Below are positions 1-64,000 of a DNA stretch of 64,000 nt, one piece after another (the stretch's first letter is position 1; every line of letters starts with the position of its first letter). A program made the position numbers and the translations under genes. The notes beneath the pieces are model-generated. The model searched no databases. It worked only from the letters and a program-made list of their open reading frames with translations, and had not been told where the DNA came from. Source of the stretch: Sulfitobacter alexandrii (GTDB lineage: Bacteria; Pseudomonadota; Alphaproteobacteria; Rhodobacterales; Rhodobacteraceae); the NCBI RefSeq assembly GCF_001886735.1, contig NZ_CP018076.1, positions 2,852,001-2,916,000 of the forward strand. The letters run 5' to 3'.

Positions 1-2
1 TC

Positions 3-284
3 GAGGTGGCGGGGCCGGCGGGGCAGGTCACGATCGATTTCAACGTGGGCTATGGCTTTACCGCGATCATCGTCGCCTTCCTGGGCCGGTTGCACCCCGT
101 CGGCATCCTGCTGGCGGGCGGGCTGATGGCGCTGACCTATATCGGCGGTGACATCGCCCAGTCGCAGCTGGGCCTGCCCGCGGCGGCCATCCAGGTATTC
201 CAGGGCATGCTGCTGTTCTTCCTGCTCGCCCTCGACATGTTCACGAACTACCGGCTGCGGTTCGGCAAGACAGAGGTGGCCTAA
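3..284 (+). CDS. ABC transporter permease, nucleoside/BMP type (3' part only)
   Basis: This is the C-terminal end of an inner-membrane permease; the start lies left of the window. The visible 93 residues hold two or three hydrophobic segments separated by short loops (AIIVAFLGRLHPVGILLAGG, then a segment rich in L and F near the end) and finish in a short cationic tail. The TAATG stop/start overlap with the next permease, followed by a BMP-family binding protein, places it in a YufP/YufQ-type nucleoside or simple-sugar importer. The ATPase gene would be expected upstream, outside the window. The family call rests on these neighbours and on hydrophobicity. Confidence 0.85.
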   Translation, partial: EVAGPAGQVTIDFNVGYGFTAIIVAFLGRLHPVGILLAGGLMALTYIGGDIAQSQLGLPAAAIQVFQGMLLFFLLALDMFTNYRLRFGKTEVA

Positions 285-1204
285 TGGACCTATCCGCGAT
301 CAACCCGATGCTTTTCGTCGCGGGGTTCCTCGTCGCCGCGACGCCGCTGATCTTCGCCGCCATCGGCGAACTGGTGGCGGAAAAATCCGGCACCCTCAAC
401 CTCGGCGTCGAAGGCATGATGATCACCGGCGCGATCTGCGGTTTCGCCGTGGCGGTCGAGAGCGGCTCGCCACTTCTCGGGTTTGCCGCCGCCGCGCTGG
501 GTGGCGCCGCGCTGTCGCTGCTGTTCGCCTTTCTCACGCAGGTGACGCTGGCGAACCAGGTCGCGTCCGGCCTTGCGCTCACGCTGTTCGGCCTCGGCCT
601 GTCATCCCTGCTGGGACAGTCCTACGTGGGCATCAAGCCGCCGCGCCTGCCCGACATCGACTTCGGCCCGCTCAGGGAGATCCCGGTGATCGGACCGATC
701 CTCTTTACCCACGACATCATCCTGTACCTCGGGTTGGTGCTGGTGGCCGCCGTCTGGGCGATGCTGAAATTCACCCGCGCCGGGCTGGTGCTGCGCGCGG
801 TGGGCGAAAGCCACGATGCCGCCCATGCGCTCGGCTACCCGGTCAAGCGGATCCGCACGATGGCCATCCTGTTCGGCGGTGCCTGCGCGGGCGTCGGCGG
901 GGCCTACATCAGCCTGATCCGCGTGCCCCAATGGACCGAAGGCATGACCGCCGGCATCGGCTGGATCGCCCTTGCGCTGGTGGTCTTTGCCAGCTGGAAG
1001 CCGTGGCGGCTTCTGCTCGGTGCCTATCTTTTCGGCGGCATCACCCAGTTGCAGCTCAATCTGCAGGGCGCAGGCGTTGCCATTCCGGTGGAGTATTTGG
1101 CAATGTCGCCATACGTTATCACGATCGTGGTTCTGGTGATTCTGAGCCGCGACAAATCTGCCGCGCCCGCCTCGCTCGGGCGTATCTTCCACGCCTCTTC
1201 CTAG
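284..1204 (+). CDS. ABC transporter permease, nucleoside/BMP type
   Basis: A 306-residue integral membrane protein with about eight to ten hydrophobic segments. It has the GELVAEKSGTLNLGVEGMM stretch near residues 28-46, typical of the second permease of BMP-type nucleoside importers (YufQ-like, BPD_transp_2 family). The ATG overlaps the preceding stop codon (TAATG), so translation is probably coupled. The binding protein follows 20 bases later with no promoter visible between them. It is expected to form a heterodimeric channel with the preceding permease, energised by an ATPase encoded upstream. The exact substrate cannot be read from sequence; purine nucleosides or bases are the usual cargo. 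Confidence 0.9.
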   Translation: MDLSAINPMLFVAGFLVAATPLIFAAIGELVAEKSGTLNLGVEGMMITGAICGFAVAVESGSPLLGFAAAALGGAALSLLFAFLTQVTLANQVASGLALTLFGLGLSSLLGQSYVGIKPPRLPDIDFGPLREIPVIGPILFTHDIILYLGLVLVAAVWAMLKFTRAGLVLRAVGESHDAAHALGYPVKRIRTMAILFGGACAGVGGAYISLIRVPQWTEGMTAGIGWIALALVVFASWKPWRLLLGAYLFGGITQLQLNLQGAGVAIPVEYLAMSPYVITIVVLVILSRDKSAAPASLGRIFHASS

Positions 1205-1223
1205 GGGCCAACAAACGTCAAGA

Positions 1224-2309
1224 ATGGGGATGACCATGAATCGCAGAACTCTTCTCGCAGGTGCCGCAGTGGCACTCGCCCTGGCCACGGGGGCTTACGC
1301 GCAGGACAAGACCAAGGTAGGCTTCGTCTACGTCGGGCCCATCGGCGACGGCGGATGGACCTACGAGCACGACCAGGCGCGCCTCGCCGTCGAGGAAGAG
1401 TTCGGCGACGCGGTTGAAACCGTCTACGTCGAAAGCGTGGCCGAAGGCCCCGACAGCGAACGCGTCATGACCCAGATGGCGCTGGACGGCGCGGACCTGA
1501 TCTTCACCACGTCCTTCGGCTACATGGACCCCACCATCAACGTCGCCAAGAAATTCCCGGACGTGAAGTTCGAGCACGCCACCGGCTACAAGCGCGCCGA
1601 CAACGTGTCGACCTATTCGGCCCGCTTCTATGAAGGCCGGGCGATCCAGGGCCATATCGCGGGCAAGATGACCGAGAGCAACATCATCGGCTACATCGGC
1701 TCCTACCCCATTCCGGAAGTGATCCGCGGCATCAACTCGGCCTTCATCCACGCCAAGAAGGCCAACCCGGACGTGCAGTTCAAGATCGTCTGGGCCTACA
1801 CGTGGTTCGACCCCGCCAAGGAGGCCGACGCCGCGCGCACGCTGATCGACCAGGGCGCCGACGTGATTCTGCAGCACACCGATTCCACCGCGCCGCAGGC
1901 CGCGGCGCAGGAAGCGGGCAACGTCATCACCTTCGGGCAGGCCTCGGACATGGCGCAGTACGCACCGAAGCCGCGTGTCTCCTCGATCATCGACAACTGG
2001 GCGCCTTACTACATCGACCGCGTGAAGGCGGTGATGGACGGCACGTGGGAATCCACCGACACATGGGACGGCATCGGGCCGGGCATGGTCGGGATCGGCG
2101 AGATCACGGATGCCGTGCCCGCCGAGGTGAAGGAAGAGGCGCTCGCGCTGAAGGAGCAGATCGCGTCTGGCGACTATCACCCCTTTACCGGGCCGATCAA
2201 CAAGCAGGATGGCAGCGCGTGGCTGGCCGACGGCGAGACCGCCGATGACGGTACGCTGGCGGGCATGAATTTCTATGTCGAAGGCATCGAGGGCGACATC
2301 CCGCAATAA
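1224..2309 (+). CDS. BMP family ABC transporter substrate-binding protein
   Basis: A 361-residue periplasmic solute-binding protein of the BmpA/PnrA family. The N-terminus MNRRTLLAGAAVALALATGAYA is a signal peptide with a twin-arginine-like NRR. Mature motifs fit the family: VGFVYVGPIGDGGWTYEHD near the N-terminus, and ADLIFTTSFGYMD, GYIGSYPIPEVIRGINSAF and DVILQHTDSTAP later. Three in-frame ATGs (1224, 1230, 1236) are possible; 1236 gives the cleanest signal peptide and has the purine-rich GGGGA just before it. It follows two permease genes and ends just before a strong terminator, so it closes the operon. Nucleoside or purine binding is inferred from the family. Confidence 0.93.
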   Translation: MGMTMNRRTLLAGAAVALALATGAYAQDKTKVGFVYVGPIGDGGWTYEHDQARLAVEEEFGDAVETVYVESVAEGPDSERVMTQMALDGADLIFTTSFGYMDPTINVAKKFPDVKFEHATGYKRADNVSTYSARFYEGRAIQGHIAGKMTESNIIGYIGSYPIPEVIRGINSAFIHAKKANPDVQFKIVWAYTWFDPAKEADAARTLIDQGADVILQHTDSTAPQAAAQEAGNVITFGQASDMAQYAPKPRVSSIIDNWAPYYIDRVKAVMDGTWESTDTWDGIGPGMVGIGEITDAVPAEVKEEALALKEQIASGDYHPFTGPINKQDGSAWLADGETADDGTLAGMNFYVEGIEGDIPQ

Positions 2310-2337
2310 GCGGCGTCTGTCCGCGCGCAAGACCGAT

Positions 2338-2365
2338 GGGCGGCCCGTGGGCCGCCCGTTTCTTT
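2338..2365 (+). terminator. Rho-independent terminator after the BMP transporter operon
   Basis: GGGCGGCCC and GGGCCGCCC form a perfect 9-bp inverted repeat with a 2-base spacer (the innermost pairs must open), followed directly by GTTTCTTT. It lies 28 bases after the binding-protein stop codon. Confidence 0.85.
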
Positions 2366-2392
2366 GGCGGGGCTGAATTGTGAATGGCGGCT

Positions 2393-3385
2393 CTACGCCA
2401 GCGCCATGACCGGACCGTCGAGAAGATCCATCAGCGTGCCGAAGTAGCCCTCCGACCGGGCGGGCAGGCCCGGATCGGAGGTGATGGCGACGGCAAGACC
2501 CCGGTCGGCATGGGCCGCGATGATCTGGCCACCGTAGCCGCGCCCCAGCATGTAGCCCGAGCGTGTCAGGAACCAGCCGTAGCCATAGCCCATCCCGGAC
2601 CAGGGCGACCGCCCGCGGGGACGGGCCGAGGCTTCGATCCAGTCCTGCGGCACCACCTGCGTGCCCTCGTAGCTGCCGCCGTTGCGGACCATCGTGGCAA
2701 GGGCCAGCATCGCCGTCGGGCGCAGCGCCATCTCGTTGCCGCCCAGATAGTACCCCTGCGGGTCGCGGGTCCATGGCGGTATCTCGATCCCCATCGGGCC
2801 ACCCAGCCGGTCGCGGGCCAGCGCCAGCAGGCTTTGCCCCGTCGCCTCGGCCAGTGCCGCGCCGAGGATGTGCGTCGAACCGGTGGAATACAGCATCCGC
2901 TGCCCCGGCTCGGCCACCATCGGGCGGCTCAATGCGTCGGCCAGCCAGTTGCGGCTGCCGACCCATGCGCCGTAGTTCGGCCCCGAGGTCCGTTCCAGCC
3001 CCGCGCGCAGGGTCACGAGGTCTTCCATCGTGATGTCCCCGGCGCCCGGCGTGGCATCGGCGGGCAGGATGCCGGGGGCGACTTCGGCCAGGGTCGCGCC
3101 GACCGACGCGATCTCGCCCCGCGCGATGGCGGTCCCCAAGAGCAGCGCCACGATGCTCTTGGAACAGGATTTGATGTTCGCCAGCCGGTCCAGCCCCGGC
3201 CCGCGCGGGGCCTTAGCAAAGATCACGGTGTCCCCGCGCCGCACCTGAAGCGAATGCAGTTGCGTCAGATCGGCGATGGCCGCGTCCAGATCGGCCTCCG
3301 GCCCGGACTGGGCGCGCAGGACGGCGGGCATGGCAAAGGCGGCGGCGGTCGAGGCAAGGAAGGTGCGGCGTGTGGTCATGCCCAC
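2393..3385 (-). CDS. Serine hydrolase, class C beta-lactamase-like
   Basis: A 330-residue exported serine hydrolase of the beta-lactamase/penicillin-binding-protein class C fold. The N-terminus MTTRRTFLASTAAAFAMPAVLRAQ is a Tat-type signal. The catalytic SxxK motif is SCSK at residues 73-76. A YST near residue 165 stands where class C enzymes have YxN, and GYGGQ near the C-terminus stands for the third motif. The YST substitution argues for an esterase, peptidase or amidase rather than a true beta-lactamase. It is monocistronic, convergent with the BMP transporter and divergent from the GST gene. Confidence 0.85.
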   Translation of the reverse strand: MGMTTRRTFLASTAAAFAMPAVLRAQSGPEADLDAAIADLTQLHSLQVRRGDTVIFAKAPRGPGLDRLANIKSCSKSIVALLLGTAIARGEIASVGATLAEVAPGILPADATPGAGDITMEDLVTLRAGLERTSGPNYGAWVGSRNWLADALSRPMVAEPGQRMLYSTGSTHILGAALAEATGQSLLALARDRLGGPMGIEIPPWTRDPQGYYLGGNEMALRPTAMLALATMVRNGGSYEGTQVVPQDWIEASARPRGRSPWSGMGYGYGWFLTRSGYMLGRGYGGQIIAAHADRGLAVAITSDPGLPARSEGYFGTLMDLLDGPVMALA

Positions 3386-3512
3386 ATAGTTGGATCATTC
3401 GCCCCGGTTGCCCAGCCCCCTGCGTTCACAGTCCCGTGCGAAGCGCGGGCGCGGCCCCTTTCCATCGCAGGGCGGTCAGGTAGAGTGGCCCCGAATTCAA
3501 AGGAAGGCTGCC

Positions 3513-4121
3513 ATGATCCATGTCCACCACCTGAACCGGTCCCGCTCGCACCGCATCCTCTGGCTGCTGGAGGAGATCGGCGAACCCTATACGATCGCGC
3601 ATTACAAGCGGGACGCCAAAACCAACCTCGCCCCGCCGGAACTGCGCAGCGTGCATCCGCTGGGCAAATCGCCGATGGTGGAACTCGACGGCAAGCTGAT
3701 CACCGAAAGCGCCGCGATCACCGAGGTGCTTTGCACCCGGTTCGCGCCCGAGATGATCCCGGACCGCAACGACGACGCCTACCTGCGGCACCTCGAGTTG
3801 ATGCATTTCGCCGAAGGGTCGGCGATGACGCCGATCCTGCTGAACCTCTACGTCGGCCGCCTGGGCGAAGCGGGTGCGCCGCTGCATCCGCGCATCTCGG
3901 ACGAGCTCACCAGCCATTTCAGCTACATGAACAGCCTCGTGCGTTCCTCGGGGCATTTCGTGCTCGACCGGTTGTCGGCGGCGGATATCATGCTGAGCTT
4001 TCCGGCGGAAATCGCGATGCGCATGGAGCGCGGCGCGGAGTTTCCGGCGCTGAGAGGCTTTGTCGAGATGATCCATGCCCGCCCCGCCTACCAGCGGGCG
4101 ACGGAAAAGGGCGGAGAGTGA
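3513..4121 (+). CDS. Glutathione S-transferase family protein
   Basis: A 202-residue cytosolic GST. The N-terminal thioredoxin-like domain holds HLNRSRSHRILWLLEEIGEPY with the conserved RILWLLEE, and the ESAAITEVL stretch near residue 68 is the glutathione-binding SNAIL/ESxAI motif. The C-terminal helical domain carries LSAADIMLS. The ATG at 3513 follows the strong ribosome-binding site AAGGAAGG, so the longer upstream reading frame is not used. The stop is 4 bases before the GTG of the aldo/keto reductase, indicating co-transcription. Substrate unknown. Confidence 0.92.
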   Translation: MIHVHHLNRSRSHRILWLLEEIGEPYTIAHYKRDAKTNLAPPELRSVHPLGKSPMVELDGKLITESAAITEVLCTRFAPEMIPDRNDDAYLRHLELMHFAEGSAMTPILLNLYVGRLGEAGAPLHPRISDELTSHFSYMNSLVRSSGHFVLDRLSAADIMLSFPAEIAMRMERGAEFPALRGFVEMIHARPAYQRATEKGGE

Positions 4122-4125
4122 GCAG

Positions 4126-5064
4126 GTGAAACAGACGCTCACAACCCCCGACGGCACCCCCGCAAGCCGCCTCGCCTTTGGCACCATGCAGTTCGGCGGG
4201 CGCGCGGACGAAGCCGCCTCGGCCGCGATGTTCGAGGCCTGCATCGCGGCGGGCATCACGCATTTCGACACCGCCCATGTCTATACCGACGGCGCATCGG
4301 AAACACTGCTGGGCAAGTTTCTGGGCCACCGCCGGGACAGCCTGATCGTCGCGACCAAGGCCGCCTATACCGGCGGCGCGGGGCGCGCGAACATCCTCGC
4401 TTCGGCGGAAACCTCGCGCCAGCGGATGCAGATCGACACGCTCGACGTGCTCTACCTGCACCGGTTCGATCCCGACACGCCCCTGACGGAAAGCTTTGGC
4501 GCACTGGCGGAGCTGAAGGAAAAAGGCCACATCCGGCACATCGGCCTGTCCAACTTCGCCGCCTGGCAGGTGGTCAAGGCGACGGGGGTCGCGGCGGATC
4601 ATGGCCTCGGGATCGCGGTGATCCAGCCGATGTACAATCTGGTCAAACGACAGGCGGAGGTCGAGATCCTGCCCATGGCGGATGACCTCGGGATCCTCGT
4701 GGCGCCCTATTCACCGCTGGGCGGTGGCTTGCTCACGGGCAAATACGGTGACGGTGGCAGCGGGCGGCTGAGCGAAGACGACCGCTATGCCGCGCGATAC
4801 GGTCAGGCACAGATGCACGAGACCGCCGCGGGACTGCGAGACGTGGCGCAGGAGATGGGGGTGCATCCCGCCACGCTGGCGGTGGCATGGGCCGCGCGGC
4901 ATCCGACGGGGCCAAGCCCGATCATCTCCGCCCGGTCGGTCGCGCAGTTGCAGCCCTCGCTCGATGCGTTGGACTTCGACATGTCGGATGCGCTCTATGC
5001 ACGGCTCAGCGCGCTGAGCGTGACACCGCCGCCGGCGACAGATCGGCTGGAGGAACAGGCATGA
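4126..5064 (+). CDS. Aldo/keto reductase
   Basis: A 312-residue NADPH-dependent oxidoreductase with the (beta/alpha)8 fold. The catalytic tetrad is visible: Asp48 and Tyr53 in FDTAHVYTDG, Lys78 in LIVATK and His112 in YLHRFD. Later come the IGLSNF and QPMYNLV motifs and a C-terminal cofactor region around SPIISARSVAQL. The chosen start is GTG at 4126, preceded by GCGGAGAG; it gives the normal N-terminus and a 4-base gap to the GST gene. The end overlaps the next gene by ATGA. It belongs to the TAS/YajO-like branch; substrate unknown. Confidence 0.9.
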   Translation: MKQTLTTPDGTPASRLAFGTMQFGGRADEAASAAMFEACIAAGITHFDTAHVYTDGASETLLGKFLGHRRDSLIVATKAAYTGGAGRANILASAETSRQRMQIDTLDVLYLHRFDPDTPLTESFGALAELKEKGHIRHIGLSNFAAWQVVKATGVAADHGLGIAVIQPMYNLVKRQAEVEILPMADDLGILVAPYSPLGGGLLTGKYGDGGSGRLSEDDRYAARYGQAQMHETAAGLRDVAQEMGVHPATLAVAWAARHPTGPSPIISARSVAQLQPSLDALDFDMSDALYARLSALSVTPPPATDRLEEQA

Positions 5065-6140
5065 GCGATATCGTCGTCATCGGCGCCGGCATCGCGGGGC
5101 TTTCCGCAGGCGCGCGCCTGTCGGCGGACGCCCGCGTGACCGTGCTGGAGACCGAGACCGCCATGGGGTTTCACGCTTCCGGTCGCTCCGCCGCGCTGTT
5201 CGAGCAGAACTACGGACTGCCCAGCACGGTCGCGCTGAACAAGGCCAGCGCGGATTATCACTGGCACGCGAATGGCGGCTACCTCAGCCCGCGCGGCCTG
5301 ATGCTGACGGCCAGCGCCGACGAACGTGCCGCCTACGAGACGGACGCGGAGACACTGGGCACCGACCCGATCAGCCCCGACCGCGCGCTGGAACTCGTGC
5401 CGATCCTCGACCCCGCCAGGCTGGCCTTCGCCGGGTACCACGAGGCGGCCTACGACATTGACACGGACCGGATGCTTCAGGATTTCGCCCGCGAGATCCG
5501 CCGCAACGGCGGCGAGATCGTCACCGGCGCGCCGGTCAGCGCCATCGCGCGGCACGGCGCGGCATGGCAGGTGACGACCCCAAAGGGAACCCACAGCGCG
5601 GCGCGGCTGGTGAACGCGGCCGGGGCCTGGGCGGACCAGGTGTCGGAAATGGCCGGGATCGCGCCCATCGGCATCGTGCCGCATCGCCGGTCCATGGCGC
5701 GGCTGCCCGCGCCGGGCGGTCATGACGTCAGCCGCTGGCCCATGTTCTTTGGCGTGGGCGAGGCATGGTACGCCAAGCCTGACGCGGGCGCGCTGCTGGT
5801 CTCCCCGGCGGAGGAAGACCCGGTGGAGCCGCACGACGCATGGGCCGACGACATGGTACTGGCCGAGGGGCTGGCCCGTTACGAGGCGATGGTGACCGAG
5901 CCGGTCACCCGGCTGCTGGCGTCCTGGGCCGGATTGCGCAGCTTTGCCCCCGACCGGGCGCTGGTGCTGGGGCCGGATCGGGACGAGCCCACGTTCATCT
6001 GGTGCGCGGCGCAGGGCGGCTACGGTTTCCAGACCGCGCCTGCCGCGTCCCAGCTGGTGGCCGACCTTGTGATGGGGCGCACGCCCGCCCTGCCCCCCGC
6101 GGTCGTGGCCAGCCTGACACCGGACAGGTTCCGATCATGA
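5061..6140 (+). CDS. FAD-dependent oxidoreductase, D-amino-acid oxidase (DadA) type
   Basis: A 359-residue flavoprotein. The dinucleotide-binding motif is IVVIGAGIAGLSAG at residues 4-17, followed by an acidic VLETE at the end of the second strand. GFHASGRSAALFEQNYG is the FAD-contacting segment typical of glycine/D-amino-acid oxidases, and a C-terminal GAAQGGYGFQTAPA-like segment (CAAQGGYGFQ) closes the FAD site. It is translationally coupled to both neighbours by ATGA overlaps. It probably oxidises an amino acid or secondary amine; the substrate is not evident. Confidence 0.9.
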   Translation: MSDIVVIGAGIAGLSAGARLSADARVTVLETETAMGFHASGRSAALFEQNYGLPSTVALNKASADYHWHANGGYLSPRGLMLTASADERAAYETDAETLGTDPISPDRALELVPILDPARLAFAGYHEAAYDIDTDRMLQDFAREIRRNGGEIVTGAPVSAIARHGAAWQVTTPKGTHSAARLVNAAGAWADQVSEMAGIAPIGIVPHRRSMARLPAPGGHDVSRWPMFFGVGEAWYAKPDAGALLVSPAEEDPVEPHDAWADDMVLAEGLARYEAMVTEPVTRLLASWAGLRSFAPDRALVLGPDRDEPTFIWCAAQGGYGFQTAPAASQLVADLVMGRTPALPPAVVASLTPDRFRS

Positions 6141-6790
6141 GCCGCAGACTGCCCCCCACCGCCAGCGTGGCGGACCAGCGGGAGGACGGCAAGCTGCATG
6201 CCCCTGCCGCGGCACGCAACGCGGATGCGATCTGTGCCGTGCTGACCGATCATGCGCCCGCCACGGGCCGCGCGCTGGAAATCGCCAGTGGCACCGGTCA
6301 GCACGTCGTGGCATTCGCCCGCGCCCTGCCCGGCCTGCATTGGCACCCGACGGAGATCGACCCGGCCCGCCGCGCCAGCATCGACGCGCATGTGACCGAG
6401 GCGGCGCTGCCCAACATCGCGCCCGCGCAGCCCCTCGACGCGACCGAACCGGACTGGGCTGCCAAGTGGGCGCCCGTCGATATGGTGGTCCTCGTAAATC
6501 TGCTGCACCTCGTCTCAGCGCCCGAGGCGCGGCAGATCCTGAACGGCGTCGCCTCTGCCTTGGCGCCGGGCGGTGTCTTTGTCCTTTATGGCCCGTTCAG
6601 GCGGAACGGGGCGCTGACCAGCGACGGCGACCGCCGGTTCGACGCGGAGCTGCGGGGCGCCGATCCGCTGATCGGGTACAAGGACGACCTTGCAGTCGCG
6701 GGCTGGCTGCGCAACTCTGGGTTGGAGCACGGCGGCCAAATCGAAATGCCCGCCAACAATCTTGCCCTTGTCGCGCGAAAGCCTGTCTGA
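6137..6790 (+). CDS. DUF938 family protein, SAM-dependent methyltransferase-like
   Basis: A 217-residue DUF938 protein. The family hallmark is APAAARNADAI near residue 23. A class I methyltransferase SAM-binding motif follows (ALEIASGTGQHVVAFA), then PTEID after the second strand and a VNLLHLV motif. The family is widespread in proteobacteria but its substrate is not established. The ATG at 6137 overlaps the previous stop, and its own stop overlaps the next ATG (TGATG), so it sits inside one polycistronic unit. Confidence 0.9.
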   Translation: MSRRLPPTASVADQREDGKLHAPAAARNADAICAVLTDHAPATGRALEIASGTGQHVVAFARALPGLHWHPTEIDPARRASIDAHVTEAALPNIAPAQPLDATEPDWAAKWAPVDMVVLVNLLHLVSAPEARQILNGVASALAPGGVFVLYGPFRRNGALTSDGDRRFDAELRGADPLIGYKDDLAVAGWLRNSGLEHGGQIEMPANNLALVARKPV

Positions 6791-7587
6791 TGTTCCTGTT
6801 CCGTCGCCTGTCCCTGCTGTGCCTGCTTGCCCTCGCCGCCTGCGGGGGCGCGCATGATACCGGGGTGCCGCCCGCCCCGCCCGGCGTGCTTTTCGCGCCC
6901 GATTTCGGCGACAGCGATCCGGCCAGCTTCAACGCGCCCCGTCCCGATTCCTTTGCCGTGCACGGGATCGACGCCGCGCGCTTTCAGAAGAGCATCGCAT
7001 GGGGCGAGGCACGGGCGAGCGGCGTCAACTTCGCCTTCATCAAGGCGACCGAAGGGGGCGACCTGCTCGACACCGCCTTTCAGGAACACTGGCGCGCGGC
7101 CGGCAGCGCGGGTGTCGTGCGCGGGGCCTATCATTTCTATTACTTCTGCACCCCGCCCGAGGATCAGGCGCGCTGGTTCATCCGCAACGTGCCGCGCACG
7201 CCCGGCATGATGCCCCCGGTGCTGGACATGGAATGGAACCCGTTTTCGCCCACCTGCGCGACCGTGCGCCCGCCCGGAGCCGAGGTGCGCGACCAGATGC
7301 GGCGCTGGCTGCGGATCGTCGAGGCGCATTACGGCCAGCGCCCGATCATCTACACCACGCCGGAATTCTACCGGCAGAACGGGCTGGGCCAGTTCGACGG
7401 CTATGAATTCTGGCTGCGCTCGACGGCCAAGACGCTGGGCGAGGTCTATCCCGGACAGCCGTGGAAATTCTGGCAGTACACCGCCACGGGCATCGTGCCC
7501 GGCATCGCGGGCGGCGTGGATCTGAACGCGTTCAACGGCAGCCGGTCGGACTGGCAGAACTGGATCGCGCGGCGGGCGGTACGCTAG
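6790..7587 (+). CDS. GH25 family lysozyme, lipoprotein
   Basis: A 265-residue cell-wall hydrolase with a lipoprotein signal, LLCLLALAAC at residues 9-18 (lipobox LAAC). The GH25 barrel is recognisable: HGIDAARFQ with the first catalytic Asp, FAFIKATEGG, RGAYHFYYF and the acidic pair in PVLDMEWNP, ending in WKFWQYT and GVDLNAFNG. GH25 enzymes cut the beta-1,4 bond of peptidoglycan. It is probably anchored in the outer or inner membrane facing the periplasm. It is the last gene of the overlapping run that starts with the GST gene. Confidence 0.92.
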   Translation: MFLFRRLSLLCLLALAACGGAHDTGVPPAPPGVLFAPDFGDSDPASFNAPRPDSFAVHGIDAARFQKSIAWGEARASGVNFAFIKATEGGDLLDTAFQEHWRAAGSAGVVRGAYHFYYFCTPPEDQARWFIRNVPRTPGMMPPVLDMEWNPFSPTCATVRPPGAEVRDQMRRWLRIVEAHYGQRPIIYTTPEFYRQNGLGQFDGYEFWLRSTAKTLGEVYPGQPWKFWQYTATGIVPGIAGGVDLNAFNGSRSDWQNWIARRAVR

Positions 7588-7687
7588 GACAAAGATTTTG
7601 CGCCGGACCATGCAACTTCCAGACGGCACTCCTCGTAGCTAGGGCGTATCGGGGCGCAGAAAGCGCGCCATAGCCACAGGAGTTTTT

Positions 7688-8539
7688 ATGTTTCGCGTTT
7701 CACTGGTTTCTTCAGTTCTCGCACTCGGTGCCACTGGCGCCCTTGCCGATGCCCATGCCGGCACGATGGGGTATGCGCTGGCGGGTGACGGTGCCCAGCT
7801 TGTCATGATGCAGGACATTGCCGAACCCGGCAACGTGACCTCGGTTGATCTGTCCACGCCGGTCTGGGCCATCGCCTATCGCCCCGTGACAGGCGACCTG
7901 CTGGGTTTTGGTGACGGCGCGATCTTTACCATCGACCCCGCGTCGGGCGAGATGACCGATCTGGGTGCCAGCTTCATGGACGACGCCACCATTGCCGACG
8001 GCGCGATGGTCGCTCTCGACTTCAACAACGCCATCGACGCGGTGCGCGCCGTGTCCACCGGAGGGGACAACCTTGTCTATTTCCCCGACGGGTTCGGCGA
8101 CGGTGACGAACGCGCGGGATCGGTTCGCCGCTTTACCCATCTGGCCTATGCCCAAGGCGATGCAATGGCGGGCACAACGCCGATGGTCTACGCCAACGCC
8201 TACACCAACGCCGTTCCCGGCGCCAAGGCAAGCGAGACCTTCCAGTACGCGCTCGACGCGGAAACCGATGCACTGATCAGCCTCGCGAACAACGACGGGA
8301 CGCTGGCTACCATCGGCAAGGTCACCGTGGATGGCGAAGAGGTCGATCTGGCCCCGATGGGCGGCTTCGACATCGTCTCAGCCTCCGAAGGCGACAACAT
8401 GGCCTATGCCATCCTGCAGATGGAAGGGGCCGAGAACGCGGGCCTTTACACCATCGACCTGGAAACCGGCGCAGCCACGATGCTGGCCGATCTGGGCATG
8501 GGCGGCATCACGGGCTTTGCCGCTGCCAAGGGCATGTGA
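7688..8539 (+). CDS. DUF4394 domain-containing exported protein
   Basis: A 283-residue protein with an N-terminal signal peptide (cleavage likely after ALADAHA). The mature part has repeating beta-rich blocks of the DUF4394 type, e.g. SVDLSTPVWAIAYRP, GDGAIFTIDPASGEMTDLG and AGLYTIDLETGAATMLADLG, which look like propeller-like blades. The ATG has a good ribosome-binding site (AGGAG, 7678-7682). The protein is acidic, in keeping with a periplasmic or surface location in a marine bacterium. Molecular role unknown. A strong hairpin follows the stop. Confidence 0.88.
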   Translation: MFRVSLVSSVLALGATGALADAHAGTMGYALAGDGAQLVMMQDIAEPGNVTSVDLSTPVWAIAYRPVTGDLLGFGDGAIFTIDPASGEMTDLGASFMDDATIADGAMVALDFNNAIDAVRAVSTGGDNLVYFPDGFGDGDERAGSVRRFTHLAYAQGDAMAGTTPMVYANAYTNAVPGAKASETFQYALDAETDALISLANNDGTLATIGKVTVDGEEVDLAPMGGFDIVSASEGDNMAYAILQMEGAENAGLYTIDLETGAATMLADLGMGGITGFAAAKGM

Positions 8540-8545
8540 TCCCGC

Positions 8546-8576
8546 TCCTCCCGGCGCGCCAGCCGCGCCGGGAGGA
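8546..8576. terminator. Hairpin between convergent genes
   Basis: A perfect 13-bp stem (TCCTCCCGGCGCG with its complement) and a 5-base loop lie between the DUF4394 gene and the convergent membrane-protein gene. There is no T-run on either side, so it may act as a bidirectional terminator or an mRNA 3'-end stabiliser. Confidence 0.6.
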
Positions 8577-8596
8577 TACCTGCGGATCGCGCCGGC

Positions 8597-9343
8597 TCAG
8601 CCGCGCGCGTAATGCCGCGCGACGACGAAAAGACCGCCGACCAGCATGACCGGCAGCAGGAAGATGCGAAAGACATGCACCCCCAGCACCGCCAGCAGCG
8701 CGCCGATCAGCTCGTCCGCACGGCTCCAGAGGTTGTTCGCCAACTGGCGGTACTCGCTCAGCCCCGGCTCATCCTCGCCCAGCGCGGCGCTGCCCCCGAC
8801 CCGCGCCGTGATGTCCTCCACCAGGGCCATGTTGCGCTGATAGGTCGCCTCGGTCAGCGACAGCGCGAGCGGCTCGGAGACGACCAGCGCCAGCGGCAGG
8901 GCCAGTCCCAGGAACCCGCCGTACCACGCCAGACGCCGCGGCAACCCGGCGTGGCCCCGCCCGCTGATCGCCCAGACCGCCAGCGCCGCCGCCAGAAGCG
9001 CCAGTCCGATGGCGCTGACCGGCCCGAGGGCGACGGCGATCACCCCCGTCACCACCATCACGCCAAAGACGAGGCCCGCGATCCGCTCGACCGTGTCGTC
9101 GATCGGCTCCAGCACCTTCAGGGGCTGGGCCGAGCCGGACGCGATGAAGGACAGGCCCACCTCGATCTCCTGCGCCGTCGACAGGAACGCGTTCAGCGTG
9201 CGCAGGGTGACATAGCTTGCCGCCGCCGTCGTCGCCACGCTGCGGGCATAGTCCTGCCCCCCGGCGACCAGCGGGTTGTCCCGCAAGAGCGCCGCGGCCA
9301 GCGCTGCCGCGCAGAGCAGCGCCAGCAGCAGCCTGCGGCTCAA
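8597..9343 (-). CDS. Multi-pass membrane protein of unknown function, coupled to the GcvT-type dehydrogenase
   Basis: About 248 residues with four or five hydrophobic segments, near residues 4-20, 88-106, 110-126, 140-156 and 216-242, and a soluble loop from 160 to 210. No family recognised. The start is inferred to be TTG at 9343, which overlaps the TGA of the upstream dehydrogenase as TTGA; longer in-frame versions would run deep into that gene. Coupling suggests a role alongside amine catabolism, perhaps sensing or transport, but this is inference from position only. Confidence 0.7.
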   Translation of the reverse strand: MSRRLLLALLCAAALAAALLRDNPLVAGGQDYARSVATTAAASYVTLRTLNAFLSTAQEIEVGLSFIASGSAQPLKVLEPIDDTVERIAGLVFGVMVVTGVIAVALGPVSAIGLALLAAALAVWAISGRGHAGLPRRLAWYGGFLGLALPLALVVSEPLALSLTEATYQRNMALVEDITARVGGSAALGEDEPGLSEYRQLANNLWSRADELIGALLAVLGVHVFRIFLLPVMLVGGLFVVARHYARG

Positions 9344-11835
9344 CCGTCGACCCTGATGCGTTCGTTCTTCGGATCGTAGGGGCAGTCCTCCACCACCTCG
9401 GCGTCCCAGAGCTTGTCGAACATCTTGACCTTCAGCTTCGTGCCCACTTCGGCATGTTCCGGCTTCACGTATCCCATGCCGATGCTCTTGCCGAAAGCGA
9501 CCGAATAGCCGCCCGAGGTCAGCCGCCCGGTGCGGCCGTCCGCGTGATACAGCGCCTCGCGACCCCATGGGTCCGCATCCTCGGGCCCGTCGATCAGCAG
9601 CGTGACGCATTTTGCGCGGATGCCGTGATCGGCCATCGCCTGCTTGCCGTGGAAGTCCTTGTTCAGGTCGACGAAGCGCGGCAGATCGGCCTCGAGCGGG
9701 GTCGCGTCGCGGCCCAGTTCGTTGCCGAAGGCGCGGTAGCTCTTCTCCTGCCGCAGCCAGTTCTGCGCCCGTGCGCCCACCAGCTTCATCCCGTGCTTTT
9801 CGCCCGCCTTTTCCAACTGGTCGAAGAGATAGTTCTGCATCTCGATCGGGTGGTGCAGCTCCCAGCCCAGCTCACCGGTATAGGCCACGCGGATGGCGCG
9901 CACCGGGCACATGCCCAGTTCGATGTTGCGCATTGTCAGCCAGGGGAACCGCTTGTTGGACAGCACCGTGTCGGGATCCGCGTCCTTGACGATCTCGCGC
10001 AGCACGTCGCGGGATTTCGGCCCTGCGATGGCGAAGACCCCCCACTGCGTGGTCACGTCGTGGCATTCGATATAGCCGAACTCCGGCGCCTTGTCCTCGA
10101 TCGCCTTGCGCAGGTAGTCGCTGTCGTAGGCCGTCCATGCCCCGGCGCTGACGAGATAATACTCGTGCTCCGCCAGCCGCACGATGGTGTATTCCGTCCG
10201 CGTCGTGCCGTGACCCGTCAGCGCGTAGGTCAGGTTGATCCGGCCGACGGAGGGCAGCTTGTTGCAGGTGAACCAGTCGAGGAACTGCGTCGCGCCCGGC
10301 CCCTTGACCAGGTGCTTGGTGAAGGCCGTGGCGTCGATCAGGCCGACACCCTCGCGGATCGCCTTGGCCTCCTCGACCGCGTACTGCCACCAGCCGCCGC
10401 GCCGGAAGCTGCGGCTGTCGTGATCGTTGAATCCCTCGGGCGCGTAGTAGTTGGGCCGCTCCCAGCCGTTCACATGGCCGAACTGCGCCCCGCGCGCCGC
10501 CTGGCGGTCGTAGGCGGGCGAGGTCCGCAGGGGGCGGCAGGCGGGCCGCTCCTCGTCGGGGTGGTGCAGGATGTAGACGTGTTCGTAGGCTTCCTCGTTC
10601 TTGCGCGCGGCGTATTCCGTCGTCATCCAGTCGCCGTAGCGCTTGGGGTCGAGGCTCGCCATGTCGATCTCGGCCTCGCCATCCACCATCAGTTGCGCGA
10701 GGTAGTAGCCGGTCCCGCCTGCCGCGGTGATCCCGAAAGAGAACCCTTCCGCCAGCCACATGTTGCGCAGGCCCGGCGCGGGGCCGACCAGCGGGTTGCC
10801 GTCGGGGGTATAGCAGATCGGGCCGTTGAAATCGTCCTTCAGCCCGCAGTTCTCGGCGCTCGGGATGCGGTGGTTCATCGCCATGTACTGATCCTCGATC
10901 CGGTCGAGATCGAGCTGGAACAGGTCCGCGCGGAAGCTGTCGGGCACGCCGTACTCGAACCGGGCCGGGGCGTTCTTCTCGTAGACGCCGAGGATCCAGC
11001 CGCCGCGTTCCTCGCGGACGTAGGACTGCGCGTCGGCATCGCGGATCACCGGATGTTCGACGTTGCCTTCATCCTTGCGGAACTTCACCAGCTCGGGGTC
11101 CTGATCCATCACGATGAACTGGTGCTCGACCGGGATCGCCGGCATCTTGATGCCCAGCATCTTCGCCGTGCGCTGCGCGTGGTTGCCGGATGCGGTGACG
11201 ACATGCTCGGCGGTGATGACGATCTGCTCTTCCGAGGGGACGAGATTGCCGCCCCGCTCGACCATCTTCGTCGCGGTCACTTCCCAGTGGGTGCCGTTCC
11301 AGTGGAACGCGTCCGCCTGCCACTTGCGTTCGATCATCACGCCGCGCTGCCGTGCGCCCTTGGCCATCGCCATGGTCACGTCGGCCGGGTTGATGTAGCC
11401 GTCGGTCTGGTGATAGAGCGCCCCCTTCAGGTCCTCGGTACGGATCAGCGGCCACTTCGCCTTGATCTCGTCCGGGGTGAGCCACTGGTAGGGCACGCCG
11501 CAGGTTTCGGCGGTGGACGCATAAAGCATGTATTCGTCCATGCGCTCGTCCGTCTGGGCCATGCGCAGGTTGCCGACGACGGCAAAGCCGGCGTTCAGCC
11601 CCGTCTCTTCCTCGAGCGTTTTGTAGAAGCGGATCGAATAATCGTGGATGTGCGTGGTGGCAAAGGACATGTTGAAATACGGCAGCAGCCCCGCCGCGTG
11701 CCAGGTCGAGCCGGAGGTCAGCTCGTCCCGCTCCAGCAGCATGACGTCCTCCCAGCCCGCGCGCGCCAGGTGGTAGGCGATCGAGGTTCCGACGGCGCCA
11801 CCGCCCACGACCAATGCTTTGACTTGCGTTTTCAT
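9340..11835 (-). CDS. GcvT-type FAD-dependent oxidoreductase (dimethylglycine/sarcosine dehydrogenase-like)
   Basis: An 831-residue two-part enzyme. Residues 1-430 form an FAD-binding oxidase domain: VVGGGAVGTSIAYHL near residue 9 is the dinucleotide motif, and STWHAAGL holds His46, the usual covalent FAD attachment site in this family. From about residue 440 onward is a GcvT-like folate-binding aminomethyltransferase domain with a C-terminal barrel (e.g. VAYTGELGWELHHP, RAFGNELG). Such enzymes demethylate dimethylglycine or sarcosine and pass the one-carbon unit to tetrahydrofolate. The context fits osmolyte (glycine betaine) catabolism common in marine roseobacters; the exact methylamine is uncertain. 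Confidence 0.92.
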   Translation of the reverse strand: MKTQVKALVVGGGAVGTSIAYHLARAGWEDVMLLERDELTSGSTWHAAGLLPYFNMSFATTHIHDYSIRFYKTLEEETGLNAGFAVVGNLRMAQTDERMDEYMLYASTAETCGVPYQWLTPDEIKAKWPLIRTEDLKGALYHQTDGYINPADVTMAMAKGARQRGVMIERKWQADAFHWNGTHWEVTATKMVERGGNLVPSEEQIVITAEHVVTASGNHAQRTAKMLGIKMPAIPVEHQFIVMDQDPELVKFRKDEGNVEHPVIRDADAQSYVREERGGWILGVYEKNAPARFEYGVPDSFRADLFQLDLDRIEDQYMAMNHRIPSAENCGLKDDFNGPICYTPDGNPLVGPAPGLRNMWLAEGFSFGITAAGGTGYYLAQLMVDGEAEIDMASLDPKRYGDWMTTEYAARKNEEAYEHVYILHHPDEERPACRPLRTSPAYDRQAARGAQFGHVNGWERPNYYAPEGFNDHDSRSFRRGGWWQYAVEEAKAIREGVGLIDATAFTKHLVKGPGATQFLDWFTCNKLPSVGRINLTYALTGHGTTRTEYTIVRLAEHEYYLVSAGAWTAYDSDYLRKAIEDKAPEFGYIECHDVTTQWGVFAIAGPKSRDVLREIVKDADPDTVLSNKRFPWLTMRNIELGMCPVRAIRVAYTGELGWELHHPIEMQNYLFDQLEKAGEKHGMKLVGARAQNWLRQEKSYRAFGNELGRDATPLEADLPRFVDLNKDFHGKQAMADHGIRAKCVTLLIDGPEDADPWGREALYHADGRTGRLTSGGYSVAFGKSIGMGYVKPEHAEVGTKLKVKMFDKLWDAEVVEDCPYDPKNERIRVDG

Positions 11836-12032
11836 GTCCCGGGCTCCCCTGCTGGATCTGCCCCCCTTTTAGTCAGGACGCGGGAAATCCACCATTCCGC
11901 GCCGACGCAAGACAGCGCAAAACCGACCTGCCCGACCCGTTTTGAACCGCTGCCGATCCCCCTGCCGCCCCGGACCGCGAATCCCGAAAGGCCGGTGCGG
12001 GACCACGCGCTTCATTGTTCCACAAATACACG

Positions 12033-12066
12033 AAAACCCCGGTGCCGCATCCGCAACGCCGGGGTT
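12033..12066 (-). terminator. Terminator downstream of the GlcD-type oxidase
   Basis: Read on the minus strand, an 8-bp stem AACCCCGG/CCGGGGTT ends in TTTT. It lies 59 bases after the oxidase stop codon. A second GC-rich hairpin (about 12080-12107) sits between it and the stop. The remaining bases up to the dehydrogenase start at 11835 hold that gene's upstream region; no clear promoter was recognised there. Confidence 0.7.
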
Positions 12067-12124
12067 CGGGGCTCAGCCCGCCGCACGCGCCAGGAATGGC
12101 GTGCGGCGCAGCCGCGCCTCGGGA

Positions 12125-13531
12125 TCAGGCGGGCAGGATCTTGCCCGGATTCAGGATGTTATCGGGGTCCAGCGCCACCTTGATCGCCCCCATGACGCCG
12201 ACCGCCTCGGGCCCCAGTTCGCGCAGAAGGTAGGGCCGCTTGCCCTGCCCCACGCCGTGTTCCCCGGTGCAGGTGCCGTCCATGCCGATCGCCATGTCAT
12301 TCAGCCAGCCGATGAAGGTTTCGGCGCGTTCCACCTCGTCCGCGTCGGCCATGTCCAGCAGCAGCGAGGCATGGAAGTTGCCGTCACCCGCATGGCCGAC
12401 GACCGGCGCGATCAGCCCCAGTTCGCGGGCCTTGGCGTCGGATGCGGCGACCGCTTCGGCCAGGCGCGAGATCGGCACGCAGACATCCGTTGCCACCGCT
12501 TTGCAGCCGGGGCGCAGCGCCACCATCGCCCAATAGGCGTCGTGCCGCGCCTGCCAGAGCTTGTTGCGTTCCTCGAGCGATCCGGTGGCCTCGTATCCGG
12601 TGCCGCCTTCCTCTTCTGCCAGCATGCCGAAGGTTTCCGCCTGTTCGGCCACCCCGGCCTCGGACCCGTGGAATTCCAGCAGCAGCAGCGGGGTCTCCGG
12701 CAGGCTCAGGCCCGAATAGGCGTTCACCGCCTTCACGACCAGCGCGTCCAGAAGTTCGATCCGCGCCACCGGGAGACCGTACTGGATGGTTGCCATCACC
12801 GCGCGCGAGGCGGCCTCGAGCGTCGGAAAGGAACACCGGGCGGCCGAGATCGCTTCGGGAATGCCCTGCAGGCGCAGGGTGATCTCGGTGATCAGGCCCA
12901 GCGTGCCCTCTGAGCCGACCATCAGCCGGGTGAGGTCGTATCCGGCGGAAGACTTCCGCGCCCGGCTCGCCGTCCGCATCACCCGGCCGTCGGCAAGCAC
13001 CACCTCGAGGCTGAGCACGTTGTCCTTCATGGTGCCGTAGCGGACCGCGTTGGTCCCCGACGCGCGGGTCGCCGTCATCCCGCCGAGCGAGGCATTGGCG
13101 CCCGGGTCGATGGGAAAGAACAGGCCCTGGTCGCGCAGGTAGGTGTTCAGCGCTTCGCGGGTGACGCCGGGCTGCACCCGGCAGTCGAGATCGCCGGCGT
13201 TGACCGCCAGCACCTTGTCCATCTGGCTGAGATCCACCGAGATGCCGCCGGCGGGGGCGTTGACATGCCCCTCCAGCGATGTCCCCGTGCCGTAGGGGAT
13301 GACCGGCACCTTGTGGGCCGCGCAGAGCTTGACGACCTCGGACACTTCCTCGGTCGAGCGCGCAAAGACCACGCCGTCCGGCATCTGGTTCTCGATCCAG
13401 GTGGTGGTATGGCCGTGCTGTTCGCGGATCGACTGTCCGGTCTGGAACCGTTCGCCGAAGCTCTGCTTGAGCACGCCAAGCACCGTGCCGATACCGTCTT
13501 CGTTGCGCGTCAACGTGGTGATCTGTGTCAT
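12125..13531 (-). CDS. FAD-linked oxidase, D-lactate dehydrogenase (cytochrome)/GlcD type
   Basis: A 468-residue FAD_binding_4 protein of the LDHD/GlcD family. VIPYGTGTSLEGHV is the pyrophosphate-binding loop near residue 76, and DPGANASLGGM and GSEGTLGLITEITLRL are family motifs. VVGHAGDGNFH and GEHGVG near the C-terminus carry the His and Glu of the active site. These enzymes oxidise D-2-hydroxyacids such as D-lactate or glycolate and pass electrons to the respiratory chain. It ends a reverse-strand run with gamma-glutamyltransferase and a 2-hydroxyacid dehydrogenase; no separate GlcE/GlcF subunit is present, favouring the single-chain LDHD form. Confidence 0.92.
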   Translation of the reverse strand: MTQITTLTRNEDGIGTVLGVLKQSFGERFQTGQSIREQHGHTTTWIENQMPDGVVFARSTEEVSEVVKLCAAHKVPVIPYGTGTSLEGHVNAPAGGISVDLSQMDKVLAVNAGDLDCRVQPGVTREALNTYLRDQGLFFPIDPGANASLGGMTATRASGTNAVRYGTMKDNVLSLEVVLADGRVMRTASRARKSSAGYDLTRLMVGSEGTLGLITEITLRLQGIPEAISAARCSFPTLEAASRAVMATIQYGLPVARIELLDALVVKAVNAYSGLSLPETPLLLLEFHGSEAGVAEQAETFGMLAEEEGGTGYEATGSLEERNKLWQARHDAYWAMVALRPGCKAVATDVCVPISRLAEAVAASDAKARELGLIAPVVGHAGDGNFHASLLLDMADADEVERAETFIGWLNDMAIGMDGTCTGEHGVGQGKRPYLLRELGPEAVGVMGAIKVALDPDNILNPGKILPA

Positions 13532-13561
13532 GTATCTCGTCCTCCGCCGCAGCGCGGCTCC

Positions 13562-15337
13562 TCATTCTCCGTAGGCGATGCCTTCGCGGCGCGGATCGGC
13601 CCCGCCCTGCAAGCCGTCGCCGATGGCGATCAGGTGCAGGCCCGAGGTCAGCGCGCGGGTTCCCACCTCGTATCCCATACCCGACAGGGCGTCCATCAGG
13701 TCCGCGGCGGGCGTGCCTTCTTCGAGGTCGTAGGCGCCGAAGCGGTTGACAGCGTGCGGGATGCTGGCCGCCTGCTGCACGTCGAGACCCCAGTCGATCA
13801 CGCCGATGATCGCCTCGGTGACGTAGCCGATGATCCGGCTGCCGCCCGGGCTGCCCACCGCCAGCACGGGGGCGCCATCCTTCATCACGATGGTCGGCGA
13901 CATGGAGGAACGCGGCCGCTTGCCCGGCTCCACCCGGTTCGCGATCGGCACGCCGTCGGCGTGGGAGCTGAAGGAAAAGTCCGTCAGCTCGTTGTTGAGC
14001 AGAAAGCCGTTCACCATGATCCGGCTGCCAAAGCCGTTTTCGATGGTGGTTGTCAGGCTTGCCACGTTGCCGGCGGCATCGACGATGCTGACGTGCGAGG
14101 TCGAGGGCAGTTCGAGCGAGACATCGTCGGCCCAGAGCAGCGCGTGGTCGAATTCGGGCTCGCCCGGCGCAACCTCCGTCAGCGCGGAGTCGCCGGCCAG
14201 CAGGGTCGCCCGGCGGGCAAGGTAATCGGGATCGAGCAGCCCCGTGACCGGCACCGGCACATAGTCGCTGTCGGCGAGGTAGCGGCCCCGGTCGGCAAAG
14301 GCGAGCCGCGCCGCGTCACCCATCAGGCGGCGCACCCCGGCGTCCATCGGACCGGCGCTGAGGTCGTAGCCCTCGAGCAGGCCGAGGATCTGCCCGACCG
14401 CCACCGCGCCGGAGGACGGCGGCCCCATGCCGCAGACCTCGTGGCCCCGGTACGGCGCACAGACCGCCGGCCGCTCCTTGACCCGGTAGATGCTCAGGTC
14501 GGTCGCGGACAGCATCCCCGCCCCATCCATGGCGCCGTTGACCGCGTCGACGATGGCCTCTGCGTTGTCGCCGGTATAGAACTTCGCGGCCCCGCCGTTC
14601 AGCAGGCGCAAGGTCTCGGCGTAGGCCGGATTCTTCCGCAGGTCGCCTGCCGCCAGCGGCGTGCCGCCGGGCATGAAGTAGTCGGCCGTCGCCTCGAAAC
14701 GGCCCAGCCGTTCGGTGTCTTCCGCGATCAGCCCTGCAAGGCGGGGAGATACGGTGAACCCCTCCTCCGCCATGGCGATGGCGGGGGCGGTCAGATCGGC
14801 AAAGGGCAGTTTGCCCCAGCGCGCGTGGACAGCTTCCATCAGCGCGGGCGTTCCCGGCACGCCGACGGACCGGCCCCCCACGACCGCGTCGAAAAAGCTC
14901 AGCGGCTTGCCTTCGGCATCTTGGAACCGACGCGGGGTGGCGGCGAGCGGCGCGGTTTCGCGGCCGTCGAGCGTGGTCACCTCGCCCGTTGCGGCATCGT
15001 ACCAGACCAGAAAGGCCCCGCCCCCGAGGCCAGAGCTTTGCGGCTCCACCAGCCCCAGCATCGCCTGCACCGCCACCAGCGCGTCGGCTGCCGTGCCGCC
15101 CGCCGCCAGCGCATCCGCGCCGGCCTTGACCGCGTGGGGATTGGCCGCGGCGACCATCCAGTTCTGCGCCATGACCGGCTTGCCCTGCACCTTGGCCGCC
15201 ATCGCGCCCGCGTAGCCGGGACCGAGATCCTCGAACACGCCGGCGCCAGCAGCTTCAGGGGCCACCGCATCAGCGGCCTGCTGGGCAGAGACAGCCCCGG
15301 CCCACAGGACCGTCAGTATCGAAATGGCTTTCCACAT
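13562..15337 (-). CDS. ggt: Gamma-glutamyltransferase
   Basis: A 591-residue periplasmic Ntn-hydrolase with a signal peptide (cleavage near AVSA-QQ). The self-processing and catalytic Thr is Thr413 in LPSTSHVSIVD. PQSSGLGGGAFLV near residue 99, the glutamate-binding region NGFLLNNELTDFS, SSMSPTIV and GSPGGSRII are all characteristic. Usual length for the precursor. It hydrolyses gamma-glutamyl bonds of glutathione and related peptides, or transfers the glutamyl group. The gene lies 30 bases upstream of the FAD oxidase on the same strand. Confidence 0.95.
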   Translation of the reverse strand: MWKAISILTVLWAGAVSAQQAADAVAPEAAGAGVFEDLGPGYAGAMAAKVQGKPVMAQNWMVAAANPHAVKAGADALAAGGTAADALVAVQAMLGLVEPQSSGLGGGAFLVWYDAATGEVTTLDGRETAPLAATPRRFQDAEGKPLSFFDAVVGGRSVGVPGTPALMEAVHARWGKLPFADLTAPAIAMAEEGFTVSPRLAGLIAEDTERLGRFEATADYFMPGGTPLAAGDLRKNPAYAETLRLLNGGAAKFYTGDNAEAIVDAVNGAMDGAGMLSATDLSIYRVKERPAVCAPYRGHEVCGMGPPSSGAVAVGQILGLLEGYDLSAGPMDAGVRRLMGDAARLAFADRGRYLADSDYVPVPVTGLLDPDYLARRATLLAGDSALTEVAPGEPEFDHALLWADDVSLELPSTSHVSIVDAAGNVASLTTTIENGFGSRIMVNGFLLNNELTDFSFSSHADGVPIANRVEPGKRPRSSMSPTIVMKDGAPVLAVGSPGGSRIIGYVTEAIIGVIDWGLDVQQAASIPHAVNRFGAYDLEEGTPAADLMDALSGMGYEVGTRALTSGLHLIAIGDGLQGGADPRREGIAYGE

Positions 15338-15454
15338 GGCGCAAGTTCTCCTTCTATCCCGTTCAGGTATTCCCGGAGCGTTCGAGCGATTGCATCGCTC
15401 ACTCCGGATGACTCGTGTGCGGCGCAGCCCGGTCGCGGATCGCGCCCCGACGCG

Positions 15455-16441
15455 TCACAGCATGGATGGCACCACCTGGTCGGGCGGGCGGTGGCCATCG
15501 TCGAAGGTCTTGATGTTGATGATGACCTTCTCGCCCATCTCGATCCGCCCTTCCATCGTGGCAGACCCCATGTGCGGCAGCAGCACCACGTTATCCAGTT
15601 CGCGCAGACGCGGGTTGATGTCGGTGCCGTGCTCGTAGACATCGAGGCCCGCGCCCTTGATGTCGCCCGCGCGCAGCATCCGGGTGAGCGCGTTCTCGTC
15701 GATCACCTCTCCGCGCGAGGTGTTCACGATGACCGCGTCGGGTTTCATCAGCTTGAGCCGCCGGGCGTTCATCAGGTGGAACGTCGAGGGCGTGTGCGGG
15801 CAGTTGATCGAGATCACGTCCATACGCGCCACCATCTGGTCCAGACTTTCCCAGTAGGTCGCGTCGAAACTGCGCTCGGTCTCGGCGTGCAGCCTGCGCC
15901 GGTTGTGATAGTGGATCTGCATCCCGAAGGCGCGGGCACGCCGGGCCACCGCCTGGCCGATGCGTCCCATCCCCAGAATGCCCAGCCGCCGCCCGCTGAT
16001 GCGCCCCCCCAGCAGCGCGGTCGGGGCCCATCCGGCCCAGTCGCCCTTCTGCATCATCGCCATGCCTTCGGGCATCCGCCGGGTCACCGCGAGGATCAGC
16101 GCCATGGTCATGTCGGCGGTGTCGTCGGTCAGCGCGCCGGGGGTGTTGGACACCAGAATGCCACGCTGCCGCGCGGTCGCCACGTCGATGTTGTCGACAC
16201 CGGCGCCATAGTTCGCGATCAGCTTGAGCCGCTCGCCGGCCTGCCCGATCAGCGCCGCGTCGACCGTATCGGTGATCGTGGGCACCAGCACGTCGGCGTC
16301 CTTGATCGCTTCCGACAGCTCCGCGCGGCTCATCGGTGTGTCGTCCTCGCGCAGCCGGACGTCGAAGAGTTCGGACAGTCGCGTTTCCACCGGATCGGGC
16401 AACCGTCGCGTGACTACAACACTCAACCGTTTCTTTGACAT
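15455..16441 (-). CDS. D-isomer-specific 2-hydroxyacid dehydrogenase (glyoxylate/hydroxypyruvate reductase type)
   Basis: A 328-residue NAD(P)-dependent dehydrogenase. The Rossmann motif is LGILGMGRIGQAVARRA. The substrate and catalytic residues lie in NYGAGVDNID, VNTSRGEVIDE (Arg), AGLDVYE (Glu region) and LLPHMGSAT (His). The start at 16441 follows GGGGAGGACGAA, a strong ribosome-binding site. It reduces glyoxylate or hydroxypyruvate, or oxidises the reverse substrates. It stands upstream of the gamma-glutamyltransferase gene with a 117-base gap. Confidence 0.92.
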   Translation of the reverse strand: MSKKRLSVVVTRRLPDPVETRLSELFDVRLREDDTPMSRAELSEAIKDADVLVPTITDTVDAALIGQAGERLKLIANYGAGVDNIDVATARQRGILVSNTPGALTDDTADMTMALILAVTRRMPEGMAMMQKGDWAGWAPTALLGGRISGRRLGILGMGRIGQAVARRARAFGMQIHYHNRRRLHAETERSFDATYWESLDQMVARMDVISINCPHTPSTFHLMNARRLKLMKPDAVIVNTSRGEVIDENALTRMLRAGDIKGAGLDVYEHGTDINPRLRELDNVVLLPHMGSATMEGRIEMGEKVIINIKTFDDGHRPPDQVVPSML

Positions 16442-16569
16442 TTCGTCCTCCCCAGTCTTGGCGACATCCGCTTTTCCCCGCATGGTGTCCCAAGCAGCGA
16501 CGAGGCACAAGAACCTCGCGGTGCAAAAGAGCAAACAAAACCAAACAGAAGACAGTGCAGGCAGCACCC

Positions 16570-17088
16570 ATGAACTTCCGACTCAAAGGCGCCCTCGTGG
16601 CGCTGTTGGTAATGACGAGTCTGACGGCGCCCGTGCTCTGCCCCCCGGCCATGGCCGACGGGGTCGGGCCCGTCACCAATCTTCCGCTTCCCCGTTTCGT
16701 GTCGATGAAGGCGTCCGAGGGCAACGTGCGGCGCGGGCCGTCGCTGTCACACCGGATCGACTGGGTCTTCAAGCGGCGCGACATGCCGCTGAGGATCACC
16801 GCGGAACATGGCCACTGGCGCCGGGTCGAAGACCGCGACGGCATGGGCGGCTGGGTACACTATTCCCTCCTGTCCGGCACCCGGACGGTGCTTGTCGAAC
16901 AGGACATGCTGGCGCTGCACGTGCGGCCCGACCCGAACGCCCCCGTGACCGCGGCACTTGAACTGGGCGTCGTCGCCCGGCTCGGCGAGTGCATCCCGGA
17001 ATGGTGCGAACTGCGCACCGGAGGCTATTCCGGCTGGGCGCCCAAGTCGCGGATCTGGGGCGTCGCGCCGGAAGAAATCCACGACTGA
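16570..17088 (+). CDS. SH3 domain-containing exported protein
   Basis: A 172-residue protein with a signal peptide (residues 1-29, ending PPAMA). Two bacterial SH3 (SH3_4/SH3b-like) units are visible: MKASEGNVRRGPSLSHRIDWV with RITAEHGHWRRVED and GGWVHYSLLSG, then ALHVRPDPNAPVTAALELGVV with PEWCELRTGGYSGWAPK. Such proteins bind cell-wall peptides in the periplasm. It is divergent from the 2-hydroxyacid dehydrogenase. No strong ribosome-binding site stands before the chosen ATG; the signal peptide decides the start. Confidence 0.88.
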   Translation: MNFRLKGALVALLVMTSLTAPVLCPPAMADGVGPVTNLPLPRFVSMKASEGNVRRGPSLSHRIDWVFKRRDMPLRITAEHGHWRRVEDRDGMGGWVHYSLLSGTRTVLVEQDMLALHVRPDPNAPVTAALELGVVARLGECIPEWCELRTGGYSGWAPKSRIWGVAPEEIHD

Positions 17089-17174
17089 CGCGCGCCGCGG
17101 CGCTTGCCGGACCCCGGATTGCCCGCGACCGGCATTTGTCCCACACTGCGCGAAACGACAGAAGGGGACAGGCG

Positions 17175-18167
17175 ATGCAAGCCATCACGTATGACAGATT
17201 CGGACCCGCGCGCGAGGTCTTGGAGATCCGGGAAACCGACAACCCCGCCCCCGGGCCCGGCGAAGTCCGCGTGAGGCTGGCGCTGTCGGGGGTCAATCCC
17301 TCGGACGTGAAGGCGCGGGCCGGCACACGGCCGGGCGTCACCAAACCCGCGTTTCCGCTGATCGTTCCGCACAGCGACGGCGCCGGGGAGATCGAGGCGG
17401 TGGGCGCGGGGGTGGACCCCGCCCGGATCGGTCAGCGGGTCTGGATCTGGAATGGCCAGTGGCAGCGGAGCCACGGCACCGCGGCGACCCACATCACCCT
17501 GCCCGCGCAACAGGCGGTGCCCTTGCCCAACGGTGTCGGGTTCGACGTCGGCGCGAATCTGGGGATACCGGGGCTGACAGCCTGCCATGCCGTCTTTGGT
17601 GGCGGCGACGTGGCTGGAGAAACGGTGCTGGTACAGGGCGGCGCGGGGACCGTCGGCCTGCTGGCGGTTCAACTGGCCAGATGGGGCGGTGCGCGGGTCA
17701 TCGCGACCTGCAGCGCGGCGGACAGCGACCGCGTCAGGGAGGCGGGCGCGGATGCCGTGATCGACTATCGCGCCGACGACCTCGCCGACCAGGTGATCGC
17801 CGCGAATGACGGCAAACCCGTCGAAACCGTGGTCGAGGTGGAGTTCGGCCTCAACATCGCGGCGGACACGGGGCTGATCGCGCCGAACGGACGGCTGGCC
17901 GCCTATGGTTCCGCCAAGGAGATGGAGCCCGCCCTGTCCTTCGGGCCGCTGCTGTTCAAGGCGGTGACGATCGACATCATCCTGATCTACCTGCTGCCGG
18001 CCGCCCCGCGCGCGCTGGCCATCGACCGGCTGCACCACGCGCTGGCCGACGGGGCGCTGCACTGTCCGACCGAACGGATCTTTCCGCTGGCCGAGACTGC
18101 CGCGGCGCACGAGGCGGTGGAAAAGGGCGCACGCAACGGCGCGATCCTGGTGGACTGCCAGGGCTGA
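17175..18167 (+). CDS. NADPH:quinone reductase-like MDR family oxidoreductase
   Basis: A 330-residue medium-chain dehydrogenase of the zeta-crystallin (Qor) branch. The N-terminal GroES-like domain holds LSGVNPSDVKARAG, PHSDGAGEIEAVG and GQRVWIWNGQW. The Rossmann domain has VLVQGGAGTVGLLAVQLARW. Zinc-ligand cysteines and histidines are absent, as expected for the quinone reductase group. The ATG at 17175 follows AAGGGGACAGGCG. It probably reduces quinones or reactive carbonyls in the cytosol; it appears to be transcribed alone. Confidence 0.9.
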   Translation: MQAITYDRFGPAREVLEIRETDNPAPGPGEVRVRLALSGVNPSDVKARAGTRPGVTKPAFPLIVPHSDGAGEIEAVGAGVDPARIGQRVWIWNGQWQRSHGTAATHITLPAQQAVPLPNGVGFDVGANLGIPGLTACHAVFGGGDVAGETVLVQGGAGTVGLLAVQLARWGGARVIATCSAADSDRVREAGADAVIDYRADDLADQVIAANDGKPVETVVEVEFGLNIAADTGLIAPNGRLAAYGSAKEMEPALSFGPLLFKAVTIDIILIYLLPAAPRALAIDRLHHALADGALHCPTERIFPLAETAAAHEAVEKGARNGAILVDCQG

Positions 18168-18246
18168 GCGCCCCCTCTACGCATGATTGCCAGGGCCGCG
18201 GCCGCGGCCTAGGGTGTCCGGATTGCACCACGACGGATTTCAACAC

Positions 18247-19581
18247 ATGCGCATTCTCGCCCTTCTGTTCTGCCTCGCCCTGCCGTTTGCCGCCCTGCCG
18301 CAGGCGGTCACGGCGCAGACCAGCGACCAGCCCACCGGCACCATCGCGATCCAGGACGACGCCGCGTCGGACGCGGCGATCGCCAACCGTATCCGCGACA
18401 TCCTGCGCGAGCTGGAAGGTTTCGAGGATGTCTCCGTCACCGTGTCGTCGGGCATCGTCACCCTGCGCGGCTCCACGCTGGACATGACCGCCGCAACCCG
18501 CCTGTCGGAGCTCGTCGGCCGGGTCGAAGGCGTCGTGGCGATCAAGAACGAGGTGTTCGAGACGACCGACGTGGCCCGCCGCCTGAACCCGGCGGTGGAA
18601 CGCTTCAAGGCGCGCGGATACCAGTTCCTCGCATTCCTGCCGCTGGCGCTCATCGCGCTCGCGGTCTTCTTTGCCGTCGTGTTTTTGGGCTTCTTCATCG
18701 CCCGCCGCAAGCAGCCGTGGGACCGCCTGTCGCCCAATGCCTTCATTGCCGACATCTACCGCCAGATCGTGCGGCTGTTCTTCATCATCGGTGGCCTCGT
18801 CATCGCACTCGACATCGTGGGCGCCACCGCGCTGCTGTCGGGCATCCTGGGCGCGGCGGGCATCGTCGGCCTGGCCATCGGTTTCGCGGTGCGCGACACG
18901 GTCGAGAACTTCATCGCATCGATCATGCTGTCGATCCGCCAGCCCTTCCGCCCCAATGACACGGTGGAGATCGAGGGCGATACCGGCAAGGTGATCCGCC
19001 TGACCAGCCGGGCCACCATCCTGCTGAGCTTTGACGGCAATCACATCCGGATCCCCAACGCGACGGTGTTCAAGAGCCGTATCGTCAACTACTCGCGCAA
19101 CGCCGAGCGCAGGTTCACCTTTGCCCTGTCGGTGGCACCCGACGCGGACCTCGACCAGGCACGCCACCTGGCACTGGATACCCTGAACGCCCTGCCCTTC
19201 GTCCTGGACAGCCCCGAGGTGTCGGTCTGGATAGAATCGGTCGACGATTTCTGGGTCACGCTGAACATGGCCGCATGGATCGACCAGAACGATACCTCCA
19301 TCGTGCTGGCGCGGTCCGAGGCGATCCGCCTGACCCAGGCGGCCTTCGACGCGGCAGGCATGGCCGCCCCCTTCCCTAGCTACCGGATCGAGAATCTGTC
19401 GGCGCTCGCGGGCAAGGCCGACGTCTCGACCGCCGCACCCCCAAGGCAGGACGCGTCGGCGCCCGCCCCTGTGCAGGACGTGGAGGCAACCGCCGAAAAG
19501 GAACTGGAAAAGATCGTCGATCAGGAACGCGCCGAACTCTCCCGCCGCGACCTGCTCAACGTGAACGCGACGACGGAATAG
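18247..19581 (+). CDS. MscS-family mechanosensitive channel with N-terminal BON domain
   Basis: A 444-residue inner-membrane protein. Residues 1-24 are a signal peptide. Residues about 40-100 match a BON domain (IRDILRELEGFEDVSVTVSSGIVTLRG, then VVAIKNEV), which would lie in the periplasm. Hydrophobic segments follow near 123-145, 170-190 and 195-230. The pore-lining signature GAAGIVGLAIGFAVRDTVEN and the beta-domain lead IRQPFRPNDTVEIEG are clear MscS features. The C-terminus is a charged tail with a predicted coiled coil. A channel that releases solutes on hypo-osmotic shock is expected. Confidence 0.92.
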   Translation: MRILALLFCLALPFAALPQAVTAQTSDQPTGTIAIQDDAASDAAIANRIRDILRELEGFEDVSVTVSSGIVTLRGSTLDMTAATRLSELVGRVEGVVAIKNEVFETTDVARRLNPAVERFKARGYQFLAFLPLALIALAVFFAVVFLGFFIARRKQPWDRLSPNAFIADIYRQIVRLFFIIGGLVIALDIVGATALLSGILGAAGIVGLAIGFAVRDTVENFIASIMLSIRQPFRPNDTVEIEGDTGKVIRLTSRATILLSFDGNHIRIPNATVFKSRIVNYSRNAERRFTFALSVAPDADLDQARHLALDTLNALPFVLDSPEVSVWIESVDDFWVTLNMAAWIDQNDTSIVLARSEAIRLTQAAFDAAGMAAPFPSYRIENLSALAGKADVSTAAPPRQDASAPAPVQDVEATAEKELEKIVDQERAELSRRDLLNVNATTE

Positions 19582-19600
19582 GAATTTTGGCAAAACGCAC

Positions 19601-19629
19601 TTGCACTGACCGCGCAAGGCTTCTAATTA
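19601..19629 (+). promoter_or_regulatory. Sigma70-type promoter of tRNA-Gln
   Basis: TTGCAC and TAATTA are separated by exactly 17 bases, and the tRNA begins 12 bases after the -10 element. The elements deviate from consensus by one or two bases each. Confidence 0.65.
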
Positions 19630-19640
19630 GCGGCTCACGT

Positions 19641-19715
19641 TGGGGTGTAGCCAAGCGGTAAGGCAGCGGTTTTTGGTACCGTGTACCGTAGGTTCGAATC
19701 CTACCACCCCAGCCA
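19641..19715 (+). tRNA. tRNA-Gln (anticodon TTG)
   Basis: A 75-base cloverleaf. The acceptor stem TGGGGTG pairs with CACCCCA and is followed by discriminator G and an encoded CCA. The D arm is GCC...GGC and the anticodon stem is GCGGT/ACCGT with loop TTTTGGT, giving anticodon TTG (codon CAA). The T arm includes GGTTCGAATCC. It marks the left edge of the variable region: native-looking sequence ends here and a recombinase module follows. Confidence 0.95.
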
Positions 19716-19887
19716 CACACTTTCCCTAGTCTAGACGGTGCTAGGTGCGCGTGAAATAGCCCCGTGCTTTCCGTGGCTTAGCGGATAGCGGCGCTTGCTC
19801 AGACCGTATGTTGGGTCGGAATATGTCTCGATATCCGCAAAAGTCTGGGCGCGGCATTTTCGCGATACGAGTTTGGTGGATTAGGGC
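19716..19887. other. Left junction segment of the variable region
   Basis: This 172-base stretch lies between tRNA-Gln and the serine recombinase stop codon. No gene, T-rich terminator or copy of the tRNA 3' end was recognised. The left attachment site of the island probably lies here, but serine integrases leave only very short core repeats, so the exact point cannot be read. Confidence 0.4.
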
Positions 19888-21528
19888 TTAGAGCGTAGCG
19901 AGGAGTGCGCGCTGCTCTTCCCAAGCCATAGGAAGGTCGTGCCTCAGATACCAATCAGAGGTGAACCCGATCGGCTGTCTGCCGTCCAGAACATCACGCA
20001 CGATGTCTGGGGCCAAGAATGCCAGTCCGATCATCTGCTGGATGCGGCGCTTTGAAGTGCCGTCGGTCTTGGCGATGGCGGCGAAGGTCTCGCCTGATTT
20101 GATCCGCTCGTACCAGGCATGTGCCCTTACGACGTTGCGGATCAGCACCACGTCTCGCGAGCCGGACTGATCGGCGAGGATGATCTTCGTTTCCACGCCG
20201 CGCTTGCGGAGCTGGAACGTGACTCTGATGGAAAGGCAGTCAGGATCGACGTTGTCTGTCTCTGACCCGATGCAGCTTGCGATTTCATCCGGGGATATCT
20301 GGACCAGCATTTCGCCCGGTGACACAACGACCCTCTCGACAAGCTTCAGAAGCTGTGGCTCGCTCACGGTCTCCAAGGCCCCTGATAGCGCGGCATCAAC
20401 ACGACGAACCTGGTCTGCGGTTGCCGCGCGGAGCAGGTCGGCTGCGAAGCGCTGTTCGGACATAGTCAGACGCAGAACGTCAGCCACCCGGCCCTCCAGT
20501 TCTTCTGCAGGCAGACGCCAGCCATCCTGATGGCCGTCGCCGCTCCGGGCCACCAGCCGATGGGACACGTAATACCGCAGGCGCACCCCTTTGCGGGTCT
20601 TGGCATGAGACGGCGTCAGCCGGTCACCTGTTTCATCAAAGAGCTTGCCGCAGAGGTGGGAGCGTCTTTTGGCGGTCTTGTGGCCTCTGCTCTTCGCGGC
20701 CCCTTGCTGCAGAACGTGCTGAACCCGATCCCAGCGCTCTGGATCGATGATCGGATCATGCTGTCCTTCATGGACCTTGTCCTTGTGCCGGATGCGCCCG
20801 GCGTAGATCGGGTTGGTCAGGATGTGATGGATGTGACCCCGGTCGAAAGCGCCGCCACCGGAGACCGTCCCATCTGCGGCAACGCGTTTGCGCGTGCGCA
20901 AGCCGAGCTTCTCTGCATCAGTCTTCACCGCAAGTACTGTGCCATGCACTTCATAGAGATCGTAGAGGGTGCGGATGATCTGGGCCTCGTCGTCCCTGAT
21001 CTTCAGAGTCCGGCCATCCGCATCATAACCCAAGGGCACCTGTCCCCCCATCCAAAGCCCCTTGCGCTTGGACGCGGCGATCTTGTCCCGGATGCGCTCG
21101 GCCGTGACCTCCCGCTCGAACTGCGCAAAGGAGAGCAGCATGTTCAGCGTCAGACGCCCCATGCTGGTTGCCGTGTTGAATGACTGTGTGACAGATACGA
21201 AAGAGGCTTCTGCCGCATCCAGGATATCGACGATCTTCGAGAAATCGGAGAGCGACCGCGTCAATCTGTCGATCTTGTAAACGATGATCTGGTCCACCCG
21301 TCCGCTGGCGACATCGTCGAGCAGTTGTTGCAAGGCAGGACGTTCCAGACTGCCACCTGATAGGCCACCGTCATCGTATGGGTCAGGCAGAAGTACCCAG
21401 CCTTCGTGCTTCTGACTGGCGACATAGGCCGCACAGGCCTCTCTTTGGGCATGCAGGGAGTTGAACTCCTGTTCCAGACCATCCTCGGAGGACTTTCGGG
21501 TGTAGATGGCGCAGCGGATCTTCTTCAT
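19888..21528 (-). CDS. Large serine recombinase (resolvase/integrase family)
   Basis: A 546-residue site-specific recombinase. The resolvase catalytic domain begins RCAIYTRKSSEDGLEQEFNS, with Ser13 as likely nucleophile, and continues through IIVYKIDRLTRSLSDF and FAQFEREVTAERIRDKIAASK. A 'Recombinase' domain follows (GHIHHILTNPIYAG near residue 255), then a C-terminal DNA-binding and helical part. The ATG at 21528 is preferred because it gives the canonical N-terminus and overlaps the upstream DUF2924 gene by ATGA. It probably integrated or excises part of this region. Cys residues of the usual zinc ribbon are sparse. Confidence 0.92.
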   Translation of the reverse strand: MKKIRCAIYTRKSSEDGLEQEFNSLHAQREACAAYVASQKHEGWVLLPDPYDDGGLSGGSLERPALQQLLDDVASGRVDQIIVYKIDRLTRSLSDFSKIVDILDAAEASFVSVTQSFNTATSMGRLTLNMLLSFAQFEREVTAERIRDKIAASKRKGLWMGGQVPLGYDADGRTLKIRDDEAQIIRTLYDLYEVHGTVLAVKTDAEKLGLRTRKRVAADGTVSGGGAFDRGHIHHILTNPIYAGRIRHKDKVHEGQHDPIIDPERWDRVQHVLQQGAAKSRGHKTAKRRSHLCGKLFDETGDRLTPSHAKTRKGVRLRYYVSHRLVARSGDGHQDGWRLPAEELEGRVADVLRLTMSEQRFAADLLRAATADQVRRVDAALSGALETVSEPQLLKLVERVVVSPGEMLVQISPDEIASCIGSETDNVDPDCLSIRVTFQLRKRGVETKIILADQSGSRDVVLIRNVVRAHAWYERIKSGETFAAIAKTDGTSKRRIQQMIGLAFLAPDIVRDVLDGRQPIGFTSDWYLRHDLPMAWEEQRALLATL

Positions 21529-21929
21529 GTGCTGCCCCTGCCCGTAAGACCGAAAAAGCGCGGCCCCGACCAGGCCGTGCCTGTGATATGTTTGGCGATG
21601 GCGGAGAGCGATGGCCAGATGCGGCCATCCATCAGGAAACCGCCCTCGAGAACATCGACATGATAGCTGCGCCCGTTCCATTCGCGCACCAACCGTGCAC
21701 CGCTGTTGAGCCTTTCCGGACCGGCAGCGGCGACGTCTTCTCCCTCCGCGATCTTCAGTAAGGCCCGCCGCGTCGCTGCGGGCAAACCGCCTGCCCGCTT
21801 GCACTGCCGTTCATACCCGACCGCCTTCTGCATAAAGGCAACCGACAGGTACGCTGGCGGAGGCGATCCGAAGATCGCCTCCCAGTCCGTCAGCGCCGCT
21901 GCGCGATCCGGGTCCCGCTTACCCGGCAT
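21525..21929 (-). CDS. DUF2924 domain-containing protein
   Basis: A 134-residue basic protein. FGSPPPAYLSVAFMQKAVGYERQCKRAGG and the later GARLVREWNGRSYHVDVLEGGF with FLMDGRIWPSLSAIAKHITGTAWSGPRFFGL (shown in parts) match DUF2924, a small family that travels with serine recombinases in alphaproteobacteria. Function unproved; DNA binding or recombination accessory is a reasonable guess. The start overlaps the DUF3489 gene by 11 bases and the stop overlaps the recombinase start by ATGA, so all three are made from one message. Confidence 0.87.
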   Translation of the reverse strand: MPGKRDPDRAAALTDWEAIFGSPPPAYLSVAFMQKAVGYERQCKRAGGLPAATRRALLKIAEGEDVAAAGPERLNSGARLVREWNGRSYHVDVLEGGFLMDGRIWPSLSAIAKHITGTAWSGPRFFGLTGRGST

Positions 21930-22221
21930 GATTTGTCTCAGCGACCAAATTGGCCTGCACACGGGCGGGCGCAGATACAATTCGGTACTTCGGCACGCCG
22001 CCAGTGGCCGGCTTCTCCCAAGCAATCTCATAGCCCGCCTTGCGCAGCCCGGTCAGCGCCGCCCGCGTCGTGTGCTGTTGCCAGCCAAGCTTGTCACTCA
22101 GGGCCTTGATGTCCGCACCTGCCTTGGCGCTCAGCAGCTTGATCAATTGGTCTTTCTTGGTCACCCGGCCCTGTTTCTTGGGCTTCGCACCTGGCTTCTT
22201 CATGGTCGATGTTGTAGTCAT
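21919..22221 (-). CDS. DUF3489 domain-containing protein
   Basis: A 100-residue protein with a lysine-rich N-terminus and a winged-helix-like core: KKDQLIKLLSAKAGADI, then ALSDKLGWQQHTTRAALTGL and RKAGYEIAWEK. This is the DUF3489 signature, and the HTTRAALTGLRK segment looks like a recognition helix. It probably acts as a small DNA-binding regulator of the recombinase cassette that it heads. Confidence 0.88.
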   Translation of the reverse strand: MTTTSTMKKPGAKPKKQGRVTKKDQLIKLLSAKAGADIKALSDKLGWQQHTTRAALTGLRKAGYEIAWEKPATGGVPKYRIVSAPARVQANLVAETNHAG

Positions 22222-22601
22222 GTCGGTCTCCTCAGATCATCAGCGGAGACATTCCGCTGCTACTGAGCAAAGCCCGGACTCTTCGGGCAGCGCACGCAAA
22301 TGCGGTCGAGCGCAACGACAGTACCGCTCGAAAGGCAAAGCAAGTCCAGTGGGTTCTCGGACGAAATCGAGAACCGTTCGCAGGCGCAGCAAAAAGCACC
22401 ATAGGCGGGAACCGGACTTTCGCTGCGATGGCGAACCGGATCAGTCTTAGTGAAAAAGCCGACATCCAACACGTTTGATTTAGCATCATGAAACCATCTT
22501 GTTTCGGGGACCAAGTTTCCTTGATTGATGGCGCTTCGAATGCGGGTGCTTTATCATAAGAGCAGCTCGCCCATTCGAACGAACTAAAAAGGCTACAGTA
22601 A
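22222..22601. other. Intergenic region between the recombinase cassette and the STAND gene
   Basis: 380 bases between divergent genes. It must hold both promoters, but no pair of -35/-10 boxes with normal spacing was convincing; TTGATT (22521) and TATCAT (22552) are too far apart. AAAAGG just before 22602 is the ribosome-binding site of the STAND gene. Base composition becomes AT-richer toward 22.5 kb. No RNA gene or repeat seen. Confidence 0.4.
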
Positions 22602-25600
22602 ATGCCTGCGACCACACGTCAAACTGCCGGACCGGGGTACAACTTTGAAGATCTGACTTCTGCTTGGCTAATCTCAAAGATGTTGATAGGGCAAAGGTTG
22701 CAAGGCGTCGGAACGGAAGGCGCAATCTTGCAGTCTCAGACTAAGTCCATCGGCTGGATAATCGATGACCTTTTAGTTTCGACCCAAAACGGGGCCAGCC
22801 ACCTTGCGGTGTCATGCAAGGCTAACTTTCAAGTTTCAAGCAATGGATTGCCGAGGGATTTTGTCGACCTCGCCTGGAAGCAATGGAAGACTGACGGCGG
22901 TTCAATGCAAAACAATGCGGACTGCTTAGGCCTCGTAACAAGGGGGAGGCATCCCGCATTCGATCCTGTTTGGGCTGATATTGTAAACTGGGCAAAAAGC
23001 TCCGATGAAGAACTCGCGCTGACTAGAATAAGAGCCACTAGCAAACACTCAAGAATTTTTGACAGTATCAAAAGCCCGGCCGGTTCAGCTGTGCCAACAG
23101 ATCTTGAAACGCTTCGACTAGTACAGCGGCTTATAGTCGTCCCGCTGGATTTCCAGCTGGATCAGTCAACATCTGAGGCCGAAGCCATTAGCCGTTGCAG
23201 GCAGTTGATTCAAAGCGGTTCGCAACATGACGCAGAGAATGTCTGGAAAGAATTAGTCCAGATTTCTGAGGAGACTCGGTTAGGCTCTGGAACAATTGCA
23301 ATCAGTGCGGTTTGGGACAGACTTCGACCCAAGTATGAGCTCAAAGACCGCCCCAATTTTGAGAGTTCTTGGGAGTCGTTGAGAGCCTTATCCCGAGACA
23401 GCCAAGCCGGGATTCAAAGTGAGTTACCCTCCGGCTTTTCCTTACCTCGTTCGAAAGCAAAGGACGCTCTTAGAGACCTAGTAGAAGCCCATCAAGTGAC
23501 CGTGGTTGTTGGTGAGTCAGGAACGGGAAAATCAGCCCTTGTAAAAAATACGCTTGATGAGAAATTCCCCACCCCCAGTCAGATATGGCTTGGTCCTGAG
23601 CATGCCAAAGCACTCACTTCGGAACTGGGACGCAGAAAAATGGGCGTCGTCCACGATCTGGCCAGTGTACTTATGACGGCACCAAGCCAAACCAATGTAT
23701 TGGTTTTGGATGCAATCGAAAAACTTGATCTGGATGCATTGTCTCGCATGAAGACGCTCACCGATGAGCTCTTGAACCGAGCAAAACCTGAATCTGTGGA
23801 CTTCTGGCGCATTGTGGTTGTCTGTCAGACAGAAGCTTGGCGCGAGCGGGTTCAAATGGAGTTGAAAAAGTACTCTAAAGCCACGCTTCCCTTAGCAACG
23901 ATTCAACCAGCTGAAGTCAAGGAAGCTCTTCGTTCTAGCGCGGAACTAAGATGGCTCTCGTTCCGAGAGGAAGCAGTTTCTGCTCTCACCAACCTAAAGA
24001 CATTAAGCTGGGTAATGAGAGCGGCTGGGGTGTTTGATGAGGGTAATGACGAGCTAACTACACCCACTGCGTTCGTCGACGGTATCTGGCAATTTTGGAC
24101 AGAAGGTCAAGTTGGTCCACAGAACCTCTTAGTCCGACTTGCAGAGCGAGAGGCCAATTTCGAGCGTAGCTTTGCGATAAGTGAATTAGATGCCACCGAT
24201 GCGCAAATATTCCAGGAGAAGACTCAGTATCTACCCTTAAGAAAGAACCACCGAAACCGAATAGAGTTCGAACATGATCTTGCCGCTGAATGGGTAAGAT
24301 TTCAGAGGCTTAAGGAGATTTCGCACGATATCGAAAGCTGGTCACCGCTGGCGGAGAACCCGCTTTGGACTGGATCTTTAAGGCTGCTGGGTCAGTTCTT
24401 GCTACGACAGCGAACAGAAGCGTCAAATGAATGGATCGAAGCTTTCACCCAACTAGAACGCCAAGGCGCTACTTTGCCAGCGGACATTCTCTTAGATTCG
24501 GTATTCCTTGACCCACAAGCCACTAAGTTCCTGTTTGAAAACAAAACATTTCTATTCGAGAAGAACGGCAAATACCTGCGAAGACTACTTCAAAGGTTCC
24601 TGCAGGTAGCTACTGTTCCAGATGTACCCTCAGGAATAGCTGAAATTGATCAAGACCTCGAGCTCTACATGGAAGCGCAGCATCGCTTCCCTATACTCGC
24701 ATACTGGCCACCGATGGCATACTTTCTGCATCAGAATATCGAACTTGTAGCAGACCTAGTGTCTCCAATCGTGGCACAGATATGCGGCACATGGTGCTCG
24801 AAGATGCCAAGGGAACTATCTGACGGCTCAGCCATGCCTTGGCGAAGAGAGTTTGCAGAGATTGCATTGGCGACAGCTCGATCACTTCAAGTCGATCAGG
24901 GCAAGGCGTCAAAATATCTTGGCGACGGTGAGCGACCTATCTACAAAGCCGCGTTCGCCAGCGTATCTGACCTTCCGGATCAAGTCGCCTCTTGGGCACT
25001 GGAAGTTAGCCAACGACGGGCAGAAGACCCTGATGTCGTCCTTAGGATTGAAAGAGCAAAGTCTGAATTGGCTCGAGAACACGCGGAAAAAATAAAGTCT
25101 GATCCGGAGTATCGAAAGCGTGAAGCGGATCGGAGATCTCGTCGGGCTTCACTTCCCTCGTTCATAGACAGCTCGGAACCATTGCCACCGTGGCCGTTGG
25201 GTCCACAAGATCGAATTGAAAACGACTTTCAGCACGTCGTGCTACATGATGATGTGTTGTTGCCGATGATGTCTCAGTTGCCGGAAATTGCTTCAGAGGT
25301 CTTGTTGGCTAACTTAATCGAAGCAATTCCACGGCGAGATTTTTCAAGATCGACATACCGTGACAACGTTGGGCTGAACTTTGATCACACCTATCCGACA
25401 ATTTTCTGGAAAAGCCCATTCTGGCGTTTTTTTCAGGTCCAACCGGCAGAAGCATTGTCCACGTTGATCGAGCTCATAAATTTTGCAACCGATCGTTGGT
25501 CTTACGCCTCGACTCTCGATGGAGATCGCGCGCCACCAAGCACCTCGCTAACCATGAAAGACGGTTCTACTAAAGCGTTTATCGGAAACTGCGACTTATA

Positions 25601-27821
25601 CGATTGGTCGCAAAAAAGCTCAACTTCGAACGGTCAGTTGCACTGTGCTTTGAATGCGCTTGAAAAATGGCTCGTTTCTCAACTTGAGGGCGACGCTGAC
25701 ATCCAAAAACAGATCGAGGAAATCTTCGAAACAAGCCATTCGCTTGCGCTCATTGGAGTACTTGTGAACGTGGGTAAACACACGCCTGAGCTCTTCTGCG
25801 GGCCGCTTCTCCCATTGGCTGGATGCGAGCGCGTGTTTCTGTTTGATGAAGGAAGATTGAAGAACTCCAGCTTCTTCGATGCGTTCACTTGGTCGAGGGC
25901 CGGCGAAGTCGCGTTTAATATGGCCCGAGACTGGGCTGCTGCGGCTTACAGGCAGAGAAACCTTGTCGAAGTTGTAGTGACCCAGATGGCAAGGAACAGC
26001 CGGTTTGCCTCTTCCGTAAAGGCTACAACAGATAAATGGGTTGCTCCACGTGATCAAAAGGCCAGCCTGGAACACCGAATACTGAAAGCTCAATTAGACC
26101 CAGCGAACTATACTTTCACGACAGAGACTGATGAAATCCATTTTGCTTTGCCAAGCGAACTGCTCGCAGACGTTGAGTCATTTCAGCGGAATGGCAGTCT
26201 TCAGCTGGCCAAGTTAATGCTCGCGGACAACTGTCGGCGGGCTCTCGCTCAGAAGGCAGATCTACCCGATGCTGAAGCTTCTTATCTGTGGGACATTCTG
26301 TGTGCTCCTGAAGTAAGCACGGAACAAGAAGATGAAGGGAGGCAGAACCTCAACAAAGCGTCTGCCGCTGCAGTGCTAACGGTATTAGGCTCATCTTGGT
26401 TGCGGCGAGATCCTGGTAGGGAAGTATTTGTCAAAGACTATTTGCGGAAGCAGATCGAAGCTATCGAAAACGTTCCCCATTTCGGTCGGGATGGTTTTTA
26501 TCACATTGATCAACGGCTTGAGTTTTTAGCACATTCGGTTTTTCACCTTTGGTGCGAAAGCACCGACGAACTTGCAGAATGGGAAACGGCCCTCCTTCAG
26601 GTCCTAACTTCAGGTGACAATAAGGCTGCCGGAGTGATCGGGGCGCTTGCGTACCGAGATCGCCGTAAACTCGGTCAGTCGTGGTTTCGCATCATCCAAA
26701 TTGGGGTCTTCTGGTCCGCACTAACAATGCTTGAACCCGAGAGAGACGACTCCGATGCAGTGAAGACACGTTGGAACCGCTGGCGTGTTTGGCTCTGTCA
26801 AAAAAAGATTTCAGAGGTTGATAGTCAAATATCTGGCATTGATTTTTTGGGCGTTTGGAACCTGCAAAAGAAGCTCGAGAAAGAAAGATGGCGCAGAGCT
26901 TACGAGGCTAGAGACAAGCTCTGTATCAGAAGCCCTGAAGAGCGATTGTCTTTTGGTCTTGATACTCAGTTTCTGTCGAGTTTTCTTCATTGGCTGACGC
27001 AAACGGACACTGAACACGATGCAGAAACGTCCGAGATAGCCTCTGAAATACTTCTGTCTTCGTTTCAATATCAGGCTGCCTACTGCAAGGAGCATATGGA
27101 TGAGCGCGGAGAGTTTGGACTTCCGCCGCAGTTTGGCTACGACGTTATTCAAAGACTTGCGTTTGAATGCGCGCGAACTTCAGACGACAATGCAATGAGT
27201 ATCTACAATGCCGTCTTGAGTCTGGGGCCTGCGGCTGATCACATTATCGACCATTTCTTAGGATCTTGGTTTATCCAGTTGCATAAACTGCTGGATACCG
27301 ACGCGTTCTGCGATCGCTGGAAGTCGATGATTCAGTTTGGCGTGGAAAGGCGGTGGTCCGAAGGTGGGAGCTGGTACGATGAGCAGAAGCTCCTTCGAAA
27401 ATTGCTCGGTTTTGAATATTCCTCTTCATTGCAGAACGTTCCCGATCTGGATGCCAAGCTCGAGAACATGTCCAAACTTTATGAGTATTGGGCTACGAAT
27501 AACCTCAGAAAGGACGAGGAGAACGTTTCTTGGTTTGCTTGCTTCCTTAAGTCAGGTTCAGGTAGAGCCCTTCGAATTAATGGGCTCAAATGGCTTGCGG
27601 CAAGCCTAACGAATGGCGAAAAGAAGCAGTACTGGCGCGACAGTAGGGACACAGGTTCCAGCCTTGTTGATCTCATCGACAAGGCTTTTCGAGATCAAAA
27701 AACTACCTTCCAAACGGATCCGTTGGCGCGGCATGCGATCGTGAAGTTGAGCGCTCTACTAGTCTCAAAGCAGATACCGGGTGCAATGTCTCTGCAACAG
27801 AAGATATCAACGCTTCGCTAG
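22602..27821 (+). CDS. Very large STAND-like NTPase with possible N-terminal nuclease domain (putative antiphage protein)
   Basis: A 1739-residue protein, strikingly AT-richer than the flanks. The N-terminus (GYNFEDLTSAW, then WIIDDLLVS with Asp55-Asp56 and AVSCKAN with Lys73) resembles the spaced D...xxK core of PD-(D/E)XK nucleases of the DUF4297/Cap4 or Mrr type. The NTPase has Walker A GESGTGKS (304-311) and Walker B NVLVLDAIEKL (Asp370). After it come a WLSFREEAVSAL segment and more than 1000 residues rich in alpha-helix without obvious repeats. This order, nuclease-NTPase-long helical sensor, is that of Avs/STAND antiviral ATPases. That role is inferred; a catabolic or signalling STAND cannot be excluded. 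ATG preceded by AAAAGG. Confidence 0.85.
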   Translation: MPATTRQTAGPGYNFEDLTSAWLISKMLIGQRLQGVGTEGAILQSQTKSIGWIIDDLLVSTQNGASHLAVSCKANFQVSSNGLPRDFVDLAWKQWKTDGGSMQNNADCLGLVTRGRHPAFDPVWADIVNWAKSSDEELALTRIRATSKHSRIFDSIKSPAGSAVPTDLETLRLVQRLIVVPLDFQLDQSTSEAEAISRCRQLIQSGSQHDAENVWKELVQISEETRLGSGTIAISAVWDRLRPKYELKDRPNFESSWESLRALSRDSQAGIQSELPSGFSLPRSKAKDALRDLVEAHQVTVVVGESGTGKSALVKNTLDEKFPTPSQIWLGPEHAKALTSELGRRKMGVVHDLASVLMTAPSQTNVLVLDAIEKLDLDALSRMKTLTDELLNRAKPESVDFWRIVVVCQTEAWRERVQMELKKYSKATLPLATIQPAEVKEALRSSAELRWLSFREEAVSALTNLKTLSWVMRAAGVFDEGNDELTTPTAFVDGIWQFWTEGQVGPQNLLVRLAEREANFERSFAISELDATDAQIFQEKTQYLPLRKNHRNRIEFEHDLAAEWVRFQRLKEISHDIESWSPLAENPLWTGSLRLLGQFLLRQRTEASNEWIEAFTQLERQGATLPADILLDSVFLDPQATKFLFENKTFLFEKNGKYLRRLLQRFLQVATVPDVPSGIAEIDQDLELYMEAQHRFPILAYWPPMAYFLHQNIELVADLVSPIVAQICGTWCSKMPRELSDGSAMPWRREFAEIALATARSLQVDQGKASKYLGDGERPIYKAAFASVSDLPDQVASWALEVSQRRAEDPDVVLRIERAKSELAREHAEKIKSDPEYRKREADRRSRRASLPSFIDSSEPLPPWPLGPQDRIENDFQHVVLHDDVLLPMMSQLPEIASEVLLANLIEAIPRRDFSRSTYRDNVGLNFDHTYPTIFWKSPFWRFFQVQPAEALSTLIELINFATDRWSYASTLDGDRAPPSTSLTMKDGSTKAFIGNCDLYDWSQKSSTSNGQLHCALNALEKWLVSQLEGDADIQKQIEEIFETSHSLALIGVLVNVGKHTPELFCGPLLPLAGCERVFLFDEGRLKNSSFFDAFTWSRAGEVAFNMARDWAAAAYRQRNLVEVVVTQMARNSRFASSVKATTDKWVAPRDQKASLEHRILKAQLDPANYTFTTETDEIHFALPSELLADVESFQRNGSLQLAKLMLADNCRRALAQKADLPDAEASYLWDILCAPEVSTEQEDEGRQNLNKASAAAVLTVLGSSWLRRDPGREVFVKDYLRKQIEAIENVPHFGRDGFYHIDQRLEFLAHSVFHLWCESTDELAEWETALLQVLTSGDNKAAGVIGALAYRDRRKLGQSWFRIIQIGVFWSALTMLEPERDDSDAVKTRWNRWRVWLCQKKISEVDSQISGIDFLGVWNLQKKLEKERWRRAYEARDKLCIRSPEERLSFGLDTQFLSSFLHWLTQTDTEHDAETSEIASEILLSSFQYQAAYCKEHMDERGEFGLPPQFGYDVIQRLAFECARTSDDNAMSIYNAVLSLGPAADHIIDHFLGSWFIQLHKLLDTDAFCDRWKSMIQFGVERRWSEGGSWYDEQKLLRKLLGFEYSSSLQNVPDLDAKLENMSKLYEYWATNNLRKDEENVSWFACFLKSGSGRALRINGLKWLAASLTNGEKKQYWRDSRDTGSSLVDLIDKAFRDQKTTFQTDPLARHAIVKLSALLVSKQIPGAMSLQQKISTLR

Positions 27822-27829
27822 CTTTGCGT

Positions 27830-29395
27830 TTAATCGTATTGCCCGCGAATGTAGCCATGATCAGGAACGGGCATTGACACAACGATGCCATCGTCACACC
27901 GAGATTTAATGGCTTCCGCGAATACGATAGTGTCAACCAAATAGAATATCGCGGAGCGAGCGAGCTTCAGCGAGTCGAGCGTCAGACGCTCAAATTCGGT
28001 GATATCCTGATGGTCCACTGCGAGGGAAGGCGACTTGCGTTCTAGTTTGCCAAAATCATGAAGGACTGTGAACCGGTGCGTGGATGCATTGCGGTAACTT
28101 TTGTGCGCCTCCAAGATTCCTAGCCCTCGGCTGTCGTCGTTGGACATGTCATGAAAAATGTTGTGCAGCGCAACCAAGCCGAAATTGCCTGTGGCAAGAC
28201 ACTGAGCGATTTCATTGTGGAGTCGAAACGCCCCCCCTTTTTCTTGCCTACCCCACAAGCCGGCAAAACTCACCTTATGTGCTTTGGGCATTTTCAAATA
28301 GCAAGCGATAGCCACGGCAATCTTGTCCAGTATGTCAAAGGCAATACGCTGTGCGCTGGTTAGCGCTGAATAGCGAACTCCGTAGAGCGAGTAGTCCAGT
28401 GTATCGGCGTGAGTTGTTGTCTCTAGATACGGTGTATCGATGTCAAATTCGTGGGTTTCGAAGAAGACCTGGCGTGCGAAAGCAAAGTCCGCCTTCATTA
28501 CGTTCAGCATGGCGTAGATTTCAGGCACTCCATCTTCGTCCTCAAAGGATCTTGTGATTCTTGGGATTGTTAGGACGTCAAAGAGTCCCGACGCATAACC
28601 CGCCGAGCTACAGTACAGGTACAGGGCGAGATCGTTTTCTGAGATGAACCGAAGGTACGGTTGTTCGATAGTTTCTTGCGGATTGGGCGGGATCGAACCT
28701 GCCATCTCGATTTGTTTTCGCAGATATGGGACCCCAGTGTTGCCGGAGAAGGCGACAAAAGTCTCAAAGTTCTGTTCCGCGTACCCACCCAATGCACGAA
28801 ACCTCTCTGTGAGCGTTGGCAGGTGCGCGTAGGTCTGATAGGTGTCCGGCTCGCTCTGGAAAAGCTGTGCGAGTTGCTGAAGCAAGGTCATTTCCTTGAG
28901 CATGGCGACGGCATTCTTTGGGTATATTCGCTGTGCAGCGCGAAAGTAGTCCAATGCTTCGATCCACCGCGAGGTATCTTGTAAGAGTGTCCCCATGTTA
29001 GTCAGCGCCTGTGAGGCTAAGTCTATCGGGGAGTTCTTCGATCTAGCTGCTTGACCAAAGAGAATTCTAGCCTGGAAATGGTCTTCGAACGATTGACCAC
29101 AAAATGGTGAAGATGGCCCGTAGGTTAATCTCGCACGAGACTGCAGACCATTCGCGAGATTATAGGTTAAGCTTGGGTCAGGATTGGCATTTTTGCGCAA
29201 TGCCTCCAGCGTTTTCACTCCCTTGTCGACCGTAGCAAGATTTTCTAAGCGCCCGCCGCAATCGATGAGAATAGCGGCTGCGGCAAAGGCTTCCGCCGGA
29301 CTTTCTCCGAGTTCGGAAACCCGAGCCAACGCAGCAGATGGGTTTTTATCTGCGAGAGTAGTTAGCTCTTCAATCATTTGGGCATTCTTAGACAT
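27830..29395 (-). CDS. LA2681-type HEPN domain protein with N-terminal TPR-like region
   Basis: A 521-residue protein. Residues 70-200 read as TPR-like helical hairpins (LASQALTNMGTLLQDTSRWIEALDYFRAAQRIYP in pieces). The C-terminal domain around 335-500 resembles the LA2681-like HEPN family: YSLYGVRYSALTSAQRIAFD, FAGLW, then the RNASTH motif (Arg435-Asn436, His440), which in active HEPN proteins is the RNA-cutting site, followed by RFTVLHD. It is convergent with the STAND gene and the two stop codons are 8 bases apart. HEPN proteins are common RNase effectors of defence and toxin systems; the target is unknown. Confidence 0.85.
   Translation of the reverse strand: MSKNAQMIEELTTLADKNPSAALARVSELGESPAEAFAAAAILIDCGGRLENLATVDKGVKTLEALRKNANPDPSLTYNLANGLQSRARLTYGPSSPFCGQSFEDHFQARILFGQAARSKNSPIDLASQALTNMGTLLQDTSRWIEALDYFRAAQRIYPKNAVAMLKEMTLLQQLAQLFQSEPDTYQTYAHLPTLTERFRALGGYAEQNFETFVAFSGNTGVPYLRKQIEMAGSIPPNPQETIEQPYLRFISENDLALYLYCSSAGYASGLFDVLTIPRITRSFEDEDGVPEIYAMLNVMKADFAFARQVFFETHEFDIDTPYLETTTHADTLDYSLYGVRYSALTSAQRIAFDILDKIAVAIACYLKMPKAHKVSFAGLWGRQEKGGAFRLHNEIAQCLATGNFGLVALHNIFHDMSNDDSRGLGILEAHKSYRNASTHRFTVLHDFGKLERKSPSLAVDHQDITEFERLTLDSLKLARSAIFYLVDTIVFAEAIKSRCDDGIVVSMPVPDHGYIRGQYD
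28231..28237. repeat. C7 homopolymer next to T5 inside the HEPN gene
   Basis: CCCCCCCTTTTT on the plus strand reads AAAAAGGGGGGG in the coding strand (codons for Glu-Lys-Gly-Gly-Ala, near residue 386). A one-base slip would truncate the protein before its RNASTH motif. Confidence 0.6.
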
Positions 29396-29560
29396 TCTTG
29401 GGTTTCATACTTCACTATTTTTGGGGTCTTGGACCACACTACGCGGCCGTGCCTAGCCAATGTTCTGGCTATTGTGGGCATTGTTAGAATCTGCTTTTGG
29501 GGGGCGCTGCAATGCAGAGCACCTAGTCCGAGTCAATGTTGGCTCTGAGCTGAGCGTACA

Positions 29561-30040
29561 TCAGTAGGCTCCGCAAAAGCTGGTGTGAAGGACATCATCC
29601 TCCTTAAGCACTTGATCAACCAAATAGAGCGCTGCCCGGATTAGATCTGCGTTGCGATTGCTATCAGGATCGCCGCTCTTTCCTCCATGTAAGAGGTTGT
29701 TCCGGACCCCGTTTAGTGCGGCGATCAGCTCCTGAACGGATACAACCTCGCCACGGTCCTGCCAGCTCAGGTGACCACTGTCATCGACAATTTGCTTCTT
29801 GGGCGGGGCGTGTATGAGCACCTGAACTTCGTCTGCACGTTTGATCCTATGCCAGAAATCGGCACCTAGTTGATCGTTAGCGAAACGAACCCAATCCACT
29901 TCTGCTACCGCCCTTCGACCTGGAACAAAGAAACCCACGTCTTTGAGGGCGAATTCTAGACGCATCATAATATTAAACAGGCGACTGGCCTCGTCCGAGA
30001 CATCATCTATTTTGGAGTAGTCCACTTCTGGGACTGCCAT
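29561..30040 (-). CDS. Small HEPN-like protein
   Basis: A 159-residue protein of unassigned family. A helical N-terminus (EASRLFNIMMRLEFALKDVGFF) and the motif GVRNNLLHGGK (Arg113-Asn114, His118) fit the HEPN pattern RN(x)3H. The start ATG at 30040 is preferred, with AAGG 9 bases upstream; the frame stays open to 30118. It may be a second RNase or an RNA-binding partner in this defence-like block. It is on the same strand as the LA2681 gene, 165 bases upstream of it. Function inferred from one motif. Confidence 0.7.
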   Translation of the reverse strand: MAVPEVDYSKIDDVSDEASRLFNIMMRLEFALKDVGFFVPGRRAVAEVDWVRFANDQLGADFWHRIKRADEVQVLIHAPPKKQIVDDSGHLSWQDRGEVVSVQELIAALNGVRNNLLHGGKSGDPDSNRNADLIRAALYLVDQVLKEDDVLHTSFCGAY

Positions 30041-30187
30041 TCCACACATCCTTGTACAACATCTGCCTTGGATCGGAGTTTGAAGCGGGTTCAGGCTTTC
30101 AAACACTGATTGGATCACGAATGACCGCTTTGCGAAAGCTGCAATGCGGCAATAGCAAGTTTAGCGGACGTCTGTTTTGGGCCGATT

Positions 30188-31207
30188 TCAGACACGTTCG
30201 CCTGCGTGTTTCGACGTGTTGATTGCGGCAGCCTCGGCCTCGAACGCGCGTGAAACATCAGCTGCTGCAGACTGACTGGCCCGGATCCGTCGACCGTAGC
30301 GAGCCGGCATCTCGGGGGAGGTCCACCTGCCAGCCACCATGATTGATGACAGATCGCAACCTAGCTTGAATGCATCATGGACGCCGCCTACGCGCGTGCT
30401 GTGCGCAGATACATCCCTGCGACCGGTACAGCGTTTGATGATGTTCGAGATCGTGGTCGTGTGGAGCGGAATTCTCTTTCCACCCGCTTGGGATTTCATA
30501 AGCAGGGGCTCGTCGAGCTGCAGCTTCGCCAGCTCTATCCAGTCCAAGACAGCGCGTGTCCCGCGGCCCGATAGAAACGCATAGGCGCCTTCACCGAACT
30601 GATCCGTCTTTGAACGGCGGACATAAAGGAGGCTGGAATCGTCATCTTGCCGGATCAGGTCCTGGACCTTGAACGCTGAAATCTCGGATGCGCGGCACCA
30701 GCTATCGGTGGCGATCCACAGAAGTGCTTTATCCCGTATGTGGCGCCGGGAATTCCCAAGCCTCTCGATTGCCTGCACCACCTCCCGTTTCGTCAAAGGC
30801 GGGGCCTGCCTGACGTGAGCACCGTATTTTCGCTTCACGCCTTTCAGGGCTAGGTCGACCAAGCGGTGCCTGGTTGGCGACGGAAGAAAGTGGGACCGAT
30901 GCAGCTCTGCGATCGCCCAGAGCCGGGTTTCGATGGAATTGGCCGCCAGCTTGCCCCCCATCTCGTCGACCCATTGCGCGAGGATCCTTGGATCGATCGG
31001 AGGTACAGCAGAGTACTCTCTCTCCTCACACCATTGCCGGAACAGCCGAATGACCATCCGATAGTTTCTCAGCGTCTCAGGGGCGAAGGCTGCTTCGGAT
31101 CTCTGACGATACTCGGCGATGAGATCTTCTCGACGATCGGCAGCTGTGTTGGCCAAGGTCGTGAGCATTTCTGCACGCTCGGATTGGCGATCGAAAACAA
31201 GCTTCAT
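30188..31207 (-). CDS. Tyrosine recombinase/integrase
   Basis: A 339-residue phage-type integrase. Residues 25-110 form the core-binding (SAM-like) domain. The catalytic set is nearly complete: Arg172 in SWCRASEIS, Lys200 in RRSKTD, His269 and Arg272 in AHSTRVGG, Trp295 in GRWTSPEM in place of the usual His, and nucleophile Tyr304 in ARYGRR. It could mobilise the defence block or be a XerC/D-like remnant of an older element. It is the second recombinase family in the region, which suggests a composite island. Confidence 0.92.
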   Translation of the reverse strand: MKLVFDRQSERAEMLTTLANTAADRREDLIAEYRQRSEAAFAPETLRNYRMVIRLFRQWCEEREYSAVPPIDPRILAQWVDEMGGKLAANSIETRLWAIAELHRSHFLPSPTRHRLVDLALKGVKRKYGAHVRQAPPLTKREVVQAIERLGNSRRHIRDKALLWIATDSWCRASEISAFKVQDLIRQDDDSSLLYVRRSKTDQFGEGAYAFLSGRGTRAVLDWIELAKLQLDEPLLMKSQAGGKRIPLHTTTISNIIKRCTGRRDVSAHSTRVGGVHDAFKLGCDLSSIMVAGRWTSPEMPARYGRRIRASQSAAADVSRAFEAEAAAINTSKHAGERV

Positions 31208-31341
31208 CGAGGCCTCCGCCCAGTGAACCGTTAACCACTTCTTAACCAGATTCGGCTTTTGTCAAAATGGAGATTTTGCCGCTGCCTTTCCGCTAAGCAC
31301 ACAACCGGCAAACCGACAGATCAGAGTGCGAAGGACGACGA

Positions 31342-31611
31342 ATGAATGCTCACCCATGCAATGAGGATACCCAATGGGTCGCAATCGAACTCACGAGATG
31401 TGGCGCGGCGGACAGATGGCTACTCGAGATCACAGATGGCAACGGCAAGTCCATCACATGGCCGGACTACTTCTCAACTTCCGAGGCCGCTCTGAAAGCG
31501 GCCGAGCAAATCATTGACCGCTGGGACGCTGTTCACTTGGCTGAAGTTCGATCAGGGACCAGTCCCCTAGTTCACTTGGTTCGGACAGATGTAAATATGA
31601 AGCTGCGTTAG
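31342..31611 (+). CDS. Small hypothetical protein
   Basis: An 89-residue acidic protein with a good ribosome-binding site (GCGAAGGACGACGA before ATG 31342). QWVAIELTRCG, RWLLEITDGNGKSITWPDYFSTSEAALKAAEQII (in pieces) suggest a compact alpha/beta fold of two or three strands followed by a helix. No family recognised. It is divergent from the integrase gene, so their promoters may share the 134-base gap. Confidence 0.65.
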   Translation: MNAHPCNEDTQWVAIELTRCGAADRWLLEITDGNGKSITWPDYFSTSEAALKAAEQIIDRWDAVHLAEVRSGTSPLVHLVRTDVNMKLR

Positions 31612-31671
31612 TCAGCTATACTGGCTGAGACCGCCGCATCTTGAAGGGCGGCCCATGTCCAGTTTGGGACA

Positions 31672-31715
31672 TTCGCTACGTCAGGCATCAAGCGCGGAAA
31701 GCGGACCATCGCTGC
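31672..31715. repeat. 44-base direct repeat, copy A
   Basis: The sequence beginning TTCGCTACGTCAGGCATCAA and ending ACCATCGCTGC recurs at 32131-32174 with 5 mismatches. The two copies flank the hypothetical gene at 31744-32070. Confidence 0.75.
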
Positions 31716-31743
31716 ACCCGCAAATAGCTAATACGCGCCACAA

Positions 31744-32070
31744 TCAGCCGACTGCCTTGGTCACCTGATCCTTCGTCCGTGCGTCTTTGAAAAAACGGTT
31801 CGAAGAGAAATTTGCGTCCGACTTCTGCGCTTCAGAATATAACTTCGAGACCAGGGTGACGGCCTCGCCGAGTTTGTCTCTCGCAAGATCATAGTCCCAC
31901 ATGTCGATTTCATCCCGATTGCAGATTTGTCGGATCGCGAACAACACATGGAAAGACCCGTCGATCAATGACATTTCTCCGGCTTCAAGGCTATCGCCCT
32001 CTCTGATCTTCTTCCGAACTTCCCTTTTCTTTTGATTCACGATTTGAACCAGTTTGAATGACGTCAGCAA
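31744..32070 (-). CDS. Hypothetical protein between two direct repeats
   Basis: A 108-residue protein with a TTG start (32070) and AGGG 8-9 bases before it. FKLVQIVNQKKREVRKKIREGDSLEAGEMS (in pieces) is a charged helix, followed by FHVLFAIRQICNRDEIDMWDYDLARDKLGEAV. No family recognised. It is bracketed by 44-base imperfect direct repeats, so it may have moved as a small cassette. AT-richer than the chromosome. Confidence 0.5.
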   Translation of the reverse strand: MLTSFKLVQIVNQKKREVRKKIREGDSLEAGEMSLIDGSFHVLFAIRQICNRDEIDMWDYDLARDKLGEAVTLVSKLYSEAQKSDANFSSNRFFKDARTKDQVTKAVG

Positions 32071-32130
32071 GTTATTAGCCCTGAGATCCTCGGCAAAAAC
32101 AGTGTCGTAAAGATCTCCGAATAAGGGCCG

Positions 32131-32174
32131 TTCGCTACCTCAGACATCAAGGGCGGGAAGCCGACCATCGCTGC
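32131..32174. repeat. 44-base direct repeat, copy B
   Basis: TTCGCTACCTCAGACATCAA...ACCATCGCTGC matches copy A at 31672-31715 at 39 of 44 positions, in the same orientation. Confidence 0.75.
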
Positions 32175-32279
32175 GGCTGCAGCGAGCTTATGCGGAGATC
32201 GAGCAAGCGGACCTTGGTCACGAAAATCTCTGAAGGATCCTTCTACCAGACAGTTCTACTTGGTTTGCTTTCGAGCGTC

Positions 32280-32413
32280 TCACTCAGAGTCGCTATCCTT
32301 CTTGAGCAGCTCTTCCAGGGCCGCAAGATCATCTTCGTTAATATCTGTGAAGAGCGATACCGCCATAGCGCTTGATACCTTTGCTGCGACAGCGTCCCAA
32401 TCGTCAGAAGGAT
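32280..32413 (-). pseudogene. Orphan C-terminal coding fragment
   Basis: Downstream of the IS5 relic, in the +2 frame, an open stretch of 43 codons ends in TGA. It contains DPSDDWDAVAAKV and DINEDDLAALEELLKKD, a coherent acidic C-terminus with no start of its own at the left. It looks like the tail of a gene whose 5' part was replaced by the IS fragment. The parent gene was not recognised. Confidence 0.45.
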
Positions 32414-32476
32414 CAGCGCGTCATTGTAAGCCGAACAGTTTGTGGTCTTGTACTTCGTAGGGGCCCAACGGCTCAT
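32414..32476 (-). pseudogene. IS5-family transposase relic (first 21 codons)
   Basis: MSRWAPTKYKTTNCSAYNDAL matches the N-terminus typical of roseobacter IS5 transposases (PTKYKTTNW.AYN.AL). After codon 21 the similarity stops and the frame continues into unrelated residues. The rest of 32071-32763 shows no gene; the repeat copy B and the upstream side of this relic lie there. Confidence 0.65.
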
Positions 32477-32763
32477 ACCTCCAGCTATCATACTGGATTC
32501 AAACAGTGAATCCCTCAGACCATTTGTGCAACAAAGTCGCGCGAAGCGGTCTTTCGTTGCGCCTGATAGGTGCGTCTTCAGACAATTGATTATGAATCCT
32601 GACCCTAACTTGAATTGTATAGTCTTTATCGCGAGAGCTCTGCAGACTGAACGTCCGCCATTATCTCCATTGCGAACCAGTGACAGCGCAATGGCCCCTC
32701 ATACCGCGCCCACGCGGCATTCACATTTCTTGCAAGAGCAATCTCGCCGGCCATCCCCGGCCT

Positions 32764-35700
32764 TCAGCCTGCAAAACTGCCGTAGGCTTGGGGCTCCGCC
32801 AGCGCCTCGTTTAGCAGGCCTTTCAGTGTGCCGTCCGTGACCGCTGGCAGCGCGACGTGATGCGTGTTGATGCCGTCGAGAATGATCGCCCGGGCGTTCT
32901 GTATGTCGTCGATAGCGCGTATGCGGGACATGTCGGGCGCATAGTTACTGCCGACAACTATTGTCAGTTGAAGTTTGGGATTCGACCTAAGCTGTGGGCG
33001 TAGATCAAAGGCGTCCAGATCGGCCCCGAATACCTCTGCCATGCCGCGTCGGGCATGGTCCGCGTCATGCGCGTCGGCGGCACCAGGCGTGACAAAACCA
33101 GCCAGCGAGATAACGGCATCAGCATCAATTGCAAGGCCGGCGCGCAATGCGGCATATCCGGCGGCTGAACCCCCGATTGCAACCACTCTTCCTGCGCCAA
33201 GGTCTTTTATCAGGGAGGCAAGTGCTGTTTGCATTGTTTTTTCATCTGCACCAAGTTCAGGAACGCCCTTGAGGAATATCTGCCCGTAGGGATCGCGCAG
33301 ATAAATGGTATGGACCGGAAGATCCGCCAAGATCGTATCCAGATACCGGCTGCTGATATAGCTCAGCCCTCCGATCAGGCCTTCAAACACCACAACAGTG
33401 TCCTGTGCGCCTCTTTTCCTGACAACCCTGACATCGCTGTCACAAAGCAGCGCTTTGCGGGGGCGCGATTTTCCAAGGGCTTCAAGTGCACCCAGCATGC
33501 TGCGTGCGGTTGGGCCTAGGACCTGCGTATTGGCAAGGCCGGTCAAGGTTTCGTGGCCTTCGCTCTTGTATCCGGCGCGCAGGGCGAAAAGCGCATATTG
33601 CAGCAACCAGGACGGTTCCGGATCAAAGGTCGTCGCCACCTGTTTGAGGGTCGCAAATATCTTCTTGTCCTCAGCCCGTGTCAGGAAAACGCGATTGAGC
33701 CTGTAAACTGTTCGCCATTCCAACGGGTGTATTTCCAGCGCTTGCCGCAGGGCCGACACGGAAAGGTCGAAACGCCCCGCTGCCGCGGCCAGCCTGCAAA
33801 GACGGCATAGGGTGACAACATCGTCTTTCCCGGCGCCAACGACGCCTTGCAGATGGTCCACTGCTTGCTCCAATGGCAGTTCCATCGAACTTAACTGATT
33901 TCGCACCTTGGCCGCATAGTCAGGCAAAGGCCCGTACCGTTCAGCTTTCTTGAACAGGTCAAGTGCGAGCAGGAAGTCGCCGCCCGCGTCTGCCCGCATC
34001 GCGAGGCGCAGCATCAAATGCGTGCTTTGGGGGCGTCTTTCGAGTGCCGCCTTGAGGAACGCGATCTGTGTCTGCAAGGGCACCAAGGCCAACACAACCC
34101 CGGTCGCAGCTTTTAGCATGGCTTCGTCAATCTCTGGCTGGCCAAGACCGGCGAGGAAAGATGCCATGGCGGCTTCGGATTGGCCCGCGTTTGCCAGGCT
34201 TTTCAGATTTATGTTCCAGACCCAGGGGTTGGCCGGCCAATCCACGGCCAGGTTCGCGGCCAAATCGACGGCCTTTTGGGTTTCATCCTGTGCCATTGCC
34301 AACCGCACCTCGGCCAGGCGCGCGGGCAGATGCGAAGGGTTCTGCGCAAGCTGGCTGGTGATCTGGTTCTCTGCCGCATCATAGGCCTTATCGGCGATCA
34401 TCCCATCCAAGGCCTTGGCGTCCCATTGCATCGAGACACCGGGGGCCGCGCCAATGTCGGCTCGGTTTGCCGACTTGACAGGGTTGGGCGGGGTGGCAGC
34501 TAGGGCACCTTGCCGCATGTCTGCGACGGCGTCAGCGAGTGCCGTGTCAATGTCGGCACCTGGAAATATGTCGCCATGCGCCGCCCCTTGCGGCGTTGTG
34601 GTAAAGAGCTTCGTTACCACCTTCCAATGGGCGTCAAGCTGCGATGCAATTAAGGCCGGGAGAGGCTGTTTTTCCTGTTTGAGAACGCCGGGCAGGTCCA
34701 GCAGCGCGGTTTCCCAGCTTCCGACGACATCATCGCCGCGGTTCATCTGGATAGCCTGGCCTTCGAACTTGTGCAGGTTCGGCACAGCGACCAGCCGCGC
34801 TGGTACGCCATAGGCGGCAGCGGTGATCTGGCCGTGCAGTGACGCCCCAAGATAGGCATCCGATCCGGCGATAACGGCGGCAATGTCTTGCAAGGTATCG
34901 GCATCTTCGAAAGGGATGGTATGGCGGGGCGCTTCGCGGTTGATTGCCCGGGCCAGTTCATGGTCGCCGTGGCAACGCCCGATAGCGATCAGAACCGCGG
35001 TTGCGTTAGAGGCCTCCAGTGCGGCATCCAATTGCTGTGCGAATTCGGCAACAGAGGTCCTGCGCAAGCTGCGCTCCTTGACATGTAATGCGATCACAGG
35101 CTGCTTTCTTGGGATTTTCAGTATCTTTCTGACCTTGGCAAAGCGATCCTCCAGGGTCGCTTCGGACCACAGGAGAGGCAGATCGGTTGCAGTGTCAGGC
35201 ATGACCTCTGGGCGGCGACCTGTCCAGAGGTCCATGGCGTTGGCGCTTTGTGCGTCCCGCACCGCAAAACGGTCGGCGGCCGCTACGACACGCTGCAGCC
35301 AGTCAGGGCTGCGCGCCGCGCCCACCGGGGCCAGTACACCCGGCGCATTCCAGGCCACTGGCAAGCCATGGCGCACAGCATGGGCAGTAGCGCCTGCCCA
35401 CAGCGATGGATACGCGACATCGCTGTAACCGGGCAGGTCAAAGTCGCGGATGTGCACGATGTTTCCGCCGCCGATCAGGATGCCGTCAAAGCTGTCCGCC
35501 GTTTTGACAAATTCCGCCAGCGAAATGACCGGAACCGTATCGCGGTAGCGGGTTACCCCGGCGGTCGGTGAGACGGCGACAACATCCATGCCTTCGGACG
35601 CAAGCCGTTGTTGTGCCAGCAGTGGAAACAGAAGGTCGCCGTAGTTTTCAACGTCGAAAGTGCCGAAAATCGCGATACGGCGCTGTTTGGAAGCAGGCAT
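32764..35700 (-). CDS. Polysaccharide pyruvyltransferase-like protein fused to TPR-like region and alpha/beta-hydrolase-like domain
   Basis: A 978-residue three-part protein. Residues 1-370 match the PS_pyruv_trans family: IAIFGTFDVENYGDLLFPLLAQ, GILIGGGNIVH, and GSDAYLGASLHGQITAAAYGVP. Residues 430-700 are helical pairs like TPRs (LARLAEVRLAMAQDETQKAVDLA, KAALERRPQSTHLMLRLAMRA in pieces). Residues 730-978 resemble an alpha/beta hydrolase with nucleophile elbow GGSAAG (Ser845) and a late histidine pair (947-948). Pyruvyltransferases add ketal pyruvate to sugars. The start has GGAG six bases upstream, preceded by a C10 tract. It may be a glycan-modifying enzyme with an esterase-like module; the fusion is inferred from one long frame. 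Confidence 0.82.
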   Translation of the reverse strand: MPASKQRRIAIFGTFDVENYGDLLFPLLAQQRLASEGMDVVAVSPTAGVTRYRDTVPVISLAEFVKTADSFDGILIGGGNIVHIRDFDLPGYSDVAYPSLWAGATAHAVRHGLPVAWNAPGVLAPVGAARSPDWLQRVVAAADRFAVRDAQSANAMDLWTGRRPEVMPDTATDLPLLWSEATLEDRFAKVRKILKIPRKQPVIALHVKERSLRRTSVAEFAQQLDAALEASNATAVLIAIGRCHGDHELARAINREAPRHTIPFEDADTLQDIAAVIAGSDAYLGASLHGQITAAAYGVPARLVAVPNLHKFEGQAIQMNRGDDVVGSWETALLDLPGVLKQEKQPLPALIASQLDAHWKVVTKLFTTTPQGAAHGDIFPGADIDTALADAVADMRQGALAATPPNPVKSANRADIGAAPGVSMQWDAKALDGMIADKAYDAAENQITSQLAQNPSHLPARLAEVRLAMAQDETQKAVDLAANLAVDWPANPWVWNINLKSLANAGQSEAAMASFLAGLGQPEIDEAMLKAATGVVLALVPLQTQIAFLKAALERRPQSTHLMLRLAMRADAGGDFLLALDLFKKAERYGPLPDYAAKVRNQLSSMELPLEQAVDHLQGVVGAGKDDVVTLCRLCRLAAAAGRFDLSVSALRQALEIHPLEWRTVYRLNRVFLTRAEDKKIFATLKQVATTFDPEPSWLLQYALFALRAGYKSEGHETLTGLANTQVLGPTARSMLGALEALGKSRPRKALLCDSDVRVVRKRGAQDTVVVFEGLIGGLSYISSRYLDTILADLPVHTIYLRDPYGQIFLKGVPELGADEKTMQTALASLIKDLGAGRVVAIGGSAAGYAALRAGLAIDADAVISLAGFVTPGAADAHDADHARRGMAEVFGADLDAFDLRPQLRSNPKLQLTIVVGSNYAPDMSRIRAIDDIQNARAIILDGINTHHVALPAVTDGTLKGLLNEALAEPQAYGSFAG

Positions 35701-35720
35701 GGGATTCTCCGGACCGCAAC

Positions 35721-35730
35721 GGGGGGGGGG
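35721..35730. repeat. G10 homopolymer in the leader of the pyruvyltransferase-TPR gene
   Basis: Ten G residues on the plus strand (C10 in the transcribed direction) lie 20-30 bases before the ATG at 35700 and just upstream of its ribosome-binding site GGAG. Such tracts change length by slippage and can set expression level in phase-variable surface genes. Confidence 0.8.
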
Positions 35731-35840
35731 TGAAGCGTGAAAAATGAACCAGAACAGACAAGATACGTACCACTGATGGTATGATACTTTGCATCTAATC
35801 GCTATGGTTGCAATGATCTGAAATTCAAAGGTTTACCCCA

Positions 35841-36998
35841 TCAGGTGGCGGCAAAACGCAGCCGACAGCTCTCGTAGCCCCGTATTATCGACCATCGGGA
35901 GAACTTCCGGTCATTCTGCTGTCCGGTGAACGGTGCTGCAAGGCGAACGGTTGCCAGAGTGGCATCCAATAGGGTGCTAAGGAACAGGCGACTCAACTGG
36001 CTGCCGGTGCAGGCAAGAGAGCCGAAGGAAAACGTGGCTGTCTGAAGGCGCGGCCGGTCGAAACGGAAAGCCTCGGGGTCATCCCAAAGCTCGGGATCGC
36101 GGTTGGCCGCAGCCAGATCGCTGGATACAAGGGAATGGGGCGGCAAACGTATCTCGCCCAGATCCAGACCAGCGGGTCCGATCTGGCGCGCGACATAGCG
36201 CACCGCGCCCAGCAGGCGCTCCACCTCCTGCAGATAGGCCGTGCGAAGTTCCGCGCGATTCCGCAGCCGCTCCTGAAGGTCCGGATTGTCTGCCAGATGC
36301 GCAAGCATCAGCCCAGCGGTCTTGGACAGCGGCTCAATTGCCAGAAAGGCGGGGGAAATCAAATGCATCAGCGGAATCGTCTGCCCGGCGGGCCAGGTGA
36401 CATTCATCGCCGAGAGATTGCCCGTGATGCGGGCTGCCTTCGGCTCCAGCTTGATGAAATCGGGGATTGCCGTCCGGTCGAGGCTGGCCAATATGTCAAT
36501 GCTGTCGATCTCGATCTCCTGCCCCAGGGCCGCGTTGATCCCAAGTGCTGCGGCGCGCCATTCCATGATCGGCTTTTGCACCACCGTTACCATGGCGTCA
36601 GCCTCGGTTTCGCCCGAAGAAACCAGCGCGGCGAGGGGAGACCGGAAATCCTGCGCGGGCAGGCATTCCATAAGCCGTTTAGTGACGGTGATGGCGTCCA
36701 TGCGCTCCGCGTCGTTTGGGGTGCGGTGCGCGCGGCTGATCTGGCGGGATAGGTGGAAAATACTGTCGAGACCACCGCGCCTTTCACGGAACCGGGAAAA
36801 CACCCTGAAAGCAAGATCGTCGGTTGTGGTGCCCGGATGCGCCAACACGGCGCGCACATCCCGCATGCGCGAAACCTGCCAATGACCATAGCCGCGCCGC
36901 CAGGGCGTCCCGACCAGAATGGGATCGCGATTGGCATCTGCAGCCTCGCGGATCGTTGACGGGCCGAAGGCTTGAGAATTGATTTCCGATGTGCGCAT
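35841..36998 (-). CDS. Cytochrome P450
   Basis: A 385-residue heme protein. The K-helix motif is EVER (Glu258, Arg261) followed by AVRYVAR. The heme loop is FSFGSLACTG with the axial ligand Cys330 (FxxGxxxCxG). The I-helix region is SPAFLAIEPLSKTAGLML, which lacks the usual acidic-Thr pair, so oxygen activation may be atypical. The start at 36998 leaves a 75-base divergent gap to the GT2 gene; an upstream ATG at 37058 would overlap it. It probably hydroxylates or couples an intermediate of the neighbouring ketide/glycan pathway, using a ferredoxin partner not encoded here. Confidence 0.9.
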   Translation of the reverse strand: MRTSEINSQAFGPSTIREAADANRDPILVGTPWRRGYGHWQVSRMRDVRAVLAHPGTTTDDLAFRVFSRFRERRGGLDSIFHLSRQISRAHRTPNDAERMDAITVTKRLMECLPAQDFRSPLAALVSSGETEADAMVTVVQKPIMEWRAAALGINAALGQEIEIDSIDILASLDRTAIPDFIKLEPKAARITGNLSAMNVTWPAGQTIPLMHLISPAFLAIEPLSKTAGLMLAHLADNPDLQERLRNRAELRTAYLQEVERLLGAVRYVARQIGPAGLDLGEIRLPPHSLVSSDLAAANRDPELWDDPEAFRFDRPRLQTATFSFGSLACTGSQLSRLFLSTLLDATLATVRLAAPFTGQQNDRKFSRWSIIRGYESCRLRFAAT

Positions 36999-37073
36999 AT
37001 GCGGGCCTGTCTTTAAAAGAATGGTGCCATCGTGCAGATTAAGCCCAGTGTCTCGCAAACGGAAGGCGCTGAG

Positions 37074-37931
37074 ATGGCGACACCCGATATTTCGATCGCG
37101 ATCACATGCTGGCGGATGGACCGCGAGTTGCCGCGCACGCTCTGGTCACTGTCGCGCGCTTTTCAGCAGGACGCCGAAGGGCTGAGCTGGGAAATCATCG
37201 TGGTCGACAACGGCTCCGAACATCTGCCCATCGCACCAGAGATGATACCGGTCCCGCAAATCATCGCGGCAGGCAACCCCGGCCCCTCGCCGGTCCATGC
37301 GATGAACCAGGCGCTGTCACTGGCGCGGGGCAGGATCGTCGGCGCATGGATTGATGGCGCGCGCATGGCCTCATCCGGCCTGCTGGCTGCGGTGGCGCGC
37401 GCAGCCGAGGCGCATCCGGCCCCGGTGATTGCAGTTCCCAATCGGCAGTTCGGGTTCGATCGGCAGGCCAGCGCAACGCAACATGGATATGAAAGGTCGA
37501 CCGAGGACGCGTTGCTGGCGCAGGCCGGCTGGCCTGATCCGGCAGCGGACCTTTTTGCCGTGTCATGGCCCGAAGAGGCCCAGGTCACCGGGCCGATACT
37601 GGAATCGAATGCCCTGTTTCTGCATCGCGACACCTGGTCAGCCCTCGGCGGCTTTGATCCCATCTTTACGGAGCCGGGCGGTGGCATGTGCAACCCCGAC
37701 ATGCTGGACCGGGCGCTGAACCACCCCGGTACGCAGTTTATCCGCATGGCCGGGGTGGCGACATTTCATCAGATCCACGGCGGCACATCGACGTCCGACG
37801 CTGCACAAGCGATACGAATCGTAAAGGAAGCAACGCGGAACTATCTTCGCTTGCGCGGCAAACCACCGCGCAAGCAGCGCGCGCCCGGCTGGCTGTATGA
37901 TGCAAGGACAGGCGTGATGACCCGCAGCTAG
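37074..37931 (+). CDS. Glycosyltransferase family 2-like
   Basis: A 285-residue GT-A type enzyme. The nucleotide-sugar domain begins ISIAITCWRMDRELPRTLWSL, followed by EIIVVDNGSEHL; GAWIDGAR near residue 95 takes the DxD place as D-x-A; ESNALFLHRDTWSALGGFDPIF is the acceptor-side motif. The ATG at 37074 is chosen because GGAAGG stands 8 bases before it; a GTG at 37032 is possible. Divergent from the P450 gene. The role is addition of a sugar in the cluster's glycan or glycolipid. Confidence 0.88.
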   Translation: MATPDISIAITCWRMDRELPRTLWSLSRAFQQDAEGLSWEIIVVDNGSEHLPIAPEMIPVPQIIAAGNPGPSPVHAMNQALSLARGRIVGAWIDGARMASSGLLAAVARAAEAHPAPVIAVPNRQFGFDRQASATQHGYERSTEDALLAQAGWPDPAADLFAVSWPEEAQVTGPILESNALFLHRDTWSALGGFDPIFTEPGGGMCNPDMLDRALNHPGTQFIRMAGVATFHQIHGGTSTSDAAQAIRIVKEATRNYLRLRGKPPRKQRAPGWLYDARTGVMTRS

Positions 37932-38272
37932 CCGCCTCGGATATTCGAAATTATCCGGTTACAGCGTTCCGCTTTTGAATTTAGGTAAACGACATCGTCA
38001 CTTTCCCGAGAGCGCGTAACTTGGGACGGTATTGGCGTTTCAAATTCTACGCGAAGTGCGATAGCGGCCCCAGTGCTTTTGCTCGCCCCGTCCTCCGGTC
38101 CTTTGCATATGAAGACATGTCATTCTTGATATGTTTTCGTGTGCAAATCAGAGCCGAGAGCATTTGCCGATAGAGCTTTTCGTTCAGAGTGGGAACCGGT
38201 TTGGAACTCCTCGGATATGCGACATAAACAAGTAAGAGTTCGTCGTGTGAATTCGAATGAACGCGACACGCT
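37932..38272. other. Intergenic region after the GT2 gene
   Basis: 341 AT-richer bases between the convergent GT2 and dioxygenase genes. A minus-strand frame of 81 codons (38047-38292) ending KDRRTGRAKALGPLSHFA is open, but it overlaps the dioxygenase 3' end and has no clear ribosome-binding site, so it is not called. No strong hairpin terminator seen. Confidence 0.4.
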
Positions 38273-39097
38273 CTAGCGCGGCTGCTGTACAAGCCCGGCT
38301 GCTTCGCGCTGTACCAGAGTGGCTGAATGCCTCAGGATGTCGCGGTAGCGCCGCAAGGCTGCTGGTTCAAGATCGGTTTGGGGCCGCTCTTCCAGAAGAT
38401 AGGTGGCGTGGTCACGCCCCCGAACTAGCGTGGCATAGCCCTTTTGATCGCCCAGTTGTCTGACATCACCAGCGATATAGCGGATCGCAAATCCGATGCG
38501 CCTGCCGGAGGTTGCCTGATTGGGGGCCGACCCATGGACCAGCGTGACATGGTGGAGCGACATTTCACCCGGCTCAAGCGGGCACATCACGGCGCTTGCC
38601 TCATCAACGTCGCCCGCGACCTCTTCGCCCAAGGGCAACATTGATGACGGTGCGTTCCTGACCGCGTGTGGGAGCGCGCTCAGGTGGCTGCGCGGCAACA
38701 CGCGTAGGCACCCGCTCTGGGGTGTGCTTGGGGTCAGGGCAAGCCATGCGGTTAGCCCTTTGGGCGCATCCAGACCCCAGCAGGTGCCATCCTGATGCCA
38801 AGGCACCACGCTGGATGATCCGGCATCCTTGGAAAAGAAACTTGATCCCCAGCATAGAATATCTGGCCCGAGAATTTTCTCGACGTGGTCAAGAATACGG
38901 TCGTCGTGCACAAGGTCCCAAAGGAACGGATATAGCAGGTGACCTTTCGCATTGAGCCGGGCAAACCCGTCTTGGCCAAGCCGGCGTTCGGCCCGTTCAA
39001 GACGGCTCGTAAGGTCAGCCGCCGCCTCTTGCGGCATGACCCTGACGGGGCTGGCAAAACCTTCTCGCGCGAAATCCTGTGCAAAGGTGACTGTCAT
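38273..39097 (-). CDS. Phytanoyl-CoA dioxygenase (PhyH) family protein
   Basis: A 274-residue Fe(II)/2-oxoglutarate-dependent oxygenase. The iron triad is His101 and Asp103 in PWHQDGT and His188 in TLVHGSAPN; the 2-oxoglutarate-binding arginine lies in GRRIGFAIRY. SGCLRVLPRSHL is a further family motif. It overlaps the next PhyH gene by 4 bases (39094-39097) and is a diverged tandem copy of it. It is expected to hydroxylate an acyl or small-molecule intermediate, possibly on a carrier protein. Confidence 0.92.
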   Translation of the reverse strand: MTVTFAQDFAREGFASPVRVMPQEAAADLTSRLERAERRLGQDGFARLNAKGHLLYPFLWDLVHDDRILDHVEKILGPDILCWGSSFFSKDAGSSSVVPWHQDGTCWGLDAPKGLTAWLALTPSTPQSGCLRVLPRSHLSALPHAVRNAPSSMLPLGEEVAGDVDEASAVMCPLEPGEMSLHHVTLVHGSAPNQATSGRRIGFAIRYIAGDVRQLGDQKGYATLVRGRDHATYLLEERPQTDLEPAALRRYRDILRHSATLVQREAAGLVQQPR

Positions 39098-39960
39098 TGC
39101 GGATGATCCACCTGTCCGTTCACTTCGGCAAAATGGCGGTTTTTGGCGTTCCGGATTACCTTTCCTCCCTGGCGAATGATATCGGCGTGCCGCGCCAATG
39201 CAGGGGCGGCCATTTCAGCCTCTGGCCGGATTTCAAGAGGAACCTGCGCCAGGTTTTCGCCGCGCACCAGCGTCGCGGTGCCACCTTCCTGGCGGACCCG
39301 CGCGGATGTATAGCGGATGGCAAACCCCAAGCGACGGTCATCTGAGGTATTTGGCCCGGACCCATGCAGCACCTGTGGGTGGTGCAGCGACATTTGCCCC
39401 GCTTTCAACGTCATCCAGACTGCTTGGCTCAGATCAAGCTGGGCGTCGACCGCCTCTCTGGCGCCCAACATGTTCTTGGCATCACCTGTGTCCAGATGGC
39501 GAAGCTGCCGCGCATGTGTGCCGGGAATCGCCTGCATGGCACCAGAATCGGTTGTGGCGTCACTTAGGGCAAGCCAGGCGGTTGCGCCATTGTTTTCATC
39601 CAATCCCCAGAATGTGGCATCCTGATGCCAGGCGACATAGCCGTCCGAGTGTGCTGGTTTGTCGATCACGCTGGAGCCGATGCACAGAATGTCCTCTCCC
39701 AAAAGGCTGCTGACCCGGTCAACGATACGGGGGTCATGGATCACGTCCCAAAGGTAGGGCATCAGCAGATGAGGCTTAGCGCGCACAAGGCCGGACAAGC
39801 GCCCGTGTTTTCGGGCCTCCAACGCCTCGATCTGCGCTCTGAGGGCTTTGGCCTCGTGTTCGGTCATCACGTCAATCGGGTGCAGAACCCCGTCGCGGTG
39901 AAAGCTCTCGCATTGGATCGCGTCTAGTCCGGAAGAACGAGTAGGGGACAGCGGCTTCAT
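39094..39960 (-). CDS. Phytanoyl-CoA dioxygenase (PhyH) family protein, tandem paralogue
   Basis: A 288-residue paralogue of the downstream dioxygenase. The iron-binding residues are His112 and Asp114 in AWHQDAT and His199 in QVLHGSGPN, with DRRLGFAIRY for 2-oxoglutarate. It lies 3 bases after the pyruvyltransferase-like gene and overlaps the next PhyH gene, so the order ACP, pyruvyltransferase, PhyH, PhyH is one operon. The two copies share the motif order but differ in loop sequence, suggesting two successive or alternative oxidations. Confidence 0.92.
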   Translation of the reverse strand: MKPLSPTRSSGLDAIQCESFHRDGVLHPIDVMTEHEAKALRAQIEALEARKHGRLSGLVRAKPHLLMPYLWDVIHDPRIVDRVSSLLGEDILCIGSSVIDKPAHSDGYVAWHQDATFWGLDENNGATAWLALSDATTDSGAMQAIPGTHARQLRHLDTGDAKNMLGAREAVDAQLDLSQAVWMTLKAGQMSLHHPQVLHGSGPNTSDDRRLGFAIRYTSARVRQEGGTATLVRGENLAQVPLEIRPEAEMAAPALARHADIIRQGGKVIRNAKNRHFAEVNGQVDHPQ

Positions 39961-39963
39961 GCT

Positions 39964-41262
39964 TCAGAAAGGCTCCATCTCACGCACGTCCGCACCATCC
40001 AGTGCGGCCGCGCGCTCTTTTGCAGTGGTGAAAGGCGCTATCGCCCAATTTGGCCCGTCGCGCTCCAGCCCGGTGTTGAAGGCAAGCGCTGCGAAACGCA
40101 GTCTTGCTGGCCGATTTGGGGTCGGTCCGGCGGCAAAGGCTGCCGCGATGTTGTCCCAATGGTACCGAAGCTGTTCAGAGGTGGCTTTCGGCAAGGCAGG
40201 CGATGGTGCGGCAAGTGCCCGGGGAAGTGCGGCCAGTGCCGCGTCCCAGTTGTTTAAAAGGTCCTGGGGGCGCTCTAGGTGGGCAACCAGACCATCGAAT
40301 TTCCGATAGGCAGGCCTTGCAACCAAAAGCCCCGGCACGCCATATGCCGTCGCGGCGATGTAGCCATGCAGGGAAGAACCTACATAGGCCCTTGCGTGAG
40401 CAAGCAGGGCCGCGACGTCGCGCAACCCCTCGGGCCGGTCAAGCGCAACAGCCCAGACGCCGCGATCGCGGAGTGTCGCCGCAAGCTCGCGGGCGATGCG
40501 GTCATCGGCGTGGGCTGTGCCCAACCCGATCAGGACAGGCGTCAGGTCCAGCGACCGGCAAGCTGCCGCCAGTCCGTTTACAAAGGACGGGATCGGTTCA
40601 CCGCCAAGAGATCTTTGCCGCACGTGAACGGCCAGAATGCGATCCTGCCGGTCCAACCCTAGCTGCGCGCAAAGGCGAAAAAAGTCATCGACCAATCCGT
40701 CCCGAGGCCAGACCCGGTCCAACCCCAGGATCGGGTCCGGCACGATCGTGGCTGTCGGGACATTAGCCATGCGCGCGGACCCTGCATCCCGCAGGGAAAG
40801 GTAATCCGCAGCGGCAAAGGCTGCGGCGGCGAGGACTTCAACACGCGGGCGCAAAGGGTGCGGTACGCCCGGCGCATTCCAGGCAATGGGCACGTCACGT
40901 AACGCCGCAGCGAGGGTCGACCCCAGCCAAACGGAGGGCGCGACCGCCGCACCAATGCCTTGACCGCGATATTCCATCATGGTGTCCATTCGGTGCGTAT
41001 GCACGATGTAGCCGCCTCCGATCAGGATGCCTGCAAATGACCTGCCAGGATCGAGAGCCGACCACACGGGACGGCTCGGCACTGCCTGCTTGAGGTTGAT
41101 CGTGGCCCCGGTCGGCGAAAGCGCCTGCACTTGGTATCCGCGTAGGCCCAGTTCATGCGCCGCCACCACGGGAAACATCAGGTCTCCGAAGTTGAGCATG
41201 TCGAACATGCCTGAAATCAGAACATTGTTGGAGCATTCTGATCCGGGCCCGACCGATGTCAT
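39964..41262 (-). CDS. Polysaccharide pyruvyltransferase family protein
   Basis: A 432-residue protein resembling the N-terminal third of the 978-residue gene. MFDMLNFGDLMFPVVAAHEL, GILIGGGYIVH, PIAWNAPGVPHPL and AYVGSSLHGYIAATAYGVPG are conserved in both. No added domains except an alanine-rich C-terminal tail. It overlaps the ACP gene by 4 bases. The likely role is transfer of pyruvate, or of another acyl-like group, to a sugar. Two members of this family in one cluster suggest two pyruvylated positions or related substrates. Confidence 0.85.
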   Translation of the reverse strand: MTSVGPGSECSNNVLISGMFDMLNFGDLMFPVVAAHELGLRGYQVQALSPTGATINLKQAVPSRPVWSALDPGRSFAGILIGGGYIVHTHRMDTMMEYRGQGIGAAVAPSVWLGSTLAAALRDVPIAWNAPGVPHPLRPRVEVLAAAAFAAADYLSLRDAGSARMANVPTATIVPDPILGLDRVWPRDGLVDDFFRLCAQLGLDRQDRILAVHVRQRSLGGEPIPSFVNGLAAACRSLDLTPVLIGLGTAHADDRIARELAATLRDRGVWAVALDRPEGLRDVAALLAHARAYVGSSLHGYIAATAYGVPGLLVARPAYRKFDGLVAHLERPQDLLNNWDAALAALPRALAAPSPALPKATSEQLRYHWDNIAAAFAAGPTPNRPARLRFAALAFNTGLERDGPNWAIAPFTTAKERAAALDGADVREMEPF

Positions 41263-41516
41263 ATTGTGGCAGAACGTTCGCTGATCCGCTGCGCGATATG
41301 CGAAGACAGCGCCGCAACGGAAGGGTTGTCGAAGACCTCGCTCGGGCTGACCTCAATTTCGTATTGTTCTTCCATCATTCCGCACATGATGGTGATCTCG
41401 ACGGAATCCAGACCATAATTGTCGAACCGCTCGTTGACCGGGAAAGAGTCTTTCGGCATGTCGATCACAGATGAAATGTAGTTCACCATCCAGTCGCTGA
41501 TCGCAGTCGCGCGCAT
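41259..41516 (-). CDS. Acyl carrier protein
   Basis: An 85-residue free-standing carrier protein. Ser38 in NYGLDSVE is the phosphopantetheine attachment site. The ATG at 41516 has a strong GGAGG 5 bases upstream, so the longer frame to 41546 is not used. Upstream is the divergent methyltransferase gene. It probably carries an acyl or ketide chain to the two dioxygenases and the pyruvyltransferase-like protein of the same operon. Confidence 0.9.
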   Translation of the reverse strand: MRATAISDWMVNYISSVIDMPKDSFPVNERFDNYGLDSVEITIMCGMMEEQYEIEVSPSEVFDNPSVAALSSHIAQRISERSATI

Positions 41517-41592
41517 GGTGTCCTCCGAAGCTGCTATGATGGGCATGGACGTCCTTTCAGCGGTGGAACGAAGAATAACAATTGACTTCAGA

Positions 41593-41601
41593 TGCTATAA
41601 T
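41593..41601 (+). promoter_or_regulatory. Extended -10 promoter element of the methyltransferase gene
   Basis: TGCTATAAT (TGnTATAAT) lies 33 bases before the ATG at 41635. No matching -35 box at normal spacing, which fits an extended -10 promoter. Confidence 0.5.
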
Positions 41602-41634
41602 TCTTTTCCTCAGACGACAACCAAAAGGACAATC

Positions 41635-42387
41635 ATGTCAAGAGAATGCGCCCTGAGATTGAAAGAAAGTGATTATGATTTCGCCATTCTTCATCCAGCT
41701 CTGCGCCGCCTTTTTGGTGCAAGCGATCTGTACAACTATGGCTATTGGCGCGATGCCGATGGTGGGCAGGTTGCCACATTACCTGAGGCCGCCAAAAGGC
41801 TGGTCCAACTGCATGTAGAGACCGATCCGGGGCGTGGCAACACCCGTCGCGTTCTTGACGTTGGATGCGGGCTTGGCGCATGCACCGAGATGTTCGCAGC
41901 TGCCTACTCGGACGCAGAAATCACCGGAGTCAACTACTCCGCGCGCCAGATCGCCCATGCCAAACTCAATCATGCCGGTCCCCGTACCGAGTTTCATCAG
42001 ATGGACGCAACGGCGATGGATTTTCCGGACCAGACCTTTGACTGCATCCACTCTGTCGAAGCCGCCATGCATTTTCAGCCGCGCCGCAGCTTTTTTGAAG
42101 AGGTGCTCAGGCTTCTTGTGCCCGGCGGACGGTTGATCCTGACCGATGTCCTGGCGCGCAGGCCGACGACCTTCATTCCCGCCGTCAACAGCGAAGCCTC
42201 CGTCAGCGACTATTCCCGAACCTTGATAGATGTAGGTCTGGAACAGGTCGAAATTATCGACATCCTGGACGATACCGCCGCGCCGTTTGCCAAGGCCATG
42301 CATGCCAATGCGATGCACGCCTACGGGCGCGCCATCGAGCAAGATGTTTCAGGCTATCTTCTGGTTTATGCCGTGAAACCCGGCTGA
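41635..42387 (+). CDS. Class I SAM-dependent methyltransferase
   Basis: A 250-residue methyltransferase of the small-molecule (UbiE/Methyltransf_11-like) type. SAM motif I is VLDVGCGLGACTEMFA (residues 73-88); motif II/III region is FDCIHSVEAAMHFQPR and LVPGGRLILTDVLAR. FGASDLYNYGYW at the N-terminus is typical of natural-product O-methyltransferases. The ATG follows AAAAGGA. It probably methylates the ketide or sugar product of the surrounding cluster. It is flanked by minus-strand operons. Confidence 0.9.
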   Translation: MSRECALRLKESDYDFAILHPALRRLFGASDLYNYGYWRDADGGQVATLPEAAKRLVQLHVETDPGRGNTRRVLDVGCGLGACTEMFAAAYSDAEITGVNYSARQIAHAKLNHAGPRTEFHQMDATAMDFPDQTFDCIHSVEAAMHFQPRRSFFEEVLRLLVPGGRLILTDVLARRPTTFIPAVNSEASVSDYSRTLIDVGLEQVEIIDILDDTAAPFAKAMHANAMHAYGRAIEQDVSGYLLVYAVKPG

Positions 42388-42510
42388 CCCTGGTTTGTCC
42401 CGGATGCATTGCGCGCCGGATCGTGCCAACAGGCTGGTCCGTGTTGCGGGATGTGGCCCACCCGGGGGCGCAACCACTGTCCTTGCCATTGCCAGAACCT
42501 CAGCAGCGGT

Positions 42511-44349
42511 TCACTTTCCCGCGGCTTGCGGCGGCGGGGTGTCAACGTACCAGCAGCGTCGCCTGTCAAATGGGTAGCCCGGCAGGTCGGGGGCTGTTGG
42601 GTCCGCCGCTGTCACGGCGCGGGTATCAAGCGCCGCACCGGCAAGATGCAGGCCAAGCAGGGCTGCCGGGATCTCTCCGGTCGGGCAACGGACGGTGACA
42701 GCGCCGTTGCGACCGGCATCCGGTGCAACGAGGTCCGGGCAGGCTCGGCAAAGGGTTTCAAACGCGGCGTGGGACAACGGTTCCGGCGTTTCAAGCATGA
42801 CAGGCCCCACAAGGCGTTCGGGGACTTGCGTCGGCTCGGACGTGATCTTGCCCGCCGCCGCCCTGGCCTCTGCGATGGTCCCTGCCTGAAACCCTGCGCG
42901 CAGGCTCAAACCGACCCAGCGGCGCGTTACCATGGCCGACAATTGGCGCAAGCAGACCTGCGGATTGTCCAGTGCGACAAGAAGCTGTCTTGCCCGGTTG
43001 CATAGCGCCGCAGGACTGGCGGCAGAGAGTAAGAAAAGGTGGCCACCTGCTGTTGATCGGGCGATAGCGCTGGGCGCTGCCACTGCACAGTCTTCGGCAG
43101 AACAGACGATCGCATGGCAATTCAACCCGCTGATGCCGAACGAGCTGACACCTGCAATCCGGCGAGGGCTTTGCCATGGCCCTGTGCTTAGCGGCACGTG
43201 AAGCGGAAGCGCTTTCCAGTCGATTCGAGGGGAAGGGTTTTCAAAACCTGACTGTCCCGGCAGCATGTTGTCCCGCACCATCAAAACCGCCTTGATCAAG
43301 CCCGCAATGCCCGCTGCCGCTTCCAGATGGCCGACAGCGGCCTTGATCGACCCAAGCGCGGCGGAGGGATGCTTTCTGTCGGCAAAGACCTCTGCCAGCG
43401 CCAGTGTTTCGATTGCGTCGCCAACTGCTGTTGCGGATCCATGCGCCTCGATTGCGCCGATATCGTCCACCGTTACCCCGGCAGACCGCATCGCCCGTGT
43501 GATGACCCGGACCTGTCCTGCGCGGGACGGAGCGCTCAAGCCGTTGCTGCGCCCATCCTGGCCGGTTGCCCAACCCGGCAAAACGGCGTGGATGCGGTCA
43601 TGATCGGCCAGCGCATCCGGCAGCCGCTTGAGAACCACGATCCCGCAGCCCTCTGACCGGACGAACCCATCCGCACGCGCTTCGAAAGGATGTGTCTGGC
43701 CCGTCCGGGACAAGACATTCATTTTCCCCAATGCCATGAAACCGGCTGGATTCAGGAGCACATTGACACCGCCAGCCAACGCAATATCGCAGTGGCCCAG
43801 GCGCAGCGCGTCACCCGCCTGGGTCACGGCTGTCAGTCCTGAAGAACAGGCCGTATCCACTGTCAAAGACGGCCCGGTCAGGCCAAGGCAGTAACTGACC
43901 CTGCCGGAAACTGCGGCGTTCTGCACAGCATTTGGCAGATGAGCATTGCCGGAAAATCCCGTTGTGCGCGCTATCTGCATCGCATGATCGGACGATGCCA
44001 CGCCGACATAAACGCCGGCGGAAGTGCCGTCGAGATTGGCAGGAGACAGGCCCGCGTCCTCCAGCGCATGCCAGGCCATTTCCAGGACCAGGCGCTGCTG
44101 GGGGTCCAGCAAGGGCGCTTCGCTGCCAGAGATGCGAAACGGGTGGCGATCAAAACTGTCGATGTTGTCCACCAGCCCCACCGCCCGGACCGGCAACCGT
44201 TCCGTTCCCATAAGAGCCAGACGTGCCGACGGGACGGGACCGGTTCCGATGCGGCCGGTCCGCAACATGTCCGCCAGATCCGCCACGGAATCTGCCCCCG
44301 GAAACCGACAGGCCATGCCAACAACTGCAATGGGGACCCGATCCATCAT
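42511..44349 (-). CDS. Type I polyketide ketosynthase without acyltransferase
   Basis: A 612-residue protein. The beta-ketoacyl synthase domain (residues 4-440) has the Cys168 nucleophile in DTACSSG, His303 in EAHGSAT (variant of EAHGTGT) and His341 in AVGHLEAAAG. After residue 440 come about 170 residues ending in YPFDRRRCWYVD, the post-acyltransferase linker motif of modular PKSs, but the GHSxG acyltransferase domain is missing. A malonyl unit would therefore have to come from an acyltransferase elsewhere, or this KS extends or transfers a chain loaded by the neighbouring ligase. Overlaps the ligase gene by 4 bases. Confidence 0.9.
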   Translation of the reverse strand: MMDRVPIAVVGMACRFPGADSVADLADMLRTGRIGTGPVPSARLALMGTERLPVRAVGLVDNIDSFDRHPFRISGSEAPLLDPQQRLVLEMAWHALEDAGLSPANLDGTSAGVYVGVASSDHAMQIARTTGFSGNAHLPNAVQNAAVSGRVSYCLGLTGPSLTVDTACSSGLTAVTQAGDALRLGHCDIALAGGVNVLLNPAGFMALGKMNVLSRTGQTHPFEARADGFVRSEGCGIVVLKRLPDALADHDRIHAVLPGWATGQDGRSNGLSAPSRAGQVRVITRAMRSAGVTVDDIGAIEAHGSATAVGDAIETLALAEVFADRKHPSAALGSIKAAVGHLEAAAGIAGLIKAVLMVRDNMLPGQSGFENPSPRIDWKALPLHVPLSTGPWQSPRRIAGVSSFGISGLNCHAIVCSAEDCAVAAPSAIARSTAGGHLFLLSAASPAALCNRARQLLVALDNPQVCLRQLSAMVTRRWVGLSLRAGFQAGTIAEARAAAGKITSEPTQVPERLVGPVMLETPEPLSHAAFETLCRACPDLVAPDAGRNGAVTVRCPTGEIPAALLGLHLAGAALDTRAVTAADPTAPDLPGYPFDRRRCWYVDTPPPQAAGK

Positions 44350-46424
44350 GTTTCTGGCGCTTTCATGCGGGCTGCCAGGGTCGTTGCCAACAGGCGCGGG
44401 TCGGAAAGATCAAAGAGCTCTTCGGTCAGTACTTGGGCCCCGATCGCGCTTTCAAGGTCAAGCAACAGGTCGGTCATCATCAGTGAATCAAGTCCTTGGT
44501 CGCTCCAGGGCAGATCGGGATCGACCTCGTCTAAAGGGGCATCTGTGGCGGCAGCGACCCATGCCAAAAAGAAATCGAGCAGGCCAACAGCATCCGGCGG
44601 ACCGTGCCGGGCTGTCTCGGCCAGTGCCCTGATTGCGACAAGCTGGGTTTGCCTCGATTTCGAGAGATCCGGCCTCCAATCGCACAGCACCTGCTGCGGC
44701 GCGCTTTGCAGCCGGGCAAGGCTGGCGCTGCGCCTGATCTTGCCACTCGATGTCCATTGCAACGTGCCGGGCCGAACCAGCACCACACGATCCGCCTCGA
44801 CCCCGGTTTCCGCCATCAGCCGCCGCCAAAGACGCGATGCAAGGTCTATGTGGTCGTTGTTCTCTGCCGTCACAGGCGCGGTGTCCCGGTTGGGTGAAAT
44901 CTCTGCCATGACCACGACTTCATTCTCGCTGGTTTGCCGAAGCGAAATGCGGCTGCGACGAACATGGGGTTCTGCCCCATCCAGAACCAGTTCAAGATCG
45001 GCGGCATGCAAGCTACGTCCGTGCCACAGCACGATGTCTTTCATCCGCCCGGTGACAAAAAGCTCGTCATCAAGCAGGAACCCGGTATCGCCACTGCGAA
45101 GGTAGGGACCTTCCCCCGTTGCCGTATAGGCACCGAAAGTCCTTCGGCTGTCTTCGGGCAATCCCAGATAGCCGCTGCCCATGCTATCCCCTGCAATCCA
45201 GATCTCCCCGATCCGGTTCGGCGGGCAGGGATGTAGTGTATCGGGTGCAACGATCTTTACACCACCTGTTGTCCGGACCGGCCCGGAAGAAACAAGGCAG
45301 CGGCCCGTGCCGCTCTTGGTGGTGACGACGCTGCCCTGTTCCATTGCCTTGGGGTCGAACCATCGGGATGTGGCCCCTTTGCCCCGACTTGCACCGGAGA
45401 CCAGAAGCGTGGCTTCCGCCAATCCATAGCAGGGCAGGAATGCCTGTGGCTCGAAACCACACTCCGCAAAGGCTTGCGCAAAATTGTTCAACGTCTTCGA
45501 CTGCACCGGTTCGGCCCCGTTCAATGCTGTCCGCCACGCGCGCAAGTCCAGCTCGGACCTGCGGGTTTGCGGGATTGTCCGCACACAAAGATCAAAGGCA
45601 AAGTTCGGTGCAACCGAGATGGTTGCCTTGAAACGGCTGATCGCTTCCAGCCACCGAATAGGCCGTTTGATGAATACGGTCGGAGAGAGCACGTAGGTGA
45701 TACCCCCGTACCAGAGGTTGAACAGCAATCCGCCCATCAGCCCCATGTCATGTTCCGGCGGCAGCCAGGTCAGGGCCCGCTCTTCTGCGCGTGGTTGTAC
45801 CGCTGAGGCAATCGCCTGCTGCACCGCAGTCAGGGCGGCGTGCGTCACCATTACCCCGCGCGGCGCGCTGGTTGAGCCGGAGGTATATTGCACGATCGCA
45901 ACGTCCTTGGGATGGATAACCGGCAGCGGCACGTCCCCTTGTGCGGCTCCCAGCTTTGCAAGGTCGTCGATGCGGAGCAAGCTATGCCCCTCAAACAGAC
46001 CGTCTGCCGCTGCCGCATCAATTTCCGCTTGGCTCGCACCTGTCAGAATTGCCACGCAACCGGCCTTTTGTAGGATCGCTGCTGCACGCGACCGCATGGC
46101 GGACCCTGCCGGTAAGGCGACAGGAACTGCGGCACATCCTGCCATGAGAATGGCGATAAGCCCGGTCACGAAGGCAGGCCCATGACTGCACATCAGGGCG
46201 ACCCTCTCCCCTTTTCCACAGCCCACCACCAAAAGCCCCTGCGCCATGGTGCGCGCGTTATCTCCCAGAGCACCATAGGTCAGTTCCTGCGATGGACCTG
46301 CGGGGGTCAGGTAATGAAAAGCGACCTCTTCGGTCCGGGATTGCGCATGCGACATGACAACCGCAGGCAATAAGTCGCCGGAAGCCAGACCAGGGCGGCG
46401 CGCGATATCGGCAATGTCCGTCAT
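44346..46424 (-). CDS. Fatty-acyl-AMP ligase (FAAL) with C-terminal acyl carrier domain
   Basis: A 692-residue adenylating enzyme. AMP-binding motifs: QYTSGSTSAPRGVMVTH (residues 179-195), WLPPEHDMGLMGG (FAAL signature near 220), and YLRSGDTGF. It ends in a carrier domain with the phosphopantetheine Ser647 in GLDSLM. FAAL enzymes activate fatty acids as acyl-AMP and load them on a carrier, giving the starter unit for a ketosynthase. The next gene in the operon is exactly such a ketosynthase. The substrate chain length is unknown. A 62-base gap separates it from the divergent SGNH gene. Confidence 0.92.
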   Translation of the reverse strand: MTDIADIARRPGLASGDLLPAVVMSHAQSRTEEVAFHYLTPAGPSQELTYGALGDNARTMAQGLLVVGCGKGERVALMCSHGPAFVTGLIAILMAGCAAVPVALPAGSAMRSRAAAILQKAGCVAILTGASQAEIDAAAADGLFEGHSLLRIDDLAKLGAAQGDVPLPVIHPKDVAIVQYTSGSTSAPRGVMVTHAALTAVQQAIASAVQPRAEERALTWLPPEHDMGLMGGLLFNLWYGGITYVLSPTVFIKRPIRWLEAISRFKATISVAPNFAFDLCVRTIPQTRRSELDLRAWRTALNGAEPVQSKTLNNFAQAFAECGFEPQAFLPCYGLAEATLLVSGASRGKGATSRWFDPKAMEQGSVVTTKSGTGRCLVSSGPVRTTGGVKIVAPDTLHPCPPNRIGEIWIAGDSMGSGYLGLPEDSRRTFGAYTATGEGPYLRSGDTGFLLDDELFVTGRMKDIVLWHGRSLHAADLELVLDGAEPHVRRSRISLRQTSENEVVVMAEISPNRDTAPVTAENNDHIDLASRLWRRLMAETGVEADRVVLVRPGTLQWTSSGKIRRSASLARLQSAPQQVLCDWRPDLSKSRQTQLVAIRALAETARHGPPDAVGLLDFFLAWVAAATDAPLDEVDPDLPWSDQGLDSLMMTDLLLDLESAIGAQVLTEELFDLSDPRLLATTLAARMKAPET

Positions 46425-46486
46425 CTCCTGTCCTTTGAGGTGAATGTCACAGCTTCGAGTTGCAAGTCGAGCGGAGGTATCATCCT

Positions 46487-47539
46487 ATGTGCGGGTGGCG
46501 CAAAGCGAAAACGGGACAAATGACAGGAACTGAACCAAAGCTTTTGATTATCGGCTTTTCGAACGTGGCCACAAAAAGTGGCTTTTCCATCCCGACGATC
46601 GAACGCCTCAAATCCGGTTGGCCGGGTCTGAAAGCCTTTCGCGTCGGCTTGGGCGCGCTGCAGCCACAGGTCATCCCCCCCTACATCCGTACCGCGGCAG
46701 AGACTTTGGGGCCGTTTACCCATGTACTCTTGGAAATCAACTCTTCGGCCTACGCCATGCATCCGCTTTCGACCGAGGAGAATGGCCGTGAGCTGCTGGC
46801 CGATATTCTTCTCACCGTTCAGGACTGTGGGGCAGAGGCGGCGTTCATGTTGCACCTGCGGCACTGGACGCGGCAGATCTATGTTGATTTCGACGCTCTT
46901 GTTCGCCGCTTCTGCACGGAACTGGATCTGCCTATGATCGACCTGGCCGAAGGCTGGATCGCACAACACGGGGCCAGCCAGATTGCGGCATGGATGCGCG
47001 ACGAGACCCACACCACAAAGGAGGGCGGCGAAGCCATGGCAGAAACATTGACGCCCTTTCTGATCGACTTTCTGAACAGGAAGCCGTCGTTGACTGGGCG
47101 AAGTCTGCCGCGCCCGCGCATGCGGCGCGGTGTCTTGCCGACCGCACCGATGCTGGCGGGTTGGCCGAGGGAGCAACATGAATGCCTTGGCTTGCCGCTT
47201 GATTTTGCTCGGATCGAGGAGGCCGAGGCCAGGATTCAGCTTGGCCGGACGGTAAGGGCGCAGGGCCTTGTCTATATGTTTCATCGCGCGGGTGGGCGCA
47301 ATAGTGTGGCACTGGAGCCCTCCGGTGAAGCTTTGCCCCTGACCACGATTGATCCCAACAGCAACGTCTCTCGGGTCGGCGTATTGGCCTTTGACAGAAT
47401 GCGCGGATTCGACCTTCAGGGATTGACGATCTCGTCTACAGAACCCGCCGAGGACATCCATTTGCACAAGGGCGTCCGGGAAAGGCCATTGCGGATATAT
47501 GTCGGGCCGATCCTGACCCTTGAACCTGTGCAAGACTGA
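46487..47539 (+). CDS. SGNH/GDSL-type hydrolase-like protein
   Basis: About 350 residues. The block I-like motif is IIGFSNVA with Ser25; LLEINSSA near residue 81 stands for block III; DETH near 172-175 gives the Asp-His of block V. After residue 200 is an unassigned beta-rich part (about 150 residues). ATG 46487 is chosen because GGAGGT stands 8 bases upstream; 46460 is a weaker alternative. No signal peptide, so a cytosolic esterase or acyltransferase acting on an acylated sugar or carrier-bound ester is likely. Confidence 0.75.
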   Translation: MCGWRKAKTGQMTGTEPKLLIIGFSNVATKSGFSIPTIERLKSGWPGLKAFRVGLGALQPQVIPPYIRTAAETLGPFTHVLLEINSSAYAMHPLSTEENGRELLADILLTVQDCGAEAAFMLHLRHWTRQIYVDFDALVRRFCTELDLPMIDLAEGWIAQHGASQIAAWMRDETHTTKEGGEAMAETLTPFLIDFLNRKPSLTGRSLPRPRMRRGVLPTAPMLAGWPREQHECLGLPLDFARIEEAEARIQLGRTVRAQGLVYMFHRAGGRNSVALEPSGEALPLTTIDPNSNVSRVGVLAFDRMRGFDLQGLTISSTEPAEDIHLHKGVRERPLRIYVGPILTLEPVQD

Positions 47540-47544
47540 CGGGC

Positions 47545-48102
47545 TCATCGGCGATGCAGCACCCAGGATTGACGCTTGGCCTCGACTTCGAAACCCTGTT
47601 CATGGGCAAAGTTCTTGACCACGTCCTGCATGACGAACTTCCCGGTCTCGTCCGGCCAAAGCCAATCGTCACCGCACAGGATGGCATCCGGGAACAGATG
47701 ATGCGCAATCTGGAGGTCGATCTCGTGCTTGAAGGCATCAATATAGATGAGATCCGGGCAGATCTTGCGGCGGTGCAGGTAGTACAGCGCTTCCGGTGAC
47801 GAGAGGCGCAGCGGATAAAAGCGGTCCTTGTAGGCGCGCAGATTGTTCAGTGCCACGGGGTAGTTTCCGTATTCCCTCAGCAGCCCGACAATCCTTTCCA
47901 GTTCACGGTCGGAAAGATGTTCTACATGACGCGACATCGTCGGATGGGTCGACATGCCCTCGACATATTCGGCCCAGTTGCCATTCCACGGATCCACACC
48001 GATCAGTTCGAGATCCGGCTTGGCGTTCAGCCAATGCCTGGATGAGCCGCCTAGAAAACAGCCGATTTCGACCATCAGACCTACATCGTGTTCAATCAAC
48101 AT
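47545..48102 (-). CDS. Class I methyltransferase (Methyltransf_24-like), probably the shifted C-terminal domain of the upstream gene
   Basis: A 185-residue frame with MVEIGCFLGGSSRHW (SAM-binding) and LIGVDPWNG. The frame continues upstream without a stop to about 48237, reading GLGKLRRDQPWPDFPWDEHA and FLLALDCNGDGGREIIQRM, which is clearly protein-like. The ATG at 48102 therefore cuts into the domain, and no start is seen further upstream. One extra base in the G6 run at 48238-48243 would join it in-frame to the preceding 626-residue protein. As written it is either a frameshifted domain or a translationally coupled, shortened protein. Convergent with the SGNH gene (5-base gap). Confidence 0.75.
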   Translation of the reverse strand: MLIEHDVGLMVEIGCFLGGSSRHWLNAKPDLELIGVDPWNGNWAEYVEGMSTHPTMSRHVEHLSDRELERIVGLLREYGNYPVALNNLRAYKDRFYPLRLSSPEALYYLHRRKICPDLIYIDAFKHEIDLQIAHHLFPDAILCGDDWLWPDETGKFVMQDVVKNFAHEQGFEVEAKRQSWVLHRR

Positions 48103-49976
48103 GCGTTGTATGATCTCGCGGCCCCCGTCGCCGTTGCAATCCAGCGCCAGCAGAAAGGGCGCGTGTTCGTCCCAAGGAAAATCGGGCCATGGTTGGTCGC
48201 GTCTGAGCTTGCCCAGGCCGAGGATGGCATCAGAACCGGGGGGACATCTTCGGCTGGATAGACAGACTCTGCACCGTCGCGTTCTGTACGGACCATTGAA
48301 ACGAAAGGGGCGGCTTTGATAACCGCGGCGGCAGAAGATTGTGCAGCGGATTTCGGTGCCGGGGCCTTTTTTTCCTGCTTTGGCTGCGAAAATGCCTCAG
48401 CCGGCGGGCGGGCACCTTTCTGATAGTGAAAGATGCTGTGACCCGAAATGCCCTGCCATGCGACAGTCGGAATGACCGCCCGGCGCAGGTCGTCGCGTTT
48501 GAACAACTGGATGGGTTCAATCAGATGGTCGCCCGGTCCCCAGACCTTGGTCAGCAGCGGTTGCAGGTCAGCAGAGCCAAAGATCCGCATATGATCCTCC
48601 TGCCCGAAGCGCGCGAGCCGTTCGGCATCGGTGAGGTCCGGCGACAGATCCTCGACTGTCTTTTCTCCCCGGATCGGGACAGACAGAAAATGAATGCCGC
48701 CCGGTGCCAGAATCCGGTCCATTTCGCGCAGGACGGTTTCCACGTTGCAGGGCACGTGTTCCAGAACATGGCTGTGCAGGATCATGTCGTAGCTGGCATC
48801 GGGGATTTCGCCCAGGTCGGTGCAAAGGTCCAGCTTGCGCATCTTGATGAACTTGCTCTTATAGCGCTCCACATCCAGATCAGCGCCCTGATAGGCCTCG
48901 CCAGACAGTTCCGTCAGCTTGCGCGCAAGCCCAAGCTCCGGCGCAAGATGCAGAATTCGTTTGCCGGGCTGGAAACCGCCAAGCCGGTCAAGCGTCATCC
49001 ACATTAGTCGGTTGCGTTCCACACCTCTGCACTTTGTACACCGGGCGTTGTCGCGCCCGTTGAAGGCCTCAAATTCCGTTCCCTGACAAATCGGACATTC
49101 CAGTTCAGGGGCCTGTGACGAAATCTCATTGACCCCGGATTTCGCGAAGGCGGGGTCAGGGTTTTGCGGCTGGTGTTTTAAGGCCGGGCTTTGCCCGAGG
49201 TGGCTGACCGGGCGCCGCGCGCCGGCGGACACGATCTTGCGCAACACGAAAGTTGCGTTGGTATAGCTTGGATTATGGGCGATGCTGCGGCGCACCACCG
49301 CCAGCCGTCCGCCAAGGGAGCGCAGCATGTCGGAAATATCAGCGCCGTAATCCGTGTAGACCAGACATTTCGTCCCGTCCCCGGAGTTGTGATAACGCGC
49401 GGGCTTGATGAAGGTCACTTGGCCGTTCACAATCTTCGCGCGCGGCTCCGTGCGGTCGGGGAAGGGAAAATCGTTGGGGATCGTAAAGACATGCACGCCG
49501 CCTGGCCGTAGCACACGCAGTGTCTCGGCAAAGGCAAGTTCGATGTTGGGCAGATGCTCCATCACATCTGATGAGATTATCAGATCAAAGCTGTCTTCAT
49601 CGAAGGTCAGCTGCGTCAGGTCTTCGTTGCGGACGCCATCCGAAGATTCGGTGCCAAGCGGCTCATCGGGCCGGAAATAGGACCTGGTGTAATTTTTCAG
49701 CCCCCGCAGGCGCTGGACAAAGGGCCCCCGCAATGCGGGTTCGTAGATGGCGACTTGCTGCAGCAGATTTTTCGAGACGAGATCGTCGATCGACAGGGCT
49801 TGTCCGCGACCGAATTCGTCGATGATGACACTGGCCTGATCACGCCAACGTAGGGTGAACCGACAGTTGGGGCAGGCGTAGGACTCGCGCAGGGACCGCT
49901 CATTCCCAAGTGTGAAATTTCCCTGGTGTCCGCAGATTGTACACAGCCCGTTTTGTTGGGATTCCTGCAAATTCAT
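48096..49976 (-). CDS. Protein with two zinc-ribbon/methyltransferase units, likely frameshifted at its 3' end
   Basis: A 626-residue protein. Each half starts with a four-cysteine zinc ribbon: Cys12, 15, 35, 38, and Cys294, 297, 313, 316. Each is followed by a methyltransferase-like domain: SFDLIISSDVMEHLPN, then YDMILHSHVLEHVPC. The second half also has ILHLAPELGLARKL as SAM motif I; the first lacks a clear glycine-rich motif. After about residue 578 the sequence stops being family-like, and a different frame continues into the Methyltransf_24 domain. It probably methylates a sugar or glycan in this cluster. Confidence 0.8.
   Translation of the reverse strand: MNLQESQQNGLCTICGHQGNFTLGNERSLRESYACPNCRFTLRWRDQASVIIDEFGRGQALSIDDLVSKNLLQQVAIYEPALRGPFVQRLRGLKNYTRSYFRPDEPLGTESSDGVRNEDLTQLTFDEDSFDLIISSDVMEHLPNIELAFAETLRVLRPGGVHVFTIPNDFPFPDRTEPRAKIVNGQVTFIKPARYHNSGDGTKCLVYTDYGADISDMLRSLGGRLAVVRRSIAHNPSYTNATFVLRKIVSAGARRPVSHLGQSPALKHQPQNPDPAFAKSGVNEISSQAPELECPICQGTEFEAFNGRDNARCTKCRGVERNRLMWMTLDRLGGFQPGKRILHLAPELGLARKLTELSGEAYQGADLDVERYKSKFIKMRKLDLCTDLGEIPDASYDMILHSHVLEHVPCNVETVLREMDRILAPGGIHFLSVPIRGEKTVEDLSPDLTDAERLARFGQEDHMRIFGSADLQPLLTKVWGPGDHLIEPIQLFKRDDLRRAVIPTVAWQGISGHSIFHYQKGARPPAEAFSQPKQEKKAPAPKSAAQSSAAAVIKAAPFVSMVRTERDGAESVYPAEDVPPVLMPSSAWASSDATNHGPIFLGTNTRPFCWRWIATATGAARSYNAC
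48238..48243. repeat. G6 tract at the frameshift point of the methyltransferase genes
   Basis: On the coding strand this is GTC CCC CCG GTT. Adding one C gives GTC CCC CCC GGT TCT GAT GCC and opens the frame of the downstream methyltransferase domain; with 6 Cs the frame ends in an unrelated tail after about 47 codons. Confidence 0.6.
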
Positions 49977-50084
49977 ATCTCCTTGAACGAAGTAAGTTCA
50001 GCCAGCCGCCCTGTGCCGGACAGGGGGCACGGCATTTCTAAAAGTCTGGCGATAGGGGCCGGGATCGCATTGTCGGTGATACTA

Positions 50085-52943
50085 TCAGCCGAGGGGTAGG
50101 AGCAATTCTCTCACCCCCCCTGGGACTTGATCGTTCTGCGGCCTTTTCTTGTCCTCTCTGCCGGCAAAGGATTGGATGAGGATTTTCATGTAAGCATGCT
50201 TTGAAGGGTTCTCGTCGTCTTTCGGCAGGTCGATCCGGGACACTTTGCCCGACAGGCAATGTTGTTCCCAAGCAAGCTTTACCGCGTCGAGAAATCCGGC
50301 ATGATCAGGGAAGATCGACAGTCCCTCATCCGCCGTAAGGCCAAGCACGTCGGTTGAAATCACAGGTACGCCCATGGCCCGGTACATATGTACTTTCAGC
50401 GGGTTCATGTAGGATGAAACCTCGTCCGACACATGCGGCACTATCGCGAGATCGCAACTGCGCAGCAGGTTCAGAACCTGAGATTCCTGCATCGGGCCCC
50501 AGTAAACAACGTTTCGTCTGGCGGTTAGTCTGCCCAAGGCATCAATCCGACGCCGTGCCGCACCGACGAGGTGCAACGTAATGTCATTGGAGATCAAGGT
50601 TATGCTTTCGAGCAGACCCCAGTCGATTCTGTCGTTCATGTTCCCAGAATAGATGATGTTGAACCCAGTTTCGCACCCGATACCCGCCTCGGGGGGCTGC
50701 ACTTCAGCGCCCGAGTACCAATTCGAGATAACTGAAACTCTACCGCTTTCAATATCCTGATCCGTGATCATTCCGTAATCCTTGAAGAAGTCCACGTTGA
50801 ATTGAGAGTTGAATACCAGCGTCTCGGCCATCGAGGTCAGGCTGAAGTATTGCGATCCCACATACTTCTTGCTCGTTTCGGTCGACCAGGGAAACTGATT
50901 GTCTACGATATCTATGATGCAATGGAACTGCGAAATGATGTCATAGACTTGTTCGAGAAAACGAATTACGGGAAACAGGATCAGCGTGCTGTGCGTCGGA
51001 GAAATTCTCTGCTCGATCAGGTAGGATATGAAGTCGTTGTTTAGGGAATCCGCAGTGGAATGCAGGATAGTGTGATAATCGACACCGTACGCGTCCCTGT
51101 AAGATCTGGCGATCTTCCGGTCTATTGCGGGGCTGACGATCTTTGCATCACCGGAAAATTCAAAGGTCTGATTGGCGATGGCATCGTAAGTTGCCCGATG
51201 GCAAAACTCCAATACGATCACCCGGAAGGACGGAAACAGCGATTTGTAGGATCGCGCAATCTGATCAACGCGCCGGCCGTAGATACCCGCATCATTCTGT
51301 TTCCAAAGAAGGACCAGCGTGTTCTGGACCGCAAGGGCCTGTTCGGATGTGTCTTTGCCTAAAAGGCGGAAACTTATCGGAGGTGTCGTAGCCTTTGCCT
51401 CGGCTGCATGAAAGGCCTCATAGGCGCCATCGAAGGAGAACTGATGCGGTAGCCCGATCTCTGTTTTCAGCGTCATGGCATTCTTGATGGCCGCGGAAAA
51501 CGTTGAGCTGTGGAAAATGAAGACCCCGTTGATGTTGTCCAGATCCTCGACGCTTTGACTGTAGGGGACCAGCGCTGGACGCCCCACGGCCAAGGCATCG
51601 CCGATCTTGGAGGAAATCTGGTATCTTGTGATGCTCTCGTCTTTGACGCCCTGTGTCGGAAACCCCGTGAGAACCAAATCGAACGTGGAGAGCAGGCCGA
51701 ACAGGTCGGCGGTTTTGACATTATCTTGTACGACGACGCCCAGTTCGGTCAGTTCGTCTTTCAACGATGCCGGGCTGAAATCGCCATATACGTGGAATTT
51801 CAGGGGTATCTGCAAGTTCCAGCTGGAGACACGAATGGCCCGCGCAGCTTCGATCAGGCCCTTGTGGGGCCGCACTGTCCCAATGAACCCGATCTTGATG
51901 GCTTCGGGATCTGCCGGCGGTGGCGTGACGTATTGATATGCGGCTCTCGCATGGCGGACAACTTCGGCATCACATTCAGCCGCCAGCGTGGCGCTTGCAG
52001 CGGTATGGGCCGTGATCCCCGTTTGTAGGTATGAGGCCAGCGGCACCGAATTCGGGCCATAGTACCGATCTGCCTTGGTCTGTTTAGAAAAATGATGATC
52101 GTTGTCGTCATGGTCGAGAATCAGTTTCGTTGTTTTGCCGGAAATCCGTGCCGCTAGTTCGAATGTGGGCAGCCTCGGCTTGCTCAGCCAGATCGTTGGA
52201 AAATGCAGACCCACCATCTGGAAGAGCGAAAAATACTGATGCCTGTCATCCCAGGGGATGACGATCCTATCAAAATTCTCATTTTCTAAGGGTGCCCACA
52301 GTTTGGTGCCAAATTCCGAAAAGTTAAACGAGAACAGAAAGGCGGGGCGATGCTTGGCGATCACGTTGTAAAGGACATGGGCCCGGCCAATCGGGTTGTG
52401 GCTTGATTCCCAGCACGCGATCGCAACGCTGTCAGGTCTTTTTGCAACCTGTCTGGCCTTCATGACCTGCTGCAGGATCGCCCCGGCCGGAACACGCTGT
52501 TCTGCGACTCTTACGTGCACAAGCCACGATCGCTCTCCATTGCAGGCATGCAACTCAAGCCGATCACCGATTTCGATGCCCTCGGCAGAGAATTCAAACC
52601 CAAGATCACCGGGCAGGCCAACTTTATTGTTCACATCTCGTCGCGGAATGTCTTTTCGTAGCAATTTAATGGGAATGCTATTTTTCAGAACGAGCGGTTC
52701 GGTACCATCCTCTGCACCCACCAGCCAACCACTGTATTTGCCGTCTACCTGGTTTTCAATTCGACCCAGCGCCTCACTTTGTCGATACGGCAATTTGGTC
52801 AAATCTTCGGCATTCGGCATAGATACTCTCTCAGGCGTGGGGCCAACCGGTGGCAGTGGTTCTTGGACAACCTCAAGTGGTATAACATTATCGCCGGAGA
52901 CCGGAAGTCCTTTCCATACGATCGTACAGCAATTCCTTTGCAT
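50085..52943 (-). CDS. Large protein with two tandem GT-B glycosyltransferase domains
   Basis: A 952-residue protein. Residues 40-165 form a beta-rich N-terminal region. Two glycosyltransferase units of the GT1/GT4 fold follow: unit 1 (about 170-560) with KIGFIGTVRPHKGLIEAARAI and ISSKIGDALAVGRPALVP; unit 2 (about 575-930) with IIYSGNMNDRIDWGLLESI, VYWGPMQESQVLNLLRSCDLAIVP and NPLKVHMYRAMGVPVISTD. Two active units could add two sugars in sequence. The ATG at 52943 lacks a good ribosome-binding site; 52820 (preceded by GAGAGAG) is an alternative start. AT-richer than the chromosome. Its last codons contain a G7 run. Confidence 0.88.
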   Translation of the reverse strand: MQRNCCTIVWKGLPVSGDNVIPLEVVQEPLPPVGPTPERVSMPNAEDLTKLPYRQSEALGRIENQVDGKYSGWLVGAEDGTEPLVLKNSIPIKLLRKDIPRRDVNNKVGLPGDLGFEFSAEGIEIGDRLELHACNGERSWLVHVRVAEQRVPAGAILQQVMKARQVAKRPDSVAIACWESSHNPIGRAHVLYNVIAKHRPAFLFSFNFSEFGTKLWAPLENENFDRIVIPWDDRHQYFSLFQMVGLHFPTIWLSKPRLPTFELAARISGKTTKLILDHDDNDHHFSKQTKADRYYGPNSVPLASYLQTGITAHTAASATLAAECDAEVVRHARAAYQYVTPPPADPEAIKIGFIGTVRPHKGLIEAARAIRVSSWNLQIPLKFHVYGDFSPASLKDELTELGVVVQDNVKTADLFGLLSTFDLVLTGFPTQGVKDESITRYQISSKIGDALAVGRPALVPYSQSVEDLDNINGVFIFHSSTFSAAIKNAMTLKTEIGLPHQFSFDGAYEAFHAAEAKATTPPISFRLLGKDTSEQALAVQNTLVLLWKQNDAGIYGRRVDQIARSYKSLFPSFRVIVLEFCHRATYDAIANQTFEFSGDAKIVSPAIDRKIARSYRDAYGVDYHTILHSTADSLNNDFISYLIEQRISPTHSTLILFPVIRFLEQVYDIISQFHCIIDIVDNQFPWSTETSKKYVGSQYFSLTSMAETLVFNSQFNVDFFKDYGMITDQDIESGRVSVISNWYSGAEVQPPEAGIGCETGFNIIYSGNMNDRIDWGLLESITLISNDITLHLVGAARRRIDALGRLTARRNVVYWGPMQESQVLNLLRSCDLAIVPHVSDEVSSYMNPLKVHMYRAMGVPVISTDVLGLTADEGLSIFPDHAGFLDAVKLAWEQHCLSGKVSRIDLPKDDENPSKHAYMKILIQSFAGREDKKRPQNDQVPGGVRELLLPLG
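50114..50120. repeat. C7 homopolymer near the 3' end of the tandem glycosyltransferase gene
   Basis: Seven C residues (G7 on the coding strand) encode Gly-Gly-Val about 12 codons before the stop. A slip would change only the last residues or extend the protein, so the effect on function is likely small. Confidence 0.55.
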
Positions 52944-52982
52944 GAGCTCGAAAAAAGGCTGACCTGCTCCCCCTAGAGTCCG

Positions 52983-53168
52983 CTAGTTAAGGTCAGCTCT
53001 GTTCAGGTTTTGGTCCTCTTCTGACCGGTTAACATATTCCGCTGGCGTCATGCCAGCGAGGCCTGTGTGTGGTCGGTGATGGTTGAAGTCGTTACGCCAC
53101 GCAGCAATCAACAGACGGGCATGGCGCAGGTTGTCGAACTGGTGCTCGTTCAGACATTCATCCGCCTT
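52983..53168 (-). pseudogene. IS3-family transposase C-terminal relic
   Basis: A minus-strand frame reads ADECLNEHQFDNLRHARLLI, then AAWRNDFNHHRPHTGLAGM and TPAEYVNRSEED, ending at a TAG. This is the C-terminal core (rve_3 region) of IS3-type transposases; the N-terminal two thirds are missing. The rest of 52944-53262 holds no gene. It marks a seam between the glycan cluster and the DUF5681/methyltransferase segment. Confidence 0.8.
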
Positions 53169-53262
53169 GCGGATACGACCGCCTTCATGCTTGTTGTAAG
53201 AACACTTTCTCGCGCAATACCTTCTTTCGAGGAAGCTTGAAACATCCGATCAATGCAGCCCG

Positions 53263-53979
53263 TCAGTATCCTATCCTTCCCAGCAACTCCTGGATAATGC
53301 AGACTGTTTTCTCGACCTGGGCGATATCGGCTTCGAGGATAGCGCGAACGCTGTCATCTGTCTCCTCCGCAAGAGCCTTCCGCAGGTCAGTCAGTTCATC
53401 GGTAAATGCCTGACGCCGCTCTTCCCAGAGTTCCAGTTCTGCAACCTGATCTTTCGTGGCGGGCCCTTCGATCCATGCCGTACCGGTGTTCATGTCGATT
53501 TTCACCTGGTCGGGATGCGGCAGTGGTGATGGCAAGTCCGTGATGTTCAGCGCCTCGCGACGCTGCAGCTCACGGTCCCATTCGATCTTGTAGTCCATCG
53601 CCGTACTTAGCCAAGCATCGGCCAATTCCTTGTTCTGGCGCTCCGTGCTTGACAGCATCTCTGCAAAGAGCCGCTGCGCGCGATGCTGACCCTTGGCAGC
53701 ATTCACCGCCAGTGCACGCACTATCGCTTGCGCCATAGGGACAGACACATTGCGATTGCCGTCACGCACCGTGATCTCGCGGTACGCCTCATCAATGATG
53801 ATTGATTTCAGGCGTTCGTCATTGAGCGCGGGGCGCTTGTTCTTCGCGCCCCGCGGCCGCCCCTTCGGATTGCCGGAGGTTCCGGGCTTGAAGCGGCTCG
53901 ACTTGGGCGGCTTGGCGTAACCGACGTCATAGTTTGTCCCGGGACGAACTGCGGGCAACTTTGCCTTGTCCTTGGTCAT
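53263..53979 (-). CDS. DUF5681 domain-containing protein
   Basis: A 238-residue protein with the DUF5681 signature near its N-terminus: DVGYAKPPKSSRFKPG, then SGNPKGRPRGAKNK. The rest is helical and charged, with LFAEMLSSTERQN and a long C-terminal helix. The family is found in phages and mobile islands, often beside a ParB-type DNA methyltransferase as here; function unproved. It overlaps the methyltransferase gene by 4 bases (53976-53979), so they are coupled. Confidence 0.88.
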   Translation of the reverse strand: MTKDKAKLPAVRPGTNYDVGYAKPPKSSRFKPGTSGNPKGRPRGAKNKRPALNDERLKSIIIDEAYREITVRDGNRNVSVPMAQAIVRALAVNAAKGQHRAQRLFAEMLSSTERQNKELADAWLSTAMDYKIEWDRELQRREALNITDLPSPLPHPDQVKIDMNTGTAWIEGPATKDQVAELELWEERRQAFTDELTDLRKALAEETDDSVRAILEADIAQVEKTVCIIQELLGRIGY

Positions 53980-55277
53980 TCGGCAGCCTCCAGGATCACC
54001 TCAGACGCCGGCCAGCCGCAAAGCACCTGCTCAGCCTCATCCCGGGCGTACTGCTCCCACCGTCTAATGGTCCGGTCGCAATAAATCGGATCGAGTTCAC
54101 AGAGATATCCTCGACGGCCCGTTTTCTCTGCGGCAATCAAGGTCGAACCAGACCCACCAAAGATGTCGAGGACAATGTCGCCCCGTCCGGAGACGTCCCG
54201 GATGGCGTCCGCAATCATCTGCACCGGTTTCACCGTCGGGTGTAGGACGAGTTCCTCCATACGCCCCGCCCGCATGGTGTTCACACCACGGTACTCCCAG
54301 ACATTCGTGCGGTACCGACCATGTTGCCCCAACTCGAAGGTGTTGATGTGCGGTTCCGTCCCCTTTTTGAACACGAAGATCAGTTCGTGGCGCGACCGAT
54401 AGAACGTACCCATGCCACCGTTGTCCTTGGCCCAGACGATAAGGTTCTTCAGCTCATCGTAGACCCCCTGCCCTGCCTCCAGCATCTCGGTTATGTGACG
54501 CCAGTCCATACAGAGGAAGTGGATCGAGCCGTCGAGGCTGTGATCCGCCAGGTTACGCAATGCCGCCGAGAGGAAGACCGTGAACTCTTCTCGGCTCATC
54601 TCGCCTGACGCCATGGCGAACTCACGGTGCTGGGTCTTTCCGGAGTTGCCCACATGGCCATCGATCGGAACGTTGTAGGGCGGATCCGAAAACACCATGC
54701 GGGCCCGCGCGCCCGCCATCAGCAAGTCCACCACCCCGGGGTCCAGCGCGTCACCGCAGACCAGGCGATGCCCCCCCAATTGCCAGACATCACCGGGATG
54801 CACGCGCGGAGGCGCATTCTCCGGCACCACATCGTCTTCGGGATCTCCTGGCTCTTCGGGGGCGACCGAGGCCAGAACACCGTCGATCTCCGGGATTGAG
54901 AACCCGGTGATGCCGATGTCGAAGTCCAGATCAGACGACATCAGCGCGCCAAGCTCTGCTGCCAGCAGATCCTCGTCCCAACCGGCGTTGAGCGCCAGCT
55001 TGTTGTCCGCCAGCACATACGCACGTTTCTCGGCTTCGCTCATGTGGTCGAGCCGCAGGCAGGGCACCGCCGCCCGCCCCAATAGCTTCGCGGCCTCGAC
55101 ACGACCATGGCCGGCAAGAATAGTTCGGGTCTCGTCGATCAGAACCGGGTTGGTGAATCCGAAGGTCCGGATGCTGTCTGCAATCTGGCGCACCTGCTTT
55201 TTGGAATGCGTGCGCGCGTTGCGCGACCAAGGTGTAAGATCGCGGATCGCTATTTGTTCGATGTTAGGCTTGGCCAT
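53976..55277 (-). CDS. ParB-fused site-specific DNA methyltransferase
   Basis: A 433-residue protein. Residues 1-105 form a ParB/Srx-like domain (RNARTHSKKQVRQIADSIRTFG, ILAGHGRVEAAKLLG). From about 155 is a DNA amino-methyltransferase: DPPY at 198-201, FGGSGSTLIAAE late, and IHFLCMDWRH between. It modifies adenine-N6 or cytosine-N4. No restriction enzyme lies beside it, so it is an orphan of mobile-element type. The start at 55277 has GGAG six bases before it. Probably protects the element's DNA or regulates its genes. Confidence 0.9.
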   Translation of the reverse strand: MAKPNIEQIAIRDLTPWSRNARTHSKKQVRQIADSIRTFGFTNPVLIDETRTILAGHGRVEAAKLLGRAAVPCLRLDHMSEAEKRAYVLADNKLALNAGWDEDLLAAELGALMSSDLDFDIGITGFSIPEIDGVLASVAPEEPGDPEDDVVPENAPPRVHPGDVWQLGGHRLVCGDALDPGVVDLLMAGARARMVFSDPPYNVPIDGHVGNSGKTQHREFAMASGEMSREEFTVFLSAALRNLADHSLDGSIHFLCMDWRHITEMLEAGQGVYDELKNLIVWAKDNGGMGTFYRSRHELIFVFKKGTEPHINTFELGQHGRYRTNVWEYRGVNTMRAGRMEELVLHPTVKPVQMIADAIRDVSGRGDIVLDIFGGSGSTLIAAEKTGRRGYLCELDPIYCDRTIRRWEQYARDEAEQVLCGWPASEVILEAAE

Positions 55278-55413
55278 GGCTGGCTCCATTGCTGTGGCTG
55301 CTCGCAGACAGAGTCACTCCGACTGCCTCGTTCGTAAGATATATCTACCGTCTGGCCAAATGTCAAATCCACGCGTATGGTTGCGTCAGACGAGGAAAAC
55401 AAAGAGGCTATCC

Positions 55414-55743
55414 ATGGACATCGGAGAACGGCTGTTCAGCCTACGGTCGAAAACCGGCGAGTCCCTGCAACAGGTGGCAGACAAGGTGGGCGTGTCGAAA
55501 GCACACGTCTGGGAATTGGAGAAGGGACGCAGCAAGAATCCCTCCTTCGACCTTGTGCGCAAGCTGGCAGCGCATTTTGGGGTGAGTGTCGATGTCCTCA
55601 ATGGCGACGCCTCCGAGCCGGACAAGAAGGACATGGCGGTCGATCGCATCCACCGCGGCCTTGAGGAACTCTCTGAGCGCGACCGTGGCATCGTGGAGCA
55701 GATGATCGAGGCTATGAGGAACAAGAGTACAAGTGACGTTTGA
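55414..55743 (+). CDS. XRE-family transcriptional regulator
   Basis: A 109-residue helix-turn-helix protein. IGERLFSLRSKTGESLQQVADKVGVSKAHVWELEKGR (in pieces) is the Cro/C1-type HTH, with the recognition helix around KAHVWELEKG. ATG 55414 has AAAGAGG upstream. It overlaps the ImmA/IrrE gene (GTG 55733), forming the regulator-protease pair known from ICEs and prophages, where the protease cleaves the repressor. Divergent from the methyltransferase gene, whose promoter it may control. Confidence 0.92.
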   Translation: MDIGERLFSLRSKTGESLQQVADKVGVSKAHVWELEKGRSKNPSFDLVRKLAAHFGVSVDVLNGDASEPDKKDMAVDRIHRGLEELSERDRGIVEQMIEAMRNKSTSDV

Positions 55744-56611
55744 CACTGTCGCTCTCGACCGGATGAAACTCTCGGACATCCATGCACCACGTCGCCTTGG
55801 CAAGGTCCTGCACGACATGCTTGGACGCCTCGATGGCCCTGTCCCAATTCTCGACATCGCCCGCGCCCTCGACGTCTCCGAAGTTCGACTGGACGAGTTC
55901 GATGGTTTTGAAGGAATGCTGCTGACAACCCCGGCAAGAAGAACGGCAACCATACTTGCCAACACGAGATACGGGACGCGTCGCGCGCGTTTCTCCGTGG
56001 CCCACGAGCTCGGTCATTTCCTCTTGGAGAGGCATGTTCTTTCAGACGCGAACGGGTTTCGATGCACGCCCAGAGACCTTCGGGAGACCCGAGATGGACA
56101 GCGGCACTTCAGACAGGAGGCTGAAGCTAACCAGTTCGCGATCGAGGCCCTAGCACCAGTTTCGATGGTGAAACCCTTTCTAAATGGCGAACCCGATCTG
56201 CGCGCTGCGCTCTCACTGCGCAACCTTCTCGACATCAGTCTGGAAGCGGCAGTCCGGCGGATTTTGGACTTGGCGCCAGTGTTTCTAGGGGCCGTGTGGT
56301 CTCACAATGGTGCTATCCGCTACCTAATCAGAACTCAGGCCTTCCCCTTTTTGACCTGTGGCAAGGGCACCCTCCTGCCCGAGGCCTCTGCAGCGGCGAG
56401 CGCAGTCGCCAACGGCAAAAGAGGAATTACTGAAATGCGAGATGTGCATTCAACAATCTGGACTGACCGGGCCGACATTGGGCTGAAAGAGCAGACCCGC
56501 GTAGGGAAAAATGGGCACGCGGTGACGCTTCTATGGGCAGATCTTCCGGACCATGACGACGAAGAAAAAGATCATGGTGTGGCTGAACTCGTAGTCCCCG
56601 GTTTCCGCTGA
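55733..56611 (+). CDS. ImmA/IrrE family metallopeptidase
   Basis: A 292-residue protease with the zinc motif HELGH (His91, Glu92, His95) in ARFSVAHELGHFLLERH and a distal Glu/Asn region EAEANQFAIEALAP. The C-terminal 100 residues are unassigned. The start is GTG 55733, overlapping the regulator by 11 bases; an ATG at 55763 is also possible. Such enzymes cleave XRE repressors on DNA damage or other signals, releasing an element's genes. Confidence 0.92.
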   Translation: MTFDTVALDRMKLSDIHAPRRLGKVLHDMLGRLDGPVPILDIARALDVSEVRLDEFDGFEGMLLTTPARRTATILANTRYGTRRARFSVAHELGHFLLERHVLSDANGFRCTPRDLRETRDGQRHFRQEAEANQFAIEALAPVSMVKPFLNGEPDLRAALSLRNLLDISLEAAVRRILDLAPVFLGAVWSHNGAIRYLIRTQAFPFLTCGKGTLLPEASAAASAVANGKRGITEMRDVHSTIWTDRADIGLKEQTRVGKNGHAVTLLWADLPDHDDEEKDHGVAELVVPGFR

Positions 56612-56985
56612 TCCACGAGGCTCCGGTTCTATCCTGTTCCCTTCCCTGTTCTCCGCTACCCTTTCCCTGATGTCAGTTTCAAAATTCCCTGTTCTGCAGA
56701 GAACAGGGAATTGCCTGCAAGCCATTGAAACTGCGTGATGATCCAGCGCTATCCACCAAATATTCACCAGCATATGGCCAAAAATCAGCGGGGGTCCCTG
56801 TTAATTCCCTGTTAATCGCTCGAAATGACCAGACCGGATAGCCAGAGACTGGCAGCACAGCCACCTCCCTCCCGCAATCCGGACCGTTCGACCTGGGCGC
56901 AGCGCTCTGCCCGTGGTTTGAAAGCGTTGCCGTAGGGGTAGCGCGCAGGAAATGTTGGAGAAAAAGCAAAGAAAAATTTCAGGAC
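56612..56985. other. Non-coding region with TTCCCTGTT repeats and a palindrome
   Basis: 374 bases without a gene. The word TTCCCTGTT occurs at 56642 and inside the palindrome at 56683-56712, GTCCCTGTTAATTCCCTGTTAA (22 bases split here as two words) lies near 56794-56812, and a variant TTCCCTGAT at 56662. The clustering suggests protein-binding sites, an attachment region or an origin-like element. No promoter or RNA gene recognised. Confidence 0.6.
56683..56712. repeat. 13-bp inverted repeat AATTCCCTGTTCT with 4-base centre
   Basis: AATTCCCTGTTCT-GCAG-AGAACAGGGAATT: both arms match perfectly over 13 bases. It lies 72 bases after the protease stop codon. It could fold as a hairpin terminator-like structure, but without a T-run, and may be a dimeric protein-binding site. 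Confidence 0.75.
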
Positions 56986-57660
56986 CTACTTCTCCAACTT
57001 TCGTCCACCCTCACGCCGCTTCTCAGCTTCAGCCATCTCGATCGCCTCGTGTAGTTTGTTTTGGAGCCAGTCGTAGATGTGTTCAGAAATTTCGATCGCC
57101 TGCTTTGACCTGTCAGTCTTTGGGTTCGGAACAGGATAGACTTCGTTACGTGTCTTAACCGCGGTCAAAATAACGAAGTGCTCATATTGGACAACTTCCT
57201 GCTTCGATAAGGTCCCTCCAATGTGCCTCCCATCTTTAACTACTATGGTTCCGCTAGGAAGTGAGCGGTACATTCCGTCTTTGCTTCCAATGACATTGCC
57301 TACCATAACGTGCTTGCCATTACCCAAAAATGACGCGCCTCCTATGGAAACTCTCCTAGGCTGAGCATCGCGCTTACTCTCAAAAACGTGGTTCGCGTCA
57401 GCTCTTGCTTGGAACGCAAATTGGAGCAAAGGGTCGCTTTTCTGCTCTGCCAATAGCTTATCGGACCACCCCTTAGAGCGACCGTCGTTAGTCGCTCTCC
57501 GCAGAGCGGAAACAGCTTTGACATAGTGATCAAGTACGCCGGACCAAGCACGCCACAGCTTCTTTGTTTCTTGAACAGAAACTAACTCTTTTAAGGAATC
57601 TCCGACATATTCAACTTCTTGTTCCGCATTGCGGAGTATCTGTTCGTAGCCTTGCCTCAT
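56986..57660 (-). CDS. HEPN-like hypothetical protein
   Basis: A 224-residue protein of unassigned family. Residues 70-95, SDPLLQFAFQARADANHVFES, resemble a group of hypothetical proteins with a helical core and the pattern R(x)4H (Arg86, His91), as in HEPN domains. The C-terminal half is beta-rich (ASFLGNGKHVMVGNVIGSKDG in part). It overlaps the small upstream frame by ATGA (57657-57660). AT-richer than the right flank. An RNA-targeting toxin-like role is only a suggestion. Confidence 0.6.
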   Translation of the reverse strand: MRQGYEQILRNAEQEVEYVGDSLKELVSVQETKKLWRAWSGVLDHYVKAVSALRRATNDGRSKGWSDKLLAEQKSDPLLQFAFQARADANHVFESKRDAQPRRVSIGGASFLGNGKHVMVGNVIGSKDGMYRSLPSGTIVVKDGRHIGGTLSKQEVVQYEHFVILTAVKTRNEVYPVPNPKTDRSKQAIEISEHIYDWLQNKLHEAIEMAEAEKRREGGRKLEK

Positions 57661-57854
57661 TTCTGACCTTCCTGATTTATTGATCCAACTGCTGAAGGCA
57701 TGTGCTTAGCAAATTCTTTCTTGATGCAAATTAGCCTGCCGTTGAAATCCGCCGATGCTGTTTGGGGAGTTCTCGTGGATACCCTTCCATCATGAATGGC
57801 GATTTCAAAAGGCCAAGTAGCGCACAGTAAATGTTGGCCCAGCGGGCGGGACAA
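57657..57854 (-). CDS. Short reading frame coupled to the HEPN-like gene, possibly a truncated gene at the island edge
   Basis: 65 codons from TTG 57854 to a TGA that overlaps the next ATG (ATGA). PFEIAIHDGRVSTRT and FNGRLICIKKEFAKHM look protein-like. The beginning of the frame lies close to the point where sequence becomes GC-rich and native-looking, so it may be the 3' end of a gene cut by the island junction. No good ribosome-binding site seen. Confidence 0.35.
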   Translation of the reverse strand: MSRPLGQHLLCATWPFEIAIHDGRVSTRTPQTASADFNGRLICIKKEFAKHMPSAVGSINQEGQK

Positions 57855-57873
57855 TACGCCGGCTTGCCGGCTG

Positions 57874-58467
57874 TCAGCAGCTCCGGGCGTCCGGGTCGGA
57901 AACTGCCGTCCAGAGTTGGGGATAGTGTCGCACGATGCCGAAATCGTCAGTCACGAGAGTTGCCGCATAGTCGTGGGACGGCGAGCGATATGCGAACTCG
58001 GTTCGCGATAGACGCCGGTACACCTGCCTCAGAGGCTTGAAACGCCAGTCCTGCGTATCGAGCCAGACAGCGGTGGTTTCTGCTTCTTCACCAACGGCCA
58101 GTCCCAGCCGCCTGATCGCGTTCGTATTCGTGGCAGGCGTGAAGCCGAGGTCGACGTCGAGAAGGCCACTTGCGCCCTCAACGTCCGAACAGTCGCTGCT
58201 CCATGTACCCGCCGGGTTCCGCGACAGGCGGAAATCTCTTTCCGTTCCGCCGACCCAACCGCTGACCCGGGCGGACCGCGTCGACCAATCCGGATTGCAG
58301 GAAACGCGATACTCGAACTTCGCCGGCTCATCGCCCTCCAGATAAAGCGCCGTGCCTGAAATTCTGTAGCCATCGCCGGAAAGCGCGTAGGTGCAGGCAT
58401 CCATCCCCTCGGCGTCGATCCGGCGCCACAAGACTTTACGTGGAAGCTGCGTCTGGTCTGTGCTCAT
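57874..58467 (-). CDS. Putative glycolipid-binding family protein (DUF1089/PF06475-like)
   Basis: A 197-residue protein. VLWRRIDAEGMDACTYALSGDGYRISGTALY (in pieces), FEYRVSCNPDWSTRSARVSGWVG and the ending VTDDFGIVRHYPQLW match the glycolipid-binding family found in many bacteria. Beta-rich, no signal peptide. Function not proved. It lies 60 bases downstream of the amidase gene on the same strand and may be co-transcribed with the amide operon. GC-rich and native-looking. Confidence 0.8.
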   Translation of the reverse strand: MSTDQTQLPRKVLWRRIDAEGMDACTYALSGDGYRISGTALYLEGDEPAKFEYRVSCNPDWSTRSARVSGWVGGTERDFRLSRNPAGTWSSDCSDVEGASGLLDVDLGFTPATNTNAIRRLGLAVGEEAETTAVWLDTQDWRFKPLRQVYRRLSRTEFAYRSPSHDYAATLVTDDFGIVRHYPQLWTAVSDPDARSC

Positions 58468-58527
58468 GCAGGCACCCTACCACCAATGCATCCGTTTTGC
58501 CCGCCCCGGTCCCGAACTTCACCTGCG

Positions 58528-60213
58528 TCAGCTCGTTCGCGGCGGCAGCACGCGATAGGGACCGGTCGCCTCGAACGCGCTGGCGCAGGACAGCAGCGCG
58601 TTGTCGGACCAGCCCCGTCCCGCAAAGGTCAGGCCGACCGGCATCCCGATGTCATCCGCGATGCCCATCGGCACGGTGACCGTGGGAACGCCGCAATGGC
58701 GGATGGCCAGATTTCCGTTCGCGACCCAGGTGCCGTTGCGCCACGCAAGGTCGGCGGACGCGGGTGTCACATCGGCATCTGCGGGCCCGACGTCGGCAAC
58801 GGCGGGGAAGATCACCGCGTCCAGGCCGAGATCGTCGAGCCAGTCCTCGAGATCCCTGCGCCGCGTCGCCTCGAGCCCCTCGAGCCCTTCCGCGAGGCCG
58901 GGAATATCCCTGAAATCGTCGACCCCCTGTGCGCGTGCAAACGCGGGGTAGTCGGCAATATCGTGATCGAACCCGAAATAGCGGTCGGGCAAGGCCCCGT
59001 CGGGGTGCGGAAATATCGATGCGCCACCGACCTGGCTGAGGCGGTTCAAACGCGGGTCGGCATTCAGACGCAGGAACAGATCCCAGGACCAGACCGACAG
59101 ATTCCAGGCTTCGCGATCGAGGAACCCGTCGGGGACAAGGCCACGGTTGCGGATGGTGGGTGCACCGGGGCGGTCGCCTTCGTAGTTCGTGATGAGCGGA
59201 AAGTCGGTCACGATCACCTCTGCCCCTTCCGCCTCCAGCGCCGCGCAAGCACGCTCCATCAGGCGGATGAACGAGGGCCGGGTGTCGATCCGCTGTCCCG
59301 TGGAGCCGCCGATGCCGCCCTCGGGGTTGGTCCCCGCCTCCGGATCGGCGTTGATGTACATCGCAGGCAGGGCAAAGCGCCGGCCTTTCAGCGTCGCCGT
59401 CCCGGCCAGGGCCGAATAGGACTCAGGCCGAACCTGCGACGCGGCCGGTATCGAAACCCACGGCTGCATCCGCCAGAAATCGCCTTCGGTCTCGGGATCG
59501 TCGGCGACGAGGAGGTCGAGAAGCGCCAGCATGTCCGCCATGCTTCTGGTATGCGGAACGACCACGTCCATCGTCGGAACGAGGGGCCAGTTGCCGCGAA
59601 CCGAAATCACGCCGCGACTGGGCGTGTAGGCGCAGAGCGCGTTGTTCGCGGCGGGTGCCCGCCCGCTCGACCATGTTTCTTCGCCCAGGCCGAAGGCGGC
59701 GAAGCTTGCCGCGGTCGCGGTGCCCGATCCGTTCGACGACCCCGAGGCAAAGGCCGCCGTCAGGAAATCGGCGTTGTAGGGAGACTCGGCCCGCCCGTAG
59801 AGCCCGCGCTGCATCCCGCCGTTGGCCATCGGCGGCATGTTCGTCAGACCGATCAGGATCGCGCCCGCCGCACGTAGCCGGGAGATGACGAAGGCGTCGT
59901 CGTTGGCGACGAGATCCGCGAACGCCGGCGAGCCGCTGGCCACGGTCATGCCGCGCACCTTGTAGCTGTTCTTGGCGGTATAGGGGATGCCGTCGAACGC
60001 CGAAAGCAATTGCCCCGCGGCCCGGCGTTCGTCCGATGCACGCGCCTCTGCAAGGGCTTCCGGGTTCAGCAACGGCACGGCGTTCAGTCGGATCCCGCCG
60101 TGATCGTAACGGGCGATGCGGTCGAGATAGGCTGACACCAACTGCTCCGCAGTGGTCTCTCCGGCGGCAAGTGCCGCCTGCAGGTCCGCGATCGACGCCT
60201 CTACGACATTCAT
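58528..60213 (-). CDS. Amidase signature family enzyme
   Basis: A 561-residue amidase. The catalytic Lys lies in PYTAKNSYK (near residue 81), and the Ser-rich motif is ASGSSNGSGTATAASFAAFGLG, with the usual GGSS GGSGAAVA form relaxed. Later motifs include GNLAIRHCGVPTVTVPMG and GMPVGLTFAGRGWSD. The sequence TWSSGRAPAANN replaces the common TGGSIRxPA, so substrate preference may be unusual. The gene follows an ABC transporter of the urea/amide type, which points to hydrolysis of an imported amide. GAGGAG stands before the ATG. Confidence 0.9.
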   Translation of the reverse strand: MNVVEASIADLQAALAAGETTAEQLVSAYLDRIARYDHGGIRLNAVPLLNPEALAEARASDERRAAGQLLSAFDGIPYTAKNSYKVRGMTVASGSPAFADLVANDDAFVISRLRAAGAILIGLTNMPPMANGGMQRGLYGRAESPYNADFLTAAFASGSSNGSGTATAASFAAFGLGEETWSSGRAPAANNALCAYTPSRGVISVRGNWPLVPTMDVVVPHTRSMADMLALLDLLVADDPETEGDFWRMQPWVSIPAASQVRPESYSALAGTATLKGRRFALPAMYINADPEAGTNPEGGIGGSTGQRIDTRPSFIRLMERACAALEAEGAEVIVTDFPLITNYEGDRPGAPTIRNRGLVPDGFLDREAWNLSVWSWDLFLRLNADPRLNRLSQVGGASIFPHPDGALPDRYFGFDHDIADYPAFARAQGVDDFRDIPGLAEGLEGLEATRRRDLEDWLDDLGLDAVIFPAVADVGPADADVTPASADLAWRNGTWVANGNLAIRHCGVPTVTVPMGIADDIGMPVGLTFAGRGWSDNALLSCASAFEATGPYRVLPPRTS

Positions 60214-60246
60214 GTCCCGCTCCTCGTTACAGGTTACAGGTGCCCG

Positions 60247-60270
60247 CCGCTCCGCGGGCCGGCGGAGCGG
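60247..60270. terminator. Hairpin between the binding-protein and amidase genes
   Basis: CCGCTCCGC-GGGCCG-GCGGAGCGG is a perfect 9-bp stem with a 6-base loop. There is no T-run on the minus strand, so it is more likely an mRNA stability or attenuation element within the operon than a full terminator. A short direct repeat ACAGGTTACAGGT lies between it and the amidase start. The remainder of 60214-60417 holds nothing recognisable. Confidence 0.5.
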
Positions 60271-60417
60271 GGCAGCGATGCCGGCGCGCCCGACACCTTC
60301 AATTCAAGTGTGTTCGAAGGCGGGTCGCACCGCAAGCGGCCGCTGTCGATCCGGCCGCCTGCCATGATTGCCGCGGGCACCGGGCAAAGGTGCCGAGCGC
60401 CCGCAGCTTTCCCTCGC

Positions 60418-61590
60418 CTAGCTCAGCGAACAGTTCGGATCGTTGGCCTTGATCCGTCCGAAGTTTTCCACGATGTCGAACAGCCCGTCTGCCCGGACCC
60501 GACCGATGATCGAGTTGGTGGACATGATGTTGGTCTCGGGTGACACCGACACCGTGCCCTGGGGGGCCTCCAACGTCATGCTCGTTATCGCCTCGACCAG
60601 CTCCGGATCCGACGTGCCGCCCGTCTGCTCCACCGCCGCCGCGTAGAGCATGAACCCCGTGTAGGCCGCTTCGGAAATGGAATTGACGAGCGCGTTCTCA
60701 CCGAACATGTCGCGGTAGGCGGCGACGAAGGCGTTGTTTTCGGGGCTGTCGATGGTGGTGAAGTAGGACTGCGCCGACAGCATGCCTTCCGCCTCGCCGT
60801 CCGGCAGCGCGCTGGTGGTGAAGACTTCGTCGAAGGCCTGGGTCACGTAGGCGGGCTTCATGTCGAAGCTGCGGTACTGCTTGACCGCCGTGATCGCGTC
60901 GTTGCCCACGACCATCGTCCAGACCATGTCGGGATCGACCTCGCGCACCTTCTGCATCGACGGGCCGTAGTCCTGCGTGCCGAAGGGGAACAGGTCCACG
61001 CCCACGACCTCGCCGCCGTGCTTTTCAAAGGCTTCCTGGATGATCTTCGACGACACCTGCGCCCAGGCATAATCCGATCCCTGGATATAGCAGGTCTTGC
61101 CGACATTCTCGACCAGCCATGGCACGTAGTTGTCGATCTGCTGGTTCGGCACGCCCCCTGTCGCAATCATGAAGGGGTCGCATTCCCCGCCCTCGTAATA
61201 GGTGGGATAAATGTAGAGCTTCTTGGCCGGGCCGGTGACGGAAAGCGTCGCCGTTCGCTCGAGGCTCAGGATGCCGCCCATCATGACGTCCACGTTGTCC
61301 GAGAAAAGCAGCTTGCGCGCCTTGTCCACGGCGCCCTTGGTGCTGGTCTGGTTGTCTTCGATGATCAGGTTCACTTCTCGTCCGCCGATGCCGTTGTCGG
61401 CATTCAGCTGGGCCGCGGCCAGCTTGTAGCAGTTGGCCAGCGTTTCGCCCAGGATCGCGGACAGCCCGGTGAGCGGCGCCGTGACGCCCACGTTGATCAC
61501 GTCGGCGGCACGCAGGATCGACGGCGCCCCCAGGGCAAGCACACCCGCCGCCCCGGTGGATTTCAGCATTTGTCTTCTCGAGATACTCAT
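60418..61590 (-). CDS. ABC transporter substrate-binding protein, urea/short-chain amide type
   Basis: A 390-residue periplasmic binding protein of the Peripla_BP_6/AmiC-UrtA type. The N-terminus MSISRRQMLKSTGAAGVLAL with APSILRA is a Tat signal. Mature motifs: VNVGV-type start INVGVTAPLTG, SAILGETLANCYKLA, LSLERTATL, then YYEGGECDPFMIATG and GSDYAWAQ. The start at 61590 has AGGGG 6 bases upstream; an ATG at 61611 is possible. Gene order (permease, two ATPases, binding protein, amidase) supports uptake of urea or a short amide. Confidence 0.92.
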   Translation of the reverse strand: MSISRRQMLKSTGAAGVLALGAPSILRAADVINVGVTAPLTGLSAILGETLANCYKLAAAQLNADNGIGGREVNLIIEDNQTSTKGAVDKARKLLFSDNVDVMMGGILSLERTATLSVTGPAKKLYIYPTYYEGGECDPFMIATGGVPNQQIDNYVPWLVENVGKTCYIQGSDYAWAQVSSKIIQEAFEKHGGEVVGVDLFPFGTQDYGPSMQKVREVDPDMVWTMVVGNDAITAVKQYRSFDMKPAYVTQAFDEVFTTSALPDGEAEGMLSAQSYFTTIDSPENNAFVAAYRDMFGENALVNSISEAAYTGFMLYAAAVEQTGGTSDPELVEAITSMTLEAPQGTVSVSPETNIMSTNSIIGRVRADGLFDIVENFGRIKANDPNCSLS

Positions 61591-61613
61591 GGTTTTCCCC
61601 TGTTGGTTCATTT

Positions 61614-62315
61614 TCAGATGGCCAGGTGACGGGCGACGAATTCCTCGTCGTCCAAGAGCGTGGGCGGGCCTTCGGCCACGATCTTTCCCTTGTCCATGAC
61701 AAGGCAGCGATGGGCGGTGGTGCGGATCAGATTGAGATTCTGCTCGACCAGCAGGACCGACAACCGCCGCTCCTTCACGATCCGGGTGATGAGGTCGCCG
61801 ATAAGATCGACGATGTTGGGCTGAATGCCTTCCGACGGCTCGTCCAGCAGCAGCACCTTCGGCTTGCCGCACAACGCGCGGGCGAGCGCGAGTTGCTGCT
61901 GCTCCCCTCCCGACAGCGTCCCGCCCATCTGGCCCAGACGCTCGCGCAGCCGCGGGAACATCTCCAGCACATCCTCCATGGCGTCAGGGTCGTGGCCACC
62001 CGCCGCGCGCATGCCGGTCAGCAGGTTTTCCTCGACCGTCAGCTTCGCGAAAATCTGCCGTCCCTGGGGCACGTAGCCGATCCCGGCGCGGGCAAGCGCG
62101 TAGGGCTTCATCCCCGCCGTGTCCCCGTCGAGGAAGCGGATGGTCCCGCCGGTCTTCGGCAGGTGGCCGGTCAGCACGCGCATCAGCGTGGTCTTGCCCA
62201 CCCCGTTGCGGCCGATGACGGTCAGAACCTCCTCTTCGCCCAGTTCGAAGGACAGGTCGCTCAGTACATTGATGGTACCGTATCCACCGGTCAGGTCTTG
62301 TGCAGACAGGATCAT
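61614..62315 (-). CDS. ABC transporter ATP-binding protein, LivF/UrtE type
   Basis: A 233-residue ATPase. Walker A GRNGVGKT (residues 35-42), signature LSGGEQQQLALARAL, Walker B VLLLDEPSEG. Typical of UrtE/LivF, which pairs with the LivG-type ATPase encoded just upstream. The start at 62315 overlaps the end of that gene by ATGA. It supplies energy for amide or urea uptake at the inner membrane. Confidence 0.94.
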   Translation of the reverse strand: MILSAQDLTGGYGTINVLSDLSFELGEEEVLTVIGRNGVGKTTLMRVLTGHLPKTGGTIRFLDGDTAGMKPYALARAGIGYVPQGRQIFAKLTVEENLLTGMRAAGGHDPDAMEDVLEMFPRLRERLGQMGGTLSGGEQQQLALARALCGKPKVLLLDEPSEGIQPNIVDLIGDLITRIVKERRLSVLLVEQNLNLIRTTAHRCLVMDKGKIVAEGPPTLLDDEEFVARHLAI

Positions 62316-63028
62316 GCGTGCCTCCCCAGGTAGATGTCGCGCACCTCCTCGTCCTCGGAGATCGTCTGGAAATCCGAATCCCGCAACAGCGCGCCCTGGT
62401 GCAGCACGACCGTCCGGCAATCGAGCGCACGCACGAAACTCATGTCGTGTTCGATCGCCACGACGCTGCAGACCTGCGCGACCTCGCGGGCGATCTCGGC
62501 CGTCCGGGCGGTCTCTTCCGGTGTCATGCCCGCCGTCGGCTCATCCAGCAGCAGCACGCGCGGCCGGATCGCCAGCACCATGCCGATCTCCAGCCATTGG
62601 CGGTGCCCGTGTGACAGGTTGCAGGCCAGCGTGTCGGCCTTTGCCGTGAGGCTCACACGCTCGAGAATGGTGTCGACGCTCATGCCGCCGCCCCGCGCGG
62701 CGCCGGGACCGTTCACCGAGACTTCGATGTTCTCCCGCACGCTCAGATCCTCGAAGGTGCTGGGCACCTGAAACTTGCGCCCGATTCCCGCGCGCACGAT
62801 GTGATGCGGCTTCCAGCCCGTGATGTCCTTTCCGGCGGTCAGGACCTGCCCACTGTCGGGCTGGATCACGCCGGTGATCAGGTTCAGCAACGTGGACTTG
62901 CCCGCACCGTTCGGCCCGATGATCGCGACCAGTTCCTTGGCTCCGACCGAGAACGACACGTCGCGCGTGGCGCGGACGCCGCCGAAACTCTTCGCGAGGT
63001 TGCGGGTTTCGAGGGCGGCATCGCTCAT
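62312..63028 (-). CDS. ABC transporter ATP-binding protein, LivG/UrtD type
   Basis: A 238-residue ATPase. Walker A GPNGAGKS (residues 38-45), Walker B VLLLDEPTAGM, and the signature NLSHGHRQWLEIGM, in which LSHG..QWLEIGM is characteristic of urea transporter ATPases (UrtD) rather than amino-acid LivG. Start 63028 overlaps the permease end by ATGA; end overlaps the next ATPase gene. This supports a urea or amide substrate. Confidence 0.94.
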   Translation of the reverse strand: MSDAALETRNLAKSFGGVRATRDVSFSVGAKELVAIIGPNGAGKSTLLNLITGVIQPDSGQVLTAGKDITGWKPHHIVRAGIGRKFQVPSTFEDLSVRENIEVSVNGPGAARGGGMSVDTILERVSLTAKADTLACNLSHGHRQWLEIGMVLAIRPRVLLLDEPTAGMTPEETARTAEIAREVAQVCSVVAIEHDMSFVRALDCRTVVLHQGALLRDSDFQTISEDEEVRDIYLGRHA

Positions 63029-64000
63029 GACGTCCTCCTTCCCGTCAGCCTGCGCCCCATCCGGCCCAGCCATGGCAACAGCCCGTTCGGCGCGGTGAAG
63101 ACAAGGATGACAAAGCCGACCCCGACGATGAGCGGCCACAAGGCGGCGCTGACAGACGAAATTTCCTGCTGGAAGCGCATCACCAGGAAGGTGCCGACCA
63201 CCGGCCCCACCAGCGTGCCCCGCCCGCCGACGACGACCCACATGATCACTTCGGTCGACAGCAAAAGACCCACAAGGTCGGGAACCACGATGCCGGACGT
63301 GGCGGCGTAGAGCGCCCCGGCAAACCCCGCGATGCCCGCCGACAACATCAGCGCCTTCAGCAGTTCCGCCGACGTGTCGTAGCCAAGAGACCGTGCCCGC
63401 GTCTCGTTGCACTGGATCGCGGTCAGAACCTTGCCCGTGTGCCCTGCACTCAGGGTCGCGACCACGAAGTAGAGCAGGACAAGCGTGCCCAGCGCGAGGT
63501 AGAGAGAGCTGGTGGGCGAATAGAAGACGAAGCCTCCGAGCGTCAGCGGCGGCACCCCGACAAGGCCCGCATCGCCCCCGGTGACCGCGACCCATGAAAT
63601 CGCAAGTTGCTGCGCGATCACCCCAAGGGCCAGCGTCACGATGGTAAAGAAATCGCCCCGGATTCCGGCGAACAACAGGAAGTAGCCGATGACACCGGCC
63701 ACCACCACCGGCAGGGCCACGGCCGCGCCGAGCCCGGCCAGCGATCCCGCGGTGCCGCCCAGCTCCGGCGCGACCAGCGCGTAGGCATAGGCGCCCACGC
63801 CGAAGAACACCGCGTGTCCGAAACTGAGCTGGCCCGTCTTTCCCCAGAAATAGTCCAGCGACAACGCGAACAGGCCGAAAATGGCCGCGTCCCGCAGCGC
63901 CGTCGTGTTGTAGTAGTCGAGGTAGGGGGAGGCCACCAGCAGTGCCGCCGCCAGCACGAGGAAAATCACCGTGTGGCTTCTGTCCTTGCGGAACAGCTCT
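63025..64000 (-). CDS. ABC transporter permease, LivM/UrtC type (5' end off the window)
   Basis: An integral membrane protein with eight or nine hydrophobic segments. FWGKTGQLSFGHAVFFGVGAYAYAL (in pieces), the GNETRARSLGYD-type loop (CNETRARSLGYD) and VVGGRGTLVGPVVG are LivM/UrtC hallmarks. A GTG at 63969 could start it, but the frame stays open to the window end (ELFRKDRSHT precedes it), so the true start probably lies further right. It is the second permease of the urea/amide importer; the LivH-type partner is expected to the right. Confidence 0.9.
   Translation of the reverse strand, partial: ELFRKDRSHTVIFLVLAAALLVASPYLDYYNTTALRDAAIFGLFALSLDYFWGKTGQLSFGHAVFFGVGAYAYALVAPELGGTAGSLAGLGAAVALPVVVAGVIGYFLLFAGIRGDFFTIVTLALGVIAQQLAISWVAVTGGDAGLVGVPPLTLGGFVFYSPTSSLYLALGTLVLLYFVVATLSAGHTGKVLTAIQCNETRARSLGYDTSAELLKALMLSAGIAGFAGALYAATSGIVVPDLVGLLLSTEVIMWVVVGGRGTLVGPVVGTFLVMRFQQEISSVSAALWPLIVGVGFVILVFTAPNGLLPWLGRMGRRLTGRRTS

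Follow-up and report, generated by a model that had tools for sequence, protein, structure and literature searches.

The locus raises the question whether an open reading frame of 1,739 codons, located in a 64 kb stretch of DNA (the whole of which is here called the window), encodes an antiphage protein of the Avs/STAND type, and if so how it relates to the named families of such proteins. The frame starts with ATG and is the longest among the 97 ORFs listed for the region from 12 to 40 kb. A full-length search with the protein returned 54 proteins including itself, and the frame extends far beyond chance because 42 of the 53 other homologs cover 94–100% of it at 34–89% identity. In comparison with the copy in an uncultured Pseudoruegeria (L002), changes at third codon positions (281) outnumber those at the other positions (125 and 70), and dN/dS is 0.19. 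The open frame that an initial annotation of the window had proposed is thus real, and it represents an undisrupted gene kept under purifying selection. No sign of positive selection was seen in the sensor; dN/dS against L002 lies at 0.12–0.22 in all six segments. Synonymous divergence between the copies is uneven (0.07 to 0.47 across windows of 100 codons), a pattern suggestive of exchange between copies and not of adaptive change. The G + C content is 0.49–0.50 over most of the gene and 0.61–0.70 in the left flank (12–22 kb), but the right flank is low as well (0.51–0.58, to about 34 kb). The contrast with the flanks, to which the initial annotation had pointed, is therefore one-sided. The gene and its surroundings comprise the following features (positions in the window):

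19641–19715: tRNA-Gln gene (ARAGORN) beside the serine recombinase gene
19888–21804, minus strand: large serine recombinase (PF00239, PF07508), island context
22406–29550: block of 7.15 kb with the upstream region, the STAND gene and the HEPN gene, 91.8% identical to L002, with unrelated flanks
22438–22499: non-coding stretch of 62 bp upstream of the STAND gene, identical to L002 in the alignment
22602–27821, plus strand: STAND gene, 1,739 amino acids
22602–23357, plus strand: effector, a Cap4/DUF4297-type PD-(D/E)XK nuclease domain, residues 1–252 (D55, D56, K73)
23358–24521, plus strand: STAND NTPase with NACHT/NLR-like subdomains, residues 253–640 (Walker A 304–311, Walker B D370, H558-D559)
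24522–27818, plus strand: helical sensor with the Avs4 sensor fold, residues 641–1739
27830–29395, minus strand: TPR and HEPN_LA2681 protein of 521 amino acids (PF18733, 1.1e-39), tail-to-tail with the STAND gene
29561–30118: gene of 185 amino acids outside the shared block, with an RX4H motif (RNNLLH) recognized by eye only
30188–31207, minus strand: tyrosine integrase (PF00589, PF02899), island context

AF2 models and fold comparisons revealed the architecture of antiviral STAND proteins, with an N-terminal effector, a central STAND NTPase and a C-terminal sensor. The initial annotation had read a D-D...SCK motif (Asp55-56, Lys73) as that of a DUF4297/Mrr-like nuclease and had suggested modelling of the N-terminal residues. 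In the AF2 model, residues 1–252 have a PD-(D/E)XK fold of the Cap4/LmuA type with conserved acidic residues and a conserved lysine. Among 138 homologs of at least 1,600 amino acids, D55 and D56 are present in 131 and K73 in 132, the remainder being alignment gaps, and not one substitution occurs at these positions. Walker A (GESGTGKS, 304–311) and Walker B (LVLDAIEKL), likewise picked out beforehand, fared as well, K310 and D370 being retained in 138/138 of the same homologs. Pfam and fold comparison place the NTPase with the NLR type; in the Pfam scan of the protein nSTAND1 fell just below its cut-off (4.8e-6; 26.9 of 27.1 bits), the other matches were to weak P-loop families, and no SAVED family was found.

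The more than 1,000 residues of sensor-like helices announced for the C-terminus correspond to residues 641–1739, which were modelled as helical with the Avs4 sensor fold. When this model was compared with known structures (Foldseek, VIA-align), Avs4 scored far above the other chains among the matches listed, and the fold match spans 989 residues, from the end of the NTPase through the sensor. Avs3 was not among the 50 matches listed, which leaves room for a resemblance to it. Homology to Avs4 runs from about residue 260 onward, with an identity of about 15% in the profile alignment; the Avs4 chain 8dgf_B aligns from residue 7 of the model of residues 1–640, so that the N-termini may also be related in fold. 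An Avs protein appeared among the PDB structures matched by profile search only, and the PDB search with the single sequence yielded no Avs protein, its best match being an RNA helicase (E 0.022).

Assignment to Avs4 itself (AVAST type 4, PDB 8dgf) was considered and rejected, because the score lies below the cut-off and the protein forms part of a separate clade. The NCBIfam model for Avs4 (NF041815) gave 46.2 bits (E 9.8e-13) against a curated cut-off of 1,500 bits, and the annotated Avs4 of E. coli (L029), used as control, reached 2066.8 bits; the PADLOC Avs4 model gave 1.3e-7. In a tree rooted at its midpoint, in which some distant rows have long branches, the four Avs4-group rows formed one clade (100/100) and the STAND protein belonged to a separate clade of 17 rows (100/100). 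The effector of Avs4 is Mrr-like, and an HMM of the family's N-terminal nuclease matched none of the four Avs4-group rows. Most likely, the STAND protein is therefore part of an unnamed sister group of Avs4 that carries a different DNA-cutting domain, in line with the earlier remark that no named subfamily was recognizable. As to true Avs4 nearby, one of 209 phylum-sample genomes matched the Avs4 model (E 1e-20), partially and under the cut-off, and none of 14 control genomes did. One Avs4-group protein, on a Haliscomenobacter plasmid (L032, 744–5711), has an N-terminus that by eye resembles a trypsin-like protease and not a nuclease.

A second search, with residues 600–1757 of the family member P0018 as query, found 197 proteins, 120 of which were listed; named members among the matches listed belong to the alpha-, beta- and gammaproteobacteria and the myxobacteria. 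The STAND gene had no match at E 1e-20 in 393 other sampled genomes of the host's family, a single match among 384 other genomes of the class sample (E 1e-30), and matches in five of 397 other genomes of the phylum sample (E 1e-10), all of them distant (22–24% identity in the main matches). The family is thus rare and patchy in distribution. Several members lie on plasmids or next to recombinases, one is carried by an IMG/VR contig (L010), and no match was obtained among 50,697 phage records. The effector can be exchanged: in P0045, encoded on a contig of 10 Mb, a nucleoside phosphorylase domain stands before the same NTPase and sensor, the kind of swap that a modular protein of sensor and effector should show. 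Three relatives (P0114, P0115, P0118) have an XRE-type HTH (PF01381) before the nuclease, perhaps for autoregulation. In a distant member on a Geminocystis plasmid (L026, 5943–10757), Walker A is preceded by no more than about 100 residues, so that a fused effector is almost absent; the annotations of its neighbors name NACHT and type I restriction proteins. In another distant relative (genome G650; L011, L016, L017) an ORF of 326 amino acids, transposase-like by eye, splits the nuclease part from the remainder. The open-licence literature, which excludes most subscription papers, yielded no experimental report on the family, nor by title any phage-defence paper using the names ‘Avs6’ to ‘Avs9’.

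The gene has moved as part of a block. A blastn comparison of L002 with the whole window (E 1e-10) recovered the 7.15 kb block as a single HSP, and the rest of the 25 kb of L002 gave no further match to the window at this threshold. In an uncultured Roseobacter (L003), a truncated relative has its left edge at window position 22413, within 7 bp of the block edge; this copy (10001–11805) ends after about residue 602, and the stretch examined contains no match to the HEPN gene of the window. The 62 bp at 22438–22499 are more conserved than most of the adjoining coding sequence and, judged from the alignment, are probably regulatory or the edge of the moving block. A repeated mobile element as origin of the upstream segment was rejected, since 22405–22600 is single-copy in the genome and has no plasmid match. 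The adjoining recombinases that the initial annotation had pointed out, the serine recombinase and the tyrosine integrase, both have Pfam support. The tRNA-Gln gene was considered as the source of an attachment repeat and rejected, its 3' end (14–25 nt) not being repeated within the window. At 53263–55289, on the far side of the low-GC region, a DUF5681 gene and a ParB/DNA-methylase gene are perhaps phage remnants, and genes that by eye encode a polyketide synthase ketosynthase and an AMP-binding ligase lie at 42511–46424.

Two HEPN-type genes had been claimed beside the STAND gene. For the 521-amino acid protein this is borne out by Pfam, and its RX4H motif (RNASTH) was recognized by eye; the gene at 29561–30118, in contrast, matched no Pfam family, even with the threshold relaxed to E 10. 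Joint action of the STAND and TPR-HEPN proteins, with the HEPN RNase as second effector or modulator, is an unlikely explanation of the locus. It would fit the tail-to-tail arrangement of the pair in two genomes with unrelated flanks (in the window 8 bp separate the stop codons, and the HEPN copy in the same place in L002 is 96% identical) and the excess of third-position changes in both genes (37 versus 10 and 6 in the HEPN gene). However, the two genes are convergent and do not form an operon, none of 10 Pfam-scanned neighbor proteins at other close-family loci (L004–L009, L022) has a HEPN domain, and a HEPN gene copy of 80–81% identity occurs in genome G986 (L021, 10682–12247) without this STAND gene, which weakens the idea of an obligate partner. 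The latter copy adjoins genes for a NACHT protein of 1,529 amino acids, an AAA_16 protein of 1,240 and a DUF4238 protein of 812, and owing to these NACHT and large NTPase genes the HEPN gene may accompany NLR-like genes more generally.

PADLOC was also run, with no background control, on 11 neighbors picked by eye at seven other close-family loci (L002, L004–L008, L022). Strong hits were obtained at three loci: Dsr2 in L004 (5.6e-131), a type IV restriction enzyme in L007 (5.6e-18) and PDC-M57B in L022 (1.2e-62). The neighbors scanned in L002, L005, L006 and L008 gave no hit, nor did six neighbors in the window, and six proteins from L021 and the distant relatives L023 and L024 gave weak hits only (best 1.1e-6).

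On this evidence, the initial view of the gene as a candidate Avs/STAND antiphage protein is strengthened by the modelled three-domain architecture, the Avs4-type sensor and the intact nuclease and NTPase motifs. With good confidence, it encodes an Avs-type antiviral STAND protein with an Avs4-homologous NTPase and sensor and a Cap4-type nuclease effector. What counts against this reading is the low identity to Avs4, the single-sequence PDB search that yielded no Avs protein, the neighbors without a PADLOC hit, and a rare family for which the open-licence literature gave no experimental report. Such a protein would be inactive at rest. Its C-terminal sensor would recognize a conserved protein that the phage produces while infecting the cell, the portal being the likeliest candidate by the example of Avs4, which was solved with the phage portal in 8dgf. 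ATP binding would then drive oligomerization, in keeping with 8dgf, where the Avs4 sequence is present as four chains, and the clustered nucleases would cut double-stranded phage and host DNA and abort the infection. The nucleases of Avs1–4 kill by cleaving phage and host genomes (PMC12931631).

The chances that the portal is the ligand, judged by analogy with Avs4, are roughly even. Somewhat below even is the probability that an Avs-type STAND nuclease here responds to something else, be it terminase, a further phage protein or a change that infection brings about in the host. The low identity to Avs4 means that the ligand may have changed, conservation within the family is lowest at residues 1201–1300 of the sensor, and related Avs families sense differing proteins, namely terminase in Avs1–3 and portal in Avs4 (PMC12724215) and, in the Sir2 NADase Avs5, a jumbo-phage protein and not portal or terminase (PMC12931631). 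Nevertheless, the fold match to Avs4 includes the sensor and not the NTPase alone. The same resemblance to a protein solved with a phage portal makes it very unlikely that the protein defends against plasmids or other mobile DNA and not against phages, even if competition among elements would be expected where members reside on plasmids or beside recombinases. STAND NTPases include regulators, and three relatives carry the HTH mentioned above, but a chromosomal regulator of transcription or stress is extremely unlikely in view of the invariant acidic and lysine residues of the nuclease domain, the lack of the gene in the other sampled genomes of the host's family and its transfer as a block; a housekeeping role was rejected on the patchy distribution and the nuclease motif.

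A further point counts against the antiviral reading with a portal sensor. The host genome contains three Phage_portal genes, which such a sensor would have to spare unless they are silent; the same genes allow a direct test of whether a portal sensor can tell self from non-self. PMC13236601 describes a CARD-NLR-like system working together with gene transfer agents. A decidedly unlikely scenario would join all these elements: an unnamed Avs family that keeps the Avs4 portal sensor and swaps its effectors (Cap4-type nuclease, once nucleoside phosphorylase), travels in a block with a TPR-HEPN RNase as second arm, and discriminates the phage portal from the three portals of its own genome, one possibly of a gene transfer agent. 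The family adds a large branch to the pattern-recognizing STAND immune proteins, one that current defence models match weakly despite the Avs4-like construction of its sensor. Since effectors differ among relatives (nuclease, phosphorylase, the short N-terminus in L026), these offer a ready-made series in which to examine whether the ligand is determined by the sensor alone.

Among known systems, the nuclease is likened to those of Cap4 (the CBASS effector, 6wam/6vm6), LmuA (Lamassu, 9hr5) and HerA-DUF4297 (9c1m). In those systems the nuclease is linked to SAVED or forms a subunit of another complex, whereas in the present protein it shares one chain with a STAND NTPase and sensor; in particular, the chain beyond the nuclease is filled by these two domains and not by the C-terminal SAVED sensor of cyclic oligonucleotides found in Cap4. 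From bacterial NACHT/NLR-like proteins (bNACHT) and animal NLRs the protein differs by its Avs4-like sensor and in that its best Pfam NTPase match is nSTAND1 and not NACHT. As to Avs3 (AVAST type 3, PDB 8dgc), whose ligand is terminase (PMC12724215), both comparisons made with residues 1–640 gave Avs4 as the better match. The protein shares with Avs4 the sensor fold and the homology of NTPase plus sensor, but differs from it in the score below the NF041815 cut-off, the separate clade and the family nuclease HMM without a match in the four Avs4-group rows. The Avs architecture itself is already known; what is new is that a Cap4-type nuclease is joined here to an Avs4-type sensor.
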